A stretch of DNA of 64,000 nt from Lachnospiraceae bacterium (GTDB lineage Bacteria > Bacillota > Clostridia > Lachnospirales > Lachnospiraceae). Position 1 is the first letter of the stretch, and every line of letters starts with the position of its first letter. The notes below the pieces were generated by a model. That model was given only the letters and a program-made list of their open reading frames with translations, was not told the DNA's origin and ran no database searches. Location of the stretch: NCBI GenBank assembly GCA_020860755.1, contig JAJBTQ010000033.1:127036-191035 (forward strand). The letters are read 5' to 3'. Both the position numbers and the translations under genes were made by a program. This document shows, in pieces, positions 1 to 64,000 of this stretch.

Positions 1-993
1 CGCCAGATTCCCGTAGTTGGGGTTGCTGATCCATGCCCGGGCAGAGGCTACCATATCTGTCTTGCCCTCGGCGATGGCGCTCTCACAGAGATCAAAATCA
101 TACAGACCCCCACTGGTCGTGATCAGCATGTTCGGATTGCCCTTCTTGATGATCTCCGCCGTCTTTAAGTTCGGAGCTTTCTCCAGACAGAAAGAAGTCG
201 GATGGGTCGGATCGATCTCTCCGGCACGGATCTGCAGGATCTCCGCACAGCCTTCCAGCATCTTGGACCACTCGATCACATCCTGCGCCGTAAACCCTCC
301 TTGTGGCTCCTCGCCGCTGATCGTGATCTCGATCGGAAATCCCGGTCCGCAATGTTCCTTAATCCTCTGACAGGTCATCTTTAAGAATCTAAGCCGGTTC
401 TCCATAGAGCCGCCGAATTCGTCGGTCCTGAAATTGGTAAGAGGCGAGAGAAAACGCGACGGCAGGAAAAACCGGTAGGACGAATGGATCGTCACCATGT
501 CAAATCCGCACTGTTTTAAGATCAGGGCCTGCTGTGCCATCTCCTCGATGTGCTCTAAGATCATCTCTTTTGACATCTCTTTGCCCGGAGCGGGCGTGAT
601 CCCCGTGCCGTCGGGAACCATCGGCAGGATACCCTCACTGACATCCCATCCCGGCTCGTCGGTCGGGTCTAAGATGAAGCTGATCGCTCCTCCCTCAAAG
701 TGGACCGCCTCGGTCAGATGGGAAAAATAATTAAGAGCCTGCGGCTCGACATATTCAAACTTCGGCGCATGCGCGAACTCCCCGAGCCTGATCTTCGGGA
801 AGGCACAGTTAAACGTCACAACAGCTGCTCCCGCGCGGGCACGGGCCGCCATGAGCTCGATCATCGCCTGAGCCGGATAGGATTCCGGTCCCTGGATAAA
901 ATGCGGGGTACACGGGCTGCAGACCATTCGATTTCGAAGCACCAGATCTCCGACTTTTATCGGGGAGAGAAGATGAGAATATTTTTCTGGCAT
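1..993 (-). CDS. Enoate reductase/Old Yellow Enzyme-family NADH:flavin oxidoreductase, N-terminal part (3' end truncated by window edge)
   Basis: Minus-strand reading starts MPEKYSHLLSPIKVGD.. at 993 and is open to base 1. Strong nucleotide and protein similarity to the complete paralog at 4977-6932. Confidence 0.85.
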   Translation of the reverse strand, partial: MPEKYSHLLSPIKVGDLVLRNRMVCSPCTPHFIQGPESYPAQAMIELMAARARAGAAVVTFNCAFPKIRLGEFAHAPKFEYVEPQALNYFSHLTEAVHFEGGAISFILDPTDEPGWDVSEGILPMVPDGTGITPAPGKEMSKEMILEHIEEMAQQALILKQCGFDMVTIHSSYRFFLPSRFLSPLTNFRTDEFGGSMENRLRFLKMTCQRIKEHCGPGFPIEITISGEEPQGGFTAQDVIEWSKMLEGCAEILQIRAGEIDPTHPTSFCLEKAPNLKTAEIIKKGNPNMLITTSGGLYDFDLCESAIAEGKTDMVASARAWISNPNYGNLA

Positions 994-1071
994 GATACAG
1001 TCCTCCTTATTCAGGTATTGATAAATATATTATATTGTATGAACTGTCTGGTAACAAGAGAGTTTTGATAC

Positions 1072-2316
1072 TTAATGCCAAGCCCAGGTTGTCTCACGCC
1101 ACATCTTCATGTTTTCATGCTTTGCATCTTCCAGCTCCATAGAGGTAGTCATGATATATCCTCCTCCCGGTGCCAGTTCATCCAGCAACCGCTGGGTCTT
1201 GTCATAGACCTCTTCCGGTGTCCCCTGCATTAAAAGGGAGTTATCCATGCCCCCGGCGACACACGCGATTCCGTGAAGCATCTTTTTTGCCCGTGCCAGA
1301 TCCGCGGATTCGAATTGGACAATCGTCTTTTGCGGAGGGAGTTCCATAAGTCGTTCCACTCTGGTATCACAGTTTCCTTCAAAGACAAGGATCGGCGTTA
1401 CATCATTCTCGGCAGCCATCTCAACAATGCGTTTTAACCAGGGCCAGTAAAACTTATCAAAATTTTCAGGACTCATAAACTTATCACCCGGACTTGTGAG
1501 CGGGAGAAACGCAAAACCTCCGGCATTTGCTTTTGCCATCCCCTCCAACTGAGGCCACATCATCTCCCCGTAGAGATCGATGCTCTTTGACAGATCTTCC
1601 GGACTGCTGTACATATCCATGAGCGTATTGACAAATCCCCGGACGGAACAGGCAAAGTTGTCATAGGGGTGTCCCAGCACAACACTGGTGAGCAGAGGGA
1701 ATCCCAGCTCACCGGCAATCCGGATCGCTTCCAGGCTCTTTTGCAGATCCCGTGCCATAAGCTGTGCACTTTCCAGCATACAGGTGAGAGCCTCCGCTAC
1801 TTCCGGATTTGCCATTGCGGCCAGAGCACTGTTGTTGATCTGACACAGGGAAAGGATCGGAAAAGCAGCAAGCCCTTTTAAAGCCCGATACCTGCGCGGC
1901 GCCACCTTAGTTAACAAAAACTGTCCGCAGTTATTGATAAGCTCCGCATATTCTTCCTCCTCCATATAATCAGCATCCAGCTGCTGATGACCGTGATCGT
2001 TCGGAGGATCAGTTTCCGGCTCAGGAAACTCGATAAACATACTTCCCGCCTTTTCCAGGCCGGCAATGGAGGGGTAGACCGGAGGCATCATAAGATCAGG
2101 ATAATATTCCTCCAAGAAAGATCTCACGTTTGGCAGCAAAAGCGAAGGGTCTTCCATGGCTTTTCTGGGGGAGAGTCCATATCCGTTTGCATAAAAATAG
2201 CCAACTACGGGAGTCCAGGGAACATGATCCGGCTCTTTACCCGCGACAGCGTCGCGGACGCGTTGAATACGCTGATCGTAAAGAATTTGTATATTAGTTT
2301 GTTCTATTTGGGCCAT
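1072..2316 (-). CDS. UroD/MtaA-superfamily protein (uroporphyrinogen decarboxylase-like methyltransferase fold), substrate unknown
   Basis: 414 aa ORF with UroD-like pattern (RVRDAVAGKEPDHVPWTP..., SPGDKFMSPENFDKFYWPWLKRIVE..., AGGMDNSLLMQGTPEEVYD). Confidence 0.8.
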   Translation of the reverse strand: MAQIEQTNIQILYDQRIQRVRDAVAGKEPDHVPWTPVVGYFYANGYGLSPRKAMEDPSLLLPNVRSFLEEYYPDLMMPPVYPSIAGLEKAGSMFIEFPEPETDPPNDHGHQQLDADYMEEEEYAELINNCGQFLLTKVAPRRYRALKGLAAFPILSLCQINNSALAAMANPEVAEALTCMLESAQLMARDLQKSLEAIRIAGELGFPLLTSVVLGHPYDNFACSVRGFVNTLMDMYSSPEDLSKSIDLYGEMMWPQLEGMAKANAGGFAFLPLTSPGDKFMSPENFDKFYWPWLKRIVEMAAENDVTPILVFEGNCDTRVERLMELPPQKTIVQFESADLARAKKMLHGIACVAGGMDNSLLMQGTPEEVYDKTQRLLDELAPGGGYIMTTSMELEDAKHENMKMWRETTWAWH

Positions 2317-2371
2317 AAAATAAGATTCTCCTCTTCATTTGCTGCATAAAACTTTGGCTCTCTACTATATT

Positions 2372-3619
2372 TCAAATAACAATTCCGTTCTTCTTCCTTC
2401 TTGCCGCCCGCGCCTTGTTATTAAACAGAATGATACTTAAGGCCAAAGCGCCAAGCAAAATTACAAGACCCACCATCCACATATGAGTGTAGCCATTTTC
2501 TACGTTTGCAGCTGCGTCAATGATCATTCCATAAAAAGTGGATCCGAACAACACCCCAAAATCCATGGTGAACCAAAACGTGCCCGTCGCAAAATCTCCG
2601 CGTTTCGCCGGGGAATCCACCACTGCACAGGCATTTAAGGTCGGTATGGTGAATATATCTCCGACTCCGTACAGGCAGCCCGCTGCGAGAAAGAACACGT
2701 AACTCTGCTTTGCAAAGAACGCAAGGAACACGATGGACATCGCCATACAGACCATACCGGGAATGACCATGACCAATGCGCCGAATCGATCCGCCAGACG
2801 GTTGCATGCCAAACGGGCAATAACCATGGCAACAGCAGCCGCTGTGTAGAAAAACCCAATCTGAGAGGCACTCAGTTCCAAAACCTCCTGTGCATAGATC
2901 GTACCAAAGATAAGGATACAGGAAAATCCCGCCATAAAAATAGTATTTACGATACTGGGGAGAAGGGCGCATTTTTCAAGAAACTTCCAGACACCCTTAT
3001 ACTCTTTATCTGTGTCTATTTCCTGCTTTGCTTCCAGTTTTTTCTGATATTCCGGTTTTTTTTCATAAGTTTCGCCAAGGCTAAGCACTGCCGCGACCAC
3101 ACAAAAGAGCGCACACATAATAAACATTAATGGATAGCCTCCGGCAACTGCCAGATTTAAGCCCAAAAGAGGACCGATCGCATAGGATAAGGTCTGTGGA
3201 ATATTATAGATCCCCATTCCCTCATTCATACGATTGCGTGCTACCACATCCACAACAATAGATGTCATCGTTACCATGATCAAGCCTTTCGACATCCCCT
3301 GCAGCAAACGCATGGTCAGCCCTACCGACGGAACCTCAAAAATACCCATGGCAAACGCGGCAACGGCAAAGACCAAAGTTGCCACTAAAAGGCATGACCT
3401 TTTCCCCCAGACACGGGTCAGCCTCCCTGCAAAAAATGCCATGCATATGGAGCCAATGTTAAAGGTAGAGGAAAGATATCCTCCAAGTGTTTTGGAGCCC
3501 CACACTTCGTTGGCATACGGTGCAAGGTTGCTGTCAAGCATTCGAAAGACCGTATTGATGGCCAGAGCGATAAAACATACTATGATAAAATACCGATTAA
3601 TAAATCTTTCTTTTTCCAT
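2372..3619 (-). CDS. MFS transporter
   Basis: 415 aa, ~12 hydrophobic segments, MFS-like motif AGRLTRVWGKRSCLLVA, NRLADRFGALVMVIPG. Confidence 0.85.
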   Translation of the reverse strand: MEKERFINRYFIIVCFIALAINTVFRMLDSNLAPYANEVWGSKTLGGYLSSTFNIGSICMAFFAGRLTRVWGKRSCLLVATLVFAVAAFAMGIFEVPSVGLTMRLLQGMSKGLIMVTMTSIVVDVVARNRMNEGMGIYNIPQTLSYAIGPLLGLNLAVAGGYPLMFIMCALFCVVAAVLSLGETYEKKPEYQKKLEAKQEIDTDKEYKGVWKFLEKCALLPSIVNTIFMAGFSCILIFGTIYAQEVLELSASQIGFFYTAAAVAMVIARLACNRLADRFGALVMVIPGMVCMAMSIVFLAFFAKQSYVFFLAAGCLYGVGDIFTIPTLNACAVVDSPAKRGDFATGTFWFTMDFGVLFGSTFYGMIIDAAANVENGYTHMWMVGLVILLGALALSIILFNNKARAARRKKNGIVI

Positions 3620-3708
3620 ACATATTAATGTCTAAAGATGTTAATGTTGTCTTCAAAAACTAACCCTGTGTCACTCATATGTATTTCTTTTTCTGGGTTT
3701 TGTGGTTC

Positions 3709-4830
3709 TTATCCATTCTGCGGATGCGTATTTAAGAAAATATGTGCAGCATCGCTCATTGCCTTCACATTTTCCGGTTTGGCATCCGTTGGAATATCAC
3801 AGCCAGTGGCGATGATGCAGCCCCAGGGACCGATATCTTCCAGAAGTTTTGTTACATACTCTGCCACTTCCTTCGAGGTGCCGTAGGTCATTAGCTCACA
3901 GGGCACATCACCCAAAATGCACACATTGGGTCCCAGAACCTCCCGACATTTTCGGATATCCGTTTTGGAATCCAGCGCCATAACAAATGTTTTCTCCTTC
4001 AGCCGCCGAAATTTATTCAGGTTCAGAGTCCAGTTCGAATCCAGATGAAAGAACGGAATCACGTTAAGCTCAATACAGAGGTCATAATAGGCCTTAAAAG
4101 ATGGCCACACAAACTCATCAAACATATTCGGAGATACCAGATCCGGTCCGCTCCTCCAACCGCCGATGATCGCACCGGCAGGATGTGTCATCAGCATTTG
4201 CTGACGATACGCCTCCAGATTGGATGCCAAGACGAGATCAGTAATCTCATGCACCAGCTCCGGCTCATCCATCAGGTCATCCATGAAAAAGCATTCCAGA
4301 GAACGGCCTCCGCAGAAATATTCAAAGGGAGCCACCATCATAAGATCGGCAATACAGGGGATTCCGGCTTCGTGGAATTTTTCGTATGCCTTCGGATTCG
4401 CTGCAAAAAAGGGGAGCAGGTTTTCCCAGTTGTTATCGCACTTCTCTGCGATAAACTTCTTTTGCCAGGCATCCCAGCCGATCTCTTTAATTTCCTCGTA
4501 ATCCTCAAACTTCATATTTTCGGACTCTACAACCTGCCACACGTCGTCATCACCCAGATCTACGCCCGGAATCGCCGTCTTGGACAGCCACTGCGTGCCG
4601 AGCAGATAGGGAGAAAAAAGAACGTTTTGTGTTGCATCCGCATCGATTGCGGTCAGTCCAGCAATGTTTGCTTCACAGGCCTTGTCAAAATCAGCAACAT
4701 AGTCCTTCATCAAGATGCCCTGACATCGTGCAAAATAAGCACTTCCGCAGGGTGCCACCGGAACACGGTCTACAGGCTCACAGCGCACAGCCTTATCAAT
4801 TCGATCTCTGTTGACTTCATATTTATTCAC
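3709..4830 (-). CDS. UroD/MtaA-superfamily protein
   Basis: 373 aa; RIDKAVRCEPVDRVPVAP start and GCDIPTDAKPENVKAM C-terminal motif typical of the UroD methyltransferase family. Confidence 0.85.
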   Translation of the reverse strand: MNKYEVNRDRIDKAVRCEPVDRVPVAPCGSAYFARCQGILMKDYVADFDKACEANIAGLTAIDADATQNVLFSPYLLGTQWLSKTAIPGVDLGDDDVWQVVESENMKFEDYEEIKEIGWDAWQKKFIAEKCDNNWENLLPFFAANPKAYEKFHEAGIPCIADLMMVAPFEYFCGGRSLECFFMDDLMDEPELVHEITDLVLASNLEAYRQQMLMTHPAGAIIGGWRSGPDLVSPNMFDEFVWPSFKAYYDLCIELNVIPFFHLDSNWTLNLNKFRRLKEKTFVMALDSKTDIRKCREVLGPNVCILGDVPCELMTYGTSKEVAEYVTKLLEDIGPWGCIIATGCDIPTDAKPENVKAMSDAAHIFLNTHPQNG

Positions 4831-4915
4831 AATCTAATTACCCCCTACAATTATTAACTCCAAACCAATTGATATATCGTGATCACAGGGTTGAAAGCTA
4901 TCTAGATTGATATAA

Positions 4916-4947
4916 TTGTCCCCATGCCTGTTAAGACACGGGGACAA
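4916..4947 (-). terminator. Possible terminator/hairpin downstream of the OYE2 gene
   Basis: TTGTCCCC...GGGGACAA stem just after the 4977 stop (minus strand); weak T-tract. Confidence 0.4.
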
Positions 4948-4976
4948 ACAATAAGAGAAAAGAATTCCTTACAAAA

Positions 4977-6932
4977 TTACAGTTTTCTTCCGGCCGCATA
5001 TCCGGTGCGCATCGCCTGCTGAACGCTGGCTGCCTTGACGCAGTCTCCGATGACACTCGTGTATGTGCCTTTGCCGTAGTACGCCATCGCCTCTTCCGAC
5101 TGAGGCTTCGCTCCTGTCGCAAGCACGATGCTCCCGGCTTTCACGAAGTTCTCGTTCCCATCCTCGTCTACATAGTACACGCCGTCCTTGGTTACTTTCG
5201 TGCATGTTGCCTTTACAGCGGATGAGAAGTTCGGCTCCGCCGTCCAGTAATCTTCCACCATGCTGCGGTAGTGTACCGGACATGCCTCTGCACAGAGCTT
5301 CTCCAGCATCTCGATCACGAACGCCTTACGTCCCGACTCCGCGATCCAGATCCCAGTCTCGGTCCCGATCTCTCCGCCGCCGATGATGACTACATCATCT
5401 GCCAGCTCATCGATACGGTTGTTTACAAAGATATCTGAGGCAAACACATAGTCCACGTCCTCGAGGCCTTCGATCGGCGGTGCTTCCTCTTTTGCTCCGA
5501 TGGCCACGATCACATGGTCGTATCCCTGGCCTTCCAGCATCTCCGGGGTAGCCTCGGTGTTTAGCTTGATCTCGATGTTCTTCTCCTCTTGTGTCTTGCG
5601 GATCATGTAGTGGTTGAAATCACGCACGGTCCACTTAAACTCTGCGTAGTCCGCATGCTGCAAAAGGCCTCCCAGATGATCCGTCTTCTCAAACAGTGTC
5701 ACCTGATGTCCCCGCTTCGCAGCGATCTGAGCCGCCTCCATGCCGGCCGGGCCGCCGCCGATAACAGCGATCTTCTTTACGCCCTCAGGCTCTTTGACTG
5801 CAGTGGCCAGACGCGGTGTGATGCTCCCCCATTCCGGGTTTACGGAGCAGACACTGTTATAGGTACATCCCGCTGAAGGAATATGGCACTTGTTGCAACG
5901 CAGGCACGGTACCAGATCCTCCGGACGGTCCTCATAGATCAGGTTCCCGTAGTTGCCGTTGCTGATCCATGCACGGGCAGATGCGATGAAGTCCGCCTTG
6001 CCCTCTGCGATCACGCTCTCACACAGATCAAAGTCATAAAGTCCGGCGATCGCTGCGATCAGCATATTCGGGTTCCCCTTCTTGATGGTCTCCGCCATAT
6101 GAAGGTTCGGAGCCACTTCCTTGCAGAACGAGGTCGGATGGTTCGGATCGATCTTGCCGGCACGGATCTGTAAGATATCCGCACAATCCTCAAGCATCTT
6201 TGACCACTCGATCACATCCTCCATCGTAAAGCCGCCTTCCGGCTCCTCGCCGCTGATCGTGATCTCGATCGGGAATCCCGGACCACATAACTCTTTGATC
6301 CTCTCACAGGTCATCTTAAGCGGTTTCAGCCTGTTTTCCAAAGAACCGCCGAACTCGTCGGTACGGATGTTCGTAAGGGGCGACAGGAACCTGGACAGCA
6401 GGAAGAAGCGGTAAGACGAATGGATCGTCACCATGTCAAATCCACACTGCTTGACAAGATATGCCTGCTGCGCCATCTCTTCGATGTGCTCTAAGACCAT
6501 CTCTACCGGCATCTCTTTTCCAGTAGGAAGGTCGATCCCCGCTCCGTCCGGTACGGTCGGAGCGATGCCTGTGCTGGCATCCCAGCCGGGCATGTCCGTA
6601 GGGTCCATGATGAAGCTGATCGCTCCCCCTTCAAAGTGGACCGCCTCGGTCAGATGGGAAAAATAGTTCAGTGTGCGCGGTTCATTGTACTCAAACTTTC
6701 CCGCATGCGCGGTCTCTAAGTTCCTCGATTTGGGAAGCGCACAGTTAAAGGTTACGACAGCAGCTCCGGCTCTCGCACGGGCCGCAAAATGGTCGATCAT
6801 CGCCTGAGACGGATACGGCTCCGGGCCCTGCACAAAGTGAGGGGTCGCCGGGCTGCAGATCAGGCGGTTCCGAAGCACCACATCTCCCACCTTGATCGGG
6901 GAGAGCAGGTGTGAATACTTTTCTGATGACAT
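4977..6932 (-). CDS. Enoate reductase/2,4-dienoyl-CoA reductase-like OYE-family flavoprotein with 4Fe-4S site and C-terminal NAD(P)/FAD Rossmann domain
   Basis: 651 aa; OYE TIM-barrel N-terminus, Cys cluster CLRCNKCHIPSAGCTYNSVCSVNP, KKIAVIGGGPAGMEAAQIAAKRGHQVTLFE, VVIIGGGEIGTETG. Confidence 0.9.
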   Translation of the reverse strand: MSSEKYSHLLSPIKVGDVVLRNRLICSPATPHFVQGPEPYPSQAMIDHFAARARAGAAVVTFNCALPKSRNLETAHAGKFEYNEPRTLNYFSHLTEAVHFEGGAISFIMDPTDMPGWDASTGIAPTVPDGAGIDLPTGKEMPVEMVLEHIEEMAQQAYLVKQCGFDMVTIHSSYRFFLLSRFLSPLTNIRTDEFGGSLENRLKPLKMTCERIKELCGPGFPIEITISGEEPEGGFTMEDVIEWSKMLEDCADILQIRAGKIDPNHPTSFCKEVAPNLHMAETIKKGNPNMLIAAIAGLYDFDLCESVIAEGKADFIASARAWISNGNYGNLIYEDRPEDLVPCLRCNKCHIPSAGCTYNSVCSVNPEWGSITPRLATAVKEPEGVKKIAVIGGGPAGMEAAQIAAKRGHQVTLFEKTDHLGGLLQHADYAEFKWTVRDFNHYMIRKTQEEKNIEIKLNTEATPEMLEGQGYDHVIVAIGAKEEAPPIEGLEDVDYVFASDIFVNNRIDELADDVVIIGGGEIGTETGIWIAESGRKAFVIEMLEKLCAEACPVHYRSMVEDYWTAEPNFSSAVKATCTKVTKDGVYYVDEDGNENFVKAGSIVLATGAKPQSEEAMAYYGKGTYTSVIGDCVKAASVQQAMRTGYAAGRKL

Positions 6933-6970
6933 AATATCTCCTCCTTTGACTAATTAACTCCGTATATAAA

Positions 6971-8302
6971 CTATTTTACGACAACCGGTGCCTTGCCAGG
7001 CTCTTTTTCCAAACGCTCATTAGTAAAGAAGACTAATACAGCACCTACGAAGGCCAAGATGCCAAAGAGTGTATATGCGCCACGTGTGGAACCGGTAGCA
7101 TTCATGAACAGTGCTAATGTCACGCCCGCGCAGGCACTGATCACACGGATGATCGGGAAGATAAAAGTCCACATACGGGAGAATGATTCCGATCCATAGA
7201 CACTGACTGCGTGCGACATCGGTATGTTGTTGATTCCACCGTTGAAAAATCCAAGCAATCCTACAAACAAGATATTCGTAAGCCAGTTAAACGGAAATGC
7301 TCCGCCGCACAGACAGGCAATACCAAACACAAGGCAGACAATAATTCCCGTAAGCCGGACTCCTATCCTCTGATCCATGATGCCGGTGACAAAGCTGCCT
7401 GCAAAACCGATCGCAGCAAAGATCATTAATAATCCCATGGCCATAGTAGGCGCCATGCCCATCGAGATTTCATAAGGGATCAACTGCATTACGACACCCG
7501 GCGTCACTAAATAAAGCAGGCCATATCCGATCGAGATCAGCCAGAAGTTTTTATTTTTAAATGCTTCCGCCCTGGTCCATACCGGTTCATGCGACTCTTT
7601 GCTCTTTTCAATCATTTCCAACGCGATTGGATCACTATCCCCGTTATCCGGTAATTTCCCTATTTTTTCCGGGCTATGAGGGATAAAGAAACAGATCACG
7701 CCAAGTCCAAGCGTAATAAGTCCGATAATAAGCAATGCAAACGGCATGCTTACTCTGGCAATCCCCTGGTTTAAGATGGGCACACATAAAATTGTAGAAA
7801 ACGCAGCTCCGCAAGTTGCCCATCCAAGTACAAATCCCTTTTTCGTTGGGAAAAATTTACCAAACAATTCTCCCAGACACCCCATACCAACGAAAGATGC
7901 GCAGGAAAGGTTGATTGCCCAGACAATGATAAATACGACATAGTTGGAAATATGACCCAGCAGGATGACCATGATTCCGCTAAGTACCATCAATGCCCCC
8001 ATGAGAAAACGTGTTCCGATTCTTGTCATCAAAAAACCGTAACCTAAAACAATAAATACCTGGATAATTGCCGCTATGGTTACGCCACTCAAAATAGCGG
8101 CTTCTGCCACGCCAATGTTTGCAGCCAATCCTCCGGACAAAGCATTCATTGCAATCGCATCCCATAAGGGACCGCCCATCATCATGACACAGGCGCCGAA
8201 AATAATCAGCAGCCATCCATAACGTCCTATGTGTGCTCTTTTTTTAGTTTTTTCAGTTTTTTCAGTTTCTGTAGTTTCCATAAAACCCACTTCTCCTTTC
8301 AT
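6971..8302 (-). CDS. MFS transporter, OFA (oxalate/formate antiporter)-like
   Basis: 443 aa polytopic protein; MTRIGTRFLMGALMVLSGIMVILLG, GWATCGAAFSTILCVPILN. Confidence 0.8.
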   Translation of the reverse strand: MKGEVGFMETTETEKTEKTKKRAHIGRYGWLLIIFGACVMMMGGPLWDAIAMNALSGGLAANIGVAEAAILSGVTIAAIIQVFIVLGYGFLMTRIGTRFLMGALMVLSGIMVILLGHISNYVVFIIVWAINLSCASFVGMGCLGELFGKFFPTKKGFVLGWATCGAAFSTILCVPILNQGIARVSMPFALLIIGLITLGLGVICFFIPHSPEKIGKLPDNGDSDPIALEMIEKSKESHEPVWTRAEAFKNKNFWLISIGYGLLYLVTPGVVMQLIPYEISMGMAPTMAMGLLMIFAAIGFAGSFVTGIMDQRIGVRLTGIIVCLVFGIACLCGGAFPFNWLTNILFVGLLGFFNGGINNIPMSHAVSVYGSESFSRMWTFIFPIIRVISACAGVTLALFMNATGSTRGAYTLFGILAFVGAVLVFFTNERLEKEPGKAPVVVK

Positions 8303-8424
8303 AATATTTGATATTTATAGTATATAAAATATACGTCTAAATTAGAAATTAATATTCTGACTAGCACGGGCATAGTAGCTATTCCAAAATCTTATAACAG
8401 GTGCCAAATACTTCAAGGTCTTGG

Positions 8425-9342
8425 TTAACGGGGGAGTTCCTGAAGCAAAAGATCGATCAGATGATTGTCATTTTGATCACTCCATGTCAAAACCATCGCT
8501 AAAGAAGATAATTCCCCGGCCTGCTCAAGGCTAAGATACGTAATGCCCGGATGTTGAAAAGATTGCGTATATCCTTTTGGTATAAGATGGAATCCTTCTC
8601 CCAACTGTGTCCTCATAAAAATCTCGTCCCAGTTATCACAGCTTAAGATCTGAGGCTTTAAGCCAAAATAACCCAGACAGCCGAGGCGGTCACTCAACAG
8701 TGTAGGCGCATGTTTCACATCTAAAAAAACCAGCTGATTCAGTCTTGCGAGATCTCCCTCATCGGAAAGCTCACAATCCGAATATTCTTCCGGAACAGCC
8801 AGCATCCACGAATCTTTCTGTATGATTCGTGATGCATTAGACTTGATCTCCAGCTGGTGAAGTTCGACAGACGGAATGAACGTAATGATGATGTCTCCGG
8901 GCGGCTTACGCAGAGTCTGCGCCAGATTTTGCAGGTTGATGTATTTAAACTCAAGCGTGATCAACGGATATCTCTCTTTGAGCGCCCTCACTGCATCCAT
9001 GAGCGGACTTCGCGCAAAAAATATAAACGGCAGATGCCGGTCAAACGCAATAGACAATACCCCGGAATTCAGCCGTTCTGCATTCAAGGCTTTTTTCATT
9101 TTGTCTACTGTCTGATTCGTTTTCGTGAGCAGTTCCTGAGCCTCTGGTAAAAATAATTTCCCCATTTCCGTCAGTTCAACGGTTCGGCTGTCTCGTATGA
9201 ACAGTCTGACACCCAGATAGGACTCCAAGGCCGCGATCTGCTTGCTCAAAGCCGGCTGTGTAATATACAGGGAATCCGCTGCCCTGCTGAAATTCAAATA
9301 ATCTGCTAAAGCCAGAAAAGCTTCGATCCATTTATAATCCAT
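8425..9342 (-). CDS. LysR-family transcriptional regulator
   Basis: MDYKWIEAFLALADYLNFSRAADSLYITQPALSKQIAALESYLGVRLFIRDSRTVELTEMG: N-terminal LysR wHTH. Start placed at the MDYKW Met rather than the longer ORF start (9477). Confidence 0.92.
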   Translation of the reverse strand: MDYKWIEAFLALADYLNFSRAADSLYITQPALSKQIAALESYLGVRLFIRDSRTVELTEMGKLFLPEAQELLTKTNQTVDKMKKALNAERLNSGVLSIAFDRHLPFIFFARSPLMDAVRALKERYPLITLEFKYINLQNLAQTLRKPPGDIIITFIPSVELHQLEIKSNASRIIQKDSWMLAVPEEYSDCELSDEGDLARLNQLVFLDVKHAPTLLSDRLGCLGYFGLKPQILSCDNWDEIFMRTQLGEGFHLIPKGYTQSFQHPGITYLSLEQAGELSSLAMVLTWSDQNDNHLIDLLLQELPR

Positions 9343-9424
9343 AATACACCTCTTTAATTTTATAAAGACGTACTCTTTGACACAATCACCAATGACCTCG
9401 AGCAAATTTTGTTGTAGGAGTATT

Positions 9425-10420
9425 TTAGACGCGAATTCCAAGTTTTTCCTCTGCATTTTGATAAAACAGTTTTTCACGCTCCTTCCTGCTTAAGGGAAGT
9501 TCATCATGAAATTCCATTACCTCTGTTGGATTCTCATAGGGATAGTCGGTACCAAAACAGATCCGGTCTATTCCAAGCACATTCTTGGTGCACTTAAAGG
9601 CTTCTATTGATAGGTTGCCACTTGTCGTTACCATGATGTTATGCTCAAAGTAATATCTCAGTGTATGCTTTGCACGGACGAACGGATCCAGCTCCACCTG
9701 AACACGATTATCCATTCGGGCCATAAGAAATGGGATTGCCTCTCCCAGATGTCCAAGTACCAGCCGTGTATTCGGAATCTCATCCAACATTCCGGACAAC
9801 ATGAGCTTTGTTACCGTCGTCATGGTATCCTGTGTAAAACCCAGCATAGGCGCAGCTACCATAAAACCGCAGTTTCGAGTACGTCTGTCATCCGGCACTT
9901 GTGGATGTAAGTATACATAGATTCCCAGTTCCGCAGCCTTCTGAAAGATAGGCCAATACCGCTCCTCATCCGGAGCTGTATCCCCAAAGTTTGAATGTAC
10001 ATGCCACCCGACAAAACCATAGCCTTTCACACATCTTTCCAGTTCCCGACAGGCAGCATCTGTATCGTTGACTGGAAGAACCGCACTTCCCAGATATAAT
10101 CCCGAATACTGTTTTGTCAGCTCATAAAGCGTTTCATTTGTCTTTGCACATACCTCGATACTCTTTTTTACTTCCAACTGTTCCGGTCCCGGAGAACTGC
10201 TGAGCACAGCAGTGGTGATGCCGTTTGCTTCCATTTGCTGTTTCCGTTGCTCCGCTACCTCCAGCAGTAAGGGATAGACTCTACCCGGCGGCATTTTAAT
10301 CGTCTCTGTCCAATATAAAGCATTTTCTTCCTCCGAAAAATATGGTGGTGTGGTTCTTGCTATTAATGCCTCCCTCACACAGGCATCATAAAAATGATTT
10401 TCAAGATCAATTTTTTTCAT
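9425..10420 (-). CDS. Amidohydrolase_2/ACMSD-family metal-dependent hydrolase or decarboxylase (gamma-resorcylate decarboxylase-like)
   Basis: Start MKKIDLENHFYD: ExH instead of HxH, with later HP (YVYLHPQVP), LVLGHLGEAIPFLMARMDNR and FGTDYPYE motifs. Confidence 0.85.
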   Translation of the reverse strand: MKKIDLENHFYDACVREALIARTTPPYFSEEENALYWTETIKMPPGRVYPLLLEVAEQRKQQMEANGITTAVLSSSPGPEQLEVKKSIEVCAKTNETLYELTKQYSGLYLGSAVLPVNDTDAACRELERCVKGYGFVGWHVHSNFGDTAPDEERYWPIFQKAAELGIYVYLHPQVPDDRRTRNCGFMVAAPMLGFTQDTMTTVTKLMLSGMLDEIPNTRLVLGHLGEAIPFLMARMDNRVQVELDPFVRAKHTLRYYFEHNIMVTTSGNLSIEAFKCTKNVLGIDRICFGTDYPYENPTEVMEFHDELPLSRKEREKLFYQNAEEKLGIRV

Positions 10421-10433
10421 AGCAGTATCCTTT

Positions 10434-11261
10434 CTAAAGCAAATTCTTTTCCTGTGCAAACGCATAAATCTCCGGCAACAGCTCAGACATGCGGCTCCAC
10501 TCCCACGCGTTATGGCAGGCCATAAGGCGCGTCCGTTCCAGAAGCGACACGGGGTGGTCACATTTCTCTAAAATAATCTCCCCATTAATATACTGCGCTC
10601 CCATCCAGCAGCGTACTTTAAATTCTATTCCGTCTCCATAACGGCGTATGTAATTCACCATGGTCAGGTACGGCGGATTATCCTTGTCACTTCCGTCCTC
10701 TTTTAAGATGTGCATGTTGCCGCCAAAGAACCGGACATAATCCGGATCAAGCGCCTTCGGATCCTCGATCCCAAATGTATCGAGTCCGATAGGCGGTCCT
10801 GCCTGTCTGTCCAGTCCGGCCACACCCCATCCCAGATCCTCGCAGGCGACACTTCCGATGGAAGAGTTCACATGAAAGCCGGGCAGCCAGATCATATAGT
10901 GAACCGGATTTTTGGGATACCAGGTAAACCACCAGGCGAGCATCTCCGGAGTGACCCGCGGCATCTTTATATTGACCGCGGAAAACCCGCACCCTTCCGG
11001 GCGAAGGCAGTATCCGTTCTCACACTCCAGTTCCTGTGTCGTAAAAAGTTTTTTACATTCCGCGGGCGAGATTGTCTTCGCAGAATCCACTTCATGACCC
11101 GGCAAAAGCGCCATGATATTTTCCTCAGAGGGAAGCTGGATTGGCAGATCATAAAACAACGCAAATGGAGTGGAGGCCTTTTCCTCTTCTGTCAGAGGCT
11201 TTTTTTCCATCAAGCCGTAAACACCGAAATTTTCTTCGGTGAGCAGGTCTGTATAACTCAT
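10434..11261 (-). CDS. PhlG/phloretin-hydrolase-like C-C hydrolase (DAPG hydrolase family)
   Basis: 275 aa; MPRVTPEMLAWWFTWYPKNPVHYMIWLPGFHV and C-terminal LMACHNAWEWSRM (H-x3-E). Paralog at 13170-14030. Confidence 0.75.
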   Translation of the reverse strand: MSYTDLLTEENFGVYGLMEKKPLTEEEKASTPFALFYDLPIQLPSEENIMALLPGHEVDSAKTISPAECKKLFTTQELECENGYCLRPEGCGFSAVNIKMPRVTPEMLAWWFTWYPKNPVHYMIWLPGFHVNSSIGSVACEDLGWGVAGLDRQAGPPIGLDTFGIEDPKALDPDYVRFFGGNMHILKEDGSDKDNPPYLTMVNYIRRYGDGIEFKVRCWMGAQYINGEIILEKCDHPVSLLERTRLMACHNAWEWSRMSELLPEIYAFAQEKNLL

Positions 11262-11295
11262 TTTAATTTCCTCCTATTTTTTGTATTTGGCATCA

Positions 11296-11323
11296 TACAA
11301 TCGCTATTCGGCATTAGATTGTA
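11296..11323. promoter_or_regulatory. Inverted repeat upstream of the PhlG-like gene
   Basis: TACAATC-N14-GATTGTA perfect 7-bp arms, 35-62 nt upstream of the start codon. Confidence 0.45.
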
Positions 11324-11390
11324 ATGGATATACCATTGGTACTGTATTTATTATAGTCCATCCCGTCTATTCCTGCATTCTCAGAAAAAG

Positions 11391-11422
11391 AAAAAAGCCC
11401 TCATAATTACGAGGGCTTTTTC
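11391..11422 (-). terminator. Rho-independent terminator (potentially bidirectional) at the 3' end of the PucR gene
   Basis: AAAAAAGCCCTC-ATAATTAC-GAGGGCTTTTT. Confidence 0.8.
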
Positions 11423-11438
11423 ACATATTAAGAATCTT

Positions 11439-13004
11439 TTAACCATTTTCCCGCATCTTTTCCTCAAATTCCAGAAGTCTCAGGCTCCATACCATATCAA
11501 AGCACTGTTCACTGTCGTTGGCGTCAAGTCCATACCGATCTCTGACTTTGCCGAGGTGATAGGTGACATTGCTTCGGTGCATGAACAGTTTCTCTGCCGT
11601 TCGTCCCACCTCACAATTTGCTTCCCGGTAAGCATTCAAAAAATCAATGTATTTCATATTGCGATCTTCGTCGTCCTGAATGATCTTTTTTATCGCAGGA
11701 TGGATCCATGCTTCAGCCGGAGCTGTATCAAGGCACATCAGCATCATCAGCTCACCTCTGCAGTCTTCCACCCGGATCACGTTATCATAAACCGGCTCCA
11801 TAAGGCCATTCTTATAAAGCCAATTTGTCTTATCTGTCTGGGATCGTTCATAGGGAAGTTGGGTGATTTCTTTAAAATTTTCGCTGACGATCGCGACACA
11901 ATCAAACTGTTTTAGGATCGACCGCATCATTCGAATCTTGTCTTCCCGCTCCTGATCTTCATCCTCCTCTTGCAGGTGCACCATTACATAGGGCTGTTCC
12001 TCGTAGTGGAAAAAATAGCTCTCTCGGATCACGCTTTTCATCGTAGATGACAGATACCCCAGCGGAATCCTGATGTCCTCACGAAAACAGAGGTTCATCA
12101 GTACATAATGTCTTCCTTCCGGGATATCGATATAGCGAAAACGTACGGAAATATCATCCAGTTCTGTCAATGTTCCATTTAAAACATCCGTTATAAAATA
12201 TTCATACAGATAATCCTGCTTCAGAGAGAGCGATCCGCTCATCTTTTCCAGAGACAATTGTATTTTGTCACACAAAATTTCAAAGAGACCGCTGTGTGCT
12301 CCAATTTGTTCAAATTCATAATAAATCGAAAAAACATAACCAAGAATCTCCGTGGGGGATTTCATAAGTTTTATTTTGGTATAGGTGCCGGACTTCTGAT
12401 CCTCTGCGTTTATAAGCGCCTCCCCCTCCTGTTCCAGATCTTCAAAAATATGATGGCTGGATAAATTGGAAAAAATGTCCTGGATAATATATCCCCTGTC
12501 AATAATATCGTGAAACCACGGATTGTTCTCTATTCTCTCATTGATATGACCAATCAGCTTCATGGACGGGTCATAGATAAGAATCGGTGTTTCCATCATA
12601 TCGGAAGAAAGGTTCAGGATCTGCTGCAGGGGTTCCCCCTTTGCCAGCGCAAGATCTACATTCTGTTCCCACTTAGAGAGGCTGTCAAACGCAGTACAAA
12701 ATGCATTAAAGACATATGAGATATCTTCGGCTGCAGTGGGGATCCGGCAACAATCTCCGCCCGCCCCATCTGCCTCATCCGACACAGAAATGATCCACAT
12801 TGTTTCCCTAAAAGCCGGATCACAGAAGGGGTGTTTTCCTGCAGCAAGGTAGAGATATCCCTCCTGCATCTGATCCTCGGACAGCGGCATCATACGGATG
12901 CCCTTTACTTCATCGTCCGGCGCATCCAATACAGCACCATCTCCAGCAAACTCCGGATTTTGTCTGTAAAACATATTCATCAAAGCCTGCCTTGTGATCG
13001 ACAT
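11439..13004 (-). CDS. PucR/CdaR-type transcriptional regulator
   Basis: 521 aa; C-terminal PucR HTH: LNAYREANCEVGRTAEKLFMHRSNVTYHLGKVRDRYGLD. Confidence 0.85.
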   Translation of the reverse strand: MSITRQALMNMFYRQNPEFAGDGAVLDAPDDEVKGIRMMPLSEDQMQEGYLYLAAGKHPFCDPAFRETMWIISVSDEADGAGGDCCRIPTAAEDISYVFNAFCTAFDSLSKWEQNVDLALAKGEPLQQILNLSSDMMETPILIYDPSMKLIGHINERIENNPWFHDIIDRGYIIQDIFSNLSSHHIFEDLEQEGEALINAEDQKSGTYTKIKLMKSPTEILGYVFSIYYEFEQIGAHSGLFEILCDKIQLSLEKMSGSLSLKQDYLYEYFITDVLNGTLTELDDISVRFRYIDIPEGRHYVLMNLCFREDIRIPLGYLSSTMKSVIRESYFFHYEEQPYVMVHLQEEDEDQEREDKIRMMRSILKQFDCVAIVSENFKEITQLPYERSQTDKTNWLYKNGLMEPVYDNVIRVEDCRGELMMLMCLDTAPAEAWIHPAIKKIIQDDEDRNMKYIDFLNAYREANCEVGRTAEKLFMHRSNVTYHLGKVRDRYGLDANDSEQCFDMVWSLRLLEFEEKMRENG

Positions 13005-13100
13005 GTTGCGTCCCCTTTTGCATCATTCGGAAAATATTTTTATGATTATAACATGCCTGTCTCAAAAATAAAATCTTTTGGTAGATTTATTTTTAAAATA

Positions 13101-13139
13101 TAAAAAAAGTCTTCAGACAGATTTTCTCTGTCTGAAGAC
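13101..13139 (-). terminator. Rho-independent terminator of the 13170-14030 gene
   Basis: GTCTTCAGACAG-AGAAAAT-CTGTCTGAAGAC followed by a T-run on the minus strand. Confidence 0.88.
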
Positions 13140-13169
13140 CTCTTGATAATGCTTTCTATATAGTTATTC

Positions 13170-14030
13170 TTACGCTCTTGGATCGGGCGCCTCGAGACCG
13201 TTTTCCTTCGCGAACTTATAGATTGCCGGCAAAAGCGTCGCCATACGGTTCCACTCCCAGGCATTGTGACAGGCCAGCAAGCGAACCCGCTCAAGCAGCG
13301 GTACAGGACTCTCTGTCGGATCTAAGATATACTCTCCATTCTGGTAAGCCACCCCGATCCAGGTGCGCACACGCCACTCCAGGCCGGTCCCTTTCCTGCG
13401 CACATAATTTACCATGGACAGATAGGCTTTCGGCTCAAAATTCGTAGGATCATCTTCAGGTGAAATGATCGGGGTCGCGCCTCCGAAAAAGCGAATGAAA
13501 TCCGGATCGTTCCCGGTCGGATCCGTGATCCCAAAATCTTCCATCCTATACATAAACCCGGCACCCAAAAGCGGCAGCTCAGGGCCCCAGCCAAGGTCTT
13601 CTGTCGAGGCATGTCCCCGTTCCAACATCCGCATTTCAATATGCATATCTGGCAGCCATGTCTTATAGTGAACTGTGCTGGACAGATACCAAGGGAACCA
13701 AAATTGCAGCATTTCCGGCTGCACCTCCGGCATATCGATCTTGACCGCCGAAAAGCCAAATCCCTGCGGAAGTACACAATATCCGTTTTCACACTCCAGA
13801 TAGCCGGGTGCGAACAGCTTGCCGCACTCTTCCGGCAGGATCGCAATGGAAGGATCTATCTCATTGCCAGGCATCAGCGCCTTTATCGTCTCCTCCGAGG
13901 GAAGATTGATCGGCAGATCAAAAAACTGTGAGTAAGGAGTGCTCTGCCGCTCTTCTTCCGTCAGCGTTGTACTCGGTATATTCGCGTAAGGTCCGAAATT
14001 TTCTACTGTGATCAATTCAGTGTAACTCAT
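13170..14030 (-). CDS. PhlG/phloretin-hydrolase-like C-C hydrolase, second paralog
   Basis: 286 aa; MPEVQPEMLQFWFPWYLSSTVHYKTWLPDMH, LLACHNAWEWNRM; collinear with the 10434-11261 product. Confidence 0.75.
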   Translation of the reverse strand: MSYTELITVENFGPYANIPSTTLTEEERQSTPYSQFFDLPINLPSEETIKALMPGNEIDPSIAILPEECGKLFAPGYLECENGYCVLPQGFGFSAVKIDMPEVQPEMLQFWFPWYLSSTVHYKTWLPDMHIEMRMLERGHASTEDLGWGPELPLLGAGFMYRMEDFGITDPTGNDPDFIRFFGGATPIISPEDDPTNFEPKAYLSMVNYVRRKGTGLEWRVRTWIGVAYQNGEYILDPTESPVPLLERVRLLACHNAWEWNRMATLLPAIYKFAKENGLEAPDPRA

Positions 14031-14222
14031 GCTTTTTGTCTTCTCCTTTCAATACAATTTTCGTTTGCCTCTTGCTTTATCGAATCACCTTTAAAAATAC
14101 TAAATTTTATTATATGCTATCTGCCGTTTTCTTTCATTCGCTTTCAGAGAATTTTGGAGAGGTAATTATCTGCAAATTTTCTTTTTTTGACAAACACACC
14201 CCCTGCTGCAAAAAAGAAAAAT

Positions 14223-14270
14223 AAAAAAGAACTGCTGCCCGGCGCTCATACCGGACAGCAGCTCTTTCAT
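14223..14270 (-). terminator. Rho-independent terminator downstream of the ferredoxin gene
   Basis: Minus strand GAGCTGCTGTCCGG...CCGGGCAGCAGTTCTTTTTT. Confidence 0.8.
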
Positions 14271-14309
14271 ACATACTATTTTTCTTTTAGATTTTGGTAA
14301 AGAAATGGA

Positions 14310-14498
14310 TCAAATGATCTTGATCGCAGCGACGGCGCACTCTGCTACCGCCTGTTTTGCCTCCTCTTCAAGCTCCGGGGTAATCTCGTCAACTAAGACG
14401 TCAAAGCAATGATCCTCATAGTTTCTCTTGAACAGATTCGGGAACATATCCTCACAAATCCCACATCTGATGCAGTAATCCGCAATTTCTATCTTCAT
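14310..14498 (-). CDS. Small [4Fe-4S]-type ferredoxin
   Basis: 62 aa; YCIRCGICEDMFP (CxxCxxC) plus a distal Cys (AECAVAAIKI). Confidence 0.85.
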   Translation of the reverse strand: MKIEIADYCIRCGICEDMFPNLFKRNYEDHCFDVLVDEITPELEEEAKQAVAECAVAAIKII

Positions 14499-14500
14499 AA

Positions 14501-16060
14501 TTATGCCTCTCCTTTCACATATGCAGCCGCAGACTCACCTGCAACCATTCCTGTCGACATCGATCCATATACCGTACCGCCTACGTTGATCGGCGGATCT
14601 CCCATCATGCTGGCAAGTGCAATGTCGCCGCCCGCATAAAGGCCCTCGATCGGGTAGTCATTTTTGTCGACGACATTTGCGTTCTCATCAATGGCAAGAC
14701 CGCCGAGCGTGTCGTAACCGCCGGCAAAAATGCGGAAGCAGTAAATGTGTCCGCTCTCCTCCTTAACCGGTTTGATATACTTCGGATTTGTCTTAAACTC
14801 TTCGTCGTATCCTGTCTCAGCAGCTTTGTTATATTTTTCCAGAGTCTTCTTGAGGCCGTCCTCGTCGATGCCCATGTATTCGCAGACTTCGTGGATCGTG
14901 TCAAAGTGGCACATATGCTTATTGCCCTTCGCGATCGCCTCGTCCATCTGTCCGCGGATATTTTCGATCGTAACACCGCGGAAGATAAAGTACACATAAT
15001 CGTCTTCCACATGATCACTCATCCCCTGTGCCGTGTCCTCATCGAAGATCATGTAGCAGCACATATTCGGGCAGTTTAATGCGAGAGAGCTCGAAATAGA
15101 CGAATGGTTGCTGGCCATTTCCTCATTGATAAAGCGCCGTCCCAGCTCATTGACGCGCAGATACGGCTGCTCTGTAATTACCTTGATCTGATTGGCCGGG
15201 ATCCAGCGGATATTGGGGCCGAGTCCAACGCCGGGATTCGGCACCTGCGGATCGCCGCCTAAGCCAAAACCGGTCTTTTTCCCGCCTATCTCCCAGACCG
15301 CCTTATGTCCGTCTCCGTCCTGACAGCTGTCTAAGAACGTGATGATTACCTGTCCGCCATCTTTGTAGCAATCTTCAAATTTTGTGTTGACAACGCCTTC
15401 CTCTTTCATCATCTCGAGATTACCGCTGAAGCCGCCGGAAGCAACGATCAGGGCCTTGCAGGAAATGTCGATCTCTTCTCCGTCCTTATCGTAAGCGATG
15501 GCTCCGGTCACCTTTCCGCTGTTGTCATCACGGATGATCTTCTTGATCGGTGTCGAGAAATAAAACTCTACTCCCTGCTTTTTCAGCATATTGTAGAGTC
15601 TAAGCATTGCCAGCGAAAAAGCGTGACCTGCCTGCCCGCGGCCGTTTAAGAAATAGATATCCCCGACATCCAGCCCGTTGGCATGTCCCATTGTGTAACC
15701 GCGCTGATTGCCGTAATCAGACGGCTCACGGTTGACGACCATCGGTGCTTCAATTTTCAGCTGGTTGAGGAACAGATCCGGGAATTCCGCAGTCTCCTTG
15801 ATTGCCTTGCTGACCAGCCCCAGATTAGCGGAATAGTTCGAATGGCGAGCCAACACGTCAAACGCGCTCTTCTGCGCTTCCGGAGTGTCCGGTGTGGAAC
15901 AAAAGCACATGGGGCAGTTGGAGACTGCTCCGCCTTGCGCCGGATATTTTTCAAATATCGCCACGTTTGTCACACCGGCGTTTACCAACTTGTATGCCGC
16001 GCCCATTCCGGCAACACCGCTGCCCATGATCGCGACATCTACGCTTACTTCTTTACTCAT
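14501..16060 (-). CDS. FAD_binding_2-family flavoprotein (fumarate reductase/3-ketosteroid dehydrogenase-like), soluble
   Basis: MSKEVSVDVAIMGSGVAGMGAAYKLVNAGVTNVAIFEK start at 16060; YDTLGGLAIDENANVVD...IEGLYAGGDIA; no signal peptide or cytochrome domain evident. Confidence 0.88.
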   Translation of the reverse strand: MSKEVSVDVAIMGSGVAGMGAAYKLVNAGVTNVAIFEKYPAQGGAVSNCPMCFCSTPDTPEAQKSAFDVLARHSNYSANLGLVSKAIKETAEFPDLFLNQLKIEAPMVVNREPSDYGNQRGYTMGHANGLDVGDIYFLNGRGQAGHAFSLAMLRLYNMLKKQGVEFYFSTPIKKIIRDDNSGKVTGAIAYDKDGEEIDISCKALIVASGGFSGNLEMMKEEGVVNTKFEDCYKDGGQVIITFLDSCQDGDGHKAVWEIGGKKTGFGLGGDPQVPNPGVGLGPNIRWIPANQIKVITEQPYLRVNELGRRFINEEMASNHSSISSSLALNCPNMCCYMIFDEDTAQGMSDHVEDDYVYFIFRGVTIENIRGQMDEAIAKGNKHMCHFDTIHEVCEYMGIDEDGLKKTLEKYNKAAETGYDEEFKTNPKYIKPVKEESGHIYCFRIFAGGYDTLGGLAIDENANVVDKNDYPIEGLYAGGDIALASMMGDPPINVGGTVYGSMSTGMVAGESAAAYVKGEA

Positions 16061-16160
16061 AAAACCTTTTCTCCTTTCGTTTTTCACCTGAATCAGGTTA
16101 TACTTCCAACCTTTGAGAAAGAGCATACCAAAAATGAGGGAAAGTAACAGTGGCGAAACG

Positions 16161-16205
16161 GTGCAAAATACACAATTTTTCCTTGCGGAAAAGTGCACTT
16201 TGCAC
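16161..16205. promoter_or_regulatory. Two operator-like palindromes in the 5' region of the FAD flavoprotein gene
   Basis: GTGCA-AAA-TACAC (16161-16173) and GTGCA-CTT-TGCAC (16193-16205), centres 32 bp apart. Confidence 0.45.
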
Positions 16206-16268
16206 ACCACGCGGGAAAGACAAGGTAATCGCAGTGATTAAAAGGAATTTAAGAATAGAATAATCGTG

Positions 16269-17810
16269 TTACCGGGGATCTGAATAGAGATCGATCATGG
16301 CACAAAGCGCCAGCTTCTGCTTTACTTCCGGATCCGAGAGACTGATATGCCAGCGCTCCTCCGCAGTCTGAACAGCCTTCCGCACGCTGTTGCGGTGCAG
16401 AAACAGCTGTTCCGCCGCGTGGGTGGCATTACAGTCACAGGTGAGATAGGTCTGTAAGATCCCGCAGAAATTAGTGCCATGCTCCGCATCGTATTCTTTC
16501 ATGCGGATATAGAACTCCGGATACAGACAGGAGATCGGCATTTCTTTTTCCAGAGCGGAAAACAGATGATGAAAAAAGATATTTTTATAGAGACAGTATC
16601 GGTCTTCGTTTTCCAAAAACCGCTGCGCCGCTTTTGCCTGAAGAAACGCATAGGACAGCCCGGTGATGTCGAAAAAGACATTGCTGATCCCAACGGAAAA
16701 ATCATAGTTCTCAAGGACATGGTTTATATGTTCCATCTCCCACTGACTGAGCGCCTCATCCAGCTCTCCCTCCGGCCGAAGGATCTTTAAAAGACATAGC
16801 TGCCCGTTGTAGATAAACGGCATGATATCGTGCATGTCTCTGGCAAGAGATCTCGCGACAAACGGCATCGGCACGTTTTCCTGCCCGCGAAATGTCAAAA
16901 CGCAGAGTGCGAACCGCCCCTTTAAGGTCAGCCCTTCCATATTTTGCAGCTGCTCCTCCACCTGCTCGTTAGAGACAGCGTCGGGAGTCATCAGATTCAT
17001 CAGGAAGGTCTCATACATTCTCTGACCGTAGCGGGAAGTCTCATAGTCCCGCTTCAGACAAAAGCTGATGTTCTCGGCAAACAGGCGAAGCAGATCCAGG
17101 TAGCCCTGTTCCGGTTTTTCGTCCCCGTGAAGCACACTGGCATAGCCGAGCAGAACCTGATCGCTGTAAAAATTCAGATAAATATCTGTCTGATCCTTGC
17201 CTCTGACTCCGGTCAGGACAAGGGGAGAATCCTTTTCCAATCGATCCAGGATCTTTCTTTCCCGGATCCTTGCCATCATATCGACATCCGTATAGCCTTT
17301 TTGGACCGTGCGCTCATAATCGCTGTACTCCCCTTCCACTTCTTTTGTAAATGCCAGGACATTGAATGTCGCGTCAAATATGAGCACCGGATACTTTAAG
17401 AGTTCTTTGCTGATATCCAGAAGATCCTGCACGCTTCTCCCTTCCAGCGCCAGGATATGCATCTTCTTATCCCACTCCTGAAGCTGGCTGAAAATATCCA
17501 CGATCCGATTCACCAAAAAAAGAACGTCATAGCACTCATCCACCAGGATCAATGTACATGGCAGTGCTTTCAGTTCCTTTTCAGGGATATCGATATCTTT
17601 TACCGCAAGAAAAACGAGCTCATCGGTGAGCAGCTCCCTGTTTTCCAGCAATTCTTTCAGGCTGGCGATATACAGGCACTGCGCCGTGAGCTCCATATCT
17701 GCAAAAAACGCTTTGACCCCCATAAACGAATCTTGTTCCTTATGTCTGCAAAGAACTTCCGGATGCAGGGATCGGATAAAATAAAGTAAAATGTCAAGCG
17801 TCAGTCTCAT
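16269..17810 (-). CDS. PucR/CdaR-type transcriptional regulator
   Basis: 513 aa; C-terminal LQTYLTCDCNATHAAEQLFLHRNSVRKAVQTAEERWHISLSDPEVKQKLALC. Confidence 0.85.
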   Translation of the reverse strand: MRLTLDILLYFIRSLHPEVLCRHKEQDSFMGVKAFFADMELTAQCLYIASLKELLENRELLTDELVFLAVKDIDIPEKELKALPCTLILVDECYDVLFLVNRIVDIFSQLQEWDKKMHILALEGRSVQDLLDISKELLKYPVLIFDATFNVLAFTKEVEGEYSDYERTVQKGYTDVDMMARIRERKILDRLEKDSPLVLTGVRGKDQTDIYLNFYSDQVLLGYASVLHGDEKPEQGYLDLLRLFAENISFCLKRDYETSRYGQRMYETFLMNLMTPDAVSNEQVEEQLQNMEGLTLKGRFALCVLTFRGQENVPMPFVARSLARDMHDIMPFIYNGQLCLLKILRPEGELDEALSQWEMEHINHVLENYDFSVGISNVFFDITGLSYAFLQAKAAQRFLENEDRYCLYKNIFFHHLFSALEKEMPISCLYPEFYIRMKEYDAEHGTNFCGILQTYLTCDCNATHAAEQLFLHRNSVRKAVQTAEERWHISLSDPEVKQKLALCAMIDLYSDPR

Positions 17811-17840
17811 ATTGTCCCGCTTCTTTCACAAACTGTCTGT

Positions 17841-19175
17841 TTACCAGTATACCAACGGAGTAGCGGAAACCCAATATTCCTCAACCTCTCTGGCAAGCTC
17901 CTCCCGGGATATGTTGCCGGCCAGATAGTCCTGCATGATCCCGCCCACGATATTTTGATGATCATCCGGAGCGTAGTCAAAGGTCGGAATCAGGTTCCCT
18001 GCATCGGCGTAGACCTTTACGTCATTGGCCAGCGGATTCGAACTGACGAGTGTATTATTCTGGAACGGGGATACAAGGCTGCAGGTTTCGGTCACAAAGC
18101 TCTGTCCCTCATCCGAGTAGACCAGCCAATTAAGAAAATCGAGCGCAGCCTCGCGCTGCTCATCCGTGGTGTACTCGCTGCCGTCTACAATGATATATTG
18201 CGTCACGCCGCCGACGAGCTTGCCGGTATAATCATCCTCGACATCCTGCGGGATTGGGATTAAACCCATATTTTCCGTGTACTCATCATAGGTAATGTAA
18301 TCAGCCCACTCCCAGGTGCCGCCGAACTTGAAGGCCGTCTCTCCTCCCGCGATCGCCTGAAGGACTTCCGTGTCACTCGCTTTTATCGGACTTTCTATAA
18401 AATAATTATAATCCATCAGGATATCAAAGGTATCGATGAGCGAGTTGAACTTCTCATCGTCCTCCAGATTCACATCACCATTGTAAAGATCTTGGATAAA
18501 CTCATCCGTGTCGTCACGCTCCTCATAGACGTGCTGGAAAAAATGATATCCCAGGGACCAGTCCGCTTTCTGGACCACTGTCGGGTATTCCATCCCGTCC
18601 GAGACAAGTTCGTCTAACAGGGTGATAAAGTCTTCCAGGTAGTTAATGTCAGACGGATCAAATATCTCACCGGTTGTTTCTTCGATCGCATCCGCGTTAT
18701 ATATAATACCGCGTCCCTCAATGCAGAAGGGAAATCCGATCAGCTTGTCATCCTCATACAAGGCATATTCCGTCTCGGAGGCCCAGTCCTGATTGCTTAA
18801 GTCCAGCCCGTATTCCGCGCCGATCCCATGGACGTCTGATGGATTGACCATAGCGATCGTGTAGGGATTTCCTGTCGCATATCTTGTGCTGAGGTAGGAT
18901 GTCACCGCTGTCGAGGGACAATCAGCCACAATCTTCACCCCGTACTCCTCCTCATAGGCAGCCATGGCATCCTGAATCTGTTCCAGGATATCATCTTTGT
19001 TTACAAAGAATGTGATCGTAATTTCGTCAGCTGAAGATGCCGTCTCAGCGGATTCATCCGCCGAGGTATCCGCGCCGGCAGATTCACTTTCACCGGCACT
19101 GCTCCCGCAGGATGCCAGAGAAAGAGTCAGGGCGGATGCCAAAATGACTGTTAGGATCTTTTTTGCATGCTTCAT
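17841..19175 (-). CDS. ABC-type extracellular solute-binding lipoprotein (family 1, sugar-type)
   Basis: Lipobox LTLSLASCGSS; ITFFVNKDDILEQIQDAMAAYEEEYGVKI; no adjacent permease or ATPase. Confidence 0.88.
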   Translation of the reverse strand: MKHAKKILTVILASALTLSLASCGSSAGESESAGADTSADESAETASSADEITITFFVNKDDILEQIQDAMAAYEEEYGVKIVADCPSTAVTSYLSTRYATGNPYTIAMVNPSDVHGIGAEYGLDLSNQDWASETEYALYEDDKLIGFPFCIEGRGIIYNADAIEETTGEIFDPSDINYLEDFITLLDELVSDGMEYPTVVQKADWSLGYHFFQHVYEERDDTDEFIQDLYNGDVNLEDDEKFNSLIDTFDILMDYNYFIESPIKASDTEVLQAIAGGETAFKFGGTWEWADYITYDEYTENMGLIPIPQDVEDDYTGKLVGGVTQYIIVDGSEYTTDEQREAALDFLNWLVYSDEGQSFVTETCSLVSPFQNNTLVSSNPLANDVKVYADAGNLIPTFDYAPDDHQNIVGGIMQDYLAGNISREELAREVEEYWVSATPLVYW

Positions 19176-19273
19176 GATGATTTCCTCTCATTCATTATAA
19201 AAACACGGTTAAATTATAGCAAAAATATCTGCAGAAAACAAGGTGGCAGGAAAGCTTACTAATGTCTTTTGCA

Positions 19274-20248
19274 TCACATATATTTCCCGGCAAACGCAGT
19301 CACGGTCTGCTCGTACTGCTCAGGATAATAGGCCTGGCTCTTGATATGCGTGGCATTCGGAAACAGCACCCGTTCCTTTTCACCGGCGCAGGCGTCATAG
19401 AGCTCTTCGTTCATCCAAAGCGGAACAAAGTTGTCTTTTTCGCCGTGAACAAAAAGGATCGGTACTTTTGCATGCTTTACCGCCTCCAGGGCATCGGATC
19501 CCTTCATGTCAATGTGGTGGCAGATTCTCAGATACTGAAGCATCGGCCAGAGTGTGATCCCCCGAAGCCACTTCGGCAGGGGAAGAAGGTTCCAGAGCTC
19601 TGTGTAAAAATCAATGTACCCGCTGTCTGACACAATGCATTTGACATTGTCCGGAAGGGTATCTTTTCCGGACATCATAAGCACAGTGGCAGCTCCCATG
19701 GACTGTCCCTGCAGGGCAATGTGGATGTCCTTACCGAACTCTTGTCTCATAAAATTCAGCCAATCGATGCAGTCGTCCGACTCATGCTGCGCAAAGCTGA
19801 TCATCCAGCCCTTACTGCTGCCGTGTGCGCGGTGGTCAACTAAAAAGACACTGTATCCGCGTTCCAGCCAGATCGGAACGATCTCGGCAAACTCGAACCC
19901 GGCGAGCTTGCTGCGGTAGCTGTGACTGCAAAAGACATATCGGTCGGGTCCCGTCCGGGATGAGGCAGTATCCCCGGTCTTATAAGACGCCGGCCGGATC
20001 AGGTATCCGTGCAGTGTCTTCCCGTCCCGGCTCTTGATCGTGTACTCTTTGTCAACTCTCTCCTTTAACGCATTTCCACTCGCGGTGAGTTTCTCATTCA
20101 TCGACTGTTCCGACGGGATGACATATTTCTTTAAAGTCTTTAGGTGGATCCCTTTGTTGGCGGCGATATTGCCCGTAACAATGCCAAATAAAATGACAAA
20201 TATAACAAATACAATTAAAACACGAACCAGTACTCGAATGATCAGCAT
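19274..20248 (-). CDS. Alpha/beta hydrolase with N-terminal TM segment
   Basis: 324 aa; LQGQSMGAATVLMMSG nucleophile elbow, ILFVHGEKDNFVPLWMNEELYDACAG. Confidence 0.85.
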   Translation of the reverse strand: MLIIRVLVRVLIVFVIFVILFGIVTGNIAANKGIHLKTLKKYVIPSEQSMNEKLTASGNALKERVDKEYTIKSRDGKTLHGYLIRPASYKTGDTASSRTGPDRYVFCSHSYRSKLAGFEFAEIVPIWLERGYSVFLVDHRAHGSSKGWMISFAQHESDDCIDWLNFMRQEFGKDIHIALQGQSMGAATVLMMSGKDTLPDNVKCIVSDSGYIDFYTELWNLLPLPKWLRGITLWPMLQYLRICHHIDMKGSDALEAVKHAKVPILFVHGEKDNFVPLWMNEELYDACAGEKERVLFPNATHIKSQAYYPEQYEQTVTAFAGKYM

Positions 20249-21915
20249 TGTTCCGCCAGCTCCTTCATCTCCCGGGCGTTTAAGCAGACCGCGTCGGTGA
20301 TACGGGCGCCGCCGAGCATCCGCGCGAGTTCCATGATGCTCTCCTCCCGGTTTAACGGTCGGATCTCAGAGATCGTGGATGACTCATCCGACGTCTTCTC
20401 GATCAGGAAGTGATGATCCGCCATGGCTGCGATCTGCGGCAGGTGTGTGATGCAGATGACCTGGTGATCCCGTGCGGTCTGTTTGATCTTTTCCGCCACC
20501 ATCTGAGCCGTCCGCCCGCCGATGCCGGCATCGATCTCATCAAAGATCAGTGTCTCAATCTCATCGTTCCCGGCGAGAACTGTTTTAAGGGCAAGCATGA
20601 TGCGGGACAGCTCACCGCCCGAGGCGATATTGTCCAGCGGTTTTACCGGCTCTCCCGGATTGGTCGAGATAAAAAAGCGGGCATCATCCCAGCCGTTTGC
20701 CGTATAGTGATCCAGCTGTTCAAATTCCAGGCTCAGCTGTACATCTTTAAAATTGAGATCCTTAAGAGCCCCCCGGATCTCTTCCGTGAAAGTCTCCGCC
20801 TCAGCCTTTCGGATCTCACTGACCTTTAAAGTAAGCTCCCGAAGCGCTTCCTCGGCCTTGTCATACCGCGCCTCGAGTTCCCGCCGATATTCTTCATAGT
20901 GCATCAGTTTTTCAACTTCGGCCTCTTTTTGCTCCTTCTGTTCTAAGATCTCCTCAATCGTTTTGCCGAACTTTGTCTTCAGATGGTTGATGAGATTTAA
21001 GCGCTCCTCTGTCTGTGCAAACAGTTCGTCCGAAAACTCAAAATCTTCCAGATATCCGGCCAGATCCCGGTTGAAGTCGCCGAGCAGGCTGTCGATCTCC
21101 TGAAGCTGATCCGCAAGGGCACCCGCCTGTTCGTCGTAGTCAGTCGCCGCGAGAAGAGCCCGCAGCGCCCGGTCGATCTGATCGGAGGCGCTGTCGTTTC
21201 CACCGGCGCAGTATTCACGGCACTCTCCGGCCGCGTCCAGGATCTTTCTTCCGTTTGACAGGCGCTTAAATTCGGCTTCCAACTCCTCATCTTCACCCGG
21301 CTGCAAATGTGCCTGGTCGATCTCATCGATCTCATATTGTAAAAAAGACAGCTCTCTGGCCTGCTGTTCCTCATCCAAAGAAACTTCCTCCAGACTTTTT
21401 TTGCACTCGCTGTAAGTGCGGTAACTCTCCGCAAGAGCGGCAAGTTCCTCTTCAAGCTCCCCTTTTGCGTAGGCGTCCAGATAGCGCAGGTGATTTTTCT
21501 GCGTCAGCAGGGACTGATGTTCCTGCTGCCCGTGAATGTCGATGAGCAGCGAAGCCGCCCGGCGCATCACGGCAGCGGAGACCGTCTCCCCGTTGATCCG
21601 ACACACACTTCTGCCGCCGGCAGTGATCTTGCGGCTTAAGAGGAGCTCTCCGTCCTCGGGAAAGAGATCCATCTCATTTAAAGCAGCAACCGTATGGGGA
21701 AGGTTGACGGAAAAAGTCAGCTCTACGAAAGCGTCCTGTGCATTTTCCCGCAGCATGTCCCGCGGCACTTTCTCGCCGAGTGCCAGATGGATGGAACCGA
21801 TGAGGATGGATTTCCCCGCGCCTGTCTCACCGGACAGGATATTGAGACCGGGTCCAAACTCCACCTCTGCCTCTTCGATAAGTGCCAGATTTTTTACATG
21901 CAGATTCTGTAACAT
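20242..21915 (-). CDS. recN: DNA repair protein RecN
   Basis: MLQNLHVKNLALIEEAEVEFGPGLNILSGETGAGKSILIGSI; IFDEIDAGIGGRTAQMVAEKI. Confidence 0.97.
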   Translation of the reverse strand: MLQNLHVKNLALIEEAEVEFGPGLNILSGETGAGKSILIGSIHLALGEKVPRDMLRENAQDAFVELTFSVNLPHTVAALNEMDLFPEDGELLLSRKITAGGRSVCRINGETVSAAVMRRAASLLIDIHGQQEHQSLLTQKNHLRYLDAYAKGELEEELAALAESYRTYSECKKSLEEVSLDEEQQARELSFLQYEIDEIDQAHLQPGEDEELEAEFKRLSNGRKILDAAGECREYCAGGNDSASDQIDRALRALLAATDYDEQAGALADQLQEIDSLLGDFNRDLAGYLEDFEFSDELFAQTEERLNLINHLKTKFGKTIEEILEQKEQKEAEVEKLMHYEEYRRELEARYDKAEEALRELTLKVSEIRKAEAETFTEEIRGALKDLNFKDVQLSLEFEQLDHYTANGWDDARFFISTNPGEPVKPLDNIASGGELSRIMLALKTVLAGNDEIETLIFDEIDAGIGGRTAQMVAEKIKQTARDHQVICITHLPQIAAMADHHFLIEKTSDESSTISEIRPLNREESIMELARMLGGARITDAVCLNAREMKELAEQC

Positions 21916-21996
21916 GGAGCAGCCTTTCTACTCTCTCAAGTTCCACTTTTGCATAACAGTCTGCCGGAAATCATACAAACAGGCTGTTTTTAACGC

Positions 21997-22446
21997 TTAC
22001 ACAAGCAGTTTTCGAAACTGCCTCATCAAAGATACCGTATCCTCCACGGTCCGTACCGCGCACATGATCGTGTCATCCCCTGCGATGCTGCCCACGATCT
22101 CGTGGCAGTTCATCGAATCGATCGCGGCGGCAACAGCCATAGCCATACCGGAAACGGTCCGGATCACCAGGATGTTCTGCGCCATATCGATGGAAACAAC
22201 ACCGTCAATAAAGACCCGGTTGTACTTCTCGTTCATCTCCTCCCCTGTATCGGAGAGCAGAATATATTTTTTCCCTCCGCCCTGTGCGGAGACTTTTGTC
22301 AGTTTCAGTTCTTTGATATCCCGGGACACAGTGGCCTGTGTGGTCGGAAAACCTTCGCGGTTTAAGAGTTCGCAGAGTTCTTCCTGCGTCCCCACGTCCA
22401 CGGTCCGGATAAGTTCCAATATTTTTGCGTGCCGCTTTTCTTTCAT
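21997..22446 (-). CDS. argR: Arginine repressor ArgR
   Basis: MKEKRHAKILELIRTVDVGTQEELCELLNREGFPTTQATVSRDIKELKLTKV. Confidence 0.97.
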   Translation of the reverse strand: MKEKRHAKILELIRTVDVGTQEELCELLNREGFPTTQATVSRDIKELKLTKVSAQGGGKKYILLSDTGEEMNEKYNRVFIDGVVSIDMAQNILVIRTVSGMAMAVAAAIDSMNCHEIVGSIAGDDTIMCAVRTVEDTVSLMRQFRKLLV

Positions 22447-22464
22447 AAAACCATACTCCCCGTA

Positions 22465-23325
22465 TTATGTCATCTTTTTCCTGAGGATCTGCAGGAAACT
22501 TAAGCGGTCTAAGCGCAGGATCTTTGCACTGACATCCGCTTTTTGCACCCGGATCTTGTCTCCTACTTTCAGGTAGCTGAATCGGTCTCCGTCAAACGCC
22601 ACCTCGGCTTCCTCGTCCTCTTCCACCCTGCGCTTTGCCAGCGTCACCTCGATTTGCGCGTCGGCGCCGACCACGATGCTCCGGGCCGAGAAAGACTGAG
22701 GGTTGATCGGGGTGATCAGGATCAGCTCTGTCTTGGGATCCACGATGGGTCCTCGGGAGGCCATGCTGTATCCGGTCGATCCGGTCGGCGTGGATAAGAT
22801 GATCCCGTCCGCGCTGTAGGTGGCCAGATACTCTCCATTGACGGTGAGCTCCAGATTGATGAGCTGGGCGCTCCCCACGCGGTGGATCACAATGTCATTT
22901 AAAGCCAGAGTCGGCTCGCCGTCCTCTTCCCCCGGAACGCTCCCCTGGATCATCATGCGGTTCTCCACCTCATACTGATCTTTAAGCAGGCAGTCGATTG
23001 CGGGAAAGACCTGATCAAGATCCAGCTCGCAAAGATATCCGATGGTTCCTAAGTTGACCCCGATCAGAGGAACACCGATCTTTGCCATCTCTCTGGCTGC
23101 GCGCACGAGCGTTCCGTCGCCTCCGAGTACCAGAATGCAGTCCGCGTTGATCCCGTCGGCCGCAAGGCTGTGCAGGCTCCGGTTTTTCCACTCTGTCTTA
23201 TTGCTGACATAGTAGCTGCTCTCCCCGCCGTGCTTCGCGATATAGTCCTGCACGGACCGGGTGACGGCAAGATCCTCGTCCCTGTGTTCATTTGTGATGA
23301 TAAAAAATCGTTTCATGTTGATCAA
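22465..23325 (-). CDS. nadK: NAD kinase
   Basis: LVLGGDGTLVRAAR; NDIVIHR; GSTGYSMASRGPIVDP. Confidence 0.95.
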   Translation of the reverse strand: MINMKRFFIITNEHRDEDLAVTRSVQDYIAKHGGESSYYVSNKTEWKNRSLHSLAADGINADCILVLGGDGTLVRAAREMAKIGVPLIGVNLGTIGYLCELDLDQVFPAIDCLLKDQYEVENRMMIQGSVPGEEDGEPTLALNDIVIHRVGSAQLINLELTVNGEYLATYSADGIILSTPTGSTGYSMASRGPIVDPKTELILITPINPQSFSARSIVVGADAQIEVTLAKRRVEEDEEAEVAFDGDRFSYLKVGDKIRVQKADVSAKILRLDRLSFLQILRKKMT

Positions 23326-24122
23326 TCCAGCGCCTCGTGAGCCGCTTTAACGACCGCCTCCTCTGAGACACCGTTCTCCTCGCTTCCCTCGGAATGTTTT
23401 TTTATGTACAGAAGATATTCGATATTGCCCTCCGGTCCCTTGACAGGGGAATAGTCCAGATTTAAAACCGAAAAACCATTGTTCACTGCATAGGAAAGGA
23501 TCATCTTAAGCACTTCAAGGTGCACAGCCGGATCCCGGACAACCCCCTTCTTTCCGACTTTCTCCCGTCCAGCCTCAAACTGCGGTTTGATCAGGCAGAC
23601 AACCTCCCCCTCGTCCCGCAGCATTTCGCGGATCGGTCCCAGCACTTTTGTCAGAGAGATAAACGAGACATCCACGGTGGCCAGATCGATGACATCGTCA
23701 ATCGCGTCCGGTGTGAGATAACGGATGTTTGTCTTTTCCATGCACACGACCCGCTCATCCTGTCTCAACTTCCAGGCAAACTGTCCGTACCCGACATCCA
23801 CGGCATACACTTTTGCGGCGCCGTTTTGGAGCATACAGTCCGTAAACCCTCCGGTGGAGGCTCCGACATCCATGCAGATCTTCCCTGTAAGATCCAGTCC
23901 AAACTGCGAGAGCGCCCGTTCCAGCTTAAGTCCGCCTCTGCTGACATATTTCGGCGGACTTCCGTGCACTTCGATGTGCGCACTCTCCGCAAAAGAGGAT
24001 CCGGCCTTGTCCTCACGCTGCCCGTCGACAAACACCCTGCCCTCCATGATCATCGCCTTTGCTTTTTCTCTGGACGGGGCCAGGTTTTGTTTTACGAGGA
24101 GGACATCCAGTCGCTCTTTCAT
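23322..24122 (-). CDS. tlyA: TlyA-family rRNA (2'-O)-methyltransferase/hemolysin A
   Basis: MKERLDVLLVKQNLAPSREKAKAMIMEGRVFVDG (S4 domain); DVGASTGGFTDCMLQNGA. Confidence 0.95.
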   Translation of the reverse strand: MKERLDVLLVKQNLAPSREKAKAMIMEGRVFVDGQREDKAGSSFAESAHIEVHGSPPKYVSRGGLKLERALSQFGLDLTGKICMDVGASTGGFTDCMLQNGAAKVYAVDVGYGQFAWKLRQDERVVCMEKTNIRYLTPDAIDDVIDLATVDVSFISLTKVLGPIREMLRDEGEVVCLIKPQFEAGREKVGKKGVVRDPAVHLEVLKMILSYAVNNGFSVLNLDYSPVKGPEGNIEYLLYIKKHSEGSEENGVSEEAVVKAAHEALD

Positions 24123-26041
24123 GAATCCCGGCTCCCTTCCTCCTCTGAATCTGATGGTATCCCGCTTAATTTCCGGTATTCCCCGGCGATCCTGTCGGCT
24201 ATTGAGGCAGCATCAAGCCCCAGTTTCTCCTGAAGCTGGGCTACGCTCCCGTGCGGTACAAACTGATCTTCAATGCCAAAACGGAGCACGGGGATGTCCG
24301 CCTCCAGTTCGGAGAGATACTCTTCCACGCTCTCACCAAACCCGCCGTGGAGCATGTTTTCTTCCACCGTCACGATCAGTTCATGATCCTTTACCGCCCG
24401 GTCGATCGCCTCGCGGTCGATGGGTTTTACAAACCGCGCATTGATAAGCGAGCTCTCCAGACCCATAAAGCTAAGCAGATTGTGTGCCAAAAGAGCATTT
24501 TCCACCATGTTTCCGACCGCGAAGATCGCGATCCGGCTCTCCTCATAGATCCACTCGCTCTTTCCATATTCAATGGGGGCACGAAATTCTTTCAATCCCT
24601 CCCAGGCCTGTCCTCTCGGATAACGGACGGCACTGGGGCCTTCATATCTGGAGCAAAACCAGAGCATATCTGCCAGCTCCCATTTATTCTTCGGTGCCAT
24701 GACGGTCATGTTCGGCATCAGGGAGAGATAGGACAGATCCATGATCCCCTGATGCGTCTCGCCGTCTCCTCCGACGAGTCCGGCCCGGTCTATGGCAAAT
24801 GTGACCGGCAGGTTCTGCATACAGACATCGTAGATCAATTCGTCAAATCCTCTCTGCAGGAAAGAGGAATACACCGCGACAAACGGATGCATGCCTGCTG
24901 CCGCCATTCCGGCGGCAAACGTGACTGCGTGCTCCTCCGCGATCCCTACATCAAAGAACCGATCCGGATAGCGTGAGCGGAATCTGCGAAGCCCGGTCCC
25001 GTCGGCCATCGCCGCAGTCAGGGCAACGACCCGGTCATTTTTTTCCGCGATCTTGCAGATCACGCTGGAAAAGGTGTCGGTATAGTCCGGCTTTTTCTTT
25101 GCTTCGGTCGGTTTTCCGGTCTCGACGTCAAACGGCCCGGTCCCGTGGAAGCGTTCCGGCCTCCGCTCCGCCGGGAGATAACCTCTCCCCTTGTCCGTTA
25201 TCACATGGACGACGACGGCTCCGTTGACTTTTTTCGCCTCATTTAAGATGCGCTCCATATCCGAGATATTGTGGCCGCTGACAGGGCCGAGATAGGTGAC
25301 ACCCATATTTTCGAAGATCATCCCGGGTATGAGCAGCTGCTTTAAGCCGCTCTTTGTCGTGTGGATCCGGCGTGCCACGCGCTCGCCGTAGGGAAGTCTC
25401 GACAGGGAAGAGTGCACATCGCTCTTAAACTCCTGATATGTCTCCGCCGTGCGCAGCGTGGACAGATGCGTTGCCAGCCCTCCGACATTCTCCGAGATGG
25501 ACATGTTGTTGTCGTTTAACACAATGATAAAGTTTGTATCCAGTTTTGACGCATTGTTGAGGGCCTCATAGGAAAGGCCTCCCGTAAGCGCCCCGTCTCC
25601 GATCACGGAGATCACGTTGTAGGACTCACCCAAAAGATCCCTGGCCGTGGCAAAGCCGAGTCCGACCGAGATGGAGTTGGAGCTGTGTCCGGTGTCAAAG
25701 CAGTCGCATTCGCTCTCGGCCCGTTTGGGAAATCCGCTGATACCGTCCATCTGACGCAGGGTGGAAAACTCCTCTTTCCTTCCCGTCAGGATCTTGTGCG
25801 TGTAGGACTGATGTCCCACATCCCAGATCAGCTTGTCCGTCGGCAGATCCATCACCAGATGCAGTGCCATCGTAAGCTCAACGGCCCCCAGGTTGGATGC
25901 CAGATGGCCCCCCGTCTTGGAGACATGCTCCAGCAAAAAAGTACGGATCTCCCCCGCCAGCTCTTCATACTGCTGCGGCGGCACTTTCTTTATATCATTT
26001 TCTTTTTCGATCATATCAAGAACAGCCATGATTTCCTCCAT
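24119..26041 (-). CDS. dxs: 1-deoxy-D-xylulose-5-phosphate synthase
   Basis: HLASNLGAVELTMALH; FDTGHSSNSISVGLG; MAPKNKWELADML; 640 aa. Confidence 0.97.
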   Translation of the reverse strand: MEEIMAVLDMIEKENDIKKVPPQQYEELAGEIRTFLLEHVSKTGGHLASNLGAVELTMALHLVMDLPTDKLIWDVGHQSYTHKILTGRKEEFSTLRQMDGISGFPKRAESECDCFDTGHSSNSISVGLGFATARDLLGESYNVISVIGDGALTGGLSYEALNNASKLDTNFIIVLNDNNMSISENVGGLATHLSTLRTAETYQEFKSDVHSSLSRLPYGERVARRIHTTKSGLKQLLIPGMIFENMGVTYLGPVSGHNISDMERILNEAKKVNGAVVVHVITDKGRGYLPAERRPERFHGTGPFDVETGKPTEAKKKPDYTDTFSSVICKIAEKNDRVVALTAAMADGTGLRRFRSRYPDRFFDVGIAEEHAVTFAAGMAAAGMHPFVAVYSSFLQRGFDELIYDVCMQNLPVTFAIDRAGLVGGDGETHQGIMDLSYLSLMPNMTVMAPKNKWELADMLWFCSRYEGPSAVRYPRGQAWEGLKEFRAPIEYGKSEWIYEESRIAIFAVGNMVENALLAHNLLSFMGLESSLINARFVKPIDREAIDRAVKDHELIVTVEENMLHGGFGESVEEYLSELEADIPVLRFGIEDQFVPHGSVAQLQEKLGLDAASIADRIAGEYRKLSGIPSDSEEEGSRDS

Positions 26042-26061
26042 TTACAAAGGTCAAACCCATT

Positions 26062-26964
26062 CTATTTGTTTCTCGAGATCAGGTATTCGATCAGTTCCCG
26101 CAAAAATTCGTTTCGCTCCGGCAGCGTGTCCAACGTCTTAAGGGCTCGGCGTGAGATCTGCTCCACGTCCTTATTGGCTTGATCTAAGCCTCTTACTGTG
26201 ACGTAGGTGATCTTTTCGTTTTTTTCGTCGCTGCCGATGGGCTTGCCGAGTTCCTCCTGATCTCCGACGACATCGAGGATATCGTCACGGATCTGAAACG
26301 CGAGTCCGACATCCTTTGCGACGTTTGAGATCACGTCCTGTTTTTCCCGGTCCGCCCCTGCGAGCACGGCGCCGATCAGCATGGAAGCCTCGATAAGCGC
26401 GCCTGTCTTTAAGTCATAGATAAAATCCAATGTGTCCTGTCCGATCTGCTTGCCCTCGGACTCCACATCCACTACCTGACCCCCGAGCATGCCGTAGATT
26501 CCGGAACTTTTCGCCAGGATCGAAAGCGCCTTTGTCACAGCCGGATCGCCGGGGCGAAAGTCCGCGGCGCAAAGCGCTGTCTCAAACGCCAGATTTAAGA
26601 GGCCGTCCCCGGCCAGGATCGCCATGGCCTCGCCGTAGACGATATGAGTCGTCTTGCGTCCCCGCCGATACTCGTCGTCATCCATGGCCGGAAGATCGTC
26701 GTGGATCAGCGAATAGGTGTGGATCATCTCGATGGCCGCCATAAAAGGCTCCACGACATCTCCCTCACCCCCGAACAGGCGGTACGTCTCCTGCATCAGC
26801 ATCGGACGCAGCCTCTTTCCGCCGGCCAGAAAACTGTAGTTCATCGCCTCGATGACCGTCTTTTGATACCCGGTCTCCTCCGGCAGATATTGTGTTAAGA
26901 CCGCCTCCACCTGCGCAGTGCGGCGGTCGATCTCCTCTCTCACATTCATAGGTTCTTTCGTCAC
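26062..26964 (-). CDS. ispA: Polyprenyl (farnesyl) diphosphate synthase
   Basis: IHTYSLIHDDLPAMDDDEYRRGRKTTH and FQIRDDILD aspartate motifs. Confidence 0.95.
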   Translation of the reverse strand: MTKEPMNVREEIDRRTAQVEAVLTQYLPEETGYQKTVIEAMNYSFLAGGKRLRPMLMQETYRLFGGEGDVVEPFMAAIEMIHTYSLIHDDLPAMDDDEYRRGRKTTHIVYGEAMAILAGDGLLNLAFETALCAADFRPGDPAVTKALSILAKSSGIYGMLGGQVVDVESEGKQIGQDTLDFIYDLKTGALIEASMLIGAVLAGADREKQDVISNVAKDVGLAFQIRDDILDVVGDQEELGKPIGSDEKNEKITYVTVRGLDQANKDVEQISRRALKTLDTLPERNEFLRELIEYLISRNK

Positions 26965-27224
26965 TCCTCAAACGGAACTTCGGATCCGTCCTGCGCGATC
27001 ATCATCATCTTTTTTTCAACCATGTCCAGCCTGTCGTTGCACTGGCGGACCTTCTTCATCCCCTTCTCATAAAGGGCAAACGAATCCTCTAAAGAGATCT
27101 CCGGATCATCTAAGGCAGCGAGGATCTCATCGAGCTCGGAAAAGAGCTCTTCGAGCGAGACATCGCTGCCGCCGTTTTCCTCACTTCCCTGTTCATTTTC
27201 AAGCATCTGTTTTTCTTCTTCCAT
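26961..27224 (-). CDS. xseB: Exodeoxyribonuclease VII small subunit
   Basis: LEELFSELDEILAALDDPEISLEDSFALYEKGMKKVRQCNDRLDMVEKKM; start likely MEEEKQ at 27224. Confidence 0.92.
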   Translation of the reverse strand: MEEEKQMLENEQGSEENGGSDVSLEELFSELDEILAALDDPEISLEDSFALYEKGMKKVRQCNDRLDMVEKKMMMIAQDGSEVPFEE

Positions 27225-28494
27225 GCTCTGCCTCCATATCCGCGGTCTTCTCATCGCTGCCGCTGTTCCCTCTTCTCTCCTCAAGTGAGACCTCATCGAC
27301 GGTGGCGGTAAAGCTTCCGTCGGTCATCCATGCCCGGATCCGGTCCCCGCTTTGTAAAGCCGCAGCGCTTCGGATCCGTGTTCCATCCGGCGAAGCCAGA
27401 AAGGCATAGCCGCTCTCCAGCTTTTTTAAGGGAGACCTCTCCTCCAATGCACCGGCGGCAAGCTGCAGCCGTTGGCGTTTGTCTGAGAGGATTAGTTCCA
27501 TCCTGTTTTGCAGACGACTCTGACCGTCCGCTGCGCGGTGCCGGCTCTCTATCAGGCGGTTTTTCGGACTCCTCGCCGTAAGCTCAATCCGGTATTGCCG
27601 AATCTTTGCCTCCGCCGCGTCCAGACGGGTTCCGATCCCGCGGTTTAGGGTAAGACGGATCGAGTCGATCAGCTGCACGGTCTGCTTCAGATCAAACACG
27701 GCAAGCTCAGCCGCCGCTGACGGAGTCGGCGCACGCCTGTCCGCCACGTAATCCGCGATCGTAAAATCAGTCTCATGCCCCACGGCTGAGATGATCGGTA
27801 CGCTGCAGTCAAAGATCGCCCGGGCCACACTCTCCTCGTTAAACGCCCAGAGATCTTCTATGGAGCCCCCGCCGCGTCCGACGATGATCACATCCACATC
27901 TCTTTGTTCCAGCGAGCGAATGCCGAAGACAATGCTCTCGGCCGCTCCTTCCCCCTGCACCTGCGCGGGATGAAGGATCAGCTGTACATAAGGATTTCGT
28001 CTTTTGGCGACGGTTTCGATATCATGCACAGCCGCTCCGGTGGGAGCGGTCACCACGCCGATCCGCAGGGCATAGGCCGGAATCGGCTGTTTGTACTCTT
28101 CGGCAAACATCCCCATCTCTTCCAGCTTAATTTTTAACTCTTCAAACTTCTGATAGAGAAGTCCGGTCCCCTGCGGCAGGATCTGCTCCGCATAGAGCTG
28201 ATAGGCGCCGTTTCGCTCGTAGACACGGACCGCGCCCAGCACGATGACCTTGTCCCCGGCTTTCATGGAAAACGTAAGGCCCTTCTTCCTCGATCCGGCA
28301 AACATAACGGCGTTTATCACGCCCGTGTCATCCTTTAACGTAAAATAAATATGTCCGGAGGAATGGTACTTACAGTTCGAGACCTCACCACTCACATAGA
28401 TGTGCCCCAGCATAAAATCCTGCGCGAACATATTTTTAATGTAGGCATTAAGCTGGCCCACCGAATATACATTCCCTTTTATCCTGTCTGTCAT
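27199..28494 (-). CDS. xseA: Exodeoxyribonuclease VII large subunit
   Basis: GNVYSVGQLNAYIKNMFAQDFMLGHIYVSGEVSN; GRGGGSIEDLWAFNEE; GHETDFTIADYVADRRAPTPSAAAE. Confidence 0.97.
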   Translation of the reverse strand: MTDRIKGNVYSVGQLNAYIKNMFAQDFMLGHIYVSGEVSNCKYHSSGHIYFTLKDDTGVINAVMFAGSRKKGLTFSMKAGDKVIVLGAVRVYERNGAYQLYAEQILPQGTGLLYQKFEELKIKLEEMGMFAEEYKQPIPAYALRIGVVTAPTGAAVHDIETVAKRRNPYVQLILHPAQVQGEGAAESIVFGIRSLEQRDVDVIIVGRGGGSIEDLWAFNEESVARAIFDCSVPIISAVGHETDFTIADYVADRRAPTPSAAAELAVFDLKQTVQLIDSIRLTLNRGIGTRLDAAEAKIRQYRIELTARSPKNRLIESRHRAADGQSRLQNRMELILSDKRQRLQLAAGALEERSPLKKLESGYAFLASPDGTRIRSAAALQSGDRIRAWMTDGSFTATVDEVSLEERRGNSGSDEKTADMEAEHGRRKTDA

Positions 28495-28919
28495 ACCAAC
28501 TTCGCAAGAACTCCGTTGACAAAGGCCGCTCCCTTATCGCCGCCATAGACCTTTGCCAGCTCCACGGCCTCGTTGATCGCCACGGATACCGGAATCTCCT
28601 CCTCGTATTTCATCTCATAGACGGCCAGCCGGATGATGGCGAGCTCCGCCTTGGCCATGCGGGTTGTCTTCCAATTTTCGGCTCCGGCGTTGATCAATTC
28701 ATCAATCTCGTCCAGATGGTCCGAAATATCCCGGACTTTGGCCTCGATATAGGCCGCGTCCTCTTCGCTAAGCTCCCCGGCGAAGGGCGGATCCTCCTCC
28801 CCCATCGCCTCGTGTGTCTGCATATTAAGAGAGAGCTGGGCGTCCAGCTCGTCCTTTGAAAAAAACTCTGTGGAAAACAGGAGCAAAAAAATCTGCTCCC
28901 GGATCTGTCTGCGGCTCAT
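28491..28919 (-). CDS. nusB: Transcription antitermination factor NusB
   Basis: MSRRQIREQIFLLLFSTEF; AINEAVELAKVYGGDKGAAFVNGVLAKL. Confidence 0.93.
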   Translation of the reverse strand: MSRRQIREQIFLLLFSTEFFSKDELDAQLSLNMQTHEAMGEEDPPFAGELSEEDAAYIEAKVRDISDHLDEIDELINAGAENWKTTRMAKAELAIIRLAVYEMKYEEEIPVSVAINEAVELAKVYGGDKGAAFVNGVLAKLV

Positions 28920-28971
28920 CGCTCCCTCCCCATGCGCGGGAAATCCGCAGGATTCCCCAATATGCCAATAA

Positions 28972-28990
28972 GGGGTGTCAAAGACACCCC
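28972..28990 (-). promoter_or_regulatory. Strong hairpin between asp23-like gene and nusB
   Basis: GGGGTGTC-AAA-GACACCCC; no clear T-tract, so possibly RNA processing/attenuation rather than termination. Confidence 0.4.
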
Positions 28991-29005
28991 CGTTTGAAAC
29001 ATCTC

Positions 29006-29383
29006 CTAAGATTCCGACTTCATATCGACCTCGGCGATCCTTACATTAACGCCGGACACCGTAAGGCCTGTCATATTTTCGATCGCGGATTTTACTTTTT
29101 CCTGTACTTTGTGCGACACATCCGGTATCCCGTACCCGTAAGCGATATTGAGGGCTAAGTCTACCTGCACAGTTCCGTCTTCCATCGTGACCCGGACCCC
29201 TTTGGACAGATTCTTTGCCCCGAGGCGACTGATCAGGTCATTCGTGATATTTCCGTACATGGAGGTCACTCCCTCGACCTCGGTCGCAGCAAGTCCCGCA
29301 ATGATCGCAACCACTTCGTCAGCGACATGGACGTCACCGAGCTCATCTTCCTTTAAACGGATTCCTTTTCTGTCATCAGCCAT
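29006..29383 (-). CDS. Asp23/Gls24 family envelope stress response protein
   Basis: DEVVAIIAGLAATEVEGVTSMYG; VSHKVQEKVKSAIENMTGLTVSGVNVRIAEV. Confidence 0.95.
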   Translation of the reverse strand: MADDRKGIRLKEDELGDVHVADEVVAIIAGLAATEVEGVTSMYGNITNDLISRLGAKNLSKGVRVTMEDGTVQVDLALNIAYGYGIPDVSHKVQEKVKSAIENMTGLTVSGVNVRIAEVDMKSES

Positions 29384-29469
29384 GAAAAAACCTCCTAACC
29401 TTTTCCATTCAATAAATTATACACAGTATACCAAAAAAATGCATATTTGAAAACTGTTTTCTCTGTTCT

Positions 29470-31464
29470 TTATCCCGCCGCCATATCGATCAGCTCCTGC
29501 TCTGATATAACGGGGATACCAAGATCTCTCGCCTTGTCCAGCTTGGATCCCGCATTTTCTCCGGCGACGAGATAATCTGTCTTTTTGCTCACGCTCCCGG
29601 TGCACTTTCCGCCATTTTGCTCAATAAACTCTGTGATCTCGCTGCGGCCGAAGTGTTCAAGCGTCCCCGTGACCACGATCGTAAGTCCCGCAAGCGGCCG
29701 GGGCGCATTCTCATCCGGCCCCTTTCTGACCACCGCGTTTACTCCCATCTCCTCCAGCTGCCGCAGCATCTCGAGGTGCTTTTCGTCCGCATAAAAATTG
29801 TGGATCGACCGGGCTGTGATCTCACCCACATCCGGAAGTTTTGTGAGCTCCTCGACCGTTGCGTCCGCCAGATCCCAGAGACTGTGGTAGTGGCGCATGA
29901 TCTCCCGGGCGGAGATCCGGCCCACGTTTCGGATGGCAAAGCCGGTCAGCAGCCGGTCCGGTTCATTTTGCTTCGAGAGCTCGATCGAGTCGAGGATCCG
30001 GTCCGTATTCTTATCCCTTCCGAGGATCCCCTTCTCTATAAGCTCATCCCGGTGTTCTTTCAGGCGGTATATATCCGGAATGTCCTGAATGTATCCCTGA
30101 TCTACAAGGCTCTCGATATACTTTTCGCCGAAATTTTTGATATCCATGGCATCCTTCCCGGCAAAATAAGTCAGAGTCCGCTTTAATTGTGCCGGACAGG
30201 AGGGATTTTCACAGTAGATGTCACAGGTGCCTTCCTCCTTTACAAGAGGAGAGCCGCAAACCGGACATTTTGTAGGCGGCTCAAACTCCCGCTCTCCCGG
30301 CTGCGTCACGCGGATAATGGCCGGAATGATCTCCCCCTGTTTGCGGCAGATGGCGTGACACCCTTCCGAGACGCCGAGCTCCCGGATATAGTCCGCATTG
30401 TGCAGCGTCGCCTTTTGCACGTTTGTCCCGCAAAGGCGCACCGGCTCTTTAAAGATCGCCCGGAATGTCATCTTGCCGGTCCTGCCGACACCGATCTCGA
30501 TCCGGTCGATCACGACTTCTTTTTCTTCCGGCGGATACTTGTAGGCAATATGGCCCGCGGAATATTTGCTCCCGGCCGGAAAGTCCTGCCGGTAGGCGAT
30601 CTGGTCGATCTTGACCACGGCGCCGTCGATGTCAAAGGAGAGCTCTCCCCGGCTTTCCCCGATCGCGTCGATCGCGTCCATCACCTCTGCCGCCGTCTCA
30701 CACAGCGTGTGGCCCACCGTGACGATCCCCTTCTTACACAGGCTGTCCATCCCCTCCGCATGTGAACGCATCAGATCGATGCCGTTGTCGCTGGCATCCT
30801 GCACATTGAAGATGAACATCCGAAGACCCCGCTCTTTTACGACAGAGCTGTCAAGCTGTCTGAGCGTGCCTGCCGCCAGATTGCGCGGGTTGGCTGCCGG
30901 CTTTTTTCCCTCTTCTTCCTGTTTTTCATTGAAGCGCTCAAACTCCTCATGGGACATATACACTTCGCCCCGGATCTCCAGGTAGCCGGGCAGATCGATG
31001 TGATGCTTTACATCGGGAATGACAAGGGCGTTCGGCGTCACATCCTCTCCGATTAAGCCGTCTCCCCTCGTCTCCGCGAGCACAAGATCTCCGTCCTGAT
31101 AGCGCAGGCTCATGCTGAGCCCGTCAATCTTCTCCTCGACGCAAAACCGCGCATCCGGATGCATGCGCCGCACTTCCTCCACCCAGTCGGACACCTCCTC
31201 CTTCGTAAAGACATCCTGGATGCTGAGCATGGGCACATGGTGTTCCACCGACACCCCGGCCTCACGCTTCGCGGTGCCGCCGATCTTCTGCGTGGGAGAC
31301 TCCGGCGTCACCCAGTCCGGGTGCGCTGCCTCGATCTCTTTTAAGCGCTGCATGAGCTGATCGTATTCATAGTCTTCGATCTCCGGCGCGTCCTCATTGT
31401 AATAGAGGTCCATGTGGTGATCGATGACACTCTTTAATTCTTCATAGTCTTGCTTTTCACTCAT
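29470..31464 (-). CDS. ligA: NAD-dependent DNA ligase LigA
   Basis: 664 aa; VEEKIDGLSMSLRY; C4 zinc finger CPVCGSPLVKEEGTCDIYCENPSCPAQ; BRCT C-terminus. Confidence 0.98.
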   Translation of the reverse strand: MSEKQDYEELKSVIDHHMDLYYNEDAPEIEDYEYDQLMQRLKEIEAAHPDWVTPESPTQKIGGTAKREAGVSVEHHVPMLSIQDVFTKEEVSDWVEEVRRMHPDARFCVEEKIDGLSMSLRYQDGDLVLAETRGDGLIGEDVTPNALVIPDVKHHIDLPGYLEIRGEVYMSHEEFERFNEKQEEEGKKPAANPRNLAAGTLRQLDSSVVKERGLRMFIFNVQDASDNGIDLMRSHAEGMDSLCKKGIVTVGHTLCETAAEVMDAIDAIGESRGELSFDIDGAVVKIDQIAYRQDFPAGSKYSAGHIAYKYPPEEKEVVIDRIEIGVGRTGKMTFRAIFKEPVRLCGTNVQKATLHNADYIRELGVSEGCHAICRKQGEIIPAIIRVTQPGEREFEPPTKCPVCGSPLVKEEGTCDIYCENPSCPAQLKRTLTYFAGKDAMDIKNFGEKYIESLVDQGYIQDIPDIYRLKEHRDELIEKGILGRDKNTDRILDSIELSKQNEPDRLLTGFAIRNVGRISAREIMRHYHSLWDLADATVEELTKLPDVGEITARSIHNFYADEKHLEMLRQLEEMGVNAVVRKGPDENAPRPLAGLTIVVTGTLEHFGRSEITEFIEQNGGKCTGSVSKKTDYLVAGENAGSKLDKARDLGIPVISEQELIDMAAG

Positions 31465-32278
31465 CGTCTTTTACCGTTTCTGCTGTCCGCGGCGCACTGT
31501 AGGAATCACGGATGAGGCGCTCAAGCTCCTCTCTTTCCGCGGGTGTCACCTCCCGCCAGCTGCCTGCCGGAAGATCTCCGAGCAGGATATTTAAGACGCG
31601 GACGCGGACCAGCCTTAAAACACGGTACCCGCATGCCTCACACATGCGCCGGATCTGCCGGTTTAAGCCCTGTGTCAGCACGATCGTAAAAGTCCGTGCT
31701 CCCGTCTGTATCACCTCACAACTGCGGGTGGTCACATCGAGTTCTTTAAGATATATCCCCATTCGCATGGCGTCAAGGAACTTGTCGGTCAGATCGCGGT
31801 CTACGGTCACATCATACTCCTTTTCGTGATAGTTGCCCGCCCGCAGGATTCGGTTTACCAGATCTCCCCGGTTTGTCAAAAGGATCAGTCCCTCGGAACG
31901 TTTATCGAGTCTTCCGACGGGGTAGATCCGCTTCGGATAGTGGATATAATCTATGATGTTGTCTTTTTCCCTCTTGTCCGCCGTGCAGACGATACCCGCC
32001 GGCTTGTGAAACGCTAAGAGGATCTCCTCCTCTTCCGGACAGACCGTTTTCCCGCAAAACGAGACATCCATGCCGGGATAGACCCGGTCCCCGACAGCTG
32101 CGATCTTCCCGTCGATGGCCACATGTCCGGCCGCGATCTCCCGGTCCGCCTCGCGCCGGGAACAGACCCCGGCTTCACTCAGATATTTATTGATGCGGAC
32201 GCCGTTTGAAAGGGCCTCCCTATCCGCCTGATTGTCTGTGTGTTCCGCTTCCATGTCGACCGTGTTCCTCCCGATCAT
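31457..32278 (-). CDS. 23S rRNA pseudouridine synthase (RluF/RsuA family)
   Basis: S4 domain INKYLSEAGVCSRREADREIAAGHVAIDG; YPVGRLDKRSEGLILLTNRGDLVNRIL. Confidence 0.93.
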   Translation of the reverse strand: MIGRNTVDMEAEHTDNQADREALSNGVRINKYLSEAGVCSRREADREIAAGHVAIDGKIAAVGDRVYPGMDVSFCGKTVCPEEEEILLAFHKPAGIVCTADKREKDNIIDYIHYPKRIYPVGRLDKRSEGLILLTNRGDLVNRILRAGNYHEKEYDVTVDRDLTDKFLDAMRMGIYLKELDVTTRSCEVIQTGARTFTIVLTQGLNRQIRRMCEACGYRVLRLVRVRVLNILLGDLPAGSWREVTPAEREELERLIRDSYSAPRTAETVKDDE

Positions 32279-32294
32279 CCGCAGGACTTAAAGT

Positions 32295-32792
32295 CTAGTA
32301 TGTTAACAGATTGTTGAAAAATGGAATGTTGGACCGCATGACGCTGGCCACGCCGTCTCCTATGAATACCATGATGATCCCGGAGATGATATTGCCGCAA
32401 ACAACACTTAAGATGATCCATTTCCGCTTCATGCGGATCGCAACGGCTATGATGGAGCCCGTCCAGGTTCCCATTCCCGGGACCGGGACTGCCGTCCAGA
32501 CAAAGACGGCAAGTGTGCCAAACCGGTTTAACTGCGTCGCATGTTTTTCGGCCAGACGGTCCGTCCAGTTGATGAACCGCATGATCCAGCCCTTCTTTCG
32601 GCAGAGATCAAAAAACCACTGTCCCAAAAAGGCGAGTGCGATCACGACCAGAGTTGTGCCGGACAGGCCGGCTATGTATGCAATGATAGGCCGAAGGCCC
32701 AGCACGATCCCAAACGGGATGCCCACCTTGATCTCGATCGCCGGGATCATGGACACCAGAAATGTATAGATAAACCTACGAACTATGACCAT
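32295..32792 (-). CDS. Small multi-drug export protein (COG2426-like) membrane protein
   Basis: 165 aa; MIPAIEIKVGIPFGIVLGLRP... typical of the family. Confidence 0.8.
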   Translation of the reverse strand: MVIVRRFIYTFLVSMIPAIEIKVGIPFGIVLGLRPIIAYIAGLSGTTLVVIALAFLGQWFFDLCRKKGWIMRFINWTDRLAEKHATQLNRFGTLAVFVWTAVPVPGMGTWTGSIIAVAIRMKRKWIILSVVCGNIISGIIMVFIGDGVASVMRSNIPFFNNLLTY

Positions 32793-32885
32793 TTTCTTCC
32801 TCCCCGTAATCCTCTGTCATAGACAAATGATCATTGCTTGCGAAATCATGGTATATATGATATGATACCGATGCGTATTTTTAGG

Positions 32886-32957
32886 GCAACCGTAGTCTAA
32901 CGGATAGAACGCAGGACTCCGACTCCTGTGATGTGGGTTCGATTCCCGCCGGTTGCA
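32886..32957 (+). tRNA. tRNA-Arg (anticodon CCG)
   Basis: Acceptor GCAACCG/CGGTTGC-A; anticodon stem CAGGA-CTCCGAC-TCCTG; T-arm GTGGG-TTCGATT-CCCGC. Confidence 0.93.
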
Positions 32958-32963
32958 CTCAGT

Positions 32964-32997
32964 ATCCCGGGAGTTTTAAGCTGCCCGGGATTTTTTG
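32964..32997 (+). terminator. Rho-independent terminator after tRNA-Arg
   Basis: ATCCCGGG-AGTTTTAAGCTG-CCCGGGATTTTTT. Confidence 0.85.
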
Positions 32998-33004
32998 TCC
33001 CGTC

Positions 33005-33553
33005 TTATCTGCCAAGCGCGGCCGAGACCTCTTCGGCGACCTGTCTTGGCGTCTTTTGGTCCGTACAAATTGTAAGGTCACAGGCCTTCTCATAGGCAGG
33101 CCTTCGCTGCTCCATGAGATCGGCGATATATTCCACGTTCATATGCCCGTTAAGGAGCGGCCGGGTCGTGCGGTGCTTTACGCGCGCCAAAACTGTCTCA
33201 GGTTCCGCCGTCAAAAGGACGACGGTCCCGCACCCCTTCATGAGCGATACATTCTCCTCACGGAGCACGCATCCGCCGCCGCAGGAGACAATGACAGGCT
33301 CCCCGCCGGCGATCTCTTTTAGCATCGCGCTCTCTCTTTCCCGGAACGCGTCCTCTCCGTCCCGTTCAAACATCTCGGCGATGCTCATGCCGTAACGCGA
33401 AGCGATTGCCTCATCGAGATCGATCTCATCGAAACCGAGCAGATCTTTTAGTTCTCCCGATGTCGAGGTCTTTCCCGTCCCCATGAATCCGATCAGAAAA
33501 ATGGGGCCGTCCGGGCGCGATGTCCGGTGGTCTGCCGGTGTCTTATCTCTCAT
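33005..33553 (-). CDS. aroK: Shikimate kinase
   Basis: IFLIGFMGTGKTSTSGELKDLLGFDEIDLDEAIASRYGMSIAEMFERDGEDAFRERE; SCGGGCVLRE. Confidence 0.95.
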   Translation of the reverse strand: MRDKTPADHRTSRPDGPIFLIGFMGTGKTSTSGELKDLLGFDEIDLDEAIASRYGMSIAEMFERDGEDAFRERESAMLKEIAGGEPVIVSCGGGCVLREENVSLMKGCGTVVLLTAEPETVLARVKHRTTRPLLNGHMNVEYIADLMEQRRPAYEKACDLTICTDQKTPRQVAEEVSAALGR

Positions 33554-34341
33554 CCGTCTCTTTCGTCCCCCTGTGCGTTTGTCATGCTCTCATGCAGCAC
33601 ATTTAAAATACCGGCGAGTTCATCGGCCTGCAGCTGCCCCGGTGCCGAACATTCCCCGTCAGCACCGAATGTGACGCAGGATCCGAACGTTTCCCCGGAC
33701 ACCCGGCTGATCACTCCCAAAGCGCCCATGGCTATGGCGATAAGGGGAAGATCCGGATGGCTCGTTCTGGTCTCATTTGTCAGTTGAAACAGGCGGGCCA
33801 CGTCATCCGCCGACTGCGGCATCACGGCGATCTTCGCGATATCTCCGCCGCCGCGCGTAAGCTGATTCATCAGCGTGTGAAGAACCACATCGTGCGGCGT
33901 ACCCGAAAAATCGTGGTGGGAAGAGATCACGTGCACCCCCATCTTCTGAAGCCTGGTGATCTCGCGTTCCGGGCGGTCGAGTTCAAAATGCTCAAGATCA
34001 ATGAGGTCAATACTCCCGCTCTTCGCCGCGATCTCATCCAGATAGAGGAGACGCTTCTCCTCAAGATCAGCATTGCCACCCTGATGCTTCGTGCGGATCG
34101 TGAACAGCATCACCGTATCTTTAACAAACGGTCCGATATCTTCGAGAATACCGCGCACCTGCTCCGGCTGATCGAGCTGCTCAAAACAGTCTGCCCGCCA
34201 TTCGATCATCTGCGTCTGTCTCCCTGCCAATGCGCGGATCTTCTCCGTGACCGCTTCCCGCTCCCGCTCTACGACGGGTACGCAGATCACGGGCCGGCCC
34301 TCTCCGAATCGAATCCCTTTTATTTCTAACGGTTTTTTCAT
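33550..34341 (-). CDS. aroD: Type I 3-dehydroquinate dehydratase
   Basis: IEWRADCFE; VISSHHDFSGTP; AKIAVMPQSADDVARL; AMGALGVISRVSGETFGSCVTFG. Confidence 0.95.
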   Translation of the reverse strand: MKKPLEIKGIRFGEGRPVICVPVVEREREAVTEKIRALAGRQTQMIEWRADCFEQLDQPEQVRGILEDIGPFVKDTVMLFTIRTKHQGGNADLEEKRLLYLDEIAAKSGSIDLIDLEHFELDRPEREITRLQKMGVHVISSHHDFSGTPHDVVLHTLMNQLTRGGGDIAKIAVMPQSADDVARLFQLTNETRTSHPDLPLIAIAMGALGVISRVSGETFGSCVTFGADGECSAPGQLQADELAGILNVLHESMTNAQGDERDG

Positions 34342-34545
34342 AAGTGAAGCCCACTTTTCATTATAATACTACGGGTCCGATATGTTGTAAAACCAGATGC
34401 ACGCATCTGTTTTGCAGCTAATCTTCCTCTTGTATCATAGTATAGTCCATCCCACCCAAAGGCGCAAGACATTGGAAGCATGTTGACAGAAAGAAAACCA
34501 TGGATTATCCTAAAATCAAATGCGGTTACGGAAGTGAGGGTTTTT

Positions 34546-35412
34546 ATGGAGATTTCGGGAAAAACCGGCCTGACAGCCCTGATCGGGAGCCCCGTCTCAC
34601 ACAGCATATCACCAAAGATACAAAACCTCTCCTTTGAGGCTTTAGGGATCGACTGCGTCTATCTCGCACTTGACATCAAAGAGGAGGATCTCGGGAAAGC
34701 TGTGGAGGGACTTCGCTCGATCGGCATATGGGGCTTTAATGTGACCCTGCCCTATAAGGAAAAGGTCGTGGAATGGATGGACGACTTAACAGATGCGGCC
34801 CGTCTGATCGGCGCCTGCAATACCGTTATCGTAAAGGACGGACGTATGATCGGCCACACAACGGACGGCGCCGGTTTTATGCGCTCCGTAAGTGATCTCG
34901 GCTGTGATGTGATCGGAAAGAAGATCTCCATCCTCGGCGCGGGAGGCGCGGCAAAGTCGATCATCGCCCAGGCAGCCATAGACGGCGTATCCGCGATCGA
35001 CATCTTCCAGAGGAAGCCGTCTCCGAGGTTTTCAGAGACCGTCGCACTGGCAGAAAAGATCCAGACTTCCACGGGATGTCGGATCCGTGTCTGTGAGTTT
35101 GCTGACTCTGCGCAGATGAGGCAGAGTTTTTCGGAGAGCGTACTCCTTATCAATGCGACGAATCTCGGCATGGCACCCCATGAAGACACCTGTCCGCTCG
35201 ATGACGCCTCTCTCCTTCGCCCGGAGCTGTATGTCTGCGACATCATTTACAACCCGAGGACCACACGCCTGCTTAAGATGGCGCAGGATGCCGGATGCCG
35301 GACCGCCAACGGGCTTGGTATGCTGCTGTTTACGGGCGCAGCTTCTTTTCAGTGCTGGACCGGAAAGGAGATGCCCGTCGATCTCATCCGTGACCGGATC
35401 TTTTCATCCTGA
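34546..35412 (+). CDS. aroE: Shikimate dehydrogenase
   Basis: LIGSPVSHSISPKIQNLSFEALGIDCVYLALD; GFNVTLPYKEKV; ILGAGGAAKSI. Start placed at MEISGKT (ORF extends to 34480). Confidence 0.93.
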   Translation: MEISGKTGLTALIGSPVSHSISPKIQNLSFEALGIDCVYLALDIKEEDLGKAVEGLRSIGIWGFNVTLPYKEKVVEWMDDLTDAARLIGACNTVIVKDGRMIGHTTDGAGFMRSVSDLGCDVIGKKISILGAGGAAKSIIAQAAIDGVSAIDIFQRKPSPRFSETVALAEKIQTSTGCRIRVCEFADSAQMRQSFSESVLLINATNLGMAPHEDTCPLDDASLLRPELYVCDIIYNPRTTRLLKMAQDAGCRTANGLGMLLFTGAASFQCWTGKEMPVDLIRDRIFSS

Positions 35413-35435
35413 AAATACGATAAGGGGACAAAAAA

Positions 35436-36464
35436 ATGAGTTTTACCTACTTAAATAAACTGCCGACACCGGCAAACATAAAGGAACAGTACCCGCTCTC
35501 CGAGGAAGGGAAAGCGGTCAAGGCGGCACGGGATGCCGAGATCAGTGCTGTGATCCGTGGAGAGTCAGAGAAGTTTCTCGTCATAATAGGGCCCTGTTCC
35601 GCGGACAGCGAGGAGTCGGTCATGGACTATATCCACCGTCTGGCGAGAGTCAATGAGCAGACGAAAGATAAGCTGATCTTAATCCCCCGCATTTACACAA
35701 ACAAGCCCAGAACAACCGGGGAGGGCTACACAGGGATCGCGACCCAGCCGGATCCGGAGGCAAAGCCGGACATGGTGGCGGGACTGATCGCGGTCCGCAG
35801 CCTGCATCTCAGGTCGATCGGAGAGACCGGTCTGTCCGCGGCGGACGAGATGCTCTATCCGGAGAACTGGGATTACTTAGACGACCTTCTCGCCTACGTC
35901 GCCATCGGCGCGCGCTCGGTGGAGGACCAGCAGCACCGCCTTACCGTCAGCGGCTTCGATGTCGCCAGCGGCATGAAGAACCCGACAAGCGGTGATCTGT
36001 CGGTGATGTTAAATTCCGTATATGCGGCGCAGCACCCGCACCACTTTACACACCGAAGCTGGGAAGTCGATACGCCGGGCAATCCGCTGGCGCATGTCAT
36101 CCTGCGCGGTGCCGTCGATAAATACGGAGTCGCCATTCCAAACTATCACTACGAGGATCTGATGCGTCTGCACGAGATGTACGGGGAGCGTAACCTTCAA
36201 AACCCGGCATGCGTTGTAGACGCCAATCACTCCAACTCAGACAAGAATTATATCGAACAGATCCGCATCGTTGACGAGGTGCTTCACAACCGTGCGATCT
36301 CGCCGGACATCCACGCGCTTGTAAAGGGCGTCATGGTGGAGAGTTACATCGAGCCCGGCAGCCAGAAGATCGGGGAACACATCTACGGGAAGTCCATCAC
36401 GGATCCCTGTCTCGGCTGGGAGGAAAGCGAAAAGCTGCTCTTTAACATTGCGGAAAAAGTATAA
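35436..36464 (+). CDS. 3-deoxy-7-phosphoheptulonate synthase, AroF/G type
   Basis: FLVIIGPCSADSEESVMDYIHRLARV; IYTNKPRTTGEGYTG; IARSVEDQQHR-like region; VDANHSNSDKNY. Confidence 0.96.
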   Translation: MSFTYLNKLPTPANIKEQYPLSEEGKAVKAARDAEISAVIRGESEKFLVIIGPCSADSEESVMDYIHRLARVNEQTKDKLILIPRIYTNKPRTTGEGYTGIATQPDPEAKPDMVAGLIAVRSLHLRSIGETGLSAADEMLYPENWDYLDDLLAYVAIGARSVEDQQHRLTVSGFDVASGMKNPTSGDLSVMLNSVYAAQHPHHFTHRSWEVDTPGNPLAHVILRGAVDKYGVAIPNYHYEDLMRLHEMYGERNLQNPACVVDANHSNSDKNYIEQIRIVDEVLHNRAISPDIHALVKGVMVESYIEPGSQKIGEHIYGKSITDPCLGWEESEKLLFNIAEKV

Positions 36465-36478
36465 AGGATTCCGATCTC

Positions 36479-37720
36479 ATGAAGACAGCAGGCATCATCG
36501 CCGAATACAATCCGTTTCACAACGGACATCAATTTCACATGGAAGAGACCAGGCGCCTGACCGGTGCGGACTATATCGTCGTCGCATTAAGCGGCAGCTT
36601 TGTCCAGCGCGGCGCGCCCGCTCTCTTAAACAAATATGACCGCGCCCGCCTGGCTCTTTTAGGCGGCGCGGATCTTGTATTTGAGCTGCCTGTCACTTCC
36701 GCGCTCCAGAGCGCCGAGGGGTTTGCCACAGGCGGCATCTGTCTTCTTTCCGGTCTCGGCGTCGTGGACGAGGTGAGCTGCGGCTGTGAGCTCGCCGGAT
36801 CCGATCCCGATTCCTTTTCGCAGGTGGTCAAGCTGCTCTTGGATGAGCCGCCGGCCTATAAAAAACATCTTGCCTCCGACCTTACGAAGGGCATGAGTTT
36901 TCCAAAGGCGCGGGAATCTGCTGTCACTGCCTGTCTGGGAGAGGACGCTGCCCGTCTCCTCTCCGGGCCAAACGATATCCTCGCTCTGGAATATGCCAAG
37001 GCGATCCAAAAAAGCGACAGTGACATGCACCTCACTCTGATCCCCCGGCGGGGAAGTTCCCACGAAAGCGGTTCCATCTCCGACGGATATTCTTCCGCCA
37101 CGGCGATCCGGAATCTCCTGCTCACATCCGATGCGGCAAACATCTCCGATCTGCTGCGGCCAAACGTACCCGAGGAGTCATATACTTTTCTCATGGAATC
37201 TTTCAGGGAACACCGCTGTCTCGGGGAACACGATTTTTCCGATCTCCTCTTCTACGCGCTCACGAAAAGCCGGGCACAGTTAAATGACTTCGGACCGGCA
37301 AATTCCGATCTGGCCGGCCGCACGGCAAATCAGCTGGAACACTTTACCGGCTGGACCGAATTCGCCGCCCTTTTAAAGACGCGGAACCGGACCTACACCG
37401 CGATCAGCCGCTATCTGACCCACATCCTTTTAGGGATCCGACGGGAAGACCTCGCTCTCGCCGCAAAATATCACGGCGCACCCTATGCACGGCTGCTCGG
37501 CCTGCGAAAGGAAGCCTCTCCTGTCTTAAAAGCCATCCGTCAGAATGCGGATATCCCCATTTTGACACGACCGGCACATGACCGTCAGACGTTAAATAAA
37601 ACGCAGAGCCGTCTGTTTGAGCTGGATCTGCAGGCGTCCGAGATCTATCGTCAGCTCTTGCAGTCCCGTTCCGGATATGAGATCAAATCCGAGCTTCGTC
37701 AGCCTCTGATCACCATCTGA
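36479..37720 (+). CDS. tmcAL: tRNA(Met) cytidine acetate ligase-like nucleotidyltransferase (TmcAL/YlbM family)
   Basis: MKTAGIIAEYNPFHNGHQFHMEETRRLTGADYIVVALSGSFVQRGAPALLNKYDRARLAL. Confidence 0.93.
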   Translation: MKTAGIIAEYNPFHNGHQFHMEETRRLTGADYIVVALSGSFVQRGAPALLNKYDRARLALLGGADLVFELPVTSALQSAEGFATGGICLLSGLGVVDEVSCGCELAGSDPDSFSQVVKLLLDEPPAYKKHLASDLTKGMSFPKARESAVTACLGEDAARLLSGPNDILALEYAKAIQKSDSDMHLTLIPRRGSSHESGSISDGYSSATAIRNLLLTSDAANISDLLRPNVPEESYTFLMESFREHRCLGEHDFSDLLFYALTKSRAQLNDFGPANSDLAGRTANQLEHFTGWTEFAALLKTRNRTYTAISRYLTHILLGIRREDLALAAKYHGAPYARLLGLRKEASPVLKAIRQNADIPILTRPAHDRQTLNKTQSRLFELDLQASEIYRQLLQSRSGYEIKSELRQPLITI

Positions 37721-37759
37721 CCATTATCTGATCATTATCTGATTACCATCTGATTACAA
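37705..37759. repeat. Five imperfect 11-bp tandem repeats spanning the tmcAL stop codon
   Basis: TCTGATCACCA|TCTGACCATTA|TCTGATCATTA|TCTGATTACCA|TCTGATTACAA. Confidence 0.9.
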
Positions 37760-37790
37760 TCATAAACATTTTATAAAATGTATGATATAT

Positions 37791-37819
37791 TTGCATTTCC
37801 CCCTTCTTTCCTCTATACT
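37791..37819 (+). promoter_or_regulatory. Candidate sigma-A promoter of pyc
   Basis: TTGCAT (37791-37796) -17 nt- TATACT (37814-37819), followed by GGGGG-type RBS before ATG 37862. Confidence 0.6.
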
Positions 37820-37861
37820 ATAGAATAGGTTGTTATCACTATAAAAAAAGGGGGAACTCAA

Positions 37862-40800
37862 ATGAACTCAAACGCACAGATCAAGCCTTTTAAAAAGGTT
37901 CTGGTTGCAAACCGTGGTGAGATCGCCATTCGTGTGTTCCGTGCATTAAACGAACTCGGCATCACCACTGTGAGTGTTTTTTCCAAGGAAGACAAGTATG
38001 CGCTTTTCCACTCAAAAGCAGATGAGGCTTATCCGTTAAATCCCGACATGGGCCCCATCGATGCATATCTGGACATTGATACGATCATCAAGATCGCTCT
38101 GGCCGCGAATGTCGACGCAATCCATCCCGGCTACGGCTTTCTCTCGGAAAATCCGAATTTTGTGGATGCCTGTGAGCAAAACGGCATCGTCTTTATCGGA
38201 CCGTCCAGCGAGATCATGAATGCCATGGGCGACAAGATCTCGTCCAAAAAGATCGCCATTGATGCAGATGTTCCCATCATTCCCGGTGTGGACTATGCCA
38301 TCAAGACGACCGAGCAGGCCAAGGAGATCGCGCAGAAAGTCGGCTTCCCGATCATGCTGAAGGCTTCCAACGGCGGCGGCGGCCGCGGCATGCGTATCGT
38401 AGATCGCCTTGAGGACATGGAGCAGGAGTTCGAAGAGGCAAAGAACGAGTCCAAGAAGGCATTCGGTGATGATCTGATCTTCATCGAAAAATATTTAAAG
38501 AGCCCGAAGCACATCGAGGTGCAGGTCCTTGCCGACAACTATGGCAATGTCGTCCATCTGTTTGACCGTGACTGTTCCGTGCAGCGCCGTCATCAGAAGG
38601 TCGTGGAATACGCGCCCGCATTTTCCGTCCCGGATGAAACGCGGCAGATCATCTTTGACTCGGCGATCCGCCTCTGCAAAAATGTGAACTACCGCAACGC
38701 CGGCACACTGGAGTTTTTGGTGGATGCCGACAACAATCCGTACTTTATCGAGATGAATCCCAGGATCCAGGTCGAGCACTCCGTCAGTGAGATGATCACC
38801 GGCATCGACATCGTGCAGTCCCAGATCCTGGTCGCCGAAGGTTATCCGCTGGATTCCATGGAAGTAAATATTCCTTCCCAGGATACCGTTCACTGCAACG
38901 GTTACTCCATTCAGACCCGTGTCACGACCGAGGATCCGACCAACAACTTCCTGCCGGATACCGGAGAGATCACCGTATATCGTACCGGATCCGGAAACGG
39001 GATCCGTATGGACGGCGGGAATGCCTACACGGGCGCGATCATCTCCCCGTTCTATGACAGCCTTTTAGTGAAGGTCATCTCCTTAGACCGCACGTTTGAG
39101 GGCGCGATCAAGCGTTCCAACCGCGCGCTCCATGAGATCCGGATCCGCGGCGTCAAGACAAACATTCCGTTTTTGATCAATGTGTTGAACCACCCCACGT
39201 TCATGAGCGGGCAGTGCTACACCACATTCATTGAGGAGACTCCGGAGCTGTTCGAATTGACCTTAAGTCAGGACCGTGCCACGAAGATCATAGAATTCTT
39301 AGGCGAACGGATCGTAAACTCGGGTGTAGAGAGCAAGCCGTTTTACGAGAACCGCAAAGTGCCGGTCTATGACAGGGACAAGCCGGTTTACGGCGCCCGG
39401 GATGAATTCTTAAAGCTCGGAGCTTCGGACTTTACACAAAAGATCCTCGGAGAGAAAAAGCTGTATGTCACGGATACATCCATGCGTGACGCGCAGCAGT
39501 CTCTCATCGCGACCCGCATGAGGACCAGAGATCTGGTCGGCGGTGCCTATGCGACAAACGCATTTATGCAGAACGCGTTTTCCGTGGAGTGCTGGGGAGG
39601 TGCGACGTACGACACCGCCTACCGTTTCTTAAAAGAGTCTCCGTGGAAGCGCCTGGAGCTGCTCAGACAGCGCATGCCGAATACACTGCTTCAGATGCTG
39701 CTGCGTGCGTCCAACGCTGTCGGCTATACAAACTATCCGGACAATGTCGTAAAGAAATTTATCGAGGTCTCCGCTAACCACGGCATTGATGTCTTCCGCG
39801 TTTTCGACAGTTTAAACTGGGTAGAGAATATGAAGATGCCGATCGAGGAGTGCTTAAAGACCGGCCGGATCGTCGAGGGCACGATCTGCTATACCGGAGA
39901 CATCACAAGCCCGAATGAGACAAAATATACCCTTGACTACTACGTGGACATGGCCTTAGAACTTGAAAAGCTCGGCTGCCACATCATCGCGATCAAGGAT
40001 ATGGCGGGCCTCTTAAAGCCGCGTGCTGCAAGGGAGCTTATCACCTCCTTAAAGCAGGACCTGAAAATTCCGGTCCACCTGCACACCCACGATTCCACCG
40101 GCGCCGGCATGAGCACCGTTTTGATGGCCTCAGAGGCGGGTGTGGACATCGTCGATCTCGCGATCGAGTCCATGGCATCCATGACAAGCCAGCCTTCCAT
40201 GAACGCTGTTGTTGAGGCACTGCGCGGAAGCGAGCGCGACACCGGTCTCGACTTTGAAGAGCTGGATATCCTGTCCCGCTACTACAGCCGGATCCGCAAG
40301 GTATACGAACAGTTCGAGAGCGATATGAAAGCCCCGAACGCGGAGATCTATAAATATGAGATTCCGGGCGGCCAGTATTCCAACCTGCTCGCTCAGGTGT
40401 CCAGCATGGGTTCCCCGGATGACTTCGAGGACATCAAACAGCTGTACAAGGATGCGAACGATCTGCTCGGGAACATCGTAAAGGTGACGCCTTCATCCAA
40501 GGCGGTCGGCGATCTGGCGATCTTCATGTTCAAGAACGGCCTGACAAAGGACAACATCCTGACCAAGGGCGCGGAGCTCTCGTATCCGGATTCCGTCGTC
40601 TCCTACTTCCAGGGCATGATGGGTCAGCCCTACGGCGGGTTCCCGGCGGATCTGCAGCGGATCGTCTTAAAAGACATCGAGCCGCTCACTGACCGGCCGG
40701 GCAAGACGCTTCCGCCGGAAGACTTTGATGCGATCAAGAAGCACCTGATCGAGACATACCACTACGAGGATAAGTCTGAGGAAGTGATGACGCAGAAGGC

Positions 40801-41350
40801 GATCAGCTATGCCCTCTATCCGAAGGTATACGAGGATTACTGCGAACACTTCGAGATGTACAACGATGTGACGAGGCTGGAGAGCCACGTATACTTCTAC
40901 GGTCTCAGGAAAAACGAGGAGACGGTCCTCCCGATCGGAGACGGCAAAAACATCCTGATCAAGTATCTCGAGATGAGCGATCCGGATCCGAACGGCATGC
41001 GGATCTTAACCTTTGCGGTAAACGGAATTCTGCGAACCGTCAAGATTCTCGACAAGAGCCTGGAAGTCAAGTCGGATACCCGCTTAAAGGCGGACAAGAA
41101 CAACCCGCAGCATATGGGTTCCTCGATCCCGGGCACGGTCGGAAAGATTCTGGTCAAGGAGGGCGATGTCGTCACCAAGAACACGCCTCTGATGACCGTC
41201 GAGGCGATGAAGATGGAGACCACCGTTGTCTCCAAGGTAAACGGCACTGTGGACAAGATCTACGTAGACCCGGGCGACTCGGTCAACCAGGGCGATCTTC
41301 TGATCTCCTTCCATTTCCTGGAGGACGAAGAGCCGGCCGAAGAAAAATAG
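37862..41350 (+). CDS. pyc: Pyruvate carboxylase
   Basis: 1162 aa; biotin carboxylase N-terminus (KVLVANRGEIAIRVFRALNELGI), carboxyltransferase domain (RDAQQSLIATRMRT), C-terminal biotinyl motif VEAMKMETTV. Confidence 0.98.
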   Translation: MNSNAQIKPFKKVLVANRGEIAIRVFRALNELGITTVSVFSKEDKYALFHSKADEAYPLNPDMGPIDAYLDIDTIIKIALAANVDAIHPGYGFLSENPNFVDACEQNGIVFIGPSSEIMNAMGDKISSKKIAIDADVPIIPGVDYAIKTTEQAKEIAQKVGFPIMLKASNGGGGRGMRIVDRLEDMEQEFEEAKNESKKAFGDDLIFIEKYLKSPKHIEVQVLADNYGNVVHLFDRDCSVQRRHQKVVEYAPAFSVPDETRQIIFDSAIRLCKNVNYRNAGTLEFLVDADNNPYFIEMNPRIQVEHSVSEMITGIDIVQSQILVAEGYPLDSMEVNIPSQDTVHCNGYSIQTRVTTEDPTNNFLPDTGEITVYRTGSGNGIRMDGGNAYTGAIISPFYDSLLVKVISLDRTFEGAIKRSNRALHEIRIRGVKTNIPFLINVLNHPTFMSGQCYTTFIEETPELFELTLSQDRATKIIEFLGERIVNSGVESKPFYENRKVPVYDRDKPVYGARDEFLKLGASDFTQKILGEKKLYVTDTSMRDAQQSLIATRMRTRDLVGGAYATNAFMQNAFSVECWGGATYDTAYRFLKESPWKRLELLRQRMPNTLLQMLLRASNAVGYTNYPDNVVKKFIEVSANHGIDVFRVFDSLNWVENMKMPIEECLKTGRIVEGTICYTGDITSPNETKYTLDYYVDMALELEKLGCHIIAIKDMAGLLKPRAARELITSLKQDLKIPVHLHTHDSTGAGMSTVLMASEAGVDIVDLAIESMASMTSQPSMNAVVEALRGSERDTGLDFEELDILSRYYSRIRKVYEQFESDMKAPNAEIYKYEIPGGQYSNLLAQVSSMGSPDDFEDIKQLYKDANDLLGNIVKVTPSSKAVGDLAIFMFKNGLTKDNILTKGAELSYPDSVVSYFQGMMGQPYGGFPADLQRIVLKDIEPLTDRPGKTLPPEDFDAIKKHLIETYHYEDKSEEVMTQKAISYALYPKVYEDYCEHFEMYNDVTRLESHVYFYGLRKNEETVLPIGDGKNILIKYLEMSDPDPNGMRILTFAVNGILRTVKILDKSLEVKSDTRLKADKNNPQHMGSSIPGTVGKILVKEGDVVTKNTPLMTVEAMKMETTVVSKVNGTVDKIYVDPGDSVNQGDLLISFHFLEDEEPAEEK

Positions 41351-41389
41351 TTCATTTATCAAACAGCATGAATAAAGCGCGCTGCGCAT

Positions 41390-41449
41390 AAAAAACGGGG
41401 CAGACCCCAAAGCCGATCAACCGGCTTAAAAGGTCTGCCCCGATTTTTT
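41390..41449 (+). terminator. Bidirectional rho-independent terminator between convergent pyc and lipoprotein gene
   Basis: AAAAAACGGGGCAGACC...GGTCTGCCCCGATTTTTT. Confidence 0.88.
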
Positions 41450-41458
41450 AATCTCACT

Positions 41459-42436
41459 CTATTCCTGTTCTTCGTTTTCCTGCCCGGATTCTTCCGACTG
41501 TTCCTCCGGCTGCTCTTCGGACTGCTCTTCCGGCTGCTCTTCGGACTGCTCCTCTTCCGGTGCCGGTTCCTCCGCGGGACGCACACTGTGATAGACCGTG
41601 TACATATTGTCCTCACTCGTCTCATCGCTTAAGGTACCCACCGGGTAGGTGAAATAGACTGCCACGTAATCCGTGTAGTCCTTGATCATCACATAGATGC
41701 ACCGCTCCCCGTAAGTCTTGTCCGGCTCATAGGTCTCCCCGGCCTCCCGGACGAGCAGATTTTCTGTTGCGCCCATCCCGGCATAGATCTCTGACCCATC
41801 CGGGCTCCGGAATCCGTTTTCGGAAAGATTTCTCACGGTAAAGAGAAGCTTCGGCTCCGTCATCCCATAAGTCGGAGACGGAAAGTCCGCCGGCACATAA
41901 ACCTCATAGTCTAAGACCACAAGTTCCCCGTCCTCGGGAATTTCAAAATCAGCCGGATCGATCCGGTCTGACTCATCACCAAATCCGTTGTTGGCCGCGA
42001 TCGCGTAATCCACATATTCGGCATCCTGACTCTGTGTTGTCACGTTTGTCACCCTCACATACACCGTGTGGTATGTTTCGTCCTGCGGCGAGTAGAGTGC
42101 GGTCTCGACCCAGGTTCCGAGCGGAACGGGATCCGTCTCTGATGTCTCACTTCCGATCCGGGCGTCCGTGATATCCGGGGCATCCATCGCTTCGAGAGCC
42201 TCATAGGCTGTCGTCTCGATCTCGGCTGCTTCTTCCCCGGCTTCATCCTCCGGCTCCTCCACAGTATCTCCGGGACCCTCGACTTCGGCTGCGAGCTTGT
42301 CTGTCGCCACTTCCTCAGTCGTTCCTTCCAGATCCTCCGCTCCCGCAGATTCTTGGTCCGTATCGGAACTGCTCCCGCAGGCACTTACCGTCAGCGCCAG
42401 CGTGCCGATCAATATACAGACTGCTAATTTCTTCAT
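41459..42436 (-). CDS. Predicted lipoprotein with acidic Glu/Gln/Ser repeat tail
   Basis: Lipobox LALTVSACGSSS; C-terminus EEEQSEEQPEEQSEEQPEEQSEESGQENEEQE. Confidence 0.85.
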   Translation of the reverse strand: MKKLAVCILIGTLALTVSACGSSSDTDQESAGAEDLEGTTEEVATDKLAAEVEGPGDTVEEPEDEAGEEAAEIETTAYEALEAMDAPDITDARIGSETSETDPVPLGTWVETALYSPQDETYHTVYVRVTNVTTQSQDAEYVDYAIAANNGFGDESDRIDPADFEIPEDGELVVLDYEVYVPADFPSPTYGMTEPKLLFTVRNLSENGFRSPDGSEIYAGMGATENLLVREAGETYEPDKTYGERCIYVMIKDYTDYVAVYFTYPVGTLSDETSEDNMYTVYHSVRPAEEPAPEEEQSEEQPEEQSEEQPEEQSEESGQENEEQE

Positions 42437-42440
42437 TCAT

Positions 42441-43385
42441 TCACCTCGCGCATTTGTATTGAAGGTCTTCCCAACGCCGATCCACCTCTTCCTGGAACCG
42501 GACAATGAGATCCTCGTTTCCCGGCTCAAAGAGATGCCGAAACCTTCCCTGCTCCCGCAGGAAGTCTTCGATGGGCAGTTTTTTCCTGGGTTCATAGGTA
42601 AGCCGCCAGGTTCCGTGCTCCACCTCAAACATAGGCCAGTAGCAGGTGTCCACCGCCAGCCTGCAGATCTTCATGATGTCCGCCGCCTCATAGCGCCATC
42701 CTCTCGGACAGGGAGCCAGGATATTTAAAAATGCCGCTCCCTCGGTATAGATCGCCTTCTCGGACTTTTTGTGAATGTCGGAAAAATTCCCCACTGTCGT
42801 GGTCTGCCCCACATATGCCACATTGTGATCCGCAATGATGGAGGTCAGATCCTTGCGGCTTTGCATCTTTCCGTTTGACTCGCTCCCCACAGGGGTCGTC
42901 GTGGTATCTGCAAACATCGGCGTCGCAGAGGAGCGCTGGATCCCGGTGTTCATATAGGCGCCGTTGTCATAGCAGACATAGACCATATCGTGTCCGCGCT
43001 CCATGGCGCCGGAGAGGGACTGGAATCCGATATCGTACGTGCCGCCGTCTCCGCCGAACGTGAGAAACTTAAAAGTGACATCCTCCGGCAGTCTGCCGCG
43101 CTTTTTTAACGCTTTATATGCCGTCTCAGCGCCGCTTAAAGTCGCGCCGCCGTTCTCAAACGCATTGTGGATATAGCTGTCCTCCCAGGATGTATAAGGG
43201 TACATAAACGAGGAGACTTCCAGACATCCGGTCGCGTTTCCGATGACCGCCTGATCTCCTTCGTGAAGGGCCCGAAGCACGGCGCGCACCGCAATCGTGG
43301 CGCCGCATCCGGCACACATCCTGTGTCCGGGAGCAAGGCGTTCCGGTTTGCTCATAACCTGTTTGAAATTGTACTTTTCAGCCAT
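42441..43385 (-). CDS. porB: 2-oxoacid (pyruvate):ferredoxin oxidoreductase beta subunit
   Basis: GHRMCAGCGATIAVRAVLRAL; TFGGDGGTYDIGFQSLSGAMERGHDMVYVCYDNGAYMNTG (TPP binding). Confidence 0.93.
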   Translation of the reverse strand: MAEKYNFKQVMSKPERLAPGHRMCAGCGATIAVRAVLRALHEGDQAVIGNATGCLEVSSFMYPYTSWEDSYIHNAFENGGATLSGAETAYKALKKRGRLPEDVTFKFLTFGGDGGTYDIGFQSLSGAMERGHDMVYVCYDNGAYMNTGIQRSSATPMFADTTTTPVGSESNGKMQSRKDLTSIIADHNVAYVGQTTTVGNFSDIHKKSEKAIYTEGAAFLNILAPCPRGWRYEAADIMKICRLAVDTCYWPMFEVEHGTWRLTYEPRKKLPIEDFLREQGRFRHLFEPGNEDLIVRFQEEVDRRWEDLQYKCAR

Positions 43386-43403
43386 AACCGGTCTCCTCCT
43401 CCC

Positions 43404-44585
43404 CTATTTTCGCAATCCGATATACTGATACTGCTCGATCTCTTTTCCGGCGGCGACGGACTCCTCCATGGCGGCGAAGACTTCCTTCGCGTCATCCGTG
43501 GTGAAATCCCGGCCGCCGAGACCGTAGATATAGTTTGTCGTATTTAAATACACCTTCTGTTTGTATAAGCCCGCCGTGATCTCCGCACCCAGAGGACCGC
43601 CGTTGCCGTTGTAGCTCTCGCACCGGTCTAAAATGGCCAGCGCCCTGGCGTTTTTCACGGCATTCGCGATCTCCTCCGCCGGGAACGGGCGAAACACGCG
43701 CAGCTTTAAAATACCGACTTTCTTTCCCTCAGCGCGCAGCTCATCCGCCGCTTCCTTTGCGGTGCCGGCCGCGGAACCGATGAGGACCATGATATAGTCC
43801 GCGTCTTCGGTTAAGTATTCCTCAAAATATCCGTACTCTCTCCCCGAGAGCGCGGCGTATTCTTTTGCGACTTCAAGGATGACCGGCTTCGCGCTTTCCA
43901 TGGCCATCCGCTGGTTTTTTCGCGCCTCCATCACAAAATTGGAGAGTGCATAGGGTCCCACAGAGACCGGCTTTCCGGGATTGAGCATATATTCTTCCGG
44001 CTCATACTCGCCGACGAACGCGCGCACTTTCTCATCCTCCAAAAGGTCGATGTTCTCGACCGCATGGCTCGTGATAAAGCCGTCCTGACAGATCATAACG
44101 GGCAGACGCACTCCCGTATGCTCCGCGATCCGATACGCCTGGATCATGTTGTCATAGACTTCCTGATTATTCTCCGCATAGATCTGGATCCACCCGGTAT
44201 CGCGGGCACCCATTCCGTCCGTGTGGTCACAGTTTATGTTAATCGGTCCGGACAGTGTCCGGTTTACTAAAGCCAGAACGATGGGCAGGCGGTTGGACGC
44301 CGCCAAAAGCAGCTCCTCCCACATCAGGGCAAGCCCCGCCGACGAGGTGGCCGTTAAGGTCCTCGCTCCCGCCGCCTCGGAACCGATGCATGCACTCATT
44401 GCGGAGTGTTCACTCTCCACCGGGATAAACTCGGTGTCGATCTCGCCGTTCGCGATAAAGGTGGAGACCATCTCCGGGATCTCCGTGGACGGCGTGATCG
44501 GAAATGCCGGCATCACGTCCGGATCTATCTGCCGGATCGCCCATGCGACTGCTTCATTCCCCGACATTCTGTCTCTCACAGCCAT
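43404..44585 (-). CDS. porA: 2-oxoacid (pyruvate):ferredoxin oxidoreductase alpha subunit
   Basis: MSGNEAVAWAIRQIDPDVMPAFPITPSTEIPE; start MAVRDRM at 44585, TAATG-coupled to upstream porD. Confidence 0.93.
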   Translation of the reverse strand: MAVRDRMSGNEAVAWAIRQIDPDVMPAFPITPSTEIPEMVSTFIANGEIDTEFIPVESEHSAMSACIGSEAAGARTLTATSSAGLALMWEELLLAASNRLPIVLALVNRTLSGPININCDHTDGMGARDTGWIQIYAENNQEVYDNMIQAYRIAEHTGVRLPVMICQDGFITSHAVENIDLLEDEKVRAFVGEYEPEEYMLNPGKPVSVGPYALSNFVMEARKNQRMAMESAKPVILEVAKEYAALSGREYGYFEEYLTEDADYIMVLIGSAAGTAKEAADELRAEGKKVGILKLRVFRPFPAEEIANAVKNARALAILDRCESYNGNGGPLGAEITAGLYKQKVYLNTTNYIYGLGGRDFTTDDAKEVFAAMEESVAAGKEIEQYQYIGLRK

Positions 44586-44890
44586 TACTTCACACCCTCC
44601 TTCATCTCGATGGCCCCGAAGGGGCACACCTTGGCACAGATCCCGCAGCCTTTGCAGTGATCCAAGTCAAAGGCAAGGCGCTTCCCGTCCTTTACCGGGA
44701 TGCTGCTGTCCGGGCAGACCGGTGTGCACATCAGACACTGCTTGCACTTATCCGTATGATACACCGGCGTAAAGTTCCGCCATTCCCCGGTCTGAAACTG
44801 CTTTGATGTGCCTGCGGCGAAGATCTGCATCCCTTCCGTCATACCGGTATACGGTGTCTTTTCATTGATGTTTGTGGTGTCTGTTCTCAT
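44585..44890 (-). CDS. porD: 2-oxoacid (pyruvate):ferredoxin oxidoreductase delta subunit (2x[4Fe-4S])
   Basis: CKQCLMCTPVCPDSSIPVKDGKRLAFDLDHCKGCGICAKVCP. Confidence 0.94.
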   Translation of the reverse strand: MRTDTTNINEKTPYTGMTEGMQIFAAGTSKQFQTGEWRNFTPVYHTDKCKQCLMCTPVCPDSSIPVKDGKRLAFDLDHCKGCGICAKVCPFGAIEMKEGVK

Positions 44891-44893
44891 CCT

Positions 44894-45469
44894 CTATACT
44901 CCCAATGCATCGAATGTCATCATAAGCGCCTTCATATTGCCCTCAATGACCTCCGGCTTGTTTTCAAACTTATGCTGATAAGAATTCCTCATCTCATCTA
45001 AAAACGTCTCTTTCGGCATTACCTCAGATACGGCGACTACGGCCGCCAGCATCGGAGAATTCGGAAAATATCTTCCAAGTGCCTCCTCCGAGATACGTCT
45101 GGCATCGACAGTGTACACTTCTCCATCGCACTCACCCAGCTCTGAACGAATCTCCTCAGGTGTGCGGGCCGTATTCACAATGATCGCGCCCCTGCTTTGT
45201 AATCCCGCGGTCACATCCACGGTATGGAGCAGCGTCTCGTCCACTACCACTACAAAATCGGGATCGTAGATGTTGGAGTGTACCCGGATGACATCATCGC
45301 TGATCCGGTTGAACGCGGTGATCGGCGCGCCCATCCGTTCCGGACCGTACTCCGGAAATCCCTGTACCTGTTTTCCGGTCGCAAAGGCGACGTCCGCCAG
45401 CAAAAGTGCCGCTGTCTTGGTTCCCTGGCCGCCCCGGCCATGCCATCTGATCTCGATTCCGTTTCGCAT
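44894..45469 (-). CDS. porC: 2-oxoacid (pyruvate):ferredoxin oxidoreductase gamma subunit
   Basis: EIRWHGRGGQGTKTAALLLADVAFATGKQVQGFPEYGPERMGAP. Confidence 0.94.
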   Translation of the reverse strand: MRNGIEIRWHGRGGQGTKTAALLLADVAFATGKQVQGFPEYGPERMGAPITAFNRISDDVIRVHSNIYDPDFVVVVDETLLHTVDVTAGLQSRGAIIVNTARTPEEIRSELGECDGEVYTVDARRISEEALGRYFPNSPMLAAVVAVSEVMPKETFLDEMRNSYQHKFENKPEVIEGNMKALMMTFDALGV

Positions 45470-45608
45470 CGCGATTCTTCCTTTCCCCTTTTGTGTACCG
45501 AATCAGTATACTAATTTTCTTCGCCAAAGTAAAGGATTTCTCCCGAATTTCCACTCATTTTTCATCTGCGGGACGAGGAAAAACCTCATCGTTTCGCCCC
45601 GCGAAACA

Positions 45609-45636
45609 ACAAAAAAAGCCCGTTTTAAGGGCTTTT
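45609..45636 (-). terminator. Rho-independent terminator after tRNA-Leu
   Basis: Minus strand AAAAGCCC-TTAAAAC-GGGCTTTTTTT. Confidence 0.85.
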
Positions 45637-45645
45637 CTTTTTGTA

Positions 45646-45727
45646 TGCCGCTGGCCGGACTCGAACCGGCACGGTGTAAGCCGCTTGATTTTGAGTCAAG
45701 TGCGTCTGCCAATTCCGCCACAGCGGC
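45646..45727 (-). tRNA. tRNA-Leu (anticodon CAA)
   Basis: Minus strand GCCGCTG...CTTGA-CTCAAAA-TCAAG..., long variable arm, GGTTCGAGTCC T-arm. Confidence 0.95.
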
Positions 45728-45844
45728 GCGTCGCCTGCAGTTCACAAGCGAGGATAGCGTAACACAACCGGGTCAAAAAAGCAAGCCGTTTCCCGCCTGC
45801 CACGCCTTATACACATTTCCTGCCAGCTATCCCTTATACACAGG

Positions 45845-46951
45845 TCACTTTGTCTCCCGCACATACCCGCAGAGGGATTTCCCCGATTTAACATCGTTAT
45901 AATAATAGAGATCCTCCGGTTCCGACACATAAAAAATGTGGTTTAAGCTCTCCATGTCCGGACAGATCTGCGGAAAGACATTCGTGCAGTGCTCAAAAAA
46001 CTTCTCATTATAGATAAGCGTCCTGCGGTCATTCCAAATGGCGCTGTAGAAGATATCCGCCTCGACCAGATCCTGAAACAGATGGCTGCCGTAACTGAGC
46101 TCAGGCATGTAGCCGGCCCGGTTGTCCGATACCTCACAGATCCCGGCAAATCCGGAGATCGCGGCGAATGTCACGGGTACGCCGAGCTCCGGGGACGAGG
46201 TCCCGATGCGCCCCGGCGCCATCAGCATAAGGTGCTTATTCCGGTCGCGGTAGTACAGATTCAGCTTCCGCACAGCCTCGGCGATCTGCGGTTTTAATTG
46301 ATACGGATATTCATAGTAGCCGATCGGATCGATCTGCACGACGACATCGATCTTCGTCTTTCTGGAATTCCCCATGGAAGAATCCGTAAGGGAAAAGAAC
46401 GTATCTTCCTCCGGGATCTTTGGAATCTCCACCGGTCCGCCCTCCACCCCCATATAGAGGGAACGGCACTGGAGCAGATTGACGACAAAATTCCCATCCT
46501 CGTTTAAGTTCACCGTGTATTCGATGTCGACGGGATGCCCGTATACTTCGTCAAGCGCGTGCAGCATCCGCTGCATACAGGAGGTAAACTCCTGGTTTTC
46601 CAGCAGTTTCTGGCAGGTGACAAACCATACCTTCCGCCAGCTCTGCTTCCGCTTTAAAGAGGCCTCCGCCTCGTAATCCCGCTCCATCACAGCCAGCTTG
46701 TACCACTGGGGCAGGGTATCTGTGATCTCATCAAAGGTAAGAGTCTTAAATTGATTGTCGGAAAGATCCAGCACATCGATATTTCTCTGGGAATAGCGGT
46801 GCTTGTCAGCCGTTGAACTGTAGAGAGAAACGGTCGGTCGGTCCAGGCTGGCAAGCCGGGGATAGTCGTTTTCCGGGCGGTCCACAGCCCGCGTCCCCAG
46901 ACCCGCCACGATCCGCAGCAGTCCCGCAGACATATCCATATCTTTTCTCAT
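45845..46951 (-). CDS. C-terminal portion of a PEP synthase-like (PEP/pyruvate-binding) protein, separated from upstream ORF by a -1 frame change
   Basis: DMSAGLLRIVAGLGTRAVDRPENDYPRLASLDRP; frame extends upstream as FFPAAAGVGYSRSVYR within the neighbouring ORF. Confidence 0.75.
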   Translation of the reverse strand: MRKDMDMSAGLLRIVAGLGTRAVDRPENDYPRLASLDRPTVSLYSSTADKHRYSQRNIDVLDLSDNQFKTLTFDEITDTLPQWYKLAVMERDYEAEASLKRKQSWRKVWFVTCQKLLENQEFTSCMQRMLHALDEVYGHPVDIEYTVNLNEDGNFVVNLLQCRSLYMGVEGGPVEIPKIPEEDTFFSLTDSSMGNSRKTKIDVVVQIDPIGYYEYPYQLKPQIAEAVRKLNLYYRDRNKHLMLMAPGRIGTSSPELGVPVTFAAISGFAGICEVSDNRAGYMPELSYGSHLFQDLVEADIFYSAIWNDRRTLIYNEKFFEHCTNVFPQICPDMESLNHIFYVSEPEDLYYYNDVKSGKSLCGYVRETK

Positions 46952-48435
46952 CCGATAGACGCTTCTGCTGTAGCCGACGCCGGCGGCCGCGGGGAAAACA
47001 GATCCCCCCAGTGATCACCGGAAACTCTCTGTACCAAAACAGCCATCTGTTCATCCGAGTGCTCCAAGCCTCTCTGCCTGCGATACTCCAATGCCGAGGG
47101 ATCCATCGTGCTGGCGTACACAGTGCGAACGGCGGATTCAAAGGCTTCAAGGCGCTCTTCCGGGCTTCCCTGATTTACACAGAATACCGACTCATACTTT
47201 CCGGCAAACGCGTTGCTGAAGCCGTCCTCTAAAAAGCTGGAGGAGCGCACGATAAACGGTCTCCCTCCGAAGGTGTCCAGAAGGCTCCGGAACTTTGAAT
47301 GGATATCCGGCGGGAACTCTCCGGCCAGAAGTGCCTCACGCAGAGGCTCTGCCTCGGAGAAATATCCCTCCTCGGTGCGCTGGGCGATCCTCATCTCCCA
47401 ACAGTTGTTTGACACGATATAGCTGTAAAATACATCGGAACCGATGTAGTAGGAGTCGTGGGGTTCCATGTGACTTAAATACTCCGGCACTTTCGTCTCT
47501 ACGATCCGGCGTGCCAAAAGCATCCCACAGGCCTTTCCGCCGATACATCCGCTGCCCACCATGCGGTCGCGGAGCTTAAAATAATCGTCCGGCGTGAAAT
47601 ACTCCTTGATATGTTCACGGAGCTTCGGATCCCTCGTCATTGTGCTCTCGATGATCAGATCCCCCTCCTCCTCGGTAAACGTCCCTCTGTGATAATCCAG
47701 CCGCGCCAGGGCAAAGAAGCGGTCGTAGCTGTCTAAATTCTGGTCCTGGCTTTTGACTGCCGACTCCTCCACCAGGCGGTAATACTTGCTCATATCCACC
47801 CCGCTGTGGATCGTCTGGGCATCAAAATCGTTCCTGGAGCAGATATGTGGCAGAAACATATCCGGCGAGTTGCGGTTCCACACTTTGAGCGGCTGAACGT
47901 ACAGGTCATCCTCGGATGAATGCACGTTTAAGAGCAGCTGCGTGGTGTCCCGGATCTTGTCCACCGCATCGTAGGAATGGCGCCCCCGAAGCAGCGGAAA
48001 ATAAGCCACGGTATCAAGGACAAAAAGATAGGGGCAGGTCACGCGGAAAAAATTGCCCATCATCAGATCCGTATACCACACAGACTGAAGAGAGGACAGG
48101 CTGTCAAACACATAAAACGCGTCAAATCCTTCCTCCGTGATCCTGCTCCGGATGTCCGTCGTAAACGACTCAAATCCCTTGTTCGGGTCAAATTCATAGA
48201 TCTTTAAGCCGGGCTGAGGTGAAAGAAGCGGCTCATGGTCACCGAACCTCATATAGATCAGGTTTCTCCCGTCTGCGATGGCCTGATCGACAAAGAGGTT
48301 GGCAAAATGCTGAAACTCCGACAGTTCCGTCACCTGCCACACCACATTGTCTCCGAGGCGGATGGAATCCAGCATCTCATCCAGCCCGGAATGTCCGCTT
48401 AAGATTGGATCAAATGCACTCATAACTTTTTGCAC
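46948..48435 (-). CDS. RecA/KaiC-like domain plus PEP/pyruvate-binding (ATP-grasp) domain protein, N-terminal portion
   Basis: SGHSGLDEMLDSIRLGDNVVWQV; GGKACGMLLARRIV; FGGRPFIVRSSSFLEDGFSNAFAGKYESVFC; ends in out-of-frame tail SPRPPASATAEASIG. Confidence 0.78.
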   Translation of the reverse strand: MQKVMSAFDPILSGHSGLDEMLDSIRLGDNVVWQVTELSEFQHFANLFVDQAIADGRNLIYMRFGDHEPLLSPQPGLKIYEFDPNKGFESFTTDIRSRITEEGFDAFYVFDSLSSLQSVWYTDLMMGNFFRVTCPYLFVLDTVAYFPLLRGRHSYDAVDKIRDTTQLLLNVHSSEDDLYVQPLKVWNRNSPDMFLPHICSRNDFDAQTIHSGVDMSKYYRLVEESAVKSQDQNLDSYDRFFALARLDYHRGTFTEEEGDLIIESTMTRDPKLREHIKEYFTPDDYFKLRDRMVGSGCIGGKACGMLLARRIVETKVPEYLSHMEPHDSYYIGSDVFYSYIVSNNCWEMRIAQRTEEGYFSEAEPLREALLAGEFPPDIHSKFRSLLDTFGGRPFIVRSSSFLEDGFSNAFAGKYESVFCVNQGSPEERLEAFESAVRTVYASTMDPSALEYRRQRGLEHSDEQMAVLVQRVSGDHWGDLFSPRPPASATAEASIG

Positions 48436-48447
48436 CTTCTCCCCGGA

Positions 48448-49716
48448 TCAGGTAAGATCCGAAATATTGTCAAAGCAGTCAAATGTCGCAAAGTAATCTT
48501 TCGGCGTCTCCGCCCTGCGGATCAGCTCAAAGCTCCCGTCCGGCTTTAAGAGTATCTCCGCGGAACGAAGCCTCCCGTTGTAGTTATATCCCATGGAAAA
48601 ACCGTGCGCGCCGGCATCATGGATGATGAGATAATCTCCCATCTCGATCTTGGGCAGCATCCGGTCGATGGCGAACTTGTCGCAATTCTCGCACAAAGAG
48701 CCGACCACGTCATACTGATGATCGCACGCGGCATCTTCCTTTCCCGCCACCGTGATATGGTGGTAGGCACCGTAAACAGCCGGCCGCATCAGATTCGCCG
48801 CGCAGGCATCCACTCCGATATACTCTTTATAGGTATGCTTTTCGTGGATGGCCTGTGTTACCAGACAGCCGAAGGGAGCCAGCATGAACCGCCCCATTTC
48901 GGTGTAGATGTCCACATCGCCCATACCCGCGGGGACGAGCGTCTCCCGGTAGACCCGCTCCACTCCGGCGCCGATCGCGCGGATATCGTTCGGGGTCTCC
49001 TCCGGCCGGTAAGAAATGCCGACTCCGCCGGAGAGATTGATAAAGTCCATTTTCACTCCGGTCTTTTCCCGGATCTCTAAACACAGCTCAAACAGGGTCT
49101 TCGCAAGCGCCGGATAATAGTCATTGGTCACGGTATTGCTCACGAGAAACGCGTGAAGGCCGAAGCGCTTCACACCCTTCTCCTTTAAAATGCGGTATCC
49201 CTCTATGATCTGCTCCCTGGTAAACCCATACTTTGCGTCACCGGGATTGTCCATGATCCCGTTGCTGAGCTTATAAACTCCGCCCGGATTGTAGCGAAGG
49301 CAAAGCGTCTCGGGAAGAGTGCCGAGCAGGTCTTCCAGATAGGCGATATGGGTAAAATCGTCCAGATTGATGGTCGCACCGATCCGGTCGGCATAGATAA
49401 ACTCCTCCGGCGGGGTGTCATTGGAGGAAAACATGATCTCCTCCCCGCAAAAACCCAGCGAGTCAGAGAGCATCAGCTCCGTAAGCGAGGAGCAGTCCGT
49501 ACCGCATCCGCACTCCTTTAAGATCCGGATCAGGAAGGGGTTCGGATTCGCTTTCACCGCAAAATACTCGCGAAAGCCCGGATTCCAGGAAAACGCTTCG
49601 TTGACGGCCTTCGCGTTCTCCCGGATCCCGCTCTCATCATAGAGATGAAACGGAGTCGGATAAATCGCTGCGATCTCCTTTATCTTATCTTTTGTGACAA
49701 ATGTCTCTTTCTTCAT
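48448..49716 (-). CDS. lysA: Diaminopimelate decarboxylase-like PLP (alanine racemase-fold) decarboxylase
   Basis: TPFHLYDESGIRENAKAVNEAF; EYFAVKANPNPFLIRILKECGCGTDCSSLTEL; NLSGGVGISYRPEE. Confidence 0.85.
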   Translation of the reverse strand: MKKETFVTKDKIKEIAAIYPTPFHLYDESGIRENAKAVNEAFSWNPGFREYFAVKANPNPFLIRILKECGCGTDCSSLTELMLSDSLGFCGEEIMFSSNDTPPEEFIYADRIGATINLDDFTHIAYLEDLLGTLPETLCLRYNPGGVYKLSNGIMDNPGDAKYGFTREQIIEGYRILKEKGVKRFGLHAFLVSNTVTNDYYPALAKTLFELCLEIREKTGVKMDFINLSGGVGISYRPEETPNDIRAIGAGVERVYRETLVPAGMGDVDIYTEMGRFMLAPFGCLVTQAIHEKHTYKEYIGVDACAANLMRPAVYGAYHHITVAGKEDAACDHQYDVVGSLCENCDKFAIDRMLPKIEMGDYLIIHDAGAHGFSMGYNYNGRLRSAEILLKPDGSFELIRRAETPKDYFATFDCFDNISDLT

Positions 49717-49829
49717 CTTTTCATCCTCTTAAAGATACCACAGCGCCGCCTGCGGCCGCCGCGGAATGGCTTCGTCCAAGTAATAATATACACAAAATAC
49801 GGGCTTCCCGCAACAAAAAATCCCGTAAA

Positions 49830-49862
49830 ATAAAAAAGGACCGTCTCGCGTGCGGGACGTCC
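49830..49862 (-). terminator. Probable rho-independent terminator downstream of the BlaI-like gene
   Basis: Minus strand GGACGTC...GACGGTCCTTTTTTA. Confidence 0.55.
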
Positions 49863-49981
49863 TGTCTATATGTGAAGTCGGGTCTAATAAGATAGGCGTT
49901 TTTGGTCTTATAATGCGCCTCCTCACGGAAGGCACATTAAAGGGATAATCTGTTTTTGCAGCTTAAAGCCGCTCATTCAGC

Positions 49982-50392
49982 TTATGCCGGGCAGATCGGA
50001 TTCTCCTCCAACTTGTCCAGCAGGATCCTCATGTCACAGATCTCATCTGCTGAAATCGAATGTACATTGCAGATCGCAGCAACCATTGCTGGAAGTTTTC
50101 CGTCGAACCAGAAATTCATTTCTTCTTTCATCAGCATCTGTTTATACAGATCCTCGTCTTTCTCAGCATGCGCAAATGAGGCACGACCAACCCGGTATGT
50201 ACTCACATAACCTTTGTCGGCCAGCTTCTTTAAGAATGTGACCATCGTCGTCCGTGCGTAGTCCTTGGAATAGGACTCCATCATTTTCACGATCAACTCC
50301 TGTACGGCGATGTCTTCATCCGCATCCCAGATCAGCTTCATGATCATCGTCTCACATGCGCTGAGCTCTCTGGCTTTGTTTTGTTTGCTCAT
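49982..50392 (-). CDS. BlaI/MecI/CopY-family transcriptional repressor
   Basis: LSACETMIMKLIWDADEDIAVQELIVKMMESYSKDYARTTMVTFLKKLADKGYVSTYRVGRASFA. Confidence 0.9.
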   Translation of the reverse strand: MSKQNKARELSACETMIMKLIWDADEDIAVQELIVKMMESYSKDYARTTMVTFLKKLADKGYVSTYRVGRASFAHAEKDEDLYKQMLMKEEMNFWFDGKLPAMVAAICNVHSISADEICDMRILLDKLEENPICPA

Positions 50393-50660
50393 AGTCTTCC
50401 TGTTAATCCTCCTGTCTGAAGAGACCCATTCCCTTCTGAAACGATTACTGTTGCATTGCCTTCAAACCATAGCATACTATTGCCTCTTTGCCAACCGAAT
50501 TTTGAAAGAAAGTTGCAAAATTCGCCACAAATTTTTTGAGGTATTTTGTGCTGAAAACACGAAGCTGCCGACCGGCCAAAAAACGTAAGCCGGCGCGGCA
50601 GTCCCTGTTATGTTTACTCCTATCAATTGTTTGCGGTATCGGTGCGTGTTAACACGTAAA

Positions 50661-50705
50661 AGAAAATCTCCGGGATTGCTTTAAAAAGGCAATCCCGGAG
50701 ATTTC
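50661..50705 (-). terminator. Rho-independent terminator after tRNA-Thr
   Basis: Minus strand AATCTCCGGGATTGC-CTTTTTAAA-GCAATCCCGGAGATTTTCTTTT. Confidence 0.88.
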
Positions 50706-50710
50706 GTTCC

Positions 50711-50782
50711 AGCTGATGACGAGATTTGAACTCGTGACCCCTTCCTTACCAAGGAAGTGCTCTACCCCTGAGCCACATCAGC
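50711..50782 (-). tRNA. tRNA-Thr (anticodon GGT)
   Basis: Minus strand GCTGATGTGGCTCAGGGGTAGAGCACTTCCTTGGTAAGGAAGGGGTCACGAGTTCAAATCTCGTCATCAGC. Confidence 0.95.
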
Positions 50783-50826
50783 CTGCGCCAGTTTTTGCTG
50801 ACTTAATGAATATACAATATTGACAA

Positions 50827-51426
50827 TTAAAAGTCAATGAAATCCTGCACCTTTCCGCGGATCCGCTGCAGGGCATTGTCGATGGACTTCTCCGGTCGGT
50901 TCATCACATCGGCGATCGCGCGATAGCTCATCCCTTCCAGGTAGTAGTCCAAGACAGTCTTCTCCAGCGGACTTAAGCGGTCGCGGATCCGGGACAGGAA
51001 ATCCTCCAGGCTCTCCCGGTCGATGAACATCTGCTCCGGATTCCTGTCATTAGCCGCTGCATTAAACTCCAAAAATGTACCCTCCGAGTCGGAGTCTCCC
51101 CCTGAGAGGGAGATATAGGAGTTAAGCGGTGTGTGCTTTTTTCGCGCCGCCGCCTCGATGGCGGTGTAGAGCTGTCTGCTGATGCACAGCTCCGCGAAAT
51201 GATAGAAGCTGCCGGCTCCCGGCTCATAGTCGCGGGCGGCTTTAAACAGCCCGATCATCCCCTCCTGGATCAGGTCATCATTGTCTCCGCCGAGCAAAAA
51301 GAGAGCATTCGCCTTCTTTCGGACCAGATATTTATATTTTTCCATCAGGTAATCCATCACCTGGGAATCCCCGTCGCGCAGGAGAAGGATCAGCTCATCA
51401 TCGGTTAGTTCGGAATAGTTGCTCAC
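50827..51426 (-). CDS. sigH: RNA polymerase sigma-H-like factor
   Basis: LLRDGDSQVMDYLMEKYKYLVRKKANALFLLGGDNDDLIQEGMIGLFKAARDYEPG; RLSPLEKTVLDYYLEGMSYRAIADVMNRPEKSIDNALQRIRGK; downstream of rlmB. Confidence 0.92.
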   Translation of the reverse strand: MSNYSELTDDELILLLRDGDSQVMDYLMEKYKYLVRKKANALFLLGGDNDDLIQEGMIGLFKAARDYEPGAGSFYHFAELCISRQLYTAIEAAARKKHTPLNSYISLSGGDSDSEGTFLEFNAAANDRNPEQMFIDRESLEDFLSRIRDRLSPLEKTVLDYYLEGMSYRAIADVMNRPEKSIDNALQRIRGKVQDFIDF

Positions 51427-52244
51427 GACGTCAATCCTCTCTGTCTCACGATCTCATAGGCCAGAACCCCTGCCGCAACCGAGGCGTTGAGCGACTCGAT
51501 CTCGCCCCGCACCGGGATGGAGGCGATATAATCACAGCTTTCTTTTACCAGGCGGCTGACTCCCTCCCCCTCGTTCCCGATCACAAGTCCGATCGGTCCG
51601 GTTAGGTTCAGACTGTACATGGCATCCCCGTCCGTGTCGGCGCACACAAACCAGATGCCCTGGTCCTTTAGCCTCTCTATCTCATTAGTCAGGTTTGTCA
51701 CCTTCGCCACCGGCGTGTAGTTAAGCGCTCCGGAGGAAGCCTTGGCCACCACCGCAGTCAGTCCGACGGCACGTCGCTTCGGAATGATGACTCCGTGTGC
51801 CCCCGCCAGGTTCGCGGTCCGGATAATGGCGCCCAGATTGTGGGGATCCTCGATCCCGTCCAAAAGAATCAAAAACGGATCCTCGCCCTTTTCATCTGCG
51901 CGGGCAAGGATCTCGTCCACCGTGGCATAGCCGTAAGCTGCTGCGAAGGCGATGACGCCCTGGTGCTTTTTGGTCTCGGAGATCTGATCCAGCCGTTCTT
52001 TCGTGACAAAGGAAAGGATCGTTCCCTGCCGCTTGGCTTCCCTCACGATCGTGCGGATCGATCCCTCCTGCGCGCCGTCAAGCACATATAGTTTATCAAT
52101 GGTCTTGCCGGAGCGGAACGCCTCCAGGACGGCATTCCTCCCCTCTATCCTAAGCTCTTGTGTTTCCATCTTAAAGTCCTCATGCATCCGTGTGATCTGC
52201 GAAATCAGCAGTCTCTGCCGCGCCGATCCCGTCAAGGCCCGCAC
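51423..52244 (-). CDS. rlmB: 23S rRNA (guanosine-2'-O)-methyltransferase RlmB (SpoU family)
   Basis: IEGRNAVLEAFRSGKTIDKLYV; LDGIEDPHNLGAIIRTANLAGAHGVIIPKRRAVGLT; VIGNEGEGVSRLVKESCD. Start probably METQELRIEG at ~52170. Confidence 0.95.
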   Translation of the reverse strand: MRALTGSARQRLLISQITRMHEDFKMETQELRIEGRNAVLEAFRSGKTIDKLYVLDGAQEGSIRTIVREAKRQGTILSFVTKERLDQISETKKHQGVIAFAAAYGYATVDEILARADEKGEDPFLILLDGIEDPHNLGAIIRTANLAGAHGVIIPKRRAVGLTAVVAKASSGALNYTPVAKVTNLTNEIERLKDQGIWFVCADTDGDAMYSLNLTGPIGLVIGNEGEGVSRLVKESCDYIASIPVRGEIESLNASVAAGVLAYEIVRQRGLTS

Positions 52245-52667
52245 CGATCAGATACAGCATCCGCTTTGTCTGTCCGGTCAGATACAGATATCCCATCAGG
52301 GTCTCAAAGCCGGTCGCCGTGTGATAGGCCTCCGGCGATGCGTTCTTCGCCATTGTCTGAGGCTTCGCGTTTTTTCCCCGCCGGTAGAAGTCCTGCTCCT
52401 CCTCCGACAGTTCCGGCAGGATCACTTCGATCAGTTCCGCCTGAGACTCTGCTCTTACAAGGTGGCTGGTATGCGCGTGAAGCCGGCCGGGCTTCGCGTT
52501 CCCGCGCCCCACGATAAGGGAGCGGATCACAAGCTCATATACGCCGTCCCCAATAAACGCAAGGGTTAAGGGAGAGTACGTGCGCAGATCCACATCCTGC
52601 ATCTTATAGTACTCCCGTATTTCCTCAAAAAATCCGTCTGATCCTTTTTCCGTCCCGCCTGTGCCTG

Positions 52668-52683
<16 letters not shown>
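52180..52683 (-). CDS. mrnC: Mini-ribonuclease III
   Basis: LAFIGDGVYELVIRSLIVGRGNAKPGRLHAHTSHLVRAESQAEL; located between cysS and rlmB. Confidence 0.93.
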
Positions 52684-54106
<1,423 letters not shown>

Positions 54107-54122
<16 letters not shown>

Positions 54123-55219
54123 ACTTCCCTCGAGATCTCGTTCATCTCGTCCATCTTTTCTTCTATGTCAAGTGTAAGATAAAACTGATTGACCGCGCGG
54201 TAGAGGTTCTGCTGTTCATCCGAAAAATCGGTTGCGCTCTGCTCTCCGTTTAAATAGTCCGTCAGATAACGGACGCCGTGTTCATATGTAACAAGCCAGA
54301 CTGCATAGTTGATCAGCTCCCACTCTTTCTCGCTTAAGACCCGCCCCATCTCCTCCGCATATCCGCGAAGGATACACTGATACAGATCCATATCCAGTTC
54401 AATGTCACCGGACTTCTCGTCCTCGTTCGCAGTGGCAGCTCCGGTCCGCACCGCCTCGCCGAAATCGAGGATCGACACGCCCGGCATCACGGTGTCCAGA
54501 TCGATGAGACAGATCGCCTTGCCTGTAACGGGATCAACGAGTATGTTCTTGTAATGCGGGTCGTTGTGCGTTACCCTAAGCTGGATCTCCCCCGCATCGA
54601 CTGCCTCTGTGATATAGCTGATCTGTTCAGAACGGTTTAAGACAAAACGGATCTGCTCCTGACAGTCTGCCGTGCGGAAGCAGATATCCGAACGGACGGA
54701 ATCGGTAAACGCGCGCACGATCTTTTTCATGTCGTGCATCTTCGGCACCGTATAGGAGAGCTGATTGGTCGGGAAATCGCGCAGTCTGCGGTGGAATTGT
54801 CCCACGATCCTTCCGACCTCATATCCCGCTTCCGGAGAGGCCGGTTTTTTCATCGCCTTTCCACACTGGATCATGCGGTACAGCCTGAAATAGCTGCCGC
54901 GCTCCGTCTGCAGGAGCAGATTGCCGGACGTCGTCCGGATAAAGTGCAGGGTCTCAAGGTCCGGATCCCGCCCTTCCTCCTCGATCACATCGCGCAGATA
55001 CTCCGTCACGAGAGCGACGTTGTTCATCACCTCGGTCGGATACTTAAATACAACGTGATTCATCTCCTGTAGGACATAGTGCTCCCCGCCGCAGTCGACC
55101 TCAAATGTGTGGTTGACCGTGCCGTGCCCCAGCGTCGTGACTTCCGTGATCTCTCCGTCTATCTGAAACTTTCGGATGATCTCCTCAAACTGTGTCATGT
55201 TATCTCCTCTAACAGGCAC
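54107..55219 (-). CDS. Aminoglycoside phosphotransferase/choline kinase-fold sugar kinase, N-acetylhexosamine 1-kinase (NahK)-like
   Basis: [56 protein letters not shown]. Start MTQFEEI at ~55198. Confidence 0.8.
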
Positions 55220-55716
55220 ACCGCGTAGGCTGCCATTCCCTCTTCGCTCCCGGTAAACCCGAGCTCCTCCTCCGTCGTCGCCTTGACATTGACCCGGCTT
55301 ATTTCGACTCCCAGGGTCTTGGCGATGTTTTGCTCCATCTGATCAATATACGGGGCAAGCCTGGGACGCTGTGCGACAACGGTCGCATCGATGTTCCCGA
55401 CCTCAAAGCGGGCCTCCCCGATCATCTCTCCCACTTTGGCCAGCAGCTTAAGACTTGAAATGTCCTCGTAGTGCGGATCCGTGTCCGGAAAATGTCGTCC
55501 GATGTCCCCCAGGGCCGCCGCGCCGAGCAGTGCGTCCATCACGGCGTGCAGCAAAACATCCGCATCAGAATGCCCGTCAAGGCCCTCTTCATGCGGGAGC
55601 ACAACCCCGCCCAGGACTAATCGTCTGCCCTTTTTAAGCCTGTGTACATCATATCCCATGCCGATCCTCATCGCGGCAACCCTCCAAATCGCATATTTGA
55701 TGTTAGTGTAACACAC
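55195..55716 (-). CDS. ispF: 2-C-methyl-D-erythritol 2,4-cyclodiphosphate synthase
   Basis: [64 protein letters not shown]. Confidence 0.96.
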
Positions 55717-55811
55717 TTTTTCGGAATGGTCACTAGATAATGCAGGATTGACGTTTTAGAATTCACAAAATTAACATTTTTTAGGGATTGACATTTTGTG
55801 AGGTTCTCCCT

Positions 55812-57428
55812 ATGATGTCAGATGAGGTGAACCGATTGATCAAAAAAAGACTTAAAAATTTAAAGCCGATGTTGTATCAGGCCATCGCACCGACGATCGT
55901 TGCGACCCTGATTTTTTTTCTTACATATTATTTCCTCGGCGCGGAAAACACGGTGCTCGATCCGATCGTAACACTCGCATTTTTGCGGTTCCGCACTATG
56001 CAGTACCGCTATGAGAGCATGATCCGGACGTTCGCGGTCTTTTTTGCCATGGCGCTGGTATCCTACTTTGCTGTCATGAACCTGCCGCTTTGCATCATAT
56101 TAAACGCCGCGGCTCTGTTTTGGATCGCTTATGTCCATATTGACGAGTATCATCCGGACAACTATTTCCCGGCGGGCATGGCCCTGATCTTTTTTCAGGT
56201 CTCGCCCGCGACGAATCCGCTCGAACTGGGGAACCGCATGCTGGCTCTTTTGGGGGCCTTTGTCATCGTCCTCGTGTGTATCTTTATCCTGACAAAGATC
56301 CGGCGCAGGACAGACCCGCTCCCGGAGTATATCCGCGAGGGATTTGAAAACTGCCGGCGTCAGCTTGACCTGTGCGAGGCATACCAAAATGCCGCCGGAG
56401 GAGATCCGTCTGCATCGGAGACGGAAAGTTATAAGGAACTAAGCGTCTTAAGACAGGAGCTCGTGGAGATCAACAAAAAATGCAGCGATGTGATCTACGC
56501 CTACAACCGGGCAAGCATACGCCCCAAGGGGAAGACAAACTGGTACTGCCGTTTTATCTTGTGTTTCCAGGTGATCAACTATCTGACGATGTACTTCAAA
56601 GAGGAGCAGAATCTGGCAGAGGCCAAAAAGCTCTACCGGGATTTTCTGGAACTGTTTGAGACGGCGAAGCCGAAGGCAGACTATCGCCGCCTTCATCTGC
56701 GGCTTAGGAAGCCGGATATCCGGAGCTTCCGCCTTCGGTTTGCCCTGCGGCAGATGATCACGCTGACGCCCTGCCTGGCGTTTGCGCTCATCTCGGGGAT
56801 CCCCAATATCTACTGGGTGGTGATCTCGGTGTTTTTTATGATGATCCCGTTCACGAACCACACGCTGGAGCGGATCCGTCAGCGAGTGCTCGGCACCGTG
56901 GGCGGAGTCTTAGTCTGCCTCCTTTTGTTTACGATTTTTGACGGCTTTGCAGCCAGGGTCGTCATCATGGTCATCGCAAACTTCTGTCTCTACGGATCTA
57001 CCGGATATGCCTTTACGGTCGCATATATCACCTGTGCGGCCATGGCCCTGCCGACGTTAAATGACCCGATGCACATGATGCTGCTCTACCGGGTCCTGTA
57101 TACGCTTGTCGGTGCCGGCATCGCGCTGCTCGCGAATCTGTTCATCTTCCCGATCCGGCTGCAGCGCCAGATCGAATATGTGTCGGAAATGATAGAGGGG
57201 CTCCATCGGGAGATGACTGAAAACTCCACGTTGGACCGGTCGGCAGACAGTAAAAGCGAGCGGGCTGTCGATCAGCTGGTCCTCCGGTCATTTTTACTTA
57301 TCAACCGGCTCGAGACCATGTGCGACGCGCTCCCGCTCGATGAACTGACGTTTGAATACAGAAGCTTCGAAAAAAAGCATATGTTTATCATGGAGCAGTA
57401 TCTGACACGTCAGTTTTTAAAGAACTAA
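55812..57428 (+). CDS. FUSC/aromatic-acid exporter-like membrane protein
   Basis: Two sets of TM segments around a soluble linker; second half IPNIYWVVISVFFMMIPFTNHTLERIRQRVLGTVGGVLVCLLLF typical of FUSC. Start MMSDEVN approximate. Confidence 0.82.
   Translation: MMSDEVNRLIKKRLKNLKPMLYQAIAPTIVATLIFFLTYYFLGAENTVLDPIVTLAFLRFRTMQYRYESMIRTFAVFFAMALVSYFAVMNLPLCIILNAAALFWIAYVHIDEYHPDNYFPAGMALIFFQVSPATNPLELGNRMLALLGAFVIVLVCIFILTKIRRRTDPLPEYIREGFENCRRQLDLCEAYQNAAGGDPSASETESYKELSVLRQELVEINKKCSDVIYAYNRASIRPKGKTNWYCRFILCFQVINYLTMYFKEEQNLAEAKKLYRDFLELFETAKPKADYRRLHLRLRKPDIRSFRLRFALRQMITLTPCLAFALISGIPNIYWVVISVFFMMIPFTNHTLERIRQRVLGTVGGVLVCLLLFTIFDGFAARVVIMVIANFCLYGSTGYAFTVAYITCAAMALPTLNDPMHMMLLYRVLYTLVGAGIALLANLFIFPIRLQRQIEYVSEMIEGLHREMTENSTLDRSADSKSERAVDQLVLRSFLLINRLETMCDALPLDELTFEYRSFEKKHMFIMEQYLTRQFLKN

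Positions 57429-64000: not shown

Follow-up and report, generated by a model that had tools for sequence, protein, structure and literature searches.

The island described here lies at the left end of the window, that is, the whole stretch of 64,000 nucleotides that was analysed. All of its named genes are on the minus strand, and the features are listed from right to left:

16269..17810, minus strand: PucR2, regulator of the PucR type, part of the FAD-ferredoxin module (PF13556, E 1e-11)
14501..16060, minus strand: FAD-dependent reductase, resembling vinylphenol and fumarate reductases (PF00890, FAD_binding_2, E 5e-33)
14310..14498, minus strand: single-cluster ferredoxin of 62 aa, 2 bp from the FAD gene, cluster cysteines invariant in nine relatives
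14225..14268, minus strand: terminator-like hairpin 3' of the ferredoxin gene, 19 pairs
13170..14030, minus strand: PhlG2, predicted divergent C-C hydrolase (PF18089, E 7e-27), metal ligands conserved
13104..13144, minus strand: terminator-like hairpin 3' of PhlG2
11439..13004, minus strand: PucR1 regulator (PF13556, HTH_30, E 3e-11)
11391..11422, minus strand: terminator-like hairpin 3' of PucR1
10434..11261, minus strand: PhlG1, predicted divergent C-C hydrolase (PF18089, E 2.6e-31), ligands H130, E141, H250 and E254
9425..10420, minus strand: amidohydrolase, probable hydroxybenzoate decarboxylase (PF04909, Amidohydro_2, E 4e-37), 13 bp after PhlG1
8425..9342, minus strand: LysR regulator (PF00126, LysR HTH, E 6e-22)
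6971..8302, minus strand: MFS2 transporter (PF07690, E 2e-21)
4977..6932, minus strand: OYE2, long OYE/2-enoate-reductase-like protein (PF00724 and PF07992; best PDB match 6qkg)
3709..4830, minus strand: UroD2, probable corrinoid-dependent methyltransferase (PF01208, E 1e-26; CdmB 9rui, E 7e-13)
2372..3619, minus strand: MFS1 transporter (PF07690, E 4e-46)
1072..2316, minus strand: UroD1, probable corrinoid-dependent methyltransferase (PF01208, E 5e-18; CdmB 9rui, E 3e-25)
1..993, minus strand: OYE1, N-terminal 331 aa, the remainder lying left of the window (PF00724, E 3e-35; 82% identical to OYE2)

The gene set claimed in the initial annotation (two OYEs, two PhlGs, the amidohydrolase, the FAD protein with its ferredoxin, two UroDs, two MFS transporters, LysR and PucR) is present in full, with family matches far beyond chance. 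The limits it gave, 1-16060, enclose this content, but the left OYE runs past the window edge and the second PucR (16269-17810) also belongs to the island. Starts were refined for the amidohydrolase (10420) and the FAD protein (16060). Since strong terminator-like hairpins follow the ferredoxin gene, PhlG2 and PucR1, the region is not one operon. These terminators divide the right block, from PucR2 to the amidohydrolase, into several transcripts, an arrangement that speaks against a single-pathway reading. Promoter-like matches show no excess over shuffled sequence (26 observed against 25.4) and were not used, and an Rfam scan returned tRNAs only, with no riboswitch or other RNA.

PhlG1 and PhlG2 score 109 and 95 bits with PF18089 (DAPG_hydrolase), whose gathering score is 22.7. 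Residues H130, E141, H250 and E254 of PhlG1 align with the metal ligands of 3hwp and 5xe5 (which for 3hwp we take to be His, Glu, His and Glu), and all four are found in both proteins. The predicted model of PhlG1 (pLDDT 90.5) has 5xey, 5xe5 and 3hwp as its best PDB matches, and E values <0.001 are reached only by phloretin hydrolase and PhlG structures (TM 0.67-0.74, with 0.74 for phloretin hydrolase). The initial annotation had made its proposal depend on these proteins belonging to the DAPG/phloretin hydrolase family; HMM scores, metal ligands and predicted fold agree in placing them in that superfamily, and so this part of the proposal survives. The two proteins are like E. ramulus Phy, the M. 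abscessus enzyme (5xe5) and P. fluorescens PhlG (3hwp) in fold, ligands and overall length, but the segment between their first His and Glu ligands is shorter. In a tree with an arbitrary root and one long row, a 98/95 branch splits them from the clade that holds both structurally solved enzymes. They also miss the NCBIfam PhlG equivalog cut-off of 600 bits (41 and 40 bits) and are 23-30% identical to the PF18089 proteins of the E. ramulus-type genomes used for comparison. As judged by sequence, PhlG1 and PhlG2 are divergent relatives of phloretin hydrolase, set apart from the characterised enzymes. As a single query against GTDB genomes, PhlG1 gave no matches; PF18089 relatives were recovered once typical paralogues had been aligned to serve as the query, and FRD-type flavoprotein rows were left out of the PhlG profile. 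A plasmid search returned distant Pantoea proteins only.

E. ramulus is the model flavonoid degrader, and its reductive pathway consists of CHI, Fcr/enoate reductase and Phy. Three genomes of the GTDB genus to which the host belongs carry chalcone isomerases 99% identical to the E. ramulus enzyme, which makes the host, an uncultured species, a congener of E. ramulus. The host genome is a MAG that is 79% complete, about a fifth being missing; no chalcone isomerase was found in it (16 of 19 congeners carry one), nor was a phloroglucinol reductase located. The Clostridium scatologenes phloroglucinol degradation cluster (PMC10470551) has its counterparts in a cyclohydrolase orthologue in the MAG and in full clusters in congeners, but the cyclohydrolase of the MAG is on C10, away from the island. 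This orthologue occurs in 18 of the 20 genomes of the genus, across which phloroglucinol fermentation genes are nearly universal.

OYE1 is 650 aa at full length (G000:C18 from 126079), and the family matches of the pair have E values of 3e-35 and 8e-32. Their identity to any other OYE of the genus is <=40%, and it is 30-35% to the OYEs of the E. ramulus-type genomes G159, G636 and G650, the Fcr sequence itself not being part of the comparison. At these identities they are not orthologues of the E. ramulus OYEs; they resemble BaiCD and bilirubin reductase. In the version of the initial annotation, modelled on E. ramulus, an OYE would turn a chalcone or flavanone into phloretin or another dihydrochalcone, and PhlG would then cleave this product. 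The kinship of the host, the OYE and PhlG families and the presence of a phloroglucinol pathway gene are all consistent with such a route. However, the PhlGs fall outside the clade of characterised enzymes, the OYEs are distant, chalcone isomerase is missing from what was assembled of the genome, and other loci of the same genome encode paralogues of the typical Phy-like kind, with identities of up to 49%. We consider this direct route unlikely. The broader proposal, a related but undescribed degradation pathway, is partly supported, by the PhlG family, the congener status of the host and the phloroglucinol pathway of the genus. The host has in common with E. ramulus its genus, the families of its reductive and C-C-cleaving enzymes and the phloroglucinol pathway, and the island adds decarboxylase, methyltransferase-like and FAD-ferredoxin genes.

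The best NCBIfam match of the FAD protein is VprA, at 169 bits (equivalog cut-off 600, not reached), and its nearest relatives are vinylphenol, urocanate and fumarate reductases. It has the FAD_binding_2 architecture of VprA and of the flavocytochrome c-type reductases, but a dedicated ferredoxin takes the place of the fused haem domain of the latter. Orthologues (74-80%) are found in five congeners, and close homologues of PucR2 adjoin FAD orthologues in congeners (E 9e-172 to 3e-178). The PucR2-FAD-ferredoxin module is kept in congeners, and a PhlG is nearby at 7 of 11 loci. More distant FAD-ferredoxin homologues (L237, L241) are followed by NuoE/F/G-like genes. This feature and the reductase relatives would suit detoxification or electron disposal, in which the FAD-ferredoxin pair and the OYEs use phenolic enones as an electron sink and PhlG clears toxic acyl-phenols, with no growth on the carbon. 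We find this quite improbable, since nearly all members of the genus have genes for phloroglucinol fermentation and the island also holds transporters, an amidohydrolase and methyltransferase-like genes.

UroD1 and UroD2 do belong to the UroD superfamily (PF01208), as had been stated, but their role as pathway partners changes. A role as uroporphyrinogen decarboxylases was rejected, their hemE scores being 28-30 bits where the cut-off is 303, and CdmB (9rui) is their closest structure. They are better read, probably, as corrinoid methyltransferases than as decarboxylases. Their superfamily and the CdmB match fit the MT-I component of a corrinoid O-demethylase system. CdmB itself does not use methoxylated aromatics (PMC13222342). 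As in the corrinoid O-demethylases, UroD relatives adjoin B12-binding proteins, an example being the 35% homologue of UroD2 in L159; however, the island has no corrinoid or activase gene, one corrinoid protein and one reductive activase being encoded on C16 of the MAG.

The amidohydrolase resembles gamma-resorcylate decarboxylases (2dvt, 3s4t) in sequence (E 1.8e-43 with 2dvt) and in its metal-ligand motifs ExH, H, H and D (ENH, LHP, GHLGE and GTDYP), and is probably a hydroxybenzoate decarboxylase. It is linked to PhlG at two loci of the host genome and also in G638 and G650. Close homologues (48-65%) were seen at four loci, in this genus only.

The region might comprise two adjoining, independent loci: a right block (PucR2-FAD-ferredoxin, PhlG2, PucR1 and PhlG1-amidohydrolase) that would act on phenolic ketones, and a left block (LysR-MFS2-OYE2-UroD2-MFS1-UroD1-OYE1) whose substrate would be unrelated, for example another enone or a methylated compound. 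The FAD-ferredoxin-PucR2 module does recur in congeners without the left block, the best congener homologues of OYE2 sit in varied settings, mostly with no adjacent PhlG, and the resemblance of the OYEs to BaiCD and bilirubin reductase points the same way. Against this, PhlG elsewhere has OYE (L082, L143, L123) or UroD (G000:C29, L084, L144, L159) as neighbours, and we hold the two-locus arrangement to be rather doubtful. A short-form PhlG is also followed by an OYE in G644. A 694-706 aa protein adjoining PhlG in L095, L115, L119 and L144, once taken as an OYE, is a NuoG/glutamate-synthase-like electron-transfer protein and was therefore dropped as OYE evidence. The putative link of the PhlG block to the OYE/UroD block is of moderate strength. 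It is weaker than the link to FAD-ferredoxin, since no close orthologous OYE/UroD island was found in congeners.

In our preferred reading, on which the evidence stands about evenly balanced, the island is catabolic for acylated, probably methoxylated, di- and trihydroxybenzenes in this species of the E. ramulus genus, and plant phenolic ketones are probably what it acts on, by demethylation, reduction and cleavage. We infer each reaction and substrate from the gene content, families, metal ligands, predicted fold, conserved neighbourhoods and cyclohydrolase gene. The MFS transporters would take up the substrate, and UroD1 and UroD2 would O-demethylate it with a corrinoid protein from another part of the genome. 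Side-chain C=C bonds could then be reduced by the OYEs and the ferredoxin-fed FAD reductase, the aryl-ketone C-C bond hydrolysed by the metal-dependent PhlG1 and PhlG2, and a ring carboxylate removed through decarboxylation, the step assigned to the amidohydrolase. Phloroglucinol released in this way would be fermented through the phloroglucinol reductase/cyclohydrolase pathway, with PucR1, PucR2 and LysR as putative sensors of phenolics. A link to the koala and eucalypt formylated phloroglucinols is speculation.

Gut flavonoid breakdown is usually depicted with one phloretin hydrolase per species, and to our knowledge very few such enzymes have been characterised. PF18089 genes are found in 19 of the 20 genomes of the genus, compared with 20 of 297 other genomes of the family, and the host genome has about 10. 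PF18089 has thus multiplied genus-wide, an expansion of which we found no report in the open-access literature searched. More tentatively, a divergent PhlG subfamily, a flavoprotein fed by its dedicated ferredoxin, a decarboxylase of the resorcylate type and corrinoid methyltransferases may together form a new gut pathway, in a genus whose PhlG toolkit reaches up to about ten hydrolases per species. Its substrates would be acylphloroglucinols, acylresorcinols or methoxylated relatives of chalcones, a class of acylated phenolics for which fermentation by gut bacteria is not known. With some genomes holding around 10 PF18089 genes, several of them next to dedicated flavoprotein-ferredoxin pairs, a wider range of plant acyl-phenols may be cleaved in the gut, and the island and the PF18089 genes of the genus provide named candidates for testing this.

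All of the genes that the initial annotation assigned to an aromatic or polyphenol degradation island at 1-16060 are found, on the minus strand, and each has a family match well beyond chance. We give about even odds to this being an acyl-phenol degradation island, in which uptake would be followed by demethylation, reduction, C-C hydrolysis, decarboxylation, and then phloroglucinol-type fermentation. This reading and the three others weighed here partly overlap, and the gene neighbourhoods rest on mechanical ORF calls. Three genes of the right block are placed as follows.

10434-11261, minus strand, hydrolase PhlG1
13170-14030, minus strand, hydrolase PhlG2
16269-17810, minus strand, PucR2, the second PucR gene and a member of the FAD-ferredoxin module

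The amidohydrolase gene starts at 10420, leaving a 13 bp gap after PhlG1, and the FAD reductase gene starts at 16060. Strong terminator-like hairpins lie 3' of the ferredoxin, PhlG2, and PucR1 genes, which implies several transcripts: FAD-ferredoxin; PhlG2; PucR1; and PhlG1-amidohydrolase, possibly running onward. OYE1 is truncated at the window edge, its full length being 650 aa (host contig G000:C18, from 126079). It is 82% identical to OYE2 with a nucleotide repeat of 79%, hence a recent duplication. The GC content of the island (window 1-18000) is 43-52%, versus 52-57% for most of the remaining window (20000-64000), as might be expected of acquired or accessory DNA. Upstream of PucR2, an ABC-transporter solute-binding protein is encoded at 17841-19175, with no adjoining permease or ATPase gene seen.

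PhlG1 and PhlG2 both belong to PF18089, so their proposed membership of the DAPG/phloretin hydrolase group holds at the superfamily level. The AlphaFold model of PhlG1 (pLDDT 90.5) has six PDB matches at E <0.001, all of them phloretin hydrolase or PhlG. Four metal ligands, which we take to be those of PhlG (3hwp; numbering checked on the printed alignment), are kept among 21 aligned relatives, and correspond in PhlG1 to H130, E141, H250, and E254 when aligned to the solved enzymes. The segment from the first His to the Glu ligand is nevertheless longer in the characterised enzymes than in PhlG1 and PhlG2, where the position of PhlG Tyr229 is occupied by Cys or Thr. In a tree with an arbitrary root and one long row, a 98/95 branch sets 40 rows, including 5xe5 and 3hwp, apart from PhlG1, PhlG2, and six other divergent rows. 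With E. ramulus-type genomes standing in for E. ramulus Phy and Fcr, the PhlG1/PhlG2 identity to their PF18089 proteins is 23-30%; a C25 copy in the same MAG reaches up to 49%.

The window belongs to contig C18 of the host MAG (1.72 Mb, 79% complete). Eight contigs of this MAG together carry about ten PF18089 genes, nine strong and one weak. In a collection of one genome per species, the family is matched in 19 of the 20 genomes of the genus, many with several copies, versus 22/299 genomes drawn from the bacterial family, or 20/297 once two congeners are removed (Fisher p 8e-19, descriptive only as genomes are related). The maximum outside the genus is seven matches in one genome of the family sample. 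On G000:C17 (L018 2368-4941), a further PhlG paralogue has an AtuA-family gene (PF07287) immediately on its upstream side.

The E. ramulus chalcone isomerase query was verified in the PDB, where it matches 4d06/3zph across all 283 residues (E 7e-202); the crystallised enzyme comes from E. ramulus (PMC9694015). Within the host's GTDB genus, three genomes carry copies 99% identical to it, and most others carry copies at 80-88%. From these identities we take the host to be an uncultured species of the E. ramulus genus, and the genus name has the same inferred basis. The specific chalcone/phloretin pathway initially put forward is unlikely, as it is weakened by the divergent PhlGs, by non-orthologous OYEs, and by a chalcone isomerase that was not found in the 79% complete MAG.

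FAD reductase orthologues occur in five congeners (74-80% identity), with more distant homologues in others. At most of the loci, the same small ferredoxin comes next after the FAD gene, its cluster cysteines invariant in nine relatives, and a PucR2-type regulator lies alongside. A PhlG gene is present within about 6 kb at 7 of 11 loci (G000, G638, G639:C40, G646, G643:C109, G159, and G640); none was seen at the remaining four, where contigs are short or broken in three. Congener G638 has, in sequence, FabK/NMO, ferredoxin, FRD-type flavoprotein, PhlG, an amidohydrolase of another type, FAD, and ferredoxin, with PucR reversed. A short-form PhlG in G644 has an OYE 21 bp downstream, and in a Flavonifractor outside the genus (L143), an OYE lies just upstream of PhlG. 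Natural PhlG-FRD-type flavoprotein fusions, found in G261 plus four more records (one maybe from the same genome), support cooperation between the two proteins. Taken together, PhlG proteins are repeatedly partnered with flavoprotein reductases in these bacteria.

The fusions, 813-817 aa long, combine an FRD/AprA-type flavoprotein with a PF18089 hydrolase (L089 7426-9867 in G261; L161, L162, L167, and L172). The G638 PhlG gene (L094 6633-7471) is frameshift-split in the assembly, which may be an error or a pseudogene. A cluster of FabK/NMO-type reductase, Phy-like PhlG, two-cluster ferredoxin, and FRD-type flavoprotein is common to E. ramulus-type genomes, E. oxidoreducens, and congeners (L246 5322-9117 in G159; L129, L126, and L239). 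At L237 2000-7930 and L241 1106-4826, FAD-ferredoxin homologues precede NuoE/F/G-like genes, neighbours that suggest NADH as the source of electrons for the reductase. That the island serves detoxification or acts as an electron sink is improbable, the least favoured of the four readings.

The closest structure to the amidohydrolase is 3nur (uncharacterised), followed by gamma-resorcylate and 5-carboxyvanillate decarboxylases. With its ExHF, LHP, GHLGE, and GTDYP motifs, it is probably a dihydroxy- or trihydroxybenzoate decarboxylase. A 63% paralogue sits between two PhlG genes on host C25.

In the left block, UroD1 and UroD2 both fall far under the family cut-off for uroporphyrinogen decarboxylase. 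Their best solved relative is CdmB (E 3e-25 and 7e-13, respectively), a corrinoid-dependent methyltransferase of the UroD superfamily, alongside the O-demethylases MtvB, OdmB, VdmB, and MtoB (PMC13222342). UroD relatives adjoin B12-binding proteins in Alkalibacter and Alkalibaculum, and host contig C16 encodes one corrinoid protein with a RACo-type activase. O-demethylation is the best reading, although the methyl donor may instead be a haloalkane or another compound. In the main rival to the acyl-phenol reading, a less probable one, the left block (OYE, UroD, MFS, and LysR) would serve something else. A 79% UroD2 paralogue on G000:C13 (L022 9644-10804) lies beside a LysR gene at the contig end, which suggests a second copy of part of this block; on host C29, another URO-D gene and a PhlG gene are about 60 bp apart.

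For the fermentation that would complete acyl-phenol degradation, the dihydrophloroglucinol cyclohydrolase query (L095 3059-3994) takes its putative identity from a PF04199 match and from its place in a cluster ordered as in the C. scatologenes pathway, of which this enzyme is a step (PMC10470551). Phloroglucinol reductase was not located in the 79% complete host MAG. A 69% cyclohydrolase orthologue lies on host C10, orthologues occur in 18 of the 20 genomes of the genus, and congeners have genes for an SDR, a dehydrogenase, a cyclase, and a cleavage enzyme clustered together.
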